DNA of 64,000 nt from Mytilus galloprovincialis (lineage: Eukaryota; Mollusca; Bivalvia; Mytilida; Mytilidae): NCBI RefSeq assembly GCF_965363235.1, contig NC_134844.1, positions 18,458,646 through 18,522,645 on the forward strand. Reading direction: 5' to 3'. Each line of letters begins with the position of its first letter. Position 1 is the stretch's first letter. Under the pieces are notes generated by a model, which made no database searches, was not told the DNA's origin, and saw only the letters and a list, made by a program, of their open reading frames with translations. Positions 1-64,000 of the stretch are shown here, one piece after another. The position numbers were made by a program, and so were the translations under genes.

Positions 1-239
1 CCTTGTCCTAGGTTAAGTCTGGAAGTTGTAGGAAGAACATTTCGAATGCTTTACTTGGGCATTAAGATGAAAAATAGTAATATAAGTTTTATTCCTTTGA
101 TTTGTTTCATGCACGTGTAGTATTTCTGTGTCATGAATTGATACAATGTGTCCTATATTTTGCATGATAATTAAATTCTCACCAATTTTTTTTCCGAAAG
201 AATGTACAGTTTCACAGCTATCATGTCATACCTTTTAAG
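1..239. other. Unannotated flank, no gene seen
   Basis: AT-rich sequence before the first transposon. I see no convincing coding region or RNA gene. Its last bases (TTTAAG, 234-239) recur directly after the element that follows and may be its target-site duplication. Confidence 0.5.
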
Positions 240-729
240 ACTCAGTCACACCTTACCGGATAGCTCGAACGGACGCCTAACGGATAACTTTTTTTCAATC
301 CGTTCATGTCCGTTAGACGTCCGTTCTTATCCGTTAGGCGTCCGTCCATATCCGTTGCATGTCCGTTAAGCGTCCGTTTTATCATTTGACGTCCGTTCTG
401 TCCGGTGGAAAATTTTGAGCATGTTCAAAACTTTGAACAGACGTCCAACGGATAAAATGTCAGTTGAACGTCCGTTAGGCGTCCATTAGGCGTCCGTTTT
501 GTACGGTACTCGTCCGTTTTGTATCCGTTACGTGTCCGTTATGCATCCGTTGGAGATCCGGTGGAGATCCGGTAGACCAAGTCACCAACGGACGTCTATC
601 GGACGCCTAACGGACGCCAAACGGATAAAACGGATGTGAAACGGACATTAACGGAAGGATAACGGATAAAACGGATGCCTACCGGATGTAAAACGGACAA
701 ATGCCAATTGAAATTTCGCGTCAGAAATG

Positions 730-1170
730 CCAATAATTGGTATGTCAGATTTTCTTGAGTGTCATGAATATTTATTATTCGTGATTGATCTTGGAGTAAG
801 AGCACGTCTTCGCTACCAAGCAGCTCTTATTCAGGCCAGACTCAACTTAAATGTAGCAAATATAAACCTTATAGCTGTCGAAAGGAGAAGAAGGAGAAGA
901 CAAAGGAGATGGTGGACACGACCATGGCTTAGTCCTGAAAGACGACGCAGTTTTGGTCTATATGACCAACTCATGACCAAACTTAGGCGGGAGGATCGGC
1001 AGTCCTTTGTACACTTCCTTCGAATGCCCACAGAGATGTTCGACGAGATATTGTAAGTTGGACCTCGCATAGCCAAGCAGAATATCTTTTACAGAAATCC
1101 ACTGGAACCAGGACTCAAGTTAGCAATTACACTTAGACACCTTGCTTCTGGGGCAAAATATTGTAGCATG
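730..1170 (+). pseudogene. Truncated PIF/Harbinger (HARBI1-like) transposase, N-terminal part
   Basis: From about 730 the frame encodes an Arg-rich stretch (ERRRRRRQRR), then WWTRPWLSPERRRSFGLYDQ and LRREDRQSFVHFLRM, which is the typical N-terminal region of PIF/Harbinger DDE nucleases (HARBI1 / ALP1-like). An in-frame stop follows the DEIL residues at about 1056. The same frame then continues with family-like sequence (VGPRIAKQN, LAITLRHLASGAKY) to a second stop near 1167. The catalytic DDE domain is absent. Known family role: DNA cleavage and strand transfer, usually with a separate Myb-like partner, which I do not see here. Confidence 0.8.
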
Positions 1171-1549
1171 CAGTACGGATGGACATAACACCATATCCGT
1201 TTTCATACCAGAGGTACATAATATAAACAAATTCAGAAAATCAACTTAAACTCTATATTAAAGACTGAATTACCATACTGCTTCTACCTTGATTTTTTTT
1301 AATCAGAGTAGCTCTATATTTGCACACATATCATGCTAAACAAGACGCAATACAAAATAAAATCAACTAAACCTGTTAACTAAAGTGACCCTCGTGTGTA
1401 AAAACGTAAAAAGAAAATCGGATAAATTGTTCTATTTGTTTGGTACGTGTGACCTTGATACCTGTCCTACTGACCACACTTTCCCAGAAGCAAATATTAT
1501 AACATATATACATGTACTAGATACAATCATTTTAAGGTCACGTGTATGT

Positions 1550-1678
1550 GGTTTATTGCCTTTGATTTTCAGATGGTTTATTGCCTTTAATTTTCAGATG
1601 GTTTATTGCTTTTAATTTTCAGATGGTTTATTGCCTTAAATTTTTAGATGGTTTATTGCCTTTAATTTTCAGATTATT
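1550..1678 (+). repeat. About 26-bp minisatellite, five units
   Basis: Tandem units of the type TGGTTTATTGCCTTTAATTT followed by TCAGA, about five copies with few mismatches, lying just inside the right terminal array of the Harbinger-like element. Confidence 0.85.
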
Positions 1679-1948
1679 TTGTTCATCCGTTTTATCCGTT
1701 ACGCTTCCGTTAGGTGTCCGTTTTATCCGGTACTCGTCCGTTGGATGTACGTTCGACGTCCGTTCTGTCCGGTACGTATCCGTTTCACGTACGTTCAATG
1801 TCCGTTGTGTGTCCGTTAGGCATTCGTTACATGTCCGTTAGTACACCAACGGACTCCCAACGGATACAAATTTTGTCAACGGATAACTTTTTTTTATCCG
1901 TTAGGCGTCCGTTCGAGCTATCCGGTAAGGTGTGACCGAGGCTTTAAG

Positions 1949-2500
1949 GAAGTTCGCTTGGCATGTTTGGGGATTGTTGTCAGATTTTTGGAATCCACTG
2001 GTTTTATCCATTTCAATGCCTTAAAAAAGTTTGCCCATTGAACCCCATTTTTTTCTTATAAATCTTTAACATGTATAATGATAAGCCATCTGTAAAAGTC
2101 TTATAAAAAAACATTATCTCAATAGTTTTTGATAAAGCTATGAAAAGTAAAGAGAGTATATTTTCCCGCCCAAATTTGAATTTCTAATATCACAAAAACA
2201 AGCTCATTGACCTATATATTTTTTTTGCTCTGTTGATTCCTTTATTAATTTCTTATCAACATAAACTAGTGTTTTGAAAATTTGATTATTTTGAAACTGA
2301 GAAGCGAACTCCCTTAAAGGAATTAAATCCGTTTTTCTTTGAAAATGAACAGAAAATAAAATTTTGTTAGAAACAATATCAATATCAATATTATTGTTCT
2401 TGGCCAAATAATTTTAAACTTTTTCATTTACTTCAAGCAAAATCAAAATCAATCACAATTAAACTGTGTTACTATCTGAAATATGCTTGGAAAATTAGAT
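1949..2500. other. Intergenic stretch, nothing recognised
   Basis: AT-rich DNA between two mobile elements. A 67-codon open frame on the - strand (2204-2407) has no recognisable motif and I do not support it as a gene. Confidence 0.5.
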
Positions 2501-2509
2501 CATGTATTG

Positions 2510-2648
2510 TGAATTAATTGTACCTTTATTATATTATGTACTGTTCTCTGCTATCTGTTATTTTGTCACATTGTATATACTTGTTTATGTATTGCCATAG
2601 CATATTATTTATGCTTTCGCAAATAAAATATTCATTCATTCATTCAAT
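2510..2648 (+). mobile_element. 3' tail of a LINE-type element with (ATTC)n end
   Basis: Ends in CAAATAAAATATTCATTCAT followed by further ATTC units at about 2620-2645, the usual 3' terminus of several invertebrate LINEs. No coding part remains. The neighbouring - strand LINE ends in a related AATAAAATTCATTC, so they may be related families. Confidence 0.45.
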
Positions 2649-2704
2649 TCCTATCTTTATTTTAACTTTAATTATCCTACAAGCTACATGCAAGCTCTAT
2701 AAAT

Positions 2705-2953
2705 CTTTCCATCTATAAGCTGTAATAAAAGCTTTAAACTGATTCTTACATCAATATATGTCAGATTGAACACTTATGGCTTTGATTGATATAGGACATC
2801 CTTCATCTAAACTGTGAGAACAAACTGAACTTTGAACTATCTTGTTTATAAGAAAGCAAATATCAAACCATCTTGAAAGAGTAATTTGAATTGATTAACT
2901 GTTAAATATCATTTGCTGTTTATTTTTATTTTCAAAGAGAGTGATTACATATG
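2705..2953. repeat. Direct repeat, copy A (249 bp) flanking the LINE
   Basis: Nearly identical to 11068-11316; I count about four differences in 249 bases. The copies lie immediately outside the two ends of the 8.1-kb LINE block. A further 20-bp repeat (TGCAAGCTCTATAAATCTTT) occurs on both sides of copy A, at about 2689-2708 and 2953-2972. Confidence 0.9.
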
Positions 2954-3087
2954 CAAGCTCTATAAATCTTTGAATGAATTTTATTTCTCATAAACTACAA
3001 ATTACATAGTTACAGAGAATATATAAACAATTACATTAAATATTGAAGCACATGTGAACAATACAAACCTAAACATTAAATTACAAA

Positions 3088-4118
3088 CTAACCAGGAGGA
3101 GTGACCCTCACATTTATAATTTTTATAAATCTACAAAGTTTTTCAAGAATAATATAATTATTAGAGCTCATTAATTGTTGATATTTATAAATATTTGGAC
3201 GAAGAGTACAATAGTATGGTAACAACCTCTTTCTTTCTGGAGTTAGAGCATTACATGACATAACATAATGATATTCATCACCTACGTCTCTTGATTCGCA
3301 AAGATGGCACAACCTATCATTTCTTGATATGTTATTCCACCTTCCCGTCTCGATAGGTAATTGGTGACTTCCACATCTAAATTTACACAATAAAAATTGA
3401 TTATATGTTGACAATTTGGAAAAATAGCTTTCTAATTTTATATAAGTTTTAAAAATTCTATAACATAAGCATTTAGGAGTAGTGTAAATTTCGCTTAGGC
3501 AATTCTGCAAAAACTGGTCTTTAAGTTTCAACTCAATACTTTTAATTACCCATTTATCTAACATTTGATTCAACCAGATATTTGACATTCCACAGGTATC
3601 AAAAACAGTTTTTACAAATGATATCCATTTACAGTTAAGACCATAGTTATGAAAATTAATATACAATAGTTTATATAAGAGACATGAAATTTTACTTTCT
3701 TTACCACATAGTAATCTACAATTAACAATTACAGGATATCTACCCAATTCCGCATAAACAATACAGCTAGGTGTACTCTGTTTTAGATGTAGAACAAGCT
3801 TACAAAATTTTAAATGTACACGTTCTATCAAATCAAAATTTTCAAATCCCCAAATTTCCGAACCATATAGAAGAATAGGTAAAACTATCTTATCAAACAT
3901 GTCTAACTGACATTCTATAGTCAAACTGTTTTGTCTACACTTTTTTAAAATACCATACATTGCTTTTGTAGCTTGTTCACAAATATATATGGTCTTTAAA
4001 AAAGAACCACTTCTAGCAAAACATATACCGAGGTATTTATACTCAGTTACAATTTCTAATTCTCTATTCTGTATAACAAATCTAATATTTTTGGGTTGTC
4101 TCCCTTTGGAGAATATAA
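3088..4118 (-). pseudogene. LINE ORF2, C-terminal segment (after the RT core)
   Basis: Encodes, after the MITE insertion site, IFSKGRQPKNIRF, EYKYLGI, ILLYGSEIWG and a C-terminal zinc-finger-like motif (CHLCESRDVGDEYHYVMSC), in the order usual for LINE ORF2 thumb and C-terminal regions. Ends at a stop near 3088. Continuous with 4428-4713 once the MITE is subtracted. Confidence 0.85.
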
Positions 4119-4427
4119 GGCAGCAACCATTTGATTTTTTGGGAGGGGGGGGGGGGGGGCTATGTTTTTTTTTGGAAAAAAAAGTTTGTTTCCAGTTTTT
4201 GGAGAAAAAAATAATTTGTTTTTGATTCTGAGAAAAAAAATTGTTTGTTTCACCCTCAGCTGCCACTATATGTAATGCTAAAATTGAAAGAAAAAAAATT
4301 GTTTTCGACTTGTCGCGAAAAAAATAGATTGTTTTTCGCCGCAGGCGAAAAAAAAAAATTTGTCCAGAAAAAAAAACCATAGCCCCCCCCCCCCCCCCCC
4401 CCCCCAGAAAATCAAATGGTTGCTGCC
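4119..4427. mobile_element. 309-bp MITE with TAA target duplication
   Basis: Perfect 10-bp ends GGCAGCAACC...GGTTGCTGCC, the inverted match continuing through CATTTGATTTT. Each arm carries a homopolymer (a G run near 4142-4159; a C run of over 20 near 4383-4405). TAA stands directly outside both ends (4116-4118 and 4428-4430), the 3-bp duplication type of PIF/Harbinger. Removing the element plus one TAA joins the LINE protein cleanly (KTKVL to IFSKG). No coding capacity. Confidence 0.9.
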
Positions 4428-5932
4428 TAAGAACTTTTGTCTTGTTAACATTTATTTTGAGTTGCCATTTTTCACAATAATCATCAAATTCATTTAACAT
4501 GTTTTGTAAATCTTCACTACTCTCGGAAAACATCACAGTGTCATCCGCATATAATAACATACATATTTTTAAAAATACTGTTAACTCGTGTTCGAGGTCA
4601 TCACTAATAGAATTTACACCAAGTACATCTTTGCCTTCAAAAAAATGCTGTAAATCATTTAAAAATATTGCAAACAGAGCAGGGGAAAGATTTTCTCCCT
4701 GTCTTAAACCCATTTCACAATAAATAACTCTGATTTCTCACCATTAAATATAATGCGTGATTTTACATTTTCGTACATATTTTGTATAATACGGAAAAAT
4801 TTGCCATTTATATTATTCTCTAAAAGTTTAAATAATAAAAAATTTCTTTGTATAAAATCAAAGGCCTTTTCAAAGTCGACAAAGGCACAGTAAAGTTTCT
4901 TCTTTCTTAATCTTAGTAACTCGAATAGTGCATATACTGAAAATAAATGATCAGTAGTTGAGTATCCATGTCTGAAACCTGCCTGATTTTCTAGTAAAAT
5001 AGAGTACTCATCAAGATAATCACATAATCTAGTGTTTAAAATAGAAGTAAAAATCTTACCAAGACATGACAAAAGAGTGATAGGACGGTAATTTTGTGGT
5101 TCGGCAGAACTACCTTTGTTCTTAAAGACTGGTATGACATTACCTATGATCCATGCCTCGGGTAAAATATCCGAATCAAAAATAATATTAAATATATACA
5201 CATAATATCAATCATACAATCAATAGACGAGGAAATGTATTCATTAACAATCATATCGTCACCCGACGATTTGTTATTTTTTATATGTTTTATAGCTTTT
5301 AATATTTCTTCAGCTGTAATACTTTCATTTAACATAGAATTTGAAGATTCTTGACTAACATCATTGTTAATATCATAAGTATCTCCTTCATACTTATTTT
5401 TGTTTATATCTTTAAAATAAGTAAACAATGACTCAGTGGTGATATTACAATTGTTTTTATGTTTGACTTTATTCCAAATTTTCCATAATTCCCTGGGGTT
5501 TTTGAATCGCATATTTCTCATCTTAGTGCGCAAGTTTTCGTTATATAGTTTAATATTCTCGTCCATGACTTTTTTGTAATGTTTTTCTGACTGTCGAAGT
5601 CTTTCTTTAAATAAATTAGAGCCATAGTGTTTATAAAGTCTTCTGCTTTTTCGAAATTCTTGTCTAACCTTTTTACAGTCTTTATTAAACCAATCTTTGT
5701 TTGAAAAATTCCCTTCCCCGCCAATGTTTTTTGAATTTTTAGTAAATACCCCAAAAGTGTCTTTTGCAGCACTCAATAATACAGTCGTAATATCACTTAC
5801 AATACTATCTACAGTACCTTGATCAACTGAACTTATATCATCATATTTAGACATTACATTTAACAATAATTCGTTTACTATCAACGTCAATGTTGTTTTT
5901 GTATTCAATTGTCTTTTCGTGTTTCCATTTAC
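4428..5932 (-). pseudogene. LINE ORF2, linker and reverse transcriptase core
   Basis: Reads a linker (KNPRELWKIWNKVKHKN), then RT motifs: VIPVFKNKGSSAEPQNYRPI, AFVDFEKAFDFI, MGLRQGENLSPALFAIFLND and LYADDTVMFSE with the YADD catalytic box. Frame changes near 5190-5200 (a TA-rich run) and near 4704-4713 break the ORF; without them the motifs run in normal order. The 5' boundary is the target-site duplication of the MULE-derived insertion. Confidence 0.88.
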
Positions 5933-6925
5933 TGGGCGATATCTTTTTGCGCCAAAAAGTAACTCATTTGCGCCACAACTTAATTGCGCCAATACCTCTT
6001 TTGCGCCACCTAATTTTCAAAACTATAGGCATCATTTGCGCCAATAAAATAATCATCTAATTGCGCCAATTTTATATATTTTTATTTATATATAACAACT
6101 AAATGATTGACTAGGTACCAACAGCAAAAAAATCCTCTGACATTGTACACTGAAATTTCAAATTAGCCTCGCATCCTAATAAAATTATACCGCTTTCTGG
6201 ATCGTTACACAATACAAAGTCATCATCTTTGTTTGTAACAAGACCAATATCATCCAATTTTCTGTGAAATTCTGCTCGATTTTTAGATTAAACCAGACGC
6301 AATTTTCTTCTCTCTCTCTATACATAGACTGACATACATATTTCAAATCTTTCTTTTCTAAATTTTCTTCTTCAATTTTGAAGATCTCTGAATTTTTTAT
6401 TTTTGAAGGTCGCTCTGACAACACATTGGTTGCTTTTCTTTTACACGCAGTTCTCAAAATTTGACGCTCTAATTTCTGGACACTGATAATGAAAATTATA
6501 TTTCTTTTTACAAATAAAAATATGGTATTTTATACTGCCAAAATCTGCTATGAAATTTTAATAAAGCGAAAATTTATTTTATACTCGTGATAGTTGACTT
6601 GTATTTGCACTATAATTTTAAGAAAAAAATGTGTTACAGTCTCTCAAAACTCTTTATAGAGTGGCTCTTGTTGCCAAGTTAACTTGTGTTTTAAAAAGCT
6701 GTATATTTTATATATAACAAGTAGCGAGACTTTAAGAAAGTATTTGTCTTGTCTTGTCTTGATTTAGGTAAAACATGTACAGGTATGATATAGGTAAAAA
6801 ATATTAAAAGGTAAATGTGGCGCAATTTCATTTCATTTATTGGCGCAATTAATACCATCAAAATAAAAGAGAGTGGCGCAATTAATACCTTTTCAAAACT
6901 GCAATTGGCGCAAATCGATTCTGCC
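5933..6925. mobile_element. MULE-derived element, 993 bp, TGCGCC-array ends
   Basis: Flanked by an 8-bp duplication CCATTTAC (5925-5932 and 6926-6933), typical of Mutator-like elements. Ends are imperfect inverted repeats with several TGCGCCA motifs each (about 5945-6070 and 6815-6915). The interior carries a broken MULE transposase fragment on the - strand. It sits inside the LINE ORF2 linker; host LINE protein resumes on the other side (HIGKW to VNGNTKRQL). Confidence 0.88.
6110..6486 (-). pseudogene. MULE transposase N-terminal fragment
   Basis: Encodes LRTACKRKATNVLSERPSKI and KKDLKYVCQSMYRERE, the region following the FLYWCH-type finger in animal MULE proteins. After a frame change (near 6275-6290) it continues DDFVLCNDPESGIILLGCEA and ends near 6112 as DFFAVGT plus a stop, the point where intact MULEs read VDGTF at the start of the catalytic domain. 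The DDE domain is missing. The 8-bp target duplication supports the MULE call independently. Confidence 0.75.
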
Positions 6926-7653
6926 CCATTTACCAATGTGTACATTTTTGTCATTAATTACTTCGCTTTCACCTTGTGTAGCATTACAACCATTTACAGT
7001 TAAAGACAAGCACAAAGGAGAGTGTATATCTGAGAATAAATTACAAAAATCAGAAACTTCGATCAAAATCATCTACTTTACATAAAATATTAGCAGTACA
7101 TAAAATATAATCTACTACACTAATACTTCGACTTGTTGGTTTACCAAGTACTCGGTCTTTACCGACTCTTCCGTTTAAAATATACATGTTATTATTTTTA
7201 CAAAATTGAATTAATTTTCTTCCATATGTATCGACAACAGGATCAGAACTATTACGTATTCTTGGTATCTTAAGATCGTCTAAGACATGAATGTCATTAA
7301 ACTCATTTACATCTATAAATTCGGTTAAATGTTCTTCGAAATCAGATGTATTAAAAAAATCTTGTTCATTTGCAGTGCGACTATTGAAATCACCAAGAAG
7401 AAAAATACAGTTACTATTCTTTTGTAATTCAAGAAATTCTATTTCAATTTCTGACATCGCATTTTCAGACGTATAACGAGTATTTTCAGGCGGGATATAC
7501 GTATACACTATACCCATTATTATATCATCTTCAGTTCTAAATAATATTCTATCTACTCTAAACCATAAAACAAAAGGACAATCGGTTTCTTTAAAAAGAA
7601 TAAATTTTGCATACTGTGATCTATAGCCTAAAGCTATCCCACCTGATCTAAAG
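6926..7653 (-). pseudogene. LINE ORF2, endonuclease-like domain, C-terminal part
   Basis: Encodes GGIALGYRSQYAKFIL, IIMGIVYTYIPPENTRY, FLLGDFNSRT (the GDFN box of exonuclease-endonuclease-phosphatase enzymes) and SVVDYILC, an arrangement usual for LINE apurinic-type endonucleases. It continues to HIGKW at the MULE insertion. Together with the N-terminal part at 9343-9632 it makes a nearly full endonuclease-like domain split by one insertion. Confidence 0.85.
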
Positions 7654-9334
7654 CGGCGTTTTGCATTTGCTCCAATCTGCATTTCATTTGCGCCGATTTT
7701 TTCTTTCATTTGCGCCGATTTTTATTTTCATTTGCGCCGATTTGTTTTACAGGTAAATTACATGGGCCGTGTCATCGAAGCTGTCCTAGGACTAGGACGT
7801 GTCTTAGGATGGTCTTAGGGCACGTCTTAGTCCTAAGTCAGGTTAACGAAGGTGTCCTAAAATAAGATATGTCCTAAATTTGGTCCTAAAGTTAGGATAT
7901 ATAAATAGGTGTCTTAGGATAGTCCTAAAAGTTACGATGTCCTAAAACGAAATAAAAACAACAAATATGTCATAAACTCAATAATAGAACAATACTAACA
8001 CAATATTAAACTTTTATACTGTTATCATGATTCTCTCCAAAAAGTATATTTAACGATGTCACGGTATTACGCTTATCCTATATAAATTTTGCTGCCCTTT
8101 TTAAAGCTTTGAAAATACTCTCATATATATACAACATTTTTGCACTTGAACATACAATGCAATTATAATTTGAATGAGGAAAATAAGTGACTTCTTTTTT
8201 AACTAATCCTTATTCAATACAACAAATCAAATAGAGTGGACCTAATGACAATTTTTAAACAAGTTCGTATACTAAAATTGCAGCACGAATATCGCATTTA
8301 ACCAAGTTTTGTGATTATTTATTTTTATTTTTGACGTAAGAAATTCATTTATATCTGTTATCATATTTGATATTATTAGTATTACATTAAAACGTATATT
8401 TTGCGTTTTAAATTGTTTTCCATATAAGAATACCTCCACCCTTTACGTATATACTGAAATACAATAAAATAAAGGCCATTCACATCTCTACATACTTTTT
8501 TCGATTAGATAAATGTGTTAGGATGGTCTTAGGACCATCGTAGTTAGGACTGTCCTAAGATAGCTTTGTTTTACATCCTAAGACATGTCTCAGACACGTC
8601 CTAAGACCATCCTAAATAATGTCCTAAGACATATCTTAGGACATATCCTAGGATACTTTCATTGACACGGCCCCAGGTTAATTACAGGTGGATAGACATA
8701 AGAATATGTGGTATGAGTGCAAATGAGACAACTCTCCATCCAAGATTTTTTTTCAAGATTTTATTCAGTCATGTTATTTTTCATTTAACATTATAGAACT
8801 CTTCCGTTAGCCAGTTGTACAATAAATTTCACATACTTTAAAATCAAAACGTAAAATCCTTAGATAAAAACAATCTGGTTTATACTAAAATGACGAATTG
8901 AAAATCTATTTACAGCATTCAAATCCATAAAAACGGAATACATTAAAACCATAAATCTGTTGTTGCTGGGTATTTATAGGCGACACATCTTATATATTCT
9001 TTTCTTGTGATTTCGACTCTTCTATATTTGTCTGGCTTACGTAATTATGTGTATAGCCGTCGATTGTTAAAGAATTGACTCCTCGGCTCGTTGAATGTGC
9101 AATATGTCCATCGTGTTACAGCAAAGTTCAGAACAGTATGAATCAAAATTAACTAAAACCTATGTTTATAACCAGAGTTTACCAATATACCTTAACTGTA
9201 TAGTACATGTACAAGTATTAACTTACCTGTAAATCCAATTAGGGGCAAATATAAAATCGGCGCAAATGAAAAAATGAAATAGGCGCAAATGAAAGAATGA
9301 AAATTTAAAAAATCGGCGCAAATGTCATACGCCC
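7654..9334. mobile_element. Second TGCGCC-array TIR element, 1.68 kb, MULE-like
   Basis: Flanked by ATCTAAAG (7646-7653) and ATCTTAAG (9335-9342), an 8-bp duplication with one mismatch. Ends: CGGCGTTTTGCATTTGC on the left, and GGGCGTATGACATTTGCGCC on the - strand at the right, each followed by repeated CATTTGCGCCGATTTT units. The LINE protein reads through cleanly once it is removed (KKITSLR to SGGIALG). No transposase is seen. It contains a nested 910-bp element and, at about 8690-8745, the reversed tail of a high-copy repeat. Confidence 0.82.
7764..8673. mobile_element. 910-bp TIR element built of TCCTAAGAC repeats, nested
   Basis: Perfect 11-bp ends GGGCCGTGTCA / TGACACGGCCC. Both arms (about 7770-7940 and 8515-8665) consist of many copies of GTCCTAAGAC / TCTTAGGAC-type motifs in opposite orientation. 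The AT-rich middle (7940-8510) shows no coding sense. Flanked by CAGGTAAATTACA (7750-7762) and CAGGTTAATTACA (8674-8686), a 13-bp near-perfect direct repeat, longer than standard duplications for known families. I cannot assign a superfamily. Confidence 0.8.
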
Positions 9335-9632
9335 ATCTTAAGCTAGTAATTTTTTTCCTGTTTTTATAATGAAATGTAAAATCTTCAAAACTAATTTCAT
9401 CTAAATCGTCCAATTTTGTTTCAGTAAGACATAATAAATCATTACATTTTAATAAATCTCTAAATTCTTGATACAGTAGTTTCCGTTTTAATCCACAAAC
9501 ATTTAATGACAATAGATGAACAATATCTTTATTTACATGATTATAATTAATACTAGTGTTAATGTGAGAGTTAGTTCCATCTGAATGATTTAAACTGTCA
9601 TTTAAAGTGTCCGTTAAACCTCCACGGTTTAC
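9335..9632 (-). pseudogene. LINE ORF2, endonuclease-like N-terminus; no AUG seen
   Basis: Directly after the ORF1 stop (TAG at 9635-9633) the same frame stays open and encodes NHVNKDIVHLLSLNVCGLKR, LLCLTETKLDDLDEISFEDF and HYKNRKKITSLR. SLNVCG and ETKLD are the first two motifs of LINE endonucleases. I find no methionine codon between the TAG and the second motif, so initiation of ORF2 is unexplained. Interrupted at 9334 by the TIR element. Confidence 0.8.
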
Positions 9633-10920
9633 CTAGCTGTGTTTTCCACGTCTACTACGAGGGGCTCCACGGGGACGGTCGTTGTTCTGTTGAGGACCTC
9701 TACGGGGTGGTTCTTTCTGTCGTGCGCCTTCTGTTTCTTGTTGTTGTCTTTTGTCTGTCTCCATATGACAATCGGTAGGTGGTCCAATTTCTTTGCCGTT
9801 AATAAACAGCTTGTCTCGTTTGAAGTACGTCTTCTGTCCTTTTTTTGCCTCCTTATAATATGGCCAGAGAAGTTTGCGGCGGTCATTAACCTCTTTCGGG
9901 AACTGTTCATTCACCGCAAATTTGGTATCTTTGAGGTTTCGCGCAAAAGATCTGACCAATTCGCGATCTTTGAAATTTTTAAATCTGCACACTATTGGTC
10001 TGGTCATATAAGTGTCTCTATCGTCGATTTTAATTTGTGTTTTTTTTTCCAAATCGATGTGCGCGCTGAAAGTCCATTACAATATCCATTTTCATATTAA
10101 CTTTCATAAAGTCCTTTATAATGTCTTCAGTTTGCTCTGATGGTTCATTTTCGGAAAGTTCTGGTATACCCGAGAACACAAGGTTTTCCCTCATAGACCT
10201 TATTTGTAAGTCTACATGTCGCTCATGTAATTCGTCCATATCAGCCCTCAGACAATCGAAACCGTTAATCATTTCACCGTGTTCACTTTTAATTTCCGTG
10301 ATTGTTGTTTTAAGATATTCACTGTCAGATTTACTACTTTCAAAATTTTGGTTCATAAACTCCATACTTTTTTCAACTTCATCAATTCGTTTTGAACCTT
10401 TCTCAACAGTTTTTGTCAAACTTTTAACACTGATTTCAAAATTTCCAATCTTTTTGGTTAATTCATCAATACTTGACAGTTTTTTAAATATTTCTTCAAC
10501 TTTCTGAACCCAAAAATCTATTTTATCACCGGATTCGCTGCCTTGATTTAAAGTGGATTGCATAATTGGCGGGGGCATCGAGTGACTCGGGCTCTGAGAG
10601 GGTACGGGATAATATCCTGACATAGGAGACATCTGTTGAAAAACCGGAGATGCGAAATTTTGTTGAGGCTGAATAAAGTGCTGCATGTTTTGTTTTCCCT
10701 GTATCATTTGACAAGAGTCATAAGAGGTCATAGTAGAAGCAGAAGGTAATATAGGATCTATTTTGTTTTGTTCTGCTGCCGATTGTTTATTTACATTTTT
10801 AACTTTGTGAGTACTGCTCTTTTTTGTTTGTTTTTGTTTTTGAGGTTTCTCACCGCTGATATTTTGATCCTTCGAATTCTTCCTTTTTCGAGTCCCATTT
10901 CCATCCTTTTTTTGATTCAT
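9633..10920 (-). pseudogene. LINE ORF1 (L1-like RNA-binding protein), one frameshift
   Basis: Starts at ATG 10920 (MNQKKDGNGTRKRKNSKDQ). Order: Lys/Ser-rich N-terminus, Gln/Pro/Met-rich segment, coiled coil (about residues 135-230, e.g. VEEIFKKLSSIDELTKKIG), RRM-like region (LVFSGIPE) and the L1 ORF1 C-terminal domain (RPIVCRFKNFKDRELVRS, VNDRRKLLWPYYKEAKKG). Frame is lost at a run of nine A (- strand, 10048-10040) between HRFGKK and TQIKIDD. L1-type ORF1p is an RNA chaperone packaging the element RNA. Confidence 0.87.
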
Positions 10921-11067
10921 ACAGTATCACAAGTCAGTTCATTCGTATATTCACAAGAATTAATTCTCACAATATAATTTTAAAGTTCATTTCTATAAAT
11001 TTCGTTAATTTTTTAACGAGCCAAAAAAAATAACGTCCATACTGTTCACACATGCACATGCGCAGTT

Positions 11068-11316
11068 CTTTCAATCTATAAGCTGTAATGAAAGCTTTAA
11101 ACTGATTCTTACATCAATATATGTCAGATTGAACACTTATGGCTTTGATTGATATAGGACAGCCTTCATCTAAACTGTGAGAACAAACTGAACTTTGAAC
11201 TATCTTGTTTATAAGAAAGCAAATATCAAACCATCTTGAAAGAGTTATTTGAATTGATTAACTGTTAAATATCATTTGCTGTTTATTTTTATTTTCAAAG
11301 AGAGTGATTACATATG
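11068..11316. repeat. Direct repeat, copy B (249 bp)
   Basis: Partner of 2705-2953. It ends about 135 bases upstream of the start codon of collagen C4-like copy 1, so the LINE plus duplication landed in that gene's likely promoter region. Both copies carry the same TCTATAAGCTGTAAT...GATTACATATG sequence. Confidence 0.9.
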
Positions 11317-11450
11317 TATGTTACAGTAAGAAGTTCGTTGAACAGATTTATTTTTTCAAACTGTTATTATGATAACCTTCAATATTGTCAAACATTTGCA
11401 ACACATAACTTGCCATACTTAATAACTGCGCAGTTATGAGAATTCTTATA

Positions 11451-19264
<7,814 letters not shown>

Positions 19265-21369
19265 AATACCGATCATTAAAATAGAAAAAATAGGATACTA
19301 CATGTATTATTCAAAATCAAAATTATGTTGTACTTGTTTAACATGCTTACATATGGTTAGTTCAAATTAAAATGTACATAGAGATGGAGTTTTCTTTTAT
19401 TGAAAAGGTAAATTACGATAATAAACATAAATTAAGAAAATGATGTTTATTAACAAAGAACTATTAAACCTGTACGTAAAATTGATAAATTTAAATCATC
19501 CTTTGTTAAAATAACTTACAATCGTAACGTTTCTAACAAGATAAGTGATGAAATGACAAGAAATATACAAATGAATTAGGCTGAATGCTTCTATCTGATA
19601 GTTTCGACATTTACATTATTAATTTCCCAGAATAACAACAAACTGAACAGATATCCAAGAACAAAGAAACAATGATATATTTTATAAAGTACTTACTCAT
19701 ATCTAATTAACTAGGTTTCTTTTACTATAAATAAATCTATATTTGTTATTTTGATTTAAAGATTAAACAAAACAACGATTTCATTTAAATTTATTTCTAA
19801 AAAAAAGAAGATTTTCTTCATTAAAAACAAAACAATCTTGAGAACCTTAATCCATTACAAACGTTGGAGCTTAAAACCAAAAAAGTCCTAAGGTACTTCT
19901 AAACCCGGACATGGAATCAGAAATAGAGTAAGGGAATTCAAATGACGCGAATGTGTGTATGGTTTTAGTAATAAAGTCACATGAATTTGACATTTCAAAC
20001 ATTTGGAACAATGTTTGAATCATATAGAATATCTAACAATCGATAAGTTGTTAAGACGTTCACATTGTCTTCCAGAATAGCATTATACATTATGTTTAAG
20101 GTTTATGACCCCTTCTGTAGCCACTTATGTACGAAATTTAAAAATTTCAAATGTATCAAAACTACGGATATAATGAACAATAGAGATAGGCCATTTAGTA
20201 CATATACCGAGGGAAAAGTTGATGCTAAGCATTATTATTTACTGTTTCATTGCATTTAATAGAAAAAGAGTACTTTGTGGCAAATAAACAAAGCTTTTTA
20301 TAGAAAATCCACAGCCTTTATTACAGAGATTTTTGTTCTAAAATTTGAAACATATATTTCTCACTTGCTTTTCTATGATTTGCTAGTGTTTATTTTTTAC
20401 AAAAAGTAGTAACCAACATGTAAATTCCAAAATACCTCGTTCTGAGTCACTTAAGTTGAGCGCACCCTAAAAGGTGTACTTGATTTGGTCCATATTTTTT
20501 TTTTTGTTTTAACCAATAATTACATTAATAAACTTGTTTTAAGGAAATCAATGCTAGCACTGCATGCATTAATTCTATATCTGTTAGTCATCAAATCGCA
20601 AAATATGAGAGTATAAGGATAAAGGCTTTGGATTTTCTATAAAAGTTCCAAATGTTTAGCATTGAATCAACACAAGGGTACATAATCCTTAATGCAGGCA
20701 GGCATTTGTCCTGGGGGTATATTTATTTATCTTTTATTTTTATCATGTGCTATAAAACTAAAATCAAACTGTTGTTAAAACAAACAAAAAACAAAAGCCA
20801 TTTGAATTTAATTCATTATAATACACGTCTACTTCAAAGCCGATTCAAATAAATAATCATTACATAACTTAAAGAGTAACAGAAAATTTTGTGTTTGAAT
20901 AGGTTGACCATCCAAAATTCATAGTCACTCAATTGAAATTCCCATGGCAAAACACGAAAAAAAGAGACTGAAAATGTGACATATATAAGTCCTTTAATAA
21001 GGGATGTCATTGGACTTAGATGATGTTTTGTCTCGAATGTATGACCATCATCAAGAACAAACAAATGCATGCAATACAATTGATATTCATAGGCTTATTG
21101 TGACGTACGATGTAAAAAAAAATGTAAAAAGAAAAGCAGTGAAGGAGATTTCTCTACAGAACGTTAGACTCGTCAAAAGTAAAAATATATTACTCAAAAT
21201 CGAGTTCAACCGTCCTTTCCCAAAATTAAAAAATAACTAAATTAATAAAACAATGACTTACCATCAAAAGTACCTCTGAAAAAATGTATTAGCTCCTCTA
21301 ACCATCTGTAAAAAAGCAAGTATTTAAAACATTCTATCAAAAGTGAAAATTTTAAAACTTAAAAAAAAA
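19265..21369. other. Intergenic DNA, no gene recognised
   Basis: AT-rich. Open frames at 20065-20259, 20652-20852 and 21004-21240 lack recognisable motifs, splice context or repeat relatives, so I do not call them. Confidence 0.5.
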
Positions 21370-22416
21370 CAAATTGAATAGAAAGTGAATAAAAAATTAA
21401 AAGAATCACTATTTCATCTTTTTATTTATTGTAAACTGGTGGAAGACGTTTGGCGGGAAATTTTTGAGAAAATAAGGGAATTTTGTTCAAAATTAAATAT
21501 CCAAAAATTACAAAAATCGGAAACAAGTATAATTTTTGGGGTCATTAATGCAGATGCATCTTATACCCAAATTTTAGATACGGTGCTTTTATCACGAAAT
21601 GGGTTATCTGGAAAACTACAAATATCGCAAAATATCAAAAGAAAGGGATAAGTAAATCGGTGATTTTAAATATGATAAAACATGAAATGCAATTTTTGCT
21701 CAAATATCTTAAACCGAATACGAAAATCGAAGCTTTTTCTACTATGTGTGACATTTTTTGTATATAAATATATATTTTTCGTGGTCAGGTCAGTGCAATG
21801 ACCTCTTTGATACTGATTGAATAATAATATGTACACTGCTCGCTACTCCCTACATGTAATTTCTGTTTTGTATTCATGTATATCATCTAATTGTAACAAG
21901 ACATGTTGTATCAACAGGTTCATATTATAAACAAATATTTACTCACCATATCTTTGAAATTAATCCTTATTTGGAATCAAAAACTACACATCCCTTTAAC
22001 AAATCGCACGTGGTAAATGATCACTCGACTAGAAATTTAATGTAATTGAATTAACATAACAAAAGACTTGATGTCCGATAAAATTGAAACTGCTTAATAA
22101 ATACAGGTAGCCTTTGTGAGAAATAAATAAAGATAAAAAACATAATTTATTCAAATAATTATATATGGTGAGAGGTATAGATATATAGATCGATAATGAT
22201 TGCAGGTACATGTACATTTGTACAAGGATAGATAATATTAATAAAGGTTGATGTTAATAAGTTATAGTGGGAGTTTTTTTCTCGTTTGCTTTTTCCCCAA
22301 CAAATGAGACTGTAAAAATTGGGGCCCCCTTAGTTGCTTCCCTGGGCAACTGGGGGTTGATGTGACAGGTGATTGTTAATAAAATATGTTTAATATTAAA
22401 AAAAAAAAAAAAAAAT
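21370..22416 (+). mobile_element. 5'-truncated L1/Tx1-like LINE, 3' end with poly(A)
   Basis: Starts with a degraded ORF2 C-terminus: SLFHLFIYCKLVEDVWREIF (zinc-finger-like, typical of the LINE RT tail), then SIIFGVINADASYTQILDT, ILNMIKHEMQFLLKYLK. A non-coding tail with AATAAAATATG follows and ends in about 18 A at 22399-22416. Linking tail to coding part is inference. Confidence 0.6.
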
Positions 22417-22779
22417 TACACCAAAATCTGTAACGGGATTTGTTTAATCATCCTGATGTTCAAAGGTGTATAAAAATGAACAAAACAAGAACCATATTAA
22501 TTGATCTTTTGATAATGGATTCAGGAATGTCTAGCTAGTCGATCTCTACTCGCACTCAAGTTCTTCCTAGCCTTGATCTATTATATTAACAAATAGAGAC
22601 AGAGTCGAATTTCACATATTCGCTTGTGCTTACGTCTTTTATCAATGATAAGTGCACAACTGATGTATGCACATGTTATAAATGAGTTCAAACTATTTAA
22701 GAGAATAAAACCGAAAAGGTCGTTCACCTATCATTTACTGAAGGTATTATGATTATAAAACAGACTGTATTTGTTTTCA

Positions 22780-23140
22780 CCTGTCCTAAGTCAGGAACCT
22801 GTTGTTCAGTGGTTGTCGTTTGTTGATTTGATTAATAAGGGCTTCTCGTTTTTAGCTCAACGGGACCCGAAGGTCCCCATGTGAGATAATGCAATCACTT
22901 TGTGTCCGTCGTATGTCCTCGTCGTCTTCGACCTCGTAAACTATGGCAAGAATCTTCGCTGAAACTATTTTGCCAAGTTCTTTCAAATTTTAACTGAATG
23001 TTCCTTAGGGTACTACTCGTTTCTCGTCTTTTTTATTTATTAAACCGTTGGTTTACTCGTTTCAATTGTTTAACATTAGTTATTTTTGGACCTTTAATAG
23101 AATGCTGCTCGGTATGAGCTAAGATTCCGTGTTGAAGGCT
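22780..23140 (+). repeat. Degenerate copies of high-copy bivalve repeats
   Basis: 22782-22830 matches the CTGTCCTAAGTCAGGAACCT module seen better preserved near 41600. From 22853, AGCTCAACGGGACCCGAAGG, then GTGTCCGTCGTATGTCC resembles the abundant bivalve repeat that starts AGCTCACCTGGCCCGAAGG. Remnants only. Confidence 0.5.
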
Positions 23141-23294
23141 TTACTTTGATCTTTAATTGTTTAAATCTAAGTTGTGACTTGGATGGAATGCATCTTCTGA
23201 GAAAAACAAAGGCAATGACCATTTAAATTTCAAAAGGGATGGGCTTGCAGTGTGTGTACCGTTTCACATTTGCTTCATTCATTCTCAAGTGCAA

Positions 23295-23830
23295 AACTGA
23301 GAATGAAAATGGGGAATGTTTCGAAGAGATAACAACTCGACCATAGAGCAGACAACAGCCGACGACCACCAATGGGTCTTCAATGCAGCAAGAAACTCCC
23401 GCACCCAGAGGCGTCCTTCATCTGGCCCCTAAAAAATATGTATTCCAGTTTAATGATAATGGACCATACTAAATTCTGAATTATACACAAGAAACTAAAA
23501 TTAAAAATGATACAAGGCTAAGGCCAGAGTCTACTGACATGGGACAGGCGCAAACATGCGGCGGGGTTAAACATGTTTTTTGATATCTCAACCCTCCCCT
23601 ATACCTCTAGCCAATGTAGAAAAACAAACGCACAAAAATATGCAAAGTAACAGTCAGTTTAAGAGGAGTCCGAGTCCGATGTCACAATTGGTATCAAAAG
23701 AAAATAAACCAAATGACAACAATACAAATATAACAAAAGACTACTAGCAGTTGCTGACATGCCAGCTCCAGACCTCAATTTAACTGATTAAAAGATCAAC
23801 TCTTTTATCGTTAATTTTGATATTTAGCTT
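23295..23830 (-). repeat. 5'-truncated copy of a retroelement 3' region
   Basis: Aligns over most of its length with 53143-53660 (GGGGAATG...AGAGA, GGGACAGGCGCAAACATGCG, ACTACTAGCAGTTGCTGACA). It is the non-coding 3' part of the element whose RT end is seen at 53.7-54.2 kb; same orientation, no coding part. Confidence 0.7.
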
Positions 23831-24823
23831 CCCATTAAGATATGGAAAGGGCAGTGTTCATTGTAAGTATAAGCTTTATTAGAGGTCAGGTCATCAGGAT
23901 AAATCTAGTTTTTATATACTGAAGTCGTCTTTGTTCAGAGCCGATATATCATTCAAATATTTAATGTTTTTAAATTTTGGTATCTGATGTTTTTTCCATG
24001 GGCTTTGCTGATTTTTATTATTAACTGTAACTCATAATACAGACCTAAGTTCGCAATAAGTTGTACATAGTAAGTCACCATTTAAACTCCTATAACTTGA
24101 CGATTTACCACATTTCCATAGAGAACAAAAATGTAATCTATTAAAAAATGTTAAAAAAAAACTTTGAACAGATTCGAAAACACCAATATAGGCATGCAAT
24201 TAATCTAACGTATTTTGACACACCTTTTTTATAAAAAGAAAATACAAATAGAAAAGATAGGATAGTAACGAACTATATAAACAGTTAATAGCGTCGGAAA
24301 TATGACAAATTCACAACACCCAAATTAAAAGTTGGATTTTTGTCTGACTATATGTTATTTTCTTTACTGTTAAAACTTGAAATTAAGTGAAGTTTATCCT
24401 CTATAAAAATCGATATTTTATTTTCAACATTTATGTGTATAAAAAATATACTAATTTCTTCAACAAATATCTAAAACTATATGGTGTATAGCTTCTTTGA
24501 CTTATTTTTACGACTATAGATACTTTGAAATTCTAACGAAGTGACTAATATAAATAATCATTCCATAAATCTATAAAATTGACATAAGATATATTCATCT
24601 GTGCAATCTTGTTTATAATAAAATGAAATACCTAAAAGTGAAACACGATACTGAACACGCAAGAATTGATAAATCATTCAATATCATATGTTGCTTATTT
24701 AGCTTTTTTCAAGTAGTTCTTTTAATTTACTTCAAAACTGTGTTTCTGGTAAACTTCAAAGTTTCAAATTATTTGCAAATAAATTGTTGATCACTGCGCA
24801 GTAAATTTCATAGATATTTTGCC
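23831..24823. other. Upstream region of copy 2, no gene seen
   Basis: AT-rich. The last 40 bases (TTGATCACTGCGCAGTAAAT and onward) match the sequence just upstream of copies 1 and 3 (CTGCGCAGTTATG; CTGATCACTGCACAGTTCAT), so a short proximal promoter or 5' UTR block is shared by all three. Confidence 0.5.
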
Positions 24824-25108
24824 ATGGCTAAAAGCTGTTTGGGTAACATTGGTTTTGGCTGTATTTTACTGGTAATCGGAGTTTTGCCGTCCCTAGCCTC
24901 TGAATGCAGTGGTGACAAATGTGGAAATGTGATTTCCATGTCCTTAATGGATAAAATGGAGGCTACATTGAAGGCTGATGTAGATGTTACAACGGACACA
25001 AAAAGGTGTTGAAACAGCTATGACAGATGTTATGACACAGTTGATGGAGAACAAACTTAAAGAAATCAATACTAAAATAGAATCAACAATTCTTAAAGAG
25101 CTTAAACG
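24824..25108 (+). pseudogene. Copy 2 exon 1
   Basis: Starts MAKSCLGNIGFGC; signal peptide then SECSGDKCGNVISMSL. After the 35-bp gap the ancestral frame resumes as GVETAMTDVMTQLMENKLK and ends at donor GTATGT (25109). Confidence 0.85.
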
Positions 25109-25689
25109 TATGTACATTGATGTTTGAGTTCTTTCCTATAATCATTTTGTAGTTAATATTAATCATCAGACATAACACAATGGTTTAGTTGAGTTAAATC
25201 GTAAGGACACACGCCGATTGCGAGCGATCGTAATGATTTCTCGTGAGAGCACAACAACAATTTTGTTTGGCTATATGTACGTGAAAGTAAAGATAAAAAA
25301 TAAGCTTCTTCGTTTGTATGATTTTGAATCTAAAACAAGTATATGCAAGAGAGTTTGTGTGTGTAGATGTCGTATACAAAAAGCAATTTTGTCCAATAAA
25401 TTGCTGATATTATCCTATGATTATATAAGTTTGTTTTTTTTCAATCTAGCAAGATTTATACACGGTGAGACCGCTGCTATAAAATTTGCTATGCAAAAAT
25501 ACCTCGTACCTTTTATGACATGTACCAACTATTGCACAGAAATGGTTTAAAATTGAACAAAATTTGAAAATAAAGATACAGTTCAATTAGTACATCATTA
25601 GCCTCAATAATGTTTTTTTTATTATTTTCTTATTGTTTTCCTTTATGATAGTGTGTTTTATACGTTTATGTTAGTGTCGTTTTATACGT

Positions 25690-25860
25690 TTCTGTGTGTG
25701 TTACATTGTAGTGTTGTTTCGTTGTTCTCCTCTTATATTTAATGCGTTTCCCTCAGTTTTTGTTTGTTACCCCGATTTAGTTTTTTTTTCATGGATTTAT
25801 GAGTTTGAACAGCGGTATACTACTGTTGTCTTTATTGATACAGCTAATGTTTTTATTTGT
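25690..25860 (+). repeat. Dispersed mussel repeat (GCGGTATACTACTGTTG type), + copy
   Basis: Contains TTTAATGCGTTTCCCTCAGT, GTTACCCCGATTTAG and GAACAGCGGTATACTACTGT. An inverted copy lies at 51430-51545. Familiar to me as a high-copy mussel sequence of unknown class. Confidence 0.65.
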
Positions 25861-27002
25861 ATCAAATACCATTTGAAACACACATTGAAGTCAACCAACA
25901 TAATTCAGAATTTCACCTGATGAATTATGATTGTGAGTTTCCGCTTTGAAGGCCATTGTACAATACTTTCATACTAGGTGTGACCTAAGAGGCAAGAAGA
26001 TAGACAGGAAAGATTTAACATTGAAATCGTGTCGAGGAATATTTCTGTACAAATAAAACCCTGTTTTCAAAACAGAGGAGGGTAGAAATTTAAAAATATC
26101 AAAAAGACGTTCGACTATGCATTGATTTTATTGATTATCAAAAATAATAATATGATGAACATTAAGTATGGTCAAGACCAAACATGTTGAAAAGCAGATT
26201 TAATAATTCCACAATTATAAAATAAAAAACTGTATTTATTATTAAGCGTGGTCAAATAAAAACCATTTTCACCATATTCTGGCCCTCATAGATGTTGCAC
26301 AGGAAATCTTGCTTTCATTTTTGCATGTTAAAATAAATAGTTGGAAGGATATTATTCAAAATGTTAAGGCAGTGTTGTTAAAAAAAATCCGAGCTCTAAG
26401 GAAGAATGTAAAAAACAAGCAATATCCTTTATATCCATCATATAAAATGAAATATTTTAAATGAATGCTTAAAAGTATGATGACAATGTCAACAATATCT
26501 TTTCGATTTTACTTGAAACATTTAAGTCTGTTTATATTTATATCTTGACTGACATTCAAAATAGTTGAATATAGAGTTGAATGAGATCTAAGTTTACGAC
26601 AAAGCATATGTGTTAAATTTTCACATATACACCTTCCCTTAATGTTTAACATTTCAACTGCGTCTTCGCCTTTGTTACAAAGCACATATCTACTATTGGA
26701 AGTAATGTGACGTATCAACGTATGTTTTTCTTAATGTACTGTTGGGTTTCCGATTAAGTACCCATTAAACTATGGGTTTCAAAAGCTAGAATTGAAGTAT
26801 TTGCTTTTACATATGTACGGATATATCAAATTATCAATTAGTTGACAATTTAGAAATGTTGGTGTCAGTGATCTAAACACACGATTTTGTTTATCTTGTA
26901 GCGAATATTCCGTGTACTTTTTTGTATTGACATTGAGTATACCTTAATTGTAATAAACGGTAGAAAGAATTCTTATATTTGTGGTTTTGTCGTTTTTAAC
27001 AG

Positions 27003-27070
27003 GAGTTGGCGTAACCTATATCAGATGGGGGGAAAAGGTTGTTCTGGTAGTGCCGAACTTGTTTATACAG
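27003..27070 (+). pseudogene. Copy 2 exon 2 (68 bp, one base short)
   Basis: Acceptor TTTTTAACAG, then GVGVTYIRWG; a base is missing in the run after TGGGG compared with TGGGGAAGAAAAGG of copies 1 and 3. Donor GTAATT intact. Confidence 0.85.
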
Positions 27071-27584
27071 GTAATTTATTTTCAAACGAATTAATCTGTA
27101 GTTAATACTATTGATTTTTCACAGTATACACATGCAATCATTGTTTTCAATCATCTTACTGTATTATTCTACTAAGACGTTAACAATAATTTCTTACATG
27201 TTCAGAGAGGGATGTTTTTCCTTTCGTCTGAAGCATTATTATCAATCAACAATAACACTCGATAGTTATCAACATAAACTGTTTCTGTTTTACCTAAGGT
27301 AAGAACAGTTTTACATGTTGTCCTAGATTAACAAATAATACCCCGCCAGGAGGGATATGTTTTGATTTACCACTGTTAGCCCGCCTGTTCTTTCGTGCGT
27401 TGACACTTTCGTCGAAATTTTTTCAAAACTATAAATCTAAGCGTATCAAGATTTCGAAAAGAAATTCCTGCTAGAATGCTTTTACCTTTTTGATATGTTT
27501 TAATATTATCATCAACTTAACATTGTTTCAAATAATTGCCATTGGTACCATGTTTTCTCAGGAAGTGCAAAAAGTAAAATCACA

Positions 27585-27745
27585 AAAATGCAGAGCTTCG
27601 GAAAGATTCAAAACGGACAGTCCCTAATCATGGCAAACTCAAGAGCTCAAACACATGTAGAAAATTCTGAATTAAACCTGGTATTAAAGCTAGCTAAACT
27701 TCTCACTTGTATGAGATTCGCATCGAATTCCAAAAAGAGCTTTTT
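27585..27745 (+). repeat. Dispersed mussel repeat (AGTCCCTAA...AGCTAGCTAAA type)
   Basis: Shares ACGGACAGTCCCTAATCA, TGTAGAAAATTCTGAATTAA and AGCTAGCTAAACTTCTCAC with copies at about 33370-33520 and 51065-51245, all in the same orientation. The 86-codon frame over this copy is the repeat, not a gene. Confidence 0.65.
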
Positions 27746-29570
27746 AAAGTTTGTCTACATGCTTCGAGTTGGTATATTATGTAATGCATCTCTATATTCA
27801 TCGTTCCTTGGTTATATAACTTTCTATCTTCTGAATACTTATAGCTGAAACATAAGTGAGCAGGAGCGCACAGTTCAAATTATGCTTACTCAGGATATTT
27901 TCGTTTAATTGATTACCTTGTTTACTTGAAATGTAAGCCAAAATTTCAAAGCCTGAAAATCTTTTTTAAAAGATGTTCAACTCTCTTGAAAAATACGGTT
28001 GCATCCTGATTTATGAATATCTTGATATTTTTACATATTTGAATATGAAGTTGACAAGAACGGCAAAATGAATAAAAAAAATGAATCCATTATAGAAAAA
28101 CACGTTAGATAAACACTGTATAGGTAAATGACGCAACGTCAGATGTTGCTACCATTTAGTGTAACAGAAAAATAACGTTAAATTAGAAACGCGCACTATC
28201 AAGTTGTTCCTGCTTTCCTTGTTGGGTAAATACAAAGTATAGCACACAAGTAGAAATGCCGAGAGATTCCAATCCAATATGGTTTTATAATTTACATAGG
28301 ATATTAAATTTTAATTCTAGTAATAATGTGTTTTTCGGTGGAATATTGCTGCATTATATGAACAACCCGAATATGATTTTATTTAAGCAGTGGAACAAGT
28401 CAGAGACAGCAGAGACAATTAAATGGCTTATAGTTATGACACTGAAGTTTTCTTAACTTTTTGATCGTTTTATAGATGTGTGTTTTTGTAATGTGTCATT
28501 TCGTTTTGTTGAAAGTAGGACATTTACATTAAGTGGAGGAAGAAACCCGCGAACGCAGTTCATGCCGTCCCATATTACGCTTGTGGCGACGTCAAATAAT
28601 GATAACGGAAAACCTTGCAAGACATTTTCATTAATCCTTAATTTTTATAGGTAACCCTTTAATCTTAATACAATTTGATGTAACAATTTCAACTTTTATT
28701 GGTATAGTAATCAAAGCCGAAAATAATCTTCATGGAATCAAATCTGTTTTTTGGCAGTAAAAGTTTTGTGAAGGCAAGAAAGTTTAACTCGGACATTATC
28801 GTAAGACATTGCAAACCAATTGTTTTGAATTGAATATGAAGCTCAATTCATTCATTAATTTGAACTTTTGGTGCTTACACTTAGTACAAAACGATCGTGC
28901 TTACAATTTAATAAATTATATGTCAAAATTTTATTTTTTTATCTGAAATGTTTCAAGTTTCCAAACTAAATTTCCCCTGGGACAGTCATTTATACATATT
29001 CTTTTCAAAATATCTATGCTAATTTTATATTGAGACGGCCATGCAAACCAGTACTGAAATATATCACGTCATAGAACATTCATGCACAATTTTAAAGAGT
29101 TGCGTGAACATTTCGCGAATTGTTCGAGTTTAATGTTTCGAGTTTGTTACATGGGACAACGCCAAGTGAACGTTTTTTTTTTCTGATAATCTGTGTCTTC
29201 TGAAGCCTATGAATATTATATTTTTATTCTTTCTCTATCATAATGTGAAAATTTAAGAAGCAATCTTTATTTCCATATATAATTTGAAATATTCATTTAA
29301 GCATTTCTAAGAAAATGTCCTTATCAAATATTTACTTAGCGCTATTTTTCGCGGTAGAAGCAATATCTAACTTTTCGTGAAATGCTAATGCAAAATAATT
29401 TCCACATGTAGAAAATCAATTATGACGATCTCTCATTTAATATTCAACTGTTTTTACAGACAGCCATGATCAGTATTATTTTATATGCCATATAATAAAA
29501 TTTACTTCTCATTATAACTGCACGTCTGTAGATTTTACCCTAGCAATCATGCATCAAAGAAACAATCGAA
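27746..29570. other. Intron 2 of copy 2, no further features
   Basis: AT-rich, no coding sense recognised; a 66-codon frame at 28256-28456 has no supporting motif. Confidence 0.45.
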
Positions 29571-29576
29571 GTTTAG

Positions 29577-29730
29577 CGTACGAACCATCGGACTTTAACG
29601 TACGGATCATCAAACTTAGCTTACGGACCATCGCACTTAAGCGTACGGACCATCGCACTTTAACGTAGACCATCGCACTTTAACGTAGACCATCTCCTCT
29701 TTAACGTTGACTATCGCACTCAAATGTGAA
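29577..29730 (+). repeat. About 24-bp minisatellite (ACCATCGCACTTTAACGTA)
   Basis: Six to seven diverged units of GACCATCGCACTTTAACGTA, with spacing shortening from about 24 to about 22 bp, ending 75 bases before exon 3 of copy 2. No similar array in the other copies. Confidence 0.8.
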
Positions 29731-29805
29731 CATATTTGATATTTATATCTTTAATCCGTCATAATGTGCTTAACATTTTATATTACAATATTGTGTTTAT
29801 TGTAG

Positions 29806-30042
29806 GACAAGCTGGCGGTAACCTTTATAATCATAATGGCGGCGGTGTTAATTATCTTTGTCTTCCGAATGATCCAGAAAATGGAGAACACCAATCATAT
29901 AGCAACGCTCAACTTTATGGTGCTGAATATGAAATATATGCACATAGTAACCCACGCGGAATGTCGGGTATTTTGGAAAATAGAGAGGTACCATGTGCTG
30001 TCTGTCGTAGGAGGCGGAGGTCTTCTGTAATAACGATTCCTG
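29806..30042 (+). pseudogene. Copy 2 exon 3 (open)
   Basis: 237 bp, same phase as in copies 1 and 3. Encodes NYLCLPNDPENGEHQSYSNA, LYGAEYEIYAHSNPRGMSG and REVPCAVCRRRRRSSVITIP. Fully open despite the lesions in the other exons. Confidence 0.88.
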
Positions 30043-31364
30043 GTAAATATGATATGGCTTATGAATAACAAAATTAGTATTAACTGTTTTAAAGTGTAGT
30101 ATTCACAGAATATCGTCGACTTGCACCAAAAGAGGAAAATTGTACGTTGGTATATTCTGTTAAAAGTGCATGCATATTCCGGATTGTCATAATGATTCTT
30201 TAGTAGTCGGTTTACTCAATTCTTTGAATACGGACAAACAGATCTATCAAGGACCAATCATGAAATGGAAAAGTAATGTTAAAAGTTATAAAATCATGAT
30301 AAATCAAAAAACTTTATCAGACTCAATAAAGCACAATATAAAACATACGATGTCCATTAAAATACCGCATTAAATGCCTAAAATATTTAACCAAATGTTA
30401 AAAGTTCGTTCTAGTCTGGAATTTATATCCTATCCTAGAGAACATACGTAATTGGCTCTGGATTACCCCCCTGTACAATACTTTTGAATTGAATAAGAAA
30501 CTGTTCTTTCTTTTTATCTTGTCTAGATTTTTTTCGTCTATACTTCGTAGTTTTATTATGTTGTTGTTTGCAATTCTATAATATTATCAAGAAAAACGCA
30601 TATTGCTCGGTGACAACTAATAGTATATAAAAAAAAATTAAAAAAATTAAAAAAATAAATATGACATTGCTCATTATGGTGGACAACGAACGACTCTGGA
30701 CCATTATTTGTTCGCTTTGAATTACACTAAACTTCTGCCCTTGGCTTAGTGAGAATTATCCAACCATGTAAGTTTTCGCTAAAATGGGCGATAGAAAATA
30801 CATGTGGACGGATTAGTCCGGCGCTAAAATGGACTCTAATTTCGGCGCCAAAATGTCCCTAGTAGTTCAAAAAATTTTGCTAGAATGTCCTGCGCCATAT
30901 TCACAGGGGGCAAACCTCGAAACCACACTCTTAACTGTATTGCTATCTTACTTATGATGTTATTTTTGTTGTAAAAAAAGAAACGATCTCTTTCGGCAAC
31001 GTTCATTTTTTATTAAAGTACTATTCAAATACAAATATTTTGATTTATACCTTAAAATGACGAAAAACAAAATACTACGGAACATTCAAAACTCATAGGT
31101 TGCAAATAAACTGACAAAACCATGACAAAAACCAAAAAGACCAAAGACAAATAACGGTATACAAAACACAGCATTAAAAACTAAAGACTGATCATTTCCC
31201 AATATTCGTGTATTAGATTAAACAATTTATATGATGGATCAAATTAATTTTCCAAGTGAACTCAAAACGATAGTATTTTGAATAACCATTACACCAATTA
31301 CAGAGATGGAGGATTTATTTTCATTGTTTAACTTACGATATTCTTTTGGTATTCAGCTATAGCT

Positions 31365-31600
31365 CTCCCTTGACACCATTTGCTAGTATGGTTTTGAGGA
31401 AACGATCATGGTCCGTCGGAAGGACGATAAATGGCTGACTCGTGTTAAGAGAGATTCATATCTCTTGTACGTTAAAGACACCCTTGTAGATTTCGAAAAA
31501 GAGCATGCTAATGCCGCTACAAGGCAGCACTCGTATCCGCAAAGTGGAAAGGGATTAATATAAGTTGCAACACTTGTTTCCAAATCCACTATGAATAAAT
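31365..31600 (+). repeat. High-copy molluscan repeat (CTAATGCCGCTACAAGGCAG)
   Basis: Contains CGATCATGGTCCGTCGGAAG, CTAATGCCGCTACAAGGCAG, AAGTGGAAAGGGATTAATAT and AAGTTGCAACACTTG, which I know as a very widespread sequence in bivalves, possibly a SINE-derived 3' module. Lies in intron 3 of copy 2. Confidence 0.6.
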
Positions 31601-31860
31601 ATGTTTAAACTGAACCACAAAAAACGAGGGGATTCATCATGTACGATCTCCATTTATCAAGATCAACGCATAAAAAGTTATGTTTCAGCCTCAATATAGG
31701 TTAAACAAATATCTACCAGATCAACAAAAGTCAGTTTGTTGTGGACCTTCGCTATAAGGAAAATGTATTATTCAATGGTGTATCTTTAAAATAAATATTC
31801 TTTATCAAGTTATCAGGAATTATTCATGATCAAAAACATTTTATATATATTTATCTACAG

Positions 31861-32100
31861 GTAGAAAAACCTGCTACAAAGACTGGAACGCTGAATATAA
31901 TGGATTCTTAATGGCTGCTCATAACAATTACAAAAGAACTGATTACGCATGTGTTGATGTCAATGCTGAACCATTTGAATAAGTCAGCCTCAAATGAAGA
32001 AGGTGCCCTCTTCTATCCAATTAGAACTAGCTGTGGTAGTTTGAGATGCCCTCCGTATAAAGCAAATGCAAACGTATTTTGTGTGGTATGCATAAAGTGA
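31861..32100 (+). pseudogene. Copy 2 exon 4
   Basis: Acceptor ATCTACAG, then RKTCYKDWNAEYNGFLMAAH and DYACVDVNAEPFE, then a stop caused by a 2-bp deletion; the old frame resumes with LFYPIRTSCGSLRCPPYK and ends FCVVCIK plus TGA at 32098-32100. Confidence 0.87.
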
Positions 32101-32750
32101 AATAACTATTGATAAACTGGGAAGTCTAAATATGCGAATATATGAAGCATAATAAAAGTTATACATTTCCTACCTTTTACATAACTGTTATATCTTATAA
32201 TAATCATGTTTTATTTGTTTTTCATGTGAAAATACTTCGGGGTAAATTCCTAAACACGCTTCCGATGTCATTAATCGTTTACCTTTTACAAAACGCCATT
32301 TTGATACTACTTTGTTTTTTCTTTATAAAATTGTTCTCTTGTTCTCTTTGCCTTAATGTAGCCTTTTTGGAGGGTTTTTTTTTCGATTATCATATTTAAT
32401 TTTTACATTTTATACCAATCTATATGAGTTAATCAGGTTTTTTTTTTTTGTTTTTTTTGGGGGGGGGGTCTAAATTAAAATCCATAGACTTTTTGAATTA
32501 TTGTTCAGAATGAAGTTTATATCATGCTTTATTCAAAAATGTAATAAAAGTATGGATCACTGGACTATTTGTCATGCTACGGGTTTTGTATAGATTATGC
32601 ATGGAAACCCAAATTTTAGGGGATAAAGAGAAAATAACAAACTATATTCTAACGATAAAATTTGAGAAGATGGCTCTAATGCTTTGCTTTCACATTAATA
32701 AAAAAAAAGGTTACCGGACTAATTTTCTTGTTACACTATAAACTAAGAAT

Positions 32751-32870
32751 AGATTCTTACATTGATACCAGGGGATTATCGGATTTATACAATCGAGATA
32801 GTTAAAATTGATAATTTAACTATCGAGATTTGAAAAATCCGATAATCCACGAGTAACTATGTAAGAATCT
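32751..32870. repeat. 120-bp hairpin (palindromic MITE-like)
   Basis: Arms start AGATTCTTACAT and end ATGTAAGAATCT, and pair over GGATTATCGGAT, ATCGAGATAGTTAAA and their complements around a centre near 32809. Mismatches concentrate in the outer third. No coding capacity. Confidence 0.85.
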
Positions 32871-33805
32871 GTTTATCTAATGATTAAAAGGTAAATGTTC
32901 TTTTTTTGTTCAACGAAAATCCCCTTCGAGTGCCTTTCACATTCCACAAAGTTGTCAATTTCATTAACACCGGTTAGCATATTTTGATTCATCCAGTTAG
33001 CTTAAAAGGTTATGACCCTTAAAATCATTCTATGATCTTGTATACAAATGGGCTCGGAAAGGTATAAAATTCCATAGAATTAGAGAAATAAAAAATTTAC
33101 AGCACTTTCTATTATAAAATTACTAATTCTGAGTTACCTCCACTTGAATGGCAAAGTTGTTTAAACAAAAACAAAACAGTGTTTTCTGTAACAGCCGTAA
33201 ATGTGATAAAACATAATTTTTATATTAAAACGAAAAGTCTTACACATAAACTTCATACTACTCTCAAAATAAGTACATCTAGTTAAAGATCTAGGCCGAT
33301 TGTTATCTGCTTTTTTTCATAATCCAAAATGGGGTAAGACACTCAAGAAACCTAAAGAGCAAAAAGTAATATAAAAAATATCAAACTTCAAGGAAAATGG
33401 AAAACTCTGAAGTGCAAACCCACTAATCGAATGGAAACAATTGTCATATTCCTGACTTGGTACAGCCAATTCCATATGTAGAAAATGGTTGATTTGACCT
33501 GGTTTTGTAGCTAGCTTAACATTCATTTTTATGACAAGTGAATAAAATTATATTATATTGACAACAATTTGTGAGCAAAATTATAAAACATAATTAGTAA
33601 AGATGTCAAAAATTGGGATATGGAATACAAATTCTACTATAATCTTAATTACTATAAAAATCAACCTTTATCTCAACAAGGCAACACAAATTAAATGATA
33701 ATCCATCGAAAAAGCACATACGCAAAATGAAAGAAAAAAATACAAAAATGACAATAGCACAATAACACAGTGGAGGGAAGATAAATGAAAATAGATGTAT
33801 AGCAA
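32871..33805. other. Intergenic DNA with one dispersed repeat copy
   Basis: Contains a copy (about 33370-33520) of the AGCTAGCTTAAC-type mussel repeat. No gene recognised. Confidence 0.5.
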
Positions 33806-34185
33806 TTATTAAATATTCGAAAGAAACCAAAGATATAGATTTAGGAATTCGATATACCAGATAAAAGATAACCCAAATTCATTGAAATCACTCGTAATAT
33901 TTCCAATGACTCCAGATTACCTTCGTTATACAAATGAAGATAAATTGTAAGACAAACTAAATAATAATCATAATAAAAAACAACAAATAGTAAGTTTGAA
34001 TTTTTGGCAATTTTTTGTCATGGATTTATTAGGACAGTACAACTATTTATCAACCGGCCTATGAATTTGCATTCATCGACAATGTCTCATTAATGTCCAA
34101 GATTAAAACATTGAAGGGCAACCATCATATGTTTTCTTTAAATGGCAACTGGGCTACCAGACGCCAACTGTAATAAATTCAGCCA
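33806..34185 (-). repeat. Ngaro B repeat, outer copy
   Basis: 380 bp, matching 35295-35674 throughout. Begins TTATTAAATATTCG and ends AATAAATTCAGCCA on the + strand. Confidence 0.9.
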
Positions 34186-34454
34186 TTCAGTAATCAATAT
34201 ATTCAGTTTATATTCTGTCCAATCCATGACGCTTCTTTAACGATATCTGAAAATTTACATCCCAGCTCCTTTGTTCTAACAGGGGTGATCTGAGCCGGAT
34301 CACTCCTACCAGATCACCCCAGTTTAAGTTTCTTTGTTATGCATGCTTTCCTTTGTTCTGTAACATTTTGGCGGGAATGTCAAATCCAGTATAAAACTTA
34401 TAATTAATTATACATAGAAGACTATCTATCAAAATTCACGTAGAAAAAACCAGT

Positions 34455-34535
34455 GTATATGCTGGGATTCGAACTCAAGACCTTTAGCATATCAAGCCAC
34501 GACACATACCACTTAACCAGGACGACTCGATACGA
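34455..34535 (-). other. tRNA-like sequence (SINE head candidate)
   Basis: The - strand reads TCCTGGTTAAGTGGTATG (A-box-like) followed about 40 bases later by GAGTTCGAATCCC (B-box-like), the layout of an RNA polymerase III internal promoter. I could not fold a proper acceptor stem, so a tRNA-derived SINE is more likely than a tRNA gene. Confidence 0.5.
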
Positions 34536-34927
34536 ACTGTAAGAAAATTAATATACTTAAAGGAAGCAAGATATTTTTATAACTGGGGCGAGTTGGCAGA
34601 CCTTTATTCAGTGGGGTTTAAACCATTTTCGTTAAATAAATGAGTTGTCAGACTGATTGTTCAATTTGATTTTACACTTTTTTAAAGTTGGGCGAGTCGG
34701 TCACAAGAGTGGGGTGATTTTTTCATAAAGTGGCGATATAGTGTGGGCCGATTGGCCAGTGGGGCGAGTTGACATTGTTTGATATCTACTTATGTGTTAG
34801 GGGGTCATAAAGGGTATACATCATATAGTAATATATAAAGTATATAATAATGGTTGTGTGGCGTTCTAAACTAGATTTTATGAATTGTAAATGGTTTTTC
34901 GTCTAATCTAAAACAGCTGGGATGTAA

Positions 34928-35036
34928 AATAGTTATCCCATTCGGACTTGGTGTGTCAGTGTAAGATCACCCTCTGGCCTCCGGCCATCGGGATGATCTT
35001 ACACTGACACACCGCGTCCTTATGGGATAACTATTA
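34928..35036. repeat. Near-perfect 109-bp hairpin
   Basis: Arms AATAGTTATCCCAT...GTGTGTCAGTGTAAGATCA and their complements (TGATCTTACACTGACACAC ... ATGGGATAACTATT) meet at a GGCCTCCGGCC centre near 34980. It starts where the right 14-bp inverted repeat of the preceding segment ends. Confidence 0.88.
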
Positions 35037-35083
35037 AATACAACAGAGAGCAGAAAATATTCTCAAGGGTGGGATAGGGTGGG

Positions 35084-35674
35084 TTTTGTGTTCCTTCAGT
35101 TCAAATCACGCAATGAACAAATCACGAAAAGCATGCAATTTTATACCAAATAAAAGCGGGAAAACCGCTTATGAAATTATGTAGGTAAATGAAAGACGCT
35201 CAAGTCCTTCAAAATTAAAGAAAAGATAACTCAAGTTTAGCAGACGATAATCTTAATTTATTAAATTGATTTAATGCTTAATGATTAAATCTTATTATTA
35301 AATATTCGAAAGAAACCAAAGATATAGATTTAGGAATTCGATATACCAGATAAAAGATAACCCAAATTCATTGAAATCACTCGTAATATTTCCAATGACT
35401 CCAGATTACCTTCGTTATACAAATGAAGATAAATTGTAAGACAAACTAAATAATAATCATAATAAAAAACAACAAATAGTAAGTTTGAATTTTTGGCAAT
35501 TTTTTGTCATGGATTTATTAGGACAGTACAACTATTTATCAACCGGCCTATGAATTTGCATTCATCGACAATGTCTCATTAATGTCCAAGATTAAAACAT
35601 TGAAGGGCAACCATCATATGTTTTCTTTAAATGGCAACTGGGCTACCAGACGCCAACTGTAATAAATTCAGCCA
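35084..35674 (-). repeat. Ngaro inner A2-B1 repeat block
   Basis: 35084-35294 repeats 41211-41421 and 35295-35674 repeats 33806-34185; the two abut directly, as expected of the A2/B1 junction in Ngaro elements. Confidence 0.9.
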
Positions 35675-35817
35675 AATGCTAACAAACCTGTTTGTAAGCA
35701 TCGCCAACAAAATTTATCAATCCATGACAAAAAATTTAACACACAAAACAAATGAAAAAACCTAGGTTTTGAACAAACATATCAAGTTAAACAGAGTTCA
35801 AAAACTAAACATCAGTT

Positions 35818-36185
35818 CAATGAAGTATATCAACTATACTGTACAACAGTTCAACGAAGTATATCAACTATACTATACAACAGTTCAACGAAGTATATCA
35901 ACTATACTTACAACAGTTCAACGAAGTATATCAACTATACTATACAACATTTCAACGAAGTATATCAACTATACTATACAACAGTTCAACGAAGTATATC
36001 AACTATACTTACAACAGTTCAACGAAGTATATCAACTATACTATACAACATTTCAACGAAGTATATCAACTATACTATACAACAGTTCAACGAAGTATAT
36101 CAACTATACTTACAACAGTTCAACGAAGTATATCAACTATACTATACAACAGTTCAACGAAGTAATCAACTTTACTGTACAACAG
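35818..36185 (-). repeat. 33-34-bp minisatellite in the Ngaro 3' region
   Basis: About ten units of CAGTTCAACGAAGTATATCA followed by ACTATACTATACAA; some units carry a 1-2 base change (TTACAACAG instead of ATACAACAG), giving a higher-order pattern. The 169-codon + strand frame across it is only repeat. Confidence 0.85.
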
Positions 36186-36363
36186 TATAAACAACTTGCA
36201 CAACAACAAAAAATTATTCACTATGTATTTACAACTAACAACAAAATTGTTGTATCTTCAACAGAGCTTTCAACTTGATACATGCTTTTAACAACTGAAT
36301 AAATTATTCAAATGACATACAACTTCATGAGTACATGCACGATGGCTTACAACTTAAAACAGT

Positions 36364-36975
36364 TTAAAGTTCATCTGGATATAAAAATCTGTTTGGATAC
36401 TTAATGAACAACTCTAATGCTGACTGAATAGCATTAATAAATATGTCATTGCCAATATAAGACAGATGTACGCCATCATCAGCAAAAAGAGTTGGATGGA
36501 TATCATCAAAATCAGTATGTTTAATAGCCTTGCCCCCAACTTTGTGTAGGTAAGATCTAACACCCCTATTTACACGGGCTCTAGACCGTTCTATTGCCTT
36601 TTTATTCATGGCATTCCTCCAAATTCGCCTTGGCAAAATGTATGACCAAATAACAGTTGTGTTTGGTAACGATGACATTAACTGACGTAAAGTGTCCTTA
36701 ATATTATATAAAAGTTTACCATTTTGAATGTTACATAAATCATTACCACCGCAATGAATAAGAATTATTGAAGGTGGCGGTCTCCAATTCAACAATGCAG
36801 TTATAATAGAAGGAACCATGTCCCATAACATTCCTGAATGACCTATCCACACAATACTGTAACCAAGTTTTTCCAGACCCAGATCAATACCAGTTGCTCT
36901 TGTTTGAGTGTGTTCAGATGCCTTTTTTACCAAAGATGAACCAATGATCCAAATGTCATTTTTTGCTGAAAGCAA
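36364..36975 (-). CDS. Ngaro SGNH-hydrolase-like ORF
   Basis: 203 aa. Blocks expected of SGNH hydrolases: IWIIGSSLVKKA near the start, ILIHCGGNDLC in the middle and FADDGVHLSYIGNDIF near the end. An ORF of this kind is known in several Ngaro elements. Esterase-like activity is inferred from the family; its role in the element's cycle is unknown. Confidence 0.8.
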   Translation of the reverse strand: MLSAKNDIWIIGSSLVKKASEHTQTRATGIDLGLEKLGYSIVWIGHSGMLWDMVPSIITALLNWRPPPSIILIHCGGNDLCNIQNGKLLYNIKDTLRQLMSSLPNTTVIWSYILPRRIWRNAMNKKAIERSRARVNRGVRSYLHKVGGKAIKHTDFDDIHPTLFADDGVHLSYIGNDIFINAIQSALELFIKYPNRFLYPDEL

Positions 36976-36977
36976 AA

Positions 36978-37862
36978 TTAAATATTAGGAATTCTAATGT
37001 AGCGCTGAAATGATGACGACATCCAGCGACCCATGGTTTTAATCTGATTTTCAGTTTTACCAGACATAAAGGCTGACGTCGCTGCTCCTATTCTAAACGA
37101 ATGCGTATTAAATCTGGATGTGTTTAAACTCAAAAACTTGAGTCCTTTGTTTAAAACAGTCTGAAACTGAAATCTTGTCAATGATTTCCCATTTATATGG
37201 CAAAAAAGAGGACCATCATTTCCAGGTCTAATTTGCAAAAAGGCTTTCAAACTTTGTAGAGGACAAATCTCATTTGATTCATTTTTTTCCACAACTAAAG
37301 TAGTGGATCTCCCTTTTTGATCAGTTTTTGAAAATTTTATCGTAACAAACAGCTGATTTTTTACATGGTCAATATAAACATCCCGCCTATGTAAAACATG
37401 CTCTAGCATAACATTCGTTGTAATGGCAAATTCACTCACACGTAAAAAAGCAGCAAACGCTAAGTTAAATGCTGTTTGAAACAATATTGTTTCATATCTT
37501 GAAGAGCACACGTGCCTCAAAGCCACATTTAATCTAATCAAAATATCAATAGTCAAAGGTTCCCGAAGATCTTTAGACTTGTAAAGTCTATCACAACCAC
37601 CCAAAAGTTTCTGAATGATAAAAGATTTAGTTAAATCTTCATTCCCTTGAATTTTTAATTTGTAACTTATTCCAGATATATATGATCTAATTGTAGATGA
37701 TGAATAATGATTTAGTGACAAAAAACCAATATAACGAATAATTTGTCTGTTACTTGGTGGCCAACTAAGGGGAATAGAATATTCCACCCTGAACATATTG
37801 AACGAATGTAATGCATTTTCATAAACATTTCTGGTACTTTGAGAAATTGAATAATTCAACAA
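36978..37862 (-). CDS. Ngaro tyrosine recombinase
   Basis: 294 aa, ending two bases before the SGNH-like ORF starts. N-terminal SAM-like region (SQSTRNVYENALHSF), then a catalytic domain with FAAFLRVSEF and FNTHSFRIGAATSAF followed by MGRWMSSSFQRYIR, the R..HxxR..Y layout of the family. Inserts the circular intermediate in place of an integrase. Confidence 0.88.
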   Translation of the reverse strand: MLNYSISQSTRNVYENALHSFNMFRVEYSIPLSWPPSNRQIIRYIGFLSLNHYSSSTIRSYISGISYKLKIQGNEDLTKSFIIQKLLGGCDRLYKSKDLREPLTIDILIRLNVALRHVCSSRYETILFQTAFNLAFAAFLRVSEFAITTNVMLEHVLHRRDVYIDHVKNQLFVTIKFSKTDQKGRSTTLVVEKNESNEICPLQSLKAFLQIRPGNDGPLFCHINGKSLTRFQFQTVLNKGLKFLSLNTSRFNTHSFRIGAATSAFMSGKTENQIKTMGRWMSSSFQRYIRIPNI

Positions 37863-37887
37863 TTTTGAAGCTTCTACATCAAAAGAT

Positions 37888-39384
37888 CTAAGAATTCTTG
37901 TGGAATTGTCTGTGCGTCGGGTCGGCGTTGCTCGTTACTTCTCTGAACTTCTTCATCTGTCCACGAGATAAAGCATCAGCAATAAAATTGTCTTTTGAAA
38001 AAATATGCAACGCTTTAAATTGAAAATTGAATAATAATGTCCACAAAACTATTTTTCTCAACAAAAACATAACCCTGTCATTTTTTGAAGATTTTGAATT
38101 TAAAATTGCAACAACAGCCATATTATCACAATGAAAAATTATCTTCTTATTCGTAAACCTTTCTTTCCATAAATAGATGGCCAAAGCAATAGGTATAATT
38201 TCCAAATAAGTAATGTCACTTAATAAAACTTTGCCCCAATTATATGGCCATTGTAAAATTGCCCATGACCCATTTAAATAAGCTGCACAACCCAGTGAAT
38301 GACCACCTGCACTGTCTGTATACAAATGTAAATCAGCATTTGAAACCCAGTCTAAATCTTGGATATATGTATAGCCATTAAATTCTTTAAGAAAATATTG
38401 CCACATTTGCAAATCATCTCGTATTCCTTTGGTCAATCTTATAAAATGATGAGGTTTTTTAACATTTTTAAAAGAGCCATATAAACGCCTCAAAAATGCT
38501 CTACCAGAGGGAAGAGCCCTTGCACAAAAAGCCAACGAACCCGTTAAAGACTGCATTTCTTTCAGAGTAATTTTTCTTTTTTCCAATACCCAATTTATCT
38601 GATCTTTAAGTTTTTCAATTTTATCATCTGGTATTCTAACCAACATCTCATCTGAATCAATTAACAAACCTAAATACTCTAGTTTTGTGCAAGGACCTTC
38701 AGTTTTTTCATTTGCTATAGGAACTTCCAAGCTTGAACAAACATTTGAAAATGCAGTCATAAGAAAAAGACAGTCATCTTTATAAGCTTCTCCAACAAAT
38801 ATAAAATCATCAAGATAATGATCCAAATTTTCAGAATGCGTTTTATTTTTAACTGACCAATGTAAAAAGGTTGAAAATTTTTCAAATGTAGCACAACTAA
38901 TAGAACATCCCATGGGCATTGTTTTTTGGATATAGTAAAGACCATTTAGTTTGATGCCAAGTAAATCAAAATCACCAGGATAACATTTAAGTAAAGGAAA
39001 TGCGGATTTAATATCCATTTTTGCCATTAAAGCCGATTTACCCATTCGTTTAACAATTTTGACTGCATTGTCAAATGATGAATAAGTGACCTTGGTAAAC
39101 TGAGTATCAATAAAATCATTGATACTTTCATTTGGTGGGTAAGACAAATGAGTTATCAATCTAAGTCCACCAGTTTTCTTAGGAACTAAACCAATAGGAG
39201 AGCACCGAAGATTTGAAATAGGTTTATGTTTGAATGGGCCTGCCATTCGACCTAATGATATCTCATTATTTAACTTCTTTTGAGCTTCAATAGGGTTTTG
39301 CAAAACAGACAACAAATTTCTATATTCACATGAATGTCTAGGACCTTCGTAATGAATTTTAAAACCATATTTAAATCCATTCAA
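37888..39384 (-). CDS. Ngaro reverse transcriptase / RNase H
   Basis: 498 aa. RT blocks PIGLVPKKTGGLRLITHLSY, MAKMDIKSAFPL and HYLDDFIFVG (YLDD box), then an RNase H-like part (HLYTDSAGGHSLGCAAYLNG, IIFHCDNMAVVAIL). Fingers, palm and RNase H follow one another as in DIRS-order elements. Open throughout. Confidence 0.88.
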   Translation of the reverse strand: MNGFKYGFKIHYEGPRHSCEYRNLLSVLQNPIEAQKKLNNEISLGRMAGPFKHKPISNLRCSPIGLVPKKTGGLRLITHLSYPPNESINDFIDTQFTKVTYSSFDNAVKIVKRMGKSALMAKMDIKSAFPLLKCYPGDFDLLGIKLNGLYYIQKTMPMGCSISCATFEKFSTFLHWSVKNKTHSENLDHYLDDFIFVGEAYKDDCLFLMTAFSNVCSSLEVPIANEKTEGPCTKLEYLGLLIDSDEMLVRIPDDKIEKLKDQINWVLEKRKITLKEMQSLTGSLAFCARALPSGRAFLRRLYGSFKNVKKPHHFIRLTKGIRDDLQMWQYFLKEFNGYTYIQDLDWVSNADLHLYTDSAGGHSLGCAAYLNGSWAILQWPYNWGKVLLSDITYLEIIPIALAIYLWKERFTNKKIIFHCDNMAVVAILNSKSSKNDRVMFLLRKIVLWTLLFNFQFKALHIFSKDNFIADALSRGQMKKFREVTSNADPTHRQFHKNS

Positions 39385-39512
39385 AAGTTCAACAGCGCTT
39401 TGCTTATCATGATATAGTTCCAGAAGCTTAGATAGTTCATTTACATTAACCGGAGACTTTCCTAAGGCCCAAATATTAAACTGGTCTGGATGTAGTTCTG
39501 AAAAATTGTAAA

Positions 39513-40481
39513 TTATCTCTTGTTAAAACCACCTTTTGGGTTTTGTCTATTATCAGAGTTGTTTACGAAAGGTGTAATGTTATTTTTCTTAAACCTAGAT
39601 GGACCAGTATTACCTTCATTGTCCACATAGCGACGACATCGTAAAGCAGGATGATTAAAACCACATTTGAGACATGCATGTCTGTATTGGCAATTGCGTT
39701 TATTGCAAAAACCTTTAAAATTAAAATCATAACATTTATAACCAACATTAGCCTGCTGTTGTTTTTGAGAATTGTTAGTTAAAATACGCAACCACAAAAA
39801 ACCGTCTATGGATGACCATTTTTTTGTATGATCCCTTGATACTCTCAAACGAAATTGTTGGTCATAAGAATACCATTTTGCAACAGGGTGATCAGTCGCT
39901 GCACCCCTTATTATGGACATATATGAGAAAAGTTCACTTGCTTTTCCAGGATGCCTTTCAATAAGGACCTGGGCATAAGCAATAAAACAATCAGTCCAAT
40001 TCTCAACAGAAGTAATAGTAAGGTTATTCTTAACTTTGTTTTGTATTACCAGCATACCGTCATTAATGCCAATGGTGTTTTCATTTGTTTGACTGTTGAA
40101 ATTGTTGCGATGCATAAGGGACAAATCAATATATTCAAAATTCCAAATCTTATCCTTAAGCTTTTGACTTATAAATACATCAACCTCATTAAAACCAGGC
40201 ATCATTAAAGGTTCATCAAAAACATCAATAACCTCACCTAAGGCAGCTAATTGAGGTTCATTCTCCTGCAATTCTACATCTGGTTGCAAGGCAACTAATT
40301 GAGGTTCATCAACCATCCGTCTTCTTACTACAGGGGCATCTTCATCAACCTCAACTTGGGGGCGCCTTCTCTCATTCCTAACTGGTGGTTGCTGTTGTTC
40401 CATAGGAGCCCTTCTAATACGAAGTTCTCGACCTCCTACAACCGGGTCCTGCCGACGACGTCTGCCTCTACCCCTTGGCAT
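39513..40481 (-). CDS. Ngaro Gag-like protein
   Basis: 322 aa. Basic N-terminus (MPRGRGRRRRQDPVVGGR), Glu/Pro/Val-rich linker, central region with WTDCFIAYAQVLIERHPGKA, and a C-terminal Cys/His cluster (CYDFNFKGFCNKRNCQYRHA, CLKCGFNHPALRC) suited to nucleic-acid binding. First ORF of the element. Confidence 0.82.
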   Translation of the reverse strand: MPRGRGRRRRQDPVVGGRELRIRRAPMEQQQPPVRNERRRPQVEVDEDAPVVRRRMVDEPQLVALQPDVELQENEPQLAALGEVIDVFDEPLMMPGFNEVDVFISQKLKDKIWNFEYIDLSLMHRNNFNSQTNENTIGINDGMLVIQNKVKNNLTITSVENWTDCFIAYAQVLIERHPGKASELFSYMSIIRGAATDHPVAKWYSYDQQFRLRVSRDHTKKWSSIDGFLWLRILTNNSQKQQQANVGYKCYDFNFKGFCNKRNCQYRHACLKCGFNHPALRCRRYVDNEGNTGPSRFKKNNITPFVNNSDNRQNPKGGFNKR

Positions 40482-41210
40482 TGTTATACACTATTATAAT
40501 TATAAAAACAGATTAGATACATACATCAAGTATTAAAAGACTTAATCATATTTCAAAATATAATTTCAGGTTCTTAATAATCATTCAATTTAGATAAATT
40601 AAATACCACATATAACCCACTACGTTGTCTTCAATAACATTAATACATTTGAATGCATTAAACAACTGAAGTTTGTAAGTAAACACAATTAAAACAAGTG
40701 CAATGTTCTTTTTAACCAAATAAAACGTCGTTATAAACAGCAAGTTAAATTACCAAGCTGATTTAATTATCCGCAAATTAATAACTTATAAAAGATGAAC
40801 GTGTATCAAATTAAACATTAGCGGACATGTAAATGTTAATACGGCTTACACTACAAACATGTAATTACCTGTTTAAAGAATATCGCTCATAAATTACAAT
40901 CAAAACAAATATATCACCTGTATCAAAGCATTTTAATTTAAAAGCTATTTAAATGCTATTCAATGATTAATATATGTGTGCACAAATGTAACTATTAAAT
41001 AATAGTCTACATGTACTTCGTATAAATGCTATCCAAGTACGCGATACATTGAATTAAGAATCAAACTATTGCAATAACAACTTTCAAATAAAATAAAATT
41101 ATTCTTAACAAAATACAGAAATAAAATCATTCAGAAAATTCAACTGCAATAACTATATCTATTTATCAATAAAACATATGTACTTATCTTATGTCTGAAT
41201 CAGCCTATCC
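40482..41210. other. Ngaro leader, non-coding
   Basis: AT-rich sequence between the Gag-like start codon and the A1 repeat; nothing recognised. Confidence 0.6.
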
Positions 41211-41421
41211 TTTTGTGTTCCTTCAGTTCAAATCACGCAATGAACAAATCACGAAAAGCATGCAATTTTATACCAAATAAAAGCGGGAAAACCGCTTATG
41301 AAATTATGTAGGTAAATGAAAGACGCTCAAGTCCTTCAAAATTAAAGAAAAGATAACTCAAGTTTAGCAGACGATAATCTTAATTTATTAAATTGATTTA
41401 ATGCTTAATGATTAAATCTTA
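41211..41421 (-). repeat. Ngaro A repeat, outer copy
   Basis: 211 bp matching 35084-35294. Begins TTTTGTGTTCCTTCAG and ends GATTAAATCTTA on the + strand; the right edge of the element. Confidence 0.9.
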
Positions 41422-41519
41422 GTAATTAAGATGATACACAACGTCAGTATGTAAAATTTTGTTGAGTTAAGCCTTTTTCAACTGAATTTTATAGTTCCTT
41501 TTATGTTGTACTGTTAAAC

Positions 41520-41880
41520 ACTGTCCCAGGTTAGGGGGAGGGTTGGGATCCCGCTAACATGTTTAACCCCGCCAAATTATATATGTATGTGCCTGTCCCA
41601 AGTCAGGAGCCTGTAATTAAGTGGTTGTCGTTTGTTTATGTGTTACATGTTTGTTTTTCTTTCATTTTTTTTTATATAAATGAGGCTGTAAGTTTTCTCG
41701 TTTGAATTATTTTACATTGTCATATTGGGGCCTCTTATAGCTGATTATGCGGTATGGGCTTTGCTCATTGTTGTACGGTGACCTATAGTTGTTAATGTCT
41801 GTGTCATTTTGGTTTCTTGTGGACAGTTTTCTCATTTGCAATCATACCACATCTTCTCTTTTATATTAATCATAAATATG
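41520..41880 (+). repeat. High-copy mussel repeat (GTCCCAAGTCAGGAGCCTG)
   Basis: Contains CATGTTTAACCCCGCC, TGTCCCAAGTCAGGAGCCTG, GTGGTTGTCGTTTGT, CATATTGGGGCCTCTTATAG and CTCATTTGCAATCATACCAC. Its first module also occurs, reversed, inside the repeats at 23295-23830 and 53143-53660; its tail occurs reversed at about 8690-8745. Confidence 0.7.
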
Positions 41881-43499
41881 TTCATAAAATTTAATGAAGG
41901 TTTGAGAAAGTATTTGATGTGTTACAAACTTTAAGTCCAGACTGCATAAATTTGTTAAATGTAAAAAAAGCTAAGTCCATTTATAAGTGAAATACGGAGA
42001 AATGAAAGTTTGGCAACGTTATTGGTGTAAAAAAAAACTTAAACCACAGACTAAACCTAAATTTAGACATTGCCGACGCCGATGACGGAAACTAGGAACG
42101 CTTTGCCTCAATTTAGCGAAATAAATTTCTCGGGCTCGACAATATCCGTGGAATAGTGATGTATCGTGATATAATCTACATTTTCAAAAAATAATTTAAA
42201 AACTGAAAGCTACATGTTATGAATAATCACAAGGCAATACATATATTGATTTGTTTTTTTTTTTATATATGTGTATATCTTTAAATTTTAAATGTTTTTC
42301 TTTAGGTAACCTAAATATAAGACGAATAAATTGACAAAAACTATATAAATTCTGTCGATCATATTTCTGTATGTTCTGAATTTTACCACGTTTTATCAAA
42401 TATTGGTCTTTCATTTGGTTTATAGAAATGTTTTGTCTATTTTTCTGAAGTAACTATCTTATATTGTTAAATAAAACAACATTGTTTATAGTTTTATAAA
42501 AATATTAATTAAAATTTAATTGTTATATAAATATTTATGAATAACAAAGTGATTTATTACAAATGCATAAAAACTCTATGTTATACAGCTGCTCTGACTT
42601 AAGTTTACAACAGTAGATTCTTCTTAGCTATAAAGTAGTTGTAGCGACATGACATCAATCACAAGTAGTCATGTGTGCAATTTTGTATACGAAGACATAA
42701 ACACTGTATACAATGGGCAGGTCTTCTTATAAAATGTGTATTGTATCTGCCATACATTTTTAATGTAGAATCGAATATAAACCGAAAACAAAATATGATT
42801 TTTGAATAATAAAATAACACAACATATATATAAAAATATAGTACATATTTTTCAATTAAATACCCGAAACATGTAAGCGAAGCAGTTGGGGTTTATCACC
42901 CCTTCAGCCATACAGTGTTTCAGAGAAAGTTTGAGAAAAAATATTCAATTTTATTTCACAAATAGTTCGAAATAATATGTTCAGTCTCGTTATAGCTAGG
43001 GTTTTATACATCGTATACTTATACCCCATCACAATAGGATCATGATCCCGCTACGACCTAAGAAATTATCAAAACAAAATGAAAGTCGTAGTAAGATCTA
43101 TTTGGTTGTGATAAGATCGAAATAAGGACCTGCAAAGGTCTTTATGGTCATTGATGTCCACGACCAACTTTGAACATATATCATCACATTAGTCATGATA
43201 TAAACTTGAAAACTATGATTATTGAATATGCAAGCCGATTACTTCACTCTCTCACAGTGATCTTTTTTTTCATGAATTTTATTTAGTGCGAACTGCCTGG
43301 TCTTGGTCTAGTGTGGCGGGGGCTAGATGAATCGTCATTTCGTGACGCATCTTAGATAACAAAGACCGTTCATGCAACGACGTTCACTTCGCGCGTGAGT
43401 GTAAGTGTAAGTTTATATCTAAAGTGGTATGCATCAAGTAGCGAAGCAGCTTTTTCCGTGCGTATATCCTGGACCGAAAAACCCGTTAATGCAACTAAA
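41881..43499. other. Intergenic DNA, no gene recognised
   Basis: AT-rich; GTAAGCGAAGCAG (42869) and AGTAGCGAAGCAG (43438) are a short local repeat of no obvious meaning. No coding sense. Confidence 0.5.
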
Positions 43500-43849
43500 C
43501 TAACATTTGACGCTAAAATGACTGGATAATGTACATGTCACATGTGAATCTTTAACAGTGTCTATCACCAGCCCAGTAGTCAACACGTCGGTGTTGACAT
43601 GAATATCAATAATGTGGTCATTTTTATAGATTTCCTGTTTACAAAACTTTGAATTTTTAAAAAAACTAAGGATTTTCTTATCCCAGGCATATATTACCTT
43701 AGACGTATTTGGCACAACTTTTTTAAATTTCGGATCCTCAATGCTCGTCAACTTTCTACTTTATAAATATTTTGATATAAACGTCACTGATGAGTCTTAT
43801 GTAGACGAAACGCGCGTCGGAGTACTTAATTATAATCCTTGTACCTTTG
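43500..43849 (-). repeat. Diverged single copy of the 330-355-bp repeat
   Basis: Reverse-oriented relative of 16550-17236: on the - strand it starts CAAAGGTACAAGGATTATAA, has GACGCGCGTTTCGTCTACAT, and keeps an open frame SIEDPKFKKVVPNTSKVIYA, ILSFFKNSKFCKQEIYKNDH. It lacks the GGGACGAAACGTCC end of the dimer copies. Confidence 0.75.
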
Positions 43850-44652
43850 ATAACTATTTTTTGACAGAAAAAAAACAAGCACAAGTTCAAGCGACAACCG
43901 AGTTTTACATTAGGTTTGAAAGTCTTATCAATTCTTGTTACAAATAACTAAATGTGTAATTTTAAGAATACAATGACACATCAAGAACAGTGTTTTGTAA
44001 AATTTCTGTATTCAATTAAGCATGCATGACAAGTTTGCTTTTTAAGTTGTAAAAATCAACAATATCAAAATCATTTAATGAATATTCTCAGTTGCTGCAC
44101 TTTTAACCATCAAATAAATCCACAATGGAAATTCATTTTCAACTTCGATAATCCTACATCATAAACATTTGGGCGCATTTATAGTTAAAACGGATCGTTT
44201 TCAATTATCAATTCGGTTGCTTTTTAAAATAACACACATTTGTATATTATGATACAGTTAATGTACATCATAATATCATATTTATATGCAATTGTGGTAA
44301 GCATTTCTTTTAAATTATTTACTTTTCTTTTTCAAAACGAAATTAAATACAATTACCAGTTGTTTCTCTATACTGTACACTAGCAATACTCGCACGTACA
44401 GTTAAAAATAATTGTCTCGATTCCCATTTCGTATACGCTGATGGTGTAAAACACGATGTTTAACGTGCAAGAATTGGTAAATCGTTTAATATCGTATGTT
44501 GTTTATTTTTTTGTAAGAATTTAAATATATCTTGTAGTTCGTGGGAAAATTTAGTTTTCAAACTTTTAGTAGGATAGCCTTCAAAGTTGAAAATCATTTG
44601 AAGAATATATCTTGTTTTGCTGATCACTGCACAGTTCATTTCATACTTTGTA
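43850..44652. other. Upstream region of copy 3, no gene seen
   Basis: AT-rich; the last 30 bases (GATCACTGCACAGTTCATTT) match the block upstream of copies 1 and 2. Confidence 0.5.
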
Positions 44653-44974
44653 ATGGCTCGGAACTTTAGTTGGATAAACATTGGCGTTTGCTGTATGTTA
44701 TTGACCATCAGAATTCCTCCATCCTTAGCCTCTGAATGTAATGGTGATAGTTGTAGAGATGTGATTTCAATGCCGTTATTGGATGATATGAAAGCTACAT
44801 TAAAGGCTGATTTAGATGTTACAAATATGAACAATCATTTGAAAGCCTACATAGAACAACAGATACAGAAGGGTATTGAAACAGCTATAAAAGATATTAT
44901 GGGACAGTTGATTGACAACAAACTAGAAGTTGTCAATGCTACAATAGAAGCAACAATCCTTGCAGAACTTGAAC
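44653..44974 (+). CDS. Copy 3 exon 1
   Basis: 322 bp, same length as copy 1 exon 1 from its second ATG; donor GTATGT at 44975. A microsatellite leader in the following intron matches that of copy 1. Confidence 0.85.
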
Positions 44975-47900
44975 GTATGTTTTTTTTTAATTCTTTTCTT
45001 ATTTTCCTTTTTTAAAGTACATGTAGATAGTATTTCTATTCGTTTGTAAACATTATATATGAAAGCGGGAAACTGTTTTGTGTAAGAAAAAGTAAGAAAA
45101 TCACTAACAAATCAAAATTTTGATTATTGCATTAAACTGTCGCTTTTTTTGCAATGATAAAAACATTGCAATGATTTTTTTAATTCACAGTTTTGCCAGT
45201 TTGTGTTTTAATACGCCCGTTTACAGGACGTATAATGGTATACTGTCGTCCGTCCGTCTGTTCGTCCGTCTGTTCATCCGTCCGTCCGTCTGTTTGTCCG
45301 TCCGTCCATCCGTCTGTCTGTCTGTCTGTCTGGCCTTAAAGAGCTTGAACGTATGTTTTTTTTTCTATTTTCATGTAAAAAGTAATTTGTTGAATTAAAT
45401 GATAAATGTACTTTGGAAATCTTTTTTGGGGGGTAATTCATGGAAAAAAGGTAGGCAACTTATTAATATAATTAAAGTTTCTTATTATTCTAAAACGCAA
45501 AATATCTCAATAATTTCTGAATTTAGAGGTTTTTTGTCCCGTTGTATAATACTGGTGTCAGGTATATGAAGTAACTCATAGACAAGTGATAGCAGTAAAC
45601 AATCATTTATTAATCATTGCATTGAACACCTTTTGCAGCCAGAGTCAATATTATATGTTATAGTGACCATATTCTAATCAAATACTAAAGTTTTGAATTT
45701 GTACTTCTTTTCTAACATACCTTAGATGTGAGCTAGTATGGCGTGACGAAGAGGTATGTTTCCGGTCAATATTTCTAGTACCTTCACAACTTTGTTTTCT
45801 AAGAACCAAGTTCTATTATATTTAGGCTTCAACAAAACTGTATTTTGAACTGAAATATTGTTGTCACAGAGAAATGAATGTAAATAAAGCAGTTGAAACT
45901 ACGGCGAAAAATATTTTGTTTATGGTGAATATATACTATTTGCGTTACACCACTTCCGAGCCACCTTTATCCGACAGTGATGTAACACAGTGGTATATGC
46001 TACCTGATAATTTCACTATTTCCTTACTATATGATTTGGTGGTTGCTTACAAGAATTCTAAAAATTATTGGTTTCTTAAGCTAGAATTAAAGTCGCTACT
46101 TAGATAGATGTACGGATAAATTGAGATTTAATGTTTTATAAGTAAGGAAACAATAAGGAAAACTTGTTATTTCAGATCTGAAAACACAGATATATTTATA
46201 TTGTCGTAGTCACAATCTCTTCCTCTTTTCTGCCTTTTTTTTTTTTTTTTTTTTTTTATCCAACATATATAATATACAACAGTACAGTTATCAAACATTA
46301 AGTTCATATATATGAATGCAATATAATACAACCTATCAGAAAATGTATAGAACTTGAAAATAACATTTTGTTGGGATTTTATAATTGTATCTTATTAAAA
46401 AGGACATACAAAAAATAAGTATAGAGAATTAATAAATAAAAGAATTAAAAGATGATTAAGAAAAAGAAAAAAAAACAAAAAAAACAAATATAAAAAAAAC
46501 AAAAACTTAGTTTGATTTCTGCTAATTTTGTATAGTTGCTAATCCACCAAATTATCATGTAAAGCCTCTTGGTAAATGCACCAAGCTTGATTAAACTTGT
46601 CAAAACATTTATTTTTAATTGATATTTTCTTCTCCAAAATATAATGATGCTTTATTTTTTCAATCAATGCTGTTAAACTTAATTCTCCTTTAAAATATCG
46701 TGTATTATATATATATATATTGTTTAATCCAGAGAAAAATAATGTTTTGAGGGTCACCTTTGTACATTCGTGATAAATTCCAAACAAAAAAATATCTTGT
46801 GTAAATGGTATACTAATACCATTCTGGAGAAACCACATTTCAGTTTGCTCAATAAATTGTTGTACATAATAACGGTCCAACAGTATATGTTCAATTGATT
46901 CAAGTTCAGTCTTACAAAAAGTACAATATGGGTTTTGCACTATCCCAATTTTGTTTAAAAACGTATTTGTTGCCAGAATTTTATGATTAATTCTATACTG
47001 AAGCCCTTGTAGCTTAGTATTTTTTGTAATAGCAAATGGTAGTTAAAAAAATCTTTTTCCAGTTTTGATTTTCTAAAACTAAAATTGCTTCCCATCTTTT
47101 TACTCCTGTAGGAACAGTGTTGTTTTTGTTAAGCACCAAATACATATCTTTAGATCCCTTTTTGCTTTTGAGAATGGTCTTTACAACTGATGGTATGAAA
47201 AGAGATACTAATTTATAATCTCCCCTATTAATTTTTTTGGAAGTCTTCAGAAATTATGCTATTATATTTCATGATGTCTATATCCATCTGAAAACACTCC
47301 TGAAATTGATAAAAATTTAGAAAGGTACCATTCTCCCCAACAATATCATTTACATGTAGAATACCCTTACTATGCCAGTCTTTGAAAAACACTGGTTTGT
47401 TGTCAATTTGGAATAGGTTATTCATACAAATTGGACTGTAAAGAAAATATTCCCAGTCGTGCAAATTCATTTCTTTTTCAATTAACATTTGCCAAGCACC
47501 CAGTACATCTTTCCAAAATTTATTCTTAATACTTTGCTGTAGTTGCTTTACGTAGCTATTATCACAAATAAAGAATCTATCTTTATCAACATATGACAAA
47601 AATATATTTCGCCATTTACAATCGTTTTTACAAATTCTTCTTATCCAAGTACATTTCAAAGCATTTATAAAAGCATGTAATTTAATCATTTTTGAGCCTC
47701 CATCACAATAATCTTTTTGTATTACATCTTTTTTTTACACTATGAATTGGTGAGTTCCAGATAAACTTATACATAAGTTCATTTATCTGTTTAATTATAT
47801 CTTCACTTGGATTAGGTAGTGACAATATTAAATGATTTAAAATTGGCAACATAAGTGTCTTTACAACAGTAATTCTACAAATAACAGTAATGTTACGTCT

Positions 47901-50900
47901 AGACCATTGTTTGACTAGTTTTTTTTATTTTTACAATATTTTCATTATAATTGATTTTAACTATTTTTTCTAAATCAACATCAAAATTAACACCCAATAA
48001 TTTAAAGGATGTGCTTCCCCAAGTAAGATTTTGATTTGTACAAAGTGTCTCTGTGCTGTACTTTTTACTTCCAATCCAAATTACATGAGTTTTCGAAAAA
48101 TTTATATTCAAACCAGACATTTTCGCAAACCAATCGAGTTCCAATAATGCCTCATTTAAAGATTCTTCGCTTCCATCTAAAAGTAGTGATGTATCGTCAG
48201 CAAACTGCGAGAGTTTGTGTTCAACATGAACAACTTTGATTCCATTTATATTTTTGTTATTTCTTATTTTTAACGCTAACATTTCTGCACAAAAAATGAA
48301 ACTATAAGGCGATAATGGATCACCTTGCCTACAACCCCATTCAACAGTGAAAAAGTCTGAAAGATTTCCTCCCTGAATGACTGCTGAATTAATGTTTCGA
48401 TAGAGCACTTTCACCCAATTTATAATAGAATCGCCAAAATTAAAAGATTTCAATACATTTAAAAGAAATTCCCATGAAATGGAATCAAAGGCTTTTTCAA
48501 AATCTATCAACAATAAAAGGCCTGGTATATCATTATCTTCAGTATATTCCATGATATCATAGATCAATCTTAGATTTTCCTCTATATATCTTCCACTCAT
48601 AAAACCTGTCTGATCAGTATCAATAAGTTTCGTCAAAACTGTTCTAAATCTTCTTGCTATAACCTCAGAGCCAATTTTATATACAGTATTAAGCAAAGAT
48701 ATAAGGCGCTAGTTTTTAAAATAATGTCTAGGTTTGTTACCTTTTGGAAGACATGTAATTATCCCCTGTTTTTGAGGAACAGAAAGTTCCCCTTTATCAT
48801 AACCTGCATTCAAGGATCTTAAAACAAAAATTTTTAAGTCAGGCCAGAATTTTTTTTTAAATTCACTCGAAAAACCATCTGATCCAGGCGTTTTATTGCT
48901 TTTCATTCTTTTTAAAGATTTAATAATTTTAACAGGATATGGTGTTACCTATGTAAGATGGGGAAGAAAAGGTTGTCCTGATGGTTCCGAACTTGTTTAT
49001 ACAGGTAATGTTCGTTTTTCATATAAAGTTTTTAATGAACATCATTTACAACTTCTTTAGTTTACTCTATCAATGATTTCTGGTGACCTTCTGCTGTTGT
49101 CTGTTCTATGGTCGGGTTGGTGTCTCTTTGACACATTCCCCATTTACATTCTCTATTTTATGTAACTGTTATATGAATATAATATATAACAACAAACCAT
49201 GGCCAGTGTATACTGATTTGTATCACTACAATATAATAGTTATTGCGGTGAGGTTGAATTTCCTGTCATTTATTCATCATCAACGCACGAACTTGTCTCA
49301 GAAAAAAATCTCTGTACATTAACCTCAGTTTCATGTATAGAGGTGTGCTTTTTTTCTGTGACAAGTGCTTTTGGCCATCCAAAAAAAACTTGCAGTCATA
49401 ATATGTTCAGTACGTCAGAACTTTGATTGATTTTGGTTTAAGATCTTAATAGCAGAATATGTGTAAGAGACACTGCCTTATTATATAAACTTGAAGAAAT
49501 AAACAGGTTAAAGGCGACTTAATTGTATTCGATTGCTCTGCATAAGAAGATGATTTAACTGGAACAAATCACACTTTTAAAGAAATAACGGACAATGCAG
49601 TTACATATATAGTTTTAGTTGGTATTATTACAACACTGTTTGTGAAATCGTTGCATTAAAGAAATTTTCATTTTGATAAAAATTCTAATTTGTTTTTCCG
49701 ACACATTTTTGTGCTAGTATTGGTCTATACCCCAATATAGTGGTTTCAGTTAAGAAGGGTTATTGTGTTTCATTTCATGTATAGCGATGTTAAACACTGC
49801 AGAATGACTGGAAAAAAAACCTCATGTAATATAAAAGTTACCATCATCTCCAAACTATTTTGATCGATAGTTACCACCATCCCACCTTAGAGTTACCATC
49901 ATCAACGCATTTTTATTGTGTTCAATTTTCTCAGTAGCAGACAAATGCCTCAACATTTTGAAAACATATTTTTTCCAGTAGTTTACTGATAGTTGGATTT
50001 TTGTCAGATAACATTTGTAGACGGTCAGGTATTAAAATACTGTGAACAAATAAACTTCAACAGAAGCTAATATTCTTGATCACAAATAGCAAATAGGAGA
50101 AATTTAAAATTAGTAAACCGTTTTTTACTGATAAGTGGACTTTTAACACGCGACAGACACGTTTCGACTGAAAGCAGTAACCACAGGCGACACAAGGTTC
50201 CACTGCTTCACGTATTCTTTCTGAGTATTCGTTCGTAGTGTGCTTTGATGTTTCCCTATTAGTCTTTGTTAAATTTGTACTTTTCAAAAAAATGTTCAGA
50301 ATTTATCTTTGTTTCAAATAAAGAAATACTTGGCATGAGTAAAATTTTATCCTGTCCAGTACTATAGAAAAAAATTCACATAACATTTCATTGCATATAA
50401 GAAAATAACCATCATTGGAAGTTAACCAATCAAATGTCTCCCCTTATTTTATCTGTGTACAAGGTTTAGTCACCATGTAACCTCAAGATTACAAAATTTT
50501 CTATAGAAATCCCAAATAAAAAATAATGGTGTTTTGAAATACTCATATAAGACATATGTTCATGACACAGAAATGTTTTTACTGCAATAAAATGTAGAAT
50601 TAATTAGCTACAACTGTCAAGTTCAAGGGAATATTTTTTTAGACCTACTTTCGTATACAACCGGATGTGACGTACCATGATTTGGTGGTATTACACCTAC
50701 ATGTATCTCTTATTTTGATGTTGTAGGTCAAGCTGGTGGTAACTTTTATGATCATAAAGGCGGCGGTGTTAATTATCTTTGTCTTCCAAATGATCCCGAA
50801 AATGGAGAACACCAATCATATACCAACTCTCAACTTTATGGTGCTGAATATCAGATATTTAAAAACCAAAAGCCTCATGGAATGTCGGGTAGTTTGGTGG

Positions 50901-50963
50901 ACAGGGAGGTACCATGTGTTGTCTGTCGCAGGAAGCGGAGGTCTTCAGTCATAACAATTCCTG
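44653..50963 (+). CDS. Short-chain collagen C4-like, copy 3 (exons 1-3; last exon not found)
   Basis: Exons 44653-44974, 48936-49004 and 50727-50963 are open with intact splice sites and the same phases as copy 1. Encodes a signal peptide (MARNFSWINIGVCCMLL...SLAS), ECNGDSC, the coiled coil with its NAT sequon, YGVTYVRWGRKGCPDGSELV, NYLCLPNDPENGEHQSY and REVPCVVCRRKRRSSVITIP. No RKTCYKDWN-type exon 4 occurs up to 64000; the space is LINE, repeats and TIR elements. Either exon 4 lies beyond the window behind a very large intron, or it has been lost and the gene is truncated. Confidence 0.75.
45225..45335 (+). repeat. (TCCG/TCTG)n block in intron 1 of copy 3
   Basis: TACGCCCGTTTACAGGAC then TCCGTCCGTCTG-type units. 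Homologous in position and leader to 12000-12160. Its end runs into CTTAAAGAGCTTGAACGTAT, which resembles the end of exon 1 plus its donor. Confidence 0.8.
46234..48922 (-). mobile_element. 5'-truncated L1/Tx1-like LINE
   Basis: Poly(A) tail (T run 46234-46257 on the + strand), then ORF2 remnants read on the - strand to about 48920: MKSNKTPGSDGFSSEF, IITCLPKGNKPRHY, LLLIDFEKAFDSISWEFLLN, GCRQGDPLSPYSFI, QFADDTSLLLDG, then C-terminal pieces (about 47689-47228, 46940-46539). Frame changes near 48700, 47900 and 47220 break it. The endonuclease is absent. Its 5' edge lies only about 12 bases before exon 2 of copy 3. Confidence 0.88.
47899..48906 (-). pseudogene. LINE reverse transcriptase (L1/Tx1-like), broken
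   Basis: Two adjacent frames (48906-48709 and 48696-47899) hold the RT motifs, including the FADD catalytic box and GFMSGRYIEENLRLIYDIME. The join lies in a short A/T run near 48700-48715. Copies DNA from LINE RNA in the family. Confidence 0.87.
48936..49004 (+). CDS. Copy 3 exon 2
   Basis: 69 bp, acceptor ATTTTAACAG and donor GTAATG; YGVTYVRWGRKGCPDGSELV. The acceptor's last about 12 bases match copy 1, but the upstream pyrimidine and branch region has been replaced by LINE sequence. Confidence 0.87.
49085..49165 (+). repeat. Fragment of the GGGGAATGTGTCAAAGAGAC repeat, + orientation
   Basis: GGTCGGGTTGGTGTCTCTTT then GACACATTCCCCATTTACAT is the complement of the 53143 repeat edge. A weaker CATTCCCTATTTCCATTCTC at 13803-13822 occupies a similar place in copy 1 intron 2. 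Confidence 0.6.
49166..50726. other. Intron 2 of copy 3, no further features
   Basis: AT-rich; a 76-codon - strand frame (50287-50057) lacks recognisable motifs. Confidence 0.45.
50727..50963 (+). CDS. Copy 3 exon 3
   Basis: 237 bp, acceptor TGTTGTAG and donor GTAAAT; GQAGGNFYDHKGGGVNYLCL to SSVITIPG. Last recognisable exon of this gene in the window. Confidence 0.88.
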
Positions 50964-51064
50964 GTAAATCATTTAGTTAAGAAATGAAATCAAATGGCTA
51001 TAAATTAGTCAACGAAGTTTGTTTTAAGTGATATTGCATATGACTTAAAAATTAAATGACAAAA

Positions 51065-51545
51065 ATACCAAATTCCAAGTAAAAAAATTCCAAACGGAAA
51101 GTCCCTAAGCAAATGGGAAAATCAAAAGATTAAATACATCAAATGAATGGATAACAATTGTTATATTCAGGACTTCGTACAGACATTTTTATGTAGAAAA
51201 TGGTTTTATAGCTAGCTAAATCTCTCAACTGTATGACAGTTGCATAAATAAATAAAAAGGTTAGAACAATTCCTCTGTAAATAGAAAAAAACACTACATC
51301 TTTTGTCTATCGTATACAGTGACGATGTAGTTGATGGTTGAGGGAAGAAATCCCTTACCATACCCTCCACGTCACATTACATGTAGTATGTGTCTGGCCA
51401 AAGATATAAATAAGGAGATGTGTTATGGTTGCCTATGATAAATAAAGGCAACAGTAGTATACCGCTGTTCAAAACTCGTAAATATATGGACAAAAATCAA
51501 AATCGGGGTAACAAACTAAAACTGAGGGAAACGCATTAAACTATC
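51065..51545. repeat. Two dispersed mussel repeats
   Basis: 51065-51245 is a + copy of the AGTCCCTAAGCAAATGG...AGCTAGCTAAAT repeat; 51430-51545 is a - copy of the AACAGCGGTATACTACTGTT repeat (compare 25690-25860). Confidence 0.6.
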
Positions 51546-52016
51546 CACCAAAATTCAAATGAAGTTGATGTAAACAGTTAAAGGCAACTGCACGAACTCA
51601 CCAATGAGAAAAAAAACATATCATATAGTTAGCTATAAATGGCCATGATAGGAAAAATAGATTAACAATTAAATTAAGAAAAGTTTGCCTATTTTTTATT
51701 ATAAAATGTCTTTTTGACAGGGGATGGGGTTAAGTATTTGAAAAAAAATGTTTAAAAGATTTTCAAATGTTTCTGCAATATTTTTTTCAACATCTGTTTT
51801 TAATTCTCACATTATGAATGTTCATAGTGCATAAGCATTTTAATACAATCTGATTCAGTCACCTCATATGACTTAAATATAAGAACGCTAGCCGAATTTT
51901 AATCAGAAAACATTTAAATACCATTCATACTAGCGGACTCCTCAGAAGCAAGTTGGAGTGTTGTTGTAGAATTTACTGCTAATCCGTTACTTGAAAACTC
52001 AGAGAACGAAAAAAGA

Positions 52017-52857
52017 ATGTACGCTCCTCAAAGTAGAGCGGAAGCAAAAAGGAAAAAAAGGCAAAAAGGAAACCAGCTCCGTACATTATTTCCAGAAGAA
52101 CAACCCACATCGATAGACCATGGAAATGCTTTAATTGCAATACTACGAGTCCTGGAGAAGAGAATGTCTAGAGGCGGCAAGAGAAGCAAGTCAGTATCGA
52201 CAAAATGATTAGATTAGTACTATTTTTCTTTTATATATCAATAACAGTTACTGTAATAGTAGATACACATACAACAAAAAATGCAAAACAAACTGAGACC
52301 GAAAGAAGAGTTCATCACATAGAAAATCACAATGAATTCATGAACTCTAAACGACATGCAATTCACAACACACACATTCCAAATCTAGAGAGATTGATTG
52401 AAAAGGAACAAACTGAACGATTGAAGCTAGAAATATGGGGGCGTAAGTGGAATGTTGTTATCAGAGGTGTACAAGGAAACTCCAACCATCGGGAACTGCC
52501 AAAGGTTACAGAGACATTCACTAGAGTCTTTGTAAAGAATAAACTTAACATCCCACCAGAACGTGCAGACAACATGCTTTTCACTGCAGTCCACCGTCTG
52601 CCGTCTGGTAATGAGGACAGACGCAGTATTATGCTAAGACTATCGAGTCTGATCGACCGATGACATTCTAAAGGCAGCCATAAAATTACCGCCTCGCTCA
52701 GGATATAGTGTCGTGCCAGATCTACCGGCCAGTATCTCCGTTCGCCAAGGTGAACTTATGAAGGAACAACGGGATTTGTCACCAGAATCCAGAAGGAAAA
52801 CGAAATTGGTATACCTACGAGATGCTCCATTTTTAAAGCTTGTCACCAAGCGTTCAT
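52017..52857 (+). pseudogene. L1-like ORF1, in three frame pieces
   Basis: MYAPQSRAEAKRKKRQKGNQ (52017-52208), then a frame starting at ATG 52205 with a hydrophobic start (MIRLVLFFFYISITVTVIV), a coiled-coil-like stretch and the RRM-like part (WGRKWNVVIRGVQGN, NIPPERADNMLFTAVHRLPS), then after a frame change near 52650 the C-terminal domain (RQGELMKEQRDLSPESRRKT, YLRDAPFLKLVTKRS). The stop of the first frame and the ATG of the second overlap as ATGA. Confidence 0.72.
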
Positions 52858-53142
52858 AGATTACAACATTAATTTACAATTTGCATAATAAAAGTTTGAT
52901 TTTTCAGTTAATCTATGTTTGAATTATGTGTTATTTACATTTATTGTCATTATCGTTGTCCTTAGATTGAAATCCTTTAATATTTCAAAAGAATTTATTT
53001 CAACCTTATTTGTCTGGCCTTATATTTATACAAAATTTCTAAATTGTGTTTTGCCTTTGGTCCTCGTCGAGGTCCGCGTTTTTTAAAAATCAGCTGTTTT
53101 AATCACATGATTTGTTTGTACAAATGAAATATACAAGTAAAA

Positions 53143-54187
53143 TTGAGAATGGAAATGGGGAATGTGTCAAAGAGACAACAACCCGACCAAATAAAAAACA
53201 ACAGCAGAGGGTCACCAACAGGTCTTCAATGTAGCGAGAAATTCCCGCACCCGGAGGCGTCTTTCAGCTGGCCCCTAAACAAATATATACTAGTCCAGTG
53301 ATAATGAACGCCATACTAATTTCCAAATTGTACACAAGAAACTAAAATTAAAATAATACAAGACTAACAAAGGCCTGAGGCTCCTGACTTGGGACAGGCG
53401 CAAAAATGCGGCGGGGTTAAACATGTTTGTGAGATCTCAACCCTCCCCCTTTACCTCTAACCAATGTAGTAAAGTAAACGAATAACAATACGCACATTAA
53501 AATTCAGTTCAAGAGAAATCCGAGTCTGATGTCAGAAGATGTAACCAAAGAAAATAAACAAAATGACAAAAATACATAAATAACAACAGACTACTAGCAG
53601 TTAACTGACATGCCAGCTCCAGACTTCAATTAAACTGACTGAAAGATTATGATTTCATCATATGAACATCAGGCACAATCCTTCCCGTTAGGGGTTTAGT
53701 ATCATACCATCATAACATATATGAGAAGAACATAACCCGTGTCATGCCAACAACTGTTTTTAAAAAAATAATGTGTTTAGTTCCGATGCAAAGACCTTAT
53801 CAGTGACTCAATATTAACGCCAAAATATGCAATCTTTAATGACTTGACAACAGTATCGTAATTATATCCCTTCTTAATAAGTCTATTCAAAGGTTTTGTA
53901 AGTTTCTGAGGTGAATACTGACACCTTTGTGCTTTATAAAGAATATTACCATAAAAAATTGGATGTGAAATACCTGAACGTATTAGAAGTCTGCATGTTG
54001 AGCTATATTTACGAATGATGTCTTTATACCGATGATAAAATTTAGTAAATGTTTTGACTAGTTTGTGATATCGAAAACCCTGGTGTAATAATTTTTCAGT
54101 AAAACATAAATTTCTCTCGTTAAAATCTAAAACATTGTTACATACACGAGCGAATCGTACAAGTTGAGATATATAAACACCGTGCTT
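53143..54187 (-). mobile_element. 5'-truncated retroelement: RT tail plus high-copy 3' region
   Basis: Read on the - strand, 54187-53750 encodes GVYISQLVRFARVCNNVLDF, FRYHKLVKTFTKFYHRYKDI and GISHPIFYGNILYKAQRCQY, a conserved C-terminal block I know from reverse-transcriptase proteins in many marine invertebrates; I am unsure of the class. After the stop the 3' region (53750-53143) is the high-copy repeat also seen at 23295-23830 and 56296-56406. Confidence 0.65.
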
Positions 54188-55014
54188 TCATAGAGGTCCG
54201 CGTTCGAGAAACAATAACAAAGATGGCGACCCCCATGCGCCTTGAAATTTCTTGTAACCCCAAATAGTTTAAGGTGAAATCACCACATACTACAATAGTT
54301 ACAGACATGTACTAGACTCATAAATATGGGCGCTCGGGTAGAACAACTTGGCAACATTCAAACAACAACTTTTTGTTTGACCGCGATTTGGCAAAATTTA
54401 TAAATTATTGCAAACAATTTCTATTTTGCAAATCATGCATCACATGTATATAGAAATCCGACAGAAGGCTCATTTGAAATATTTCAATAAAAACTTCTTT
54501 ACAGTGAAGGATTAAGGTAATCCGGGAAAGCATTTACATCCATGCCAAGAGTGTATTTTGTTATTTTGTTCAATCATTTTTCCCTTAATTTTCATTTTCT
54601 TACATGAGACAAAATTACATAAACTGTAGTTTTCAAAATTCTCAAGCTAAAAAGAAAAGAACCGGAGAGCATAGTATGTCTTTGTTGTCCTTAATATTGA
54701 ATGGCAGCACAGGGAATCACCTCTGTGGGGTTCAACTCAGGGGGTTTATTTATTTCAAAAATTTTTTTTTTTCACTTATTGCACTTTTGTATGCATAAGA
54801 TTTTTGTGTTTAGGTTGAACAGGTCAGTGTCAGGGAAAAGGGATAAGAAAACTATTTGTTTTCATGCTGCAATATGCCTATGAATTTGATATATTGATTA
54901 AATTAGTCTTCATATCTTTTATTGACAATTATTATTTGTGAAAGCAATTGATTTTTTTGATTACATATACATGTATATATGCTTATATACAACTCAGTTT
55001 AATATTTTAGTACT

Positions 55015-57450
55015 ATGGCAGTTACTATAGGGGCTCTTAATTGCAGGGGACTGTCGGAAGAAGTAAAACGCAGAGATATTTTTTAATAGATGTAATACAA
55101 AATATGATATAACTTTTTTATGTGATACACAATGTACAAAAGAAAGAGAAAATAAATGGAGAAATGAATGAGGATATCAAGCCTATTTTTTCTCGTTCAC
55201 TGGACACAGCAGGGGAGATGCTATACTTCTAAATAATAAATTCAAAGTTATTGTTCATAAAGAATACAAACATTAAGAGGGAAACTATTTAATTTTGAAT
55301 ATGACCATTCATGAGTATCGAATAACTTTAGCTGGTATATATGGCCCAAATAATGATAATCCAGGTGTTTTCTCAGAGTACAGGAAGTAATCTCAAATAT
55401 TCAAAATTCATCAATAATTATGGCAGGAGACGGGAATGTAGTTCAAGATTATGAAATTGATACACTTAATTATAAAACAAAAATGATAAACAAAGCGTAT
55501 ACTAAACTGATAGAAATAAAGAACTCCTTAGACTTGGTAGATGTTTGGAGAGCAAATAACCCAGACAAGAAAAGATATACATGGAGAGGCCCAGCACATA
55601 AACAAAGTCGTTTAGACTAGTTTTTGATATCCACTGATTTTGAATCCTTAGTAAATAAATCTGATATAGATATTAGCTATCGTTCTGACCATTCTCCTGT
55701 TTCTCTCAGTTTAAAATTTTATAACCAAGAAAGGGGAGGGGTACTTGGAATTTCAATAATAGCTTACTACATGATACTTATTATGTGGCTGAGATTAAAA
55801 AGTGTATATCAGACACTGTCAATCAATATAACCTATCAAATACAGATACTGGGGAAGAAACAGAATTATCTGTAAACCCCCATATATTTTGAGAGTTATT
55901 AAAATGTACAATAAGAGGGAAAACTATCTCTTATATTTCATATCTAAAAAAAAAGTCAAAGGGAAGAATCTCAACTTGAACAACAATTAAACATTTTACA
56001 AAATAGATATGACCTACACCTAGATCAGGAACTAAAAACTGAAATTCAAAGCATAGAGGAGAGTTTAAGAACATTAAGAGAAAAGAAAAAAATGGAATAA
56101 TTGCAAGAACAAAAGCAAAATGGGAAGCAGAAGGAGAAAAATGTACAAACTACTTTTGTAATTTAGAAAAAAGCCATTATAATGAAAAAATTATCCGTAA
56201 AGTTATCAATGAGAATGGAGATGAAATCTTTGATCAATTCAAAATATTGGAAGAACAGAGAAAATTTTATCAAAATTTATTTTCATCTATTAATAAAATT
56301 GAGAATGGAAATGGGGAATGTGTCAAAGAGACAACAACCCGCCCAAATAAAAAACAACAGCAGAGGGTCACCAACAGGTCTTCAATGTAGCGAGAAATTC
56401 CCGCATATATGCATTTTGTAAAATGGAACATGAAAATATGTTTTTCAATAGAAATAACTCTTTTATCAATTGTTTATCAGAAGAACAAATATTAGAAAAT
56501 GAGGGAAAATTATCAACTCAAGAATGTCTGAATGCCTAAAAAAAAAACATGAAAAACAATAAATCACCAGGGGTAGATGGGTATACAGCAGAGTTTTATA
56601 ATTTTTCCTTGAATGACCTTAAATTCTATTTACTTAATTCCTTTAATTATAGCTTTGAAGAAGGCTCTTTATCCATTTCGCAAAGACAAGGCATTGTTAC
56701 ATGCATCCCAAAAGAAGGAAAATCTAAGTTTTAATTAAATAACTGGCGACATATCACCCTTTTAAATGTTGATATGAAAATATGTTACGCGTCCATCTCA
56801 AATAGAATTAAACCTTTGCTCAAACATAATATTAGTAAAACACAGTTAGGATTTATTAAAGGTAGATACATTGGGAAATGTACAAAACTGATTTTTGACT
56901 GAAAAGAACTGAAGAAGAAAATATACCTGGACTTCTACTCCTTTTAGACTTTGAAAAAGCATTTGATACTCTTGAATGGTCATTCATAAATAAAGCACTT
57001 GAATTCTTAGGTTTTGGTCCAGATTTCTGTAATTGGGTACAATATTTATATTTTAATATCGAAAGTTGTATCAAAAATAATGGTCATTGTTCTAGTTTCT
57101 TTAATATAGAAAGAAGGGTCCGTCAAGAGGATCCTTTATGTCTTTACCTTTTTATACTGGCTGTGGAAGTTATGAGTGCAGCAATGAAAAATAACCCATA
57201 TATTAATGGTATTAAGATAGATAACTCTGAATATTTGCTTAGTCAGTATGCAGATGACTCAACCTTAACTTAAAAAATCGTTAGAACAATCTCTATATAT
57301 TTTAGTGTTCTGGTTTATGAGCAAACTTAGAAAAAACTGAAGCATTTTGGATTGGGTCAAAAGCACGTTCAAAGGAAATATTTCACCAAGGAGAAAGATT
57401 AAAATGGAATCAGACAGGGAAATTTAAACTCTTAGGTATAAACTATGATG
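55015..57450 (+). pseudogene. LINE ORF2 (endonuclease and RT), heavily broken
   Basis: Starts MAVTIGALNCRGLSEEVKRR, then pieces of the endonuclease (TFLCDTQCTKERENKW, HEYRITLAGIYGPNNDNPGV, SRLD) and of the RT (MKNNKSPGVDGYTAEFYNFS, IVTCIPKEGKS, LLNVDMKICYASISNRIKPL, GFIKGRYIGK, LSQYADDSTLT, KFKLLGINYDV). More than ten stops and frame changes. A 110-bp repeat is inserted near 56296. Confidence 0.8.
56296..56406 (-). repeat. 110-bp insertion of the high-copy retroelement 3' end
   Basis: Identical or nearly so to 53143-53253 (ATTGAGAATGGAAATGGGGA onward), then switches back to LINE sequence at GCATATATG. Inserted in the LINE ORF2 in the region just upstream of the RT. Confidence 0.8.
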
Positions 57451-57709
57451 TACGGCGGCTTTGTGAAAAATTGTGCACATCCTGCTACAAGCATGGAATT
57501 TGACATAGACCTTCCTCAACTATATCTTTTTTATTTCAGATAGGGAGGCATTTGAAAAAGATGTCTCACTTCCGGTAAAATTCAAAATGGCGGACATCAT
57601 ACTTAAATTAGCCCAATATCGAAGGTTATTTTTCCCTTCGCCATTCATAAGCGATGGACTAGTTAGCACAGGAACCAATACCAAGCTTGTTACTCATTCG
57701 CACCCGCTA

Positions 57710-58810
57710 TGGTATATTGCACGTTTTGCTTACTGAAAAAGACTAGACGGAGTCGTGGGAATAGCCTCAGTAAGTGTTTCCTCTTCCAAATACACATTAT
57801 TCTTGCTTCGTTAACCCCATCTGATAAGTTTGTTCGATCTTACAACAAAACCACGTATCGTTCTATCAATGACACTGTTAAATCCATATCTGGTGATTTT
57901 GGCTGATAAATGATAGAGTCACATCTTTAAAAAACACCATCCATGTCACCGACGCAGTTCCTTTTACAGCAAACGTGTAATCTCTAAATGCCTGGTGAAT
58001 TTGAAAGGTCATGGACGGATAGATATATGAGGCTGTTCACTTCCAAATGCAAGCCTTTTTGTTTTTGTCTGCCCCTATGTCACTGAAAAGCGAAACAGCA
58101 ATGACAGCAACATCAGTATCGACCGTTCGAGTCATGACTCAGTTAAGTCTGTGTTTCACTGCATCAGACACATGCATCTTGATTCAAGTGTCAGCCTCTT
58201 CACGTGAACATGATGCTAAGCTTGAAACATCATCATGTGGTGGATAACACAGAACATCCTGAGCAATTGTTGCTACAACTACCTTTTCCTCAAAACCTAT
58301 TGAGCAAGCTGATGCGAATGAAAACTTAAAAGTTCTTTCTTATTGTCGTCATCTTGTTTTGACTCTGGATTTGTCTGTGTATTCCCTTTCCCTTAAATGT
58401 AGCTCTTGCTTCTTATAACAAATGCTCAGGATATTCTGTCTTATTTACCTCGAGATGTATTTCAAGTTGATCACCATGTTCACGTTAAGAGGCTGACAAT
58501 AGAATCATAGTACATATGTCTGATGCAATGAAACACGAACTTGCACGAGTCATGATTCGAATAGTCGTTACTGATGATGCTGTCATTACTGTTTCGCTAC
58601 TCCGTGACAGGGGTAGACGAACAATGAATTGTGTTCGGGAGGGCAAAAAGCTCCCTCAACTTGGTCTAGTTTCTTTTCGGCATGTAAAACGTGCAATATA
58701 CTTAGACAGGTGTTTAGGGGGACGAGCTTGGAATTGGCTCTTATGCTACTCAGTTCAGGCGCTAATGGATGGCGAAGGGACAAAGAGGATAACTTTTAAA
58801 TAACTCTTTC
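57710..58810 (+). pseudogene. EADTR/DTDV-family protein fragment A
   Basis: At 58489-58610 one frame reads EADNRIIVHMSDAMKHELAR and VMIRIVVTDDAVITVSL, which fits the EADTR..(V/I)R.VDTDVVV core of a protein family I recognise as lineage-expanded in bivalves and cnidarians. About 15 codons further KKLPQLGLVSFRHVKRAIYL resembles its C-terminal LPP...L..HVKRA.YQ motif. Stops and frame changes break the rest. No named function is known to me; the acidic motif spacing suggests a PIN/FEN-like nuclease, an inference only. Confidence 0.55.
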
Positions 58811-58849
58811 TAAGGCCTCATCATTTTGTCCGAGGAATGCGGGTAAAGG

Positions 58850-59590
58850 CAAAAAAAATGCTACATCCTAAGCAGCAGAAACTAAAGCCACACAATCTTC
58901 ATTTTAAATGGACACATACTACAACAAGTCAAGCATAACCCATACCTAGGCCTAAAAATTTCGGAAGACCTCAAATAGACCACGCACATATTAAACGTGG
59001 CAAAGAAAACAAATTCAACACTTGGCTTTCAAAGAAGAAACTTGAAATACTGCTCACAAGATTGCAAAAATATAGCTTACATCTCGCTCGTTGATCAACG
59101 ATGGAATATGGATCCATAGTATGGGACCCCTACACGGTAACACACATAAATAAGCTAGAAAGGATTCAACGTCAAGCAGCAAGATTTATCACCATAGATT
59201 ACAAGTCGAGAGAGGACGGGTGTGTCTCCAATATGCTTGCTCAACTGGACCTACAAGACCTCCAAACAATTGCAAGACGAATAAGCTAGAAGTTTAATTT
59301 ATTTAAATACAAAGTGGTTTAGGGGCTGATTCGCATTTCCGCTATTGAACCAGAAGAATTTCCTAAAAAAGCACGTCCTAAGAGAAACATAACTGCCAAG
59401 AAGTTCGAAGACTACCACGCAACAAATATTGTGGAAAAGCAAGTAAAGAATCACTCTAAGTGTTTTGACATTCAAATAAACAAAACACCACAATACTCAA
59501 ACTCATTCTTTGTATAGGCAGTGATCGCGTCGAATCAGCTAGACGACATTGTAGTGCGAGCATTAAATCTGCTCTTTCGCCTCGTAGTAC
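58850..59590 (+). mobile_element. LINE 3' fragment (RT tail)
   Basis: Frames give NPYLGLKISEDLK, NVAKKTNSTLGFQRRNLKYC, LERIQRQAARFITIDYKSRE, MLAQLDLQDLQTIARRISK and ITAKKFEDYHATNIVEKQVK, the typical C-terminal end of a LINE RT family widespread in cnidarians and molluscs. Three or more frame changes. It is cut at its 3' end by the nested TIR element. Confidence 0.78.
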
Positions 59591-60479
59591 TTAGGGTGCC
59601 CAGTATCGAAAAAGACGTCTAGTTAACGAGTTTAAGTTAACGGATAACACACGGCTATATTTATATCCAAACTATCGGAATATCATTATATTTTTCAATC
59701 ATGAATGTCGTCGTAAGCTACCGTGGTCACGTTTTTCAAAATTTTGTGGTTTCTTAGGGTACCCAAAGATACCTCATAATACAGGCCATCTTCAACACGA
59801 AAAATATAATTATTGCTTTGTGTGTTATTTGTTCAAATGATACTTATCATTTAGCTTGAACATTAAATATATATCATATAACGAAAGCTGAAAAGATTTA
59901 GATTATTTAATTCTAAGTATATCATTTTTTTAGTAAGACTATTTTTTAGCCGAAATTTACCACATTTTGAACGAAAGCAAATTTATTGTGTGTTACCTTC
60001 ATGGGATTTTTACTCTGATTAAATCCATAAGACATGGTTCATATGTGTGCCAAATATATTTCGTGTAATGTTAATCGGTGAAAAGAAAATAACAATTAAA
60101 AACACAAATTTAGTGATATGTTTGCCTTGATTCAAACACGCCTTTTCTCGTGCCGTTACTCGTTTTGCAGCTTACACTATTAGGTCATTAACTATTGTCA
60201 CTAACTTCATTTCTCATTTTAGATTTTTGTATGGCCAATTTGTTTGTTTTGAATAGTCCAGTTTGTTCGAAGATCGTTGTTTTGTACTTTGAAATATCAC
60301 TTTGGTTTTTATAACTTTAATTGTGTTCTCTTTTAATTGATAGTTTTGTTATAATTGTAATATACAAAACAAATCCTTCGGTCACGTTTCAGACCCGGAA
60401 TATGACACACATTCACAGTCCTGTTAAACTATGCTAATCAAACCCTAAGCAAAGTTGGACTGAAATACAATGGGATAAG

Positions 60480-61880
60480 TGTGTTTTAACTTATATGTCA
60501 TGGTTCTTCTACTGAATTGCTTATTAATATGCGAGGAATTAACACTAAAGCTTTATCGAGGCTATGGGAAGACGGAAAGATCATGTATATTTTAGTATAT
60601 TGCACGATGCTTCAGACCTAGACTATCTTCGTACTGATGATTACAAAATGTTGTACCATCATTCTTGATTTAAATATTACACTAGCAGACACAACTGCAG
60701 TTATTTTAAAGCTTAATCAAGTTCTTGTTCGTCTGTAAAGTGTTTCAGGGCATACATAGAAGGTCGTCAAATTCCTGACTGTATAAAGTTTCTTTGGGTC
60801 AGTGAGAACCAGCAGGCCTTAATCATATTTCTTGGTGAATTGATTGTTTGGCATCATGGTATATCAACAGTTACTATTATACATGAAGAAGTCATTTTCT
60901 ATTTAACACTTCCAAGGACCCTAAGTCAGCTCAGACGGAGTATTCAGGTTGGAAGAATTATTTTGTACGCCCGATGAAGTAGATACTGGCATGATTTTAC
61001 ATGCTATACATGTAGACAAAGAGTTCGATGTGAAAGGAATCAAGAGTAGGCTAATAGTAAGGTCACAAGATACAGATGTTCTGATATTATGGGCTCATAA
61101 GTACAAATGAGAGGTTTATCGCTATGAAACCAGGTTCAATTCACCATTTTCTACATTTGAAAATGTCTGTACCATGTCAGGAACATGACAGTTGTTGTCC
61201 ATTCGTTTTTGATGAGTTTTGTCATTTGATTTTGCCATGCGATTATGGGCTGCCCGATTGAATTTTCCTCGGAGTTCAGTATTTTGTGATTTGCATGAGC
61301 TATGGTTTCAAACAGGCAATATAGCTTGCACATGTAAAAGTATCGGGTTTGCCACCTGTAACATGGTACCAGCCGCACATGATGTTACATGATGCGATAA
61401 AATGTAATTGGTCCTGTTTAGCATCGATAGGTGCACTGTTTATAAGTCTTAAAGGAAAACCCAGATGATTTCATCGATTTGTCAAACCTTTCTTATTGTG
61501 ATATCGATGAATCGATAGATGCAGCTCGAGATCTTGGTGTTAGGTTGGATTATCTAAAGTCAAAACTAAAAATAGATCATTGTGCTTAAACAAATTGAGC
61601 GTAAAATTGGCTACAATTTAAAATTTCTCCCTTGTAAAATTTCTTCCTTGTGAATCTACTTTTAAACAATATGAAATAAACGCTTCACTCCAGACGTAAA
61701 GATATCTTCCAAAATAGCAAAACTAACCTAGCATTCTCCTCTTCAGTTCGAATGATAAAAATGTGACTTCTATCCTGTACAGATGTATGCCCATATCAGG
61801 CAAATGATATATGTCAAAATGTAAATACTCGTCTGGTTGCAGTTAGAAACATTGATGACGACGAAGATGACGATGTATAA
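60480..61880 (+). pseudogene. EADTR/DTDV-family protein fragment B, C-terminal half
   Basis: 60971-61108 encodes DEVDTGMILHAIHVDKEF and RLIVRSQDTDVLILWAHKY; further on, ELWFQTGNIAC, CNMVPAAHDVT (family: NMLPA.HALTGCD), NPDDFIDLSNLSYCDIDESI, then LPCKSTF-like sequence, and a clean C-terminus CTDVCPYQANDICQNVNTRL...DDDEDDDV with stop at 61878-61880. Several stops interrupt it. Same superfamily as fragment A but a different subfamily. Function unknown; a metal-dependent nuclease is an inference from EAD...DTD. Confidence 0.6.
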
Positions 61881-62169
61881 GATTTCATTTTTCTCTATGT
61901 ACCTTATAAATCATTGTAGCTATCGAATGAAAATTAAGAAGTCCATAATATTTTCAATTAACAATAAATAAAACATATAATCAATTTTTATATCGTTGGA
62001 AATATAGTAATAATCTTTCTAGTGGGGATTCCGAAAGATATGTAAATTAAAAAAAAAACCTGCCATATGTTCTCTGACCTTGGCATGGTTGATGGGCTAA
62101 AACTACAGAAGACTACTAAGAACGTAGTAGGTAAAACTAGCCTCGATCATAATTTTCTATTTGCATTTA

Positions 62170-62460
62170 ATCTTTGTGTGTGTGTGTGTGTGTGTGTGTT
62201 TTAGCAATACTGTTGCCTGCTTGTTTTCATTTTATAAGTTTTTAAAGTTCCTTTGGTTTCTTACGCCTTTTTTGTTCGCATTGTTTGTAAAAACATCGGA
62301 TCTGTACATAACCCTCTCCCTTATTATTAAATTTTTGGAATACTTATAAACATTATAGCCAATTGTTGCTCATAAAGTCATCTGTATATGTAAGAAGGGG
62401 TGTTTTACCTGTTCTAATAGACGTTTCGTTTTCATAACTTTTGCCCCCCCCCCCCCCCTT
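62170..62460. repeat. (GT)n and poly(C) low-complexity tracts
   Basis: A GT run at about 62175-62198 and a run of about 14 C at 62444-62458, inside the nested TIR element. Confidence 0.85.
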
Positions 62461-63462
62461 TCCCTTTTTCTCTGTTTACAGTAATTTTTACTTCTTTAAA
62501 GCAAAGTTATACACAAAGCTTTAAATACAACCAAGTTAGACGTTGATTTCGGAACAAATCATTTAAATATACTATTTCGCACCCAATAAAAAAAATTTGA
62601 TATTTACCTAGAAATTGACGAACACCTTACTTTCAAAAGACGTGGAAAACACATTTTGTTTTCAACAAATGATTAAAGTTAAGATCTAAAAAACGTCTTT
62701 AGATATTACTTGTAACGAATTAAATACAAAAATAACAAATTTAGAAATTAAAATAGGTCAAGGTCACTGTTATTTAACAGCTGTTTGAAAATTTCAAATT
62801 TGCACCCTACATGCAAAAAAGTCAATCTAAAGTCATTTTTGGGGATGAAAATATAAAATAAGTTCTAAATGTAGATACAAAAGATATTTTTCTATAAATT
62901 AATTGTTTTTATTTTGCTCCAAACGCATAAATCTAGGAGAATCAAGCTATCTAAATGTGACTGCATTTTCCTTGAATTTTTGCTTTGACCTTTGACCCTG
63001 GTTTAAAAAAATCGTGACCACGATAGACAGCGACGACAATGCTATTTCGATGAGGCTTGTTCTCCTCTTTCCAATGATATAAAATATAGCCGTGTGTTAT
63101 TCCGTTAAGGCAAATCGATAAGATTTGTTGATCGGGCACCCTACTATCGTCAATAAATCGGCTTTGCTCTCTCAAACCGTGATTATTATATTAAAGCCAG
63201 AATTTGTATCGATAACGTATTCATACTGATACAGATACAGAGGATGTCGTGGTCGTTGTTAATGTTGAAAATCGGGTCTCCGGTGCACTTCTTTGTTAGC
63301 ATGTGGTGGTGACTGTGAATAAACATGTATTTTTAGCCAAATAGTAGTAATTTGAAAAATGTTTTAGTACTTCAGTAATTTTATTTTGTTTGAACCAATC
63401 TATCTAAAACTCTAAATCAAAGATATTGATTGAGGACTCATTTTTGAAATTAACACCATATT

Positions 63463-64000
63463 GGCTTTTTTTTTACCGGAAGTGTGATTTAAAAATTTAC
63501 AACAGAATGAAATTAGTGGTTTTGAGGATAACTAGAAACCAATAGTTTAATGACAAGCAAAAAAACCCCAACAAAAAGATTTTCTTTACATTTTGAAAAA
63601 AGTTCGCCATTTTGGATATATCCGGAAGTAAGATTTTTAAAGTGATATGTCGTATATATTGTATCCATGAGAAGCAAAAAGAAAGGTTCCTGCACAATGT
63701 AATGATAGTAGCAATACATTAAAACACATTTATATTATCCTCCCTAAAAGTAAGCTTATTCTAGTACTATATCCGCCATGTAGGATGTTCCCGGATGTAG
63801 TGTTTTTGAAGACATATTATCTATATCATATATTCAAAAGTTGTACATAACAAAGGTTGGTACCAAATATTATGTTAGTAGCATGATAGTAACACCTTTT
63901 CACATACTAGCCTTCGATAAAGGGCTGATTTAAGTATGATGTCCGCCATTTTGGATTTTACCGGAAGTGAGACATTTTTTTCAAATGCCTCCCTATCTGA
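63463..64000. repeat. About 160-bp tandem units pairing GCCATTTTGG and CCGGAAGT
   Basis: Four diverged units start near 63463, 63607, 63773 and 63941. Each has a GCCAT(T/G)TTGG-like word followed about 6-12 bases later by CCGGAAGT or CCCGGATGT. The left TIR carries the same pair in reverse (CACTTCCGG...CAAAATGGCGG). The two words match the cores of YY1 and ETS/GABP sites. Confidence 0.75.

What the first reader, a model, noticed from the sequence alone, without database searches (positions are those of the whole stretch)
57536..64000. Two nested TIR elements that both carry an uncharacterised EADTR/DTDV gene family
The outer (57536-64000) and inner (59594-63141) elements have unrelated termini, yet each contains a broken copy of the same superfamily: EADNRIIVH...VTDDAVITV in one, DEVDTGMILHA...DTDVLILWA in the other, plus shared C-terminal motifs. 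This suggests the genes are the mobile elements' own proteins rather than captured host genes, i.e. a TIR transposon group whose enzyme is not a recognisable DDE transposase. The EAD...DTD pattern resembles metal-binding acids of PIN/FEN-type nucleases (inference).
Basis: partly seen in the sequence, partly recalled or inferred. Interest (0 to 1): 0.75.

Follow-up and report, generated by a model that had tools for sequence, protein, structure and literature searches.

The report
Nested wrecks of DDE-plus-flap-nuclease transposons
The end of this probably mussel-derived window holds two nested, long-dead DNA transposons whose intact relatives make one large protein joining a predicted cut-and-paste (DDE) transposase to a flap-endonuclease-like nuclease, an arrangement that fits the already named AcademX group.

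Summary
The observation largely holds. The outer unit has 93-bp inverted ends at 93.5% identity; the inner unit's ends are shorter and decayed. Both carry wreckage of one protein family: a profile of 25 long relatives hits the outer unit on both strands (E 8e-22, 3.5e-11), a Cys-rich tail (7.5e-6) and, weakly but above controls, the inner unit (about 3e-4).

One protein with transposase and nuclease fits AcademX. No Academ sequence was available, and the target duplication is unresolved, so membership is likely, not proven. The window copies lost the transposase half; the outer unit is partly palindromic and contains a LINE-like tail and the inner unit. Verdict: dead members of a probably known kind.

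The parts
57536..57628 (+). left terminal inverted repeat of the outer unit (TCAGATAGGGAGGCATTTGAAAAAG...)
   Evidence: 93 bp, 93.5% identical to the reverse complement of 63908-64000, E 8.6e-37
57643..58356 (-). outer unit, minus-strand gene remnant: flap-nuclease region and downstream part, relatives' residues about 1204-1461, reading towards the left end; stops and gaps
   Evidence: profile hits 58067-58324 E 8e-22 (residues 1213-1300), 57774-57881 E 0.0017 (1382-1417), 57643-57801 E 0.0088 (1409-1461), 58285-58356 E 4.3 (1204-1227, not significant alone); tblastn hits from 125 of 125 held relatives in 57580-58655
58435..58605 (+). outer unit, plus-strand gene remnant: EADNR...TDDAV, relatives' residues 1237-1295
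   Evidence: profile E 3.5e-11; inverted copy of the minus-strand remnant: 58064-58271/58417-58621 80% and 57629-57760/58652-58784 74%
58880..59590 (+). probable 3' tail of a LINE reverse-transcriptase gene inside the outer unit (MEYGSIVWDPYT...)
   Evidence: reading of the translation; no Pfam match at E <= 0.01, so the name rests on recalled LINE tails
59592..59760 (+). left end of the inner unit (TA then GGGTGCCC...)
60771..60884 (+). inner unit, possible remnant of the block upstream of EADTR (IPDCIKFLWVSENQQALIIFLGEL), other frame
   Evidence: 0.4 to 1.6 bits, not significant alone; in the right order
60964..61092 (+). inner unit gene remnant: DEVDTG...QDTDV block, relatives' residues 1253-1290
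   Evidence: profile E 3.1e-4 and 4.4e-4 with two nuclease-region profiles, 2.4e-3 with the full-length profile; 0 of 300 shuffles of the inner unit reach it (best 3.9 against 14.0 bits, and 4.9 against 12.5)
61333..61461 (+). inner unit, possible remnant of the GCD block (MVPAAHDVT*CDKM), same frame and order as the piece above
   Evidence: 1.9 to 3.1 bits with the XPG profile, not significant alone
62986..63143 (-). right end of the inner unit (...GGGCACCC then TA)
63239..63316 (+). outer unit, remnant of the C-terminal Cys-rich (CXC-like) domain, relatives' residues 1493-1518
   Evidence: profile E 7.5e-6 with the tail alone, 0.0022 with the whole profile
63450..64000 (+). four subterminal repeats, cores 146 to 170 bp apart, each with a CCGGAAGT-like core followed by TTYRAA; the last one runs into the end
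63908..64000 (-). right terminal inverted repeat of the outer unit, cut by the window end

Best explanation
Both units are dead, internally deleted DNA transposons of one broad superfamily. Its long members encode a single protein of about 1,520 residues: N-terminal zinc-finger-like Cys motifs, a DDE transposase domain (RNase H fold with a helical insertion, like P element, hAT and RAG1), a FEN1/XPG-type nuclease domain holding the EADTR and DTDV motifs, and a Cys-rich C-terminal tail. This is most likely AcademX, the nuclease-encoding branch of Academ. Inferred mechanism: the DDE domain cuts and joins the ends; the flap nuclease trims 5' flaps or opens branched or hairpin intermediates left at the donor or target junctions, a job that other DDE elements leave to host enzymes (recalled); the zinc-finger-like and Cys-rich parts bind the ends and subterminal repeats. 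Shown here: gene remnants, TIRs, predicted folds, conserved acids. Inferred: catalysis, division of labour, DNA binding. In the window the transposase half is not detectable in either unit. The outer unit is a partly palindromic derivative (two opposite 3' gene pieces) that also contains a LINE-like tail and the inner unit; both units could have moved only with a helper enzyme.
Confidence: 0.77

Rival explanations
1. One reading: a TIR transposon group whose only enzyme is the FEN/PIN-type nuclease, with no DDE transposase.
For: Only nuclease-region, downstream and tail remnants are detected in the window; sequence libraries name no transposase in the relatives scanned.
Against: The relatives' upstream region is predicted to fold as a DDE transposase with invariant D, D, E.
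Confidence: 0.05
2. A host flap-nuclease-like gene family captured by unrelated TIR elements.
For: The two units' longer termini are not clearly related; no intact gene inside TIRs was seen.
Against: The nuclease is joined to a predicted DDE domain in one chain in long relatives; named relatives are scattered over mussel, pearl oyster, annelid, sea spider, corals, sea anemone, fish and hagfish, as expected of a mobile gene.
Confidence: 0.07
3. Same protein architecture, but a superfamily distinct from AcademX.
For: No direct sequence comparison with AcademX was possible; the inner flanks fit a 2-bp TA (or CT) duplication exactly and a 4-bp one only with a mismatch.
Against: Architecture, size and bivalve abundance fit Academ as described.
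Confidence: 0.13
4. The outer unit is not one element but two same-family copies in opposite orientation joined by rearrangement, so 57536-64000 never moved as a unit. (This concerns the history only and is compatible with the best explanation.)
For: Internal arms are only 74-80% alike, the ends 93.5%.
Against: The ends being more alike than the arms also fits one unit whose inverted duplication is older than its last move, or homogenised ends.
Confidence: 0.3

Closest known systems
AcademX (nuclease-encoding Academ DNA transposons)
   Same: DDE transposase plus nuclease, TIRs, element size, expanded in bivalves (PMC10045372 and PMC10294476, passages seen)
   Different: the window copies are broken and the 3-4 bp duplication is not shown; no direct sequence test was possible
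AcademH
   Same: same superfamily name; adds a second enzyme to the transposase
   Different: encodes a helicase and makes 9 or 10 bp duplications (PMC10045372, passage seen); no helicase domain was reported in the relatives scanned
P element transposase
   Different: no PDB sequence match of the family profile to it; P element has no flap nuclease (recalled)
FEN1/Exo1/XPG nucleases
   Different: fused to a transposase; no XPG/FEN match in Pfam or PDB by sequence
Pfam DUF6589 (PF20231, unknown function)
   Same: matches the later part of the DDE domain in 3 of 25 long relatives at E <= 0.01 (best 6.2e-4; position seen only for the next three) and in P0039, P0053 and P0121 (E 9.7e-6 to 1.3e-7; two of these three above the curated cut-off)
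   Different: no match at E <= 0.01 in the other 22 of 25; the family has no assigned function

Membership tests
AcademX | encodes a DDE transposase | tested here: met
   in relatives, by predicted fold and invariant D, D, E; the domain is not detected in the window copies
AcademX | encodes a nuclease | tested here: met
   predicted FEN1/Exo1 fold and seven invariant acids in relatives; fragments in the window
AcademX | target duplication of 3-4 bp | tested here: inconclusive
   inner flanks ...TACTTA/GGG...CCC/TACTATC: TA or CT exact (2 bp), or ACTT/ACTA (4 bp, one mismatch), depending on where the TIR starts; outer right flank lies beyond the window
AcademX | protein sequence aligns with known Academ transposases | not testable with these tools
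   no model named Academ appeared in any library search; the AcademH paper is not held
FEN1/XPG nuclease superfamily | flap-endonuclease fold | tested here: met
FEN1/XPG nuclease superfamily | seven metal-binding acids | tested here: met
   D1126, D1169, E1261, D1263, D1287, D1289, D1346 invariant in 25 of 25; the correspondence to FEN1 positions is recalled, not computed
CXC (tesmin/LIN54/MSL2) domain | nine-cysteine CXC module | tested here: inconclusive
   nine-Cys pattern in 20 of 25 relatives; two of the 120 listed relatives carry the source name 'Tesmin/TSO1-like CXC domain'; no Pfam or PDB sequence match

The most novel reading that the evidence does not exclude
These transposons bring both the scissors and the repair nuclease in one polypeptide: the DDE domain makes the strand transfer, the fused flap nuclease processes the 5' flaps at the new junctions (or hairpins at the donor), and the Cys-rich CXC-like tail docks on TTYRAA sites repeated through the subterminal region, so that transposition does not depend on host FEN1.
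Probability: 0.2. Interest if true: 0.65.

Novelty: new member of a known kind. Interest (0 to 1): 0.38.

Why it matters
It gives a large protein family, whose named members are mostly 'uncharacterized', 'unnamed' or 'hypothetical', a likely identity: transposases of the Academ type, with a predicted P element/hAT/RAG1-like DDE domain (partly overlapping Pfam's DUF6589) and a complete FEN1-like set of acids. That makes a concrete question testable: why does a transposase carry its own flap nuclease? The window copies themselves are ordinary transposon wreckage.

Tried and rejected
Searches that gave nothing useful: Pfam on the window pieces and on P0001-P0005; Pfam on 6, NCBIfam on 4 and PHROGs on 3 long relatives (chance-level rows at most); PDB sequences with P0001, the A1 profile, a tail piece and the A4 profile (chance-level rows or none); viral contigs with P0016, A1 and A2 (6, 15 and 24 pattern matches, none confirmed) and with the end sequence (none); genome contigs with A1 (15 pattern matches, none confirmed); protein search with the inner read-through (none at E <= 0.1); Rfam on the window (none).

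Mended on checking: I had written that Pfam recognises nothing in the relatives. One search lists a precomputed PF20231 for 3 of 120 rows, so I ran: DUF6589 covers the later part of the DDE domain in those three and, at E <= 0.01, occurs in 3 of 25 long members (and DUF6570 in 1 of 25 at E 0.0099). It has no assigned function and does not decide the DDE question. P0036 is a fusion with a pinin gene in its record.

Foldseek on the DDE domain gave no match better than E 0.36, and that row was unrelated; the DDE call rests on VIA-align. I keep it because the 18 best rows are all DDE transposases and the three acids are invariant and sit on the expected elements (first strand; just after a core strand; the helix after the helical insertion).

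Set aside: relatedness of the two termini (short shared core, mixed statistics). The TTYRAA idea: all 4 subterminal repeats hold TTYRAA after the CCGGAAGT-like core; of 16 palindromic YR hexamer classes it is the only one found in any of them, and 6 of 20,000 shuffle rounds have it in all four. But it was noticed after the fact, the repeats share descent, LIN54 needs two CXC domains for tight binding and recognises DNA by tyrosines, and single-CXC MSL2 uses an arginine (PMC4974476, abstract and passages seen). So it is kept only in the novel case. The likeness of CCGGAAGT and AAAATGGCGG to ETS and YY1 sites is recalled, untested.

Papers: PMC10045372, PMC10294476, PMC9587614, PMC12730594, PMC8290104, PMC10799480, PMC5718144, PMC5753468, PMC3627910 and PMC9783078 were seen as passages only; PMC4974476 as abstract and passages; the rest as search listings. 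Descriptions of Academ by Kapitonov and Jurka, and of the AcademX nuclease as 'XPG', are recalled. PMC3627910 mentions a RecQ helicase in Academ. The listings showed no paper that I could confirm as stating the XPG-Academ link; I did not read every listed paper.
Full report
What is in the sequence. The last 6.5 kb of the window holds two nested inverted-repeat units. The outer ends, 57536-57628 and 63908-64000, are 93 bp long and 93.5% identical (E 8.6e-37). The right one ends at the last base of the window, so neither the exact terminus nor the flanking duplication can be read. The inner ends are GGGTGCCC (from 59594) and GGGCACCC (to 63141), each with TA outside, backed by decayed arm blocks (94% over 33 columns, 81% over 31). 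The host is probably a mussel or close kin: all 5 of 5 hits to the outer gene piece are from Mytilus coruscus, at 45-70% identity.

The gene family. A search seeded with a Mytilus relative returned 385 proteins at E <= 1e-5 among 2059 candidates (120 listed), from mussel, pearl oyster, annelid, sea spider, corals, sea anemone, fish and hagfish among the named ones and many without a name. Candidates were limited to about 490-1559 residues by the query length. Of the 125 proteins held, 25 exceed 1,300 residues and 19 are 1514-1551 residues long; conserved blocks run through the whole chain. Sequence libraries name no enzyme: Pfam on all 25 gives only DUF6589 in 3 and DUF6570 in 1 at E <= 0.01, NCBIfam on 4 and PHROGs on 3 give nothing meaningful, nor do PDB sequences with two family profiles. 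DUF6589 also matches three other relatives (E 9.7e-6 to 1.3e-7), over the later part of the DDE domain described below.

Where the window matches. A profile from the 25 long relatives (A1), run on six read-through frames, gives: outer minus strand 58067-58324, E 8e-22 (residues 1213-1300), then 57774-57881 (E 0.0017) and 57643-57801 (E 0.0088), in order towards the left end; outer plus strand 58435-58605, E 3.5e-11 (residues 1237-1295); outer plus strand 63239-63316, Cys-rich tail, E 7.5e-6 with the tail profile and 0.0022 with the whole profile; inner plus strand 60964-61092, E 3.1e-4 and 4.4e-4 with the two nuclease-region profiles and 2.4e-3 with the full profile. The reversed window gave nothing better than E 1.2 with the four profiles run on it, and 0 of 300 dinucleotide shuffles of the inner unit reached the inner score (14.0 against at most 3.9 bits; 283 of the 300 gave any hit). 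Two further inner pieces in the right order are too weak to count alone. The inner stretch with cysteines that looked like a shared C-terminal motif aligns, weakly, to the GCD block of the nuclease. tblastn agrees: 125 of 125 held proteins hit the outer minus-strand remnant, 124 the plus-strand one, 6 the inner block; the held proteins were themselves found from the outer remnant, so for the outer unit this is not independent. Nothing before about residue 1,200 is detected in either unit (hits printed to E 5).

History of the window copies. In the outer unit two 3' gene pieces lie in opposite orientation, 80% and 74% alike in their aligned parts, both pointing outwards and both without a detectable transposase half: a partly palindromic derivative. 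Its right arm contains what reads as a LINE tail (58880-59590) and the inner unit. The ends (93.5%) are more alike than the arms, which suggests that the inverted duplication is older than the last move, or that the ends were homogenised (inference).

Comparison with the known. A DDE transposase encoded together with a nuclease is how AcademX is described, with 3 or 4 bp duplications, against a helicase and 9 or 10 bp for AcademH (PMC10045372, passages). Academ elements are reported as expanded in bivalves, with curated elements averaging 5,565 bp (PMC10294476, passages).

Mechanism. Shown: fragments, TIRs, predicted folds, conserved acids. Inferred: the DDE domain cuts and joins; the flap nuclease removes 5' flaps or resolves branched or hairpin intermediates, a step that retroviruses and other DDE elements leave to host nucleases (recalled); zinc-finger-like and Cys-rich parts bind the ends. 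The outer right end has four subterminal repeats, cores 146 to 170 bp apart, each with TTYRAA after a CCGGAAGT-like core; a CXC-like tail reading these is an attractive but weakly supported idea.

Verdict. Real observation, sensible guess about the nuclease, not supported on the missing DDE enzyme; dead members of what is very likely a known group.

Noticed in passing
window 36364-40481 (-): A compact tyrosine-recombinase retrotransposon-like gene set: GDSL-like hydrolase ORF, tyrosine recombinase, reverse transcriptase with RNase H-like match, and a basic gag-like ORF without Pfam match, all open; looks like a DIRS/Ngaro-type element (name recalled).
   Followed up: partly
window 63450-64000: Four subterminal repeats, cores 146 to 170 bp apart, with CGCCATTTTGGAT-like, CCGGAAGT-like and TTYRAA motifs; the first two resemble YY1 and ETS sites (recalled).
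   Followed up: partly
window 56549-57450 (+): Broken LINE reverse transcriptase just outside the outer left end (Pfam RVT_1, best piece E 3.2e-9).
   Followed up: partly
window 3088-7709 (-) and 47899-48696 (-): LINE endonuclease and reverse-transcriptase ORFs; the ORF at 3088-4713 contains an in-frame insertion-like stretch running from a poly-Gly to a poly-Pro run.
   Followed up: no
relatives P0039, P0053, P0121: Pfam's DUF6589 (unknown function) overlaps the later part of the predicted DDE domain, hinting that DUF6589 is a piece of a transposase.
   Followed up: partly
window 62175-62199 and 62444-62458: A TG dinucleotide run and a run of 15 C inside the inner unit.
   Followed up: no
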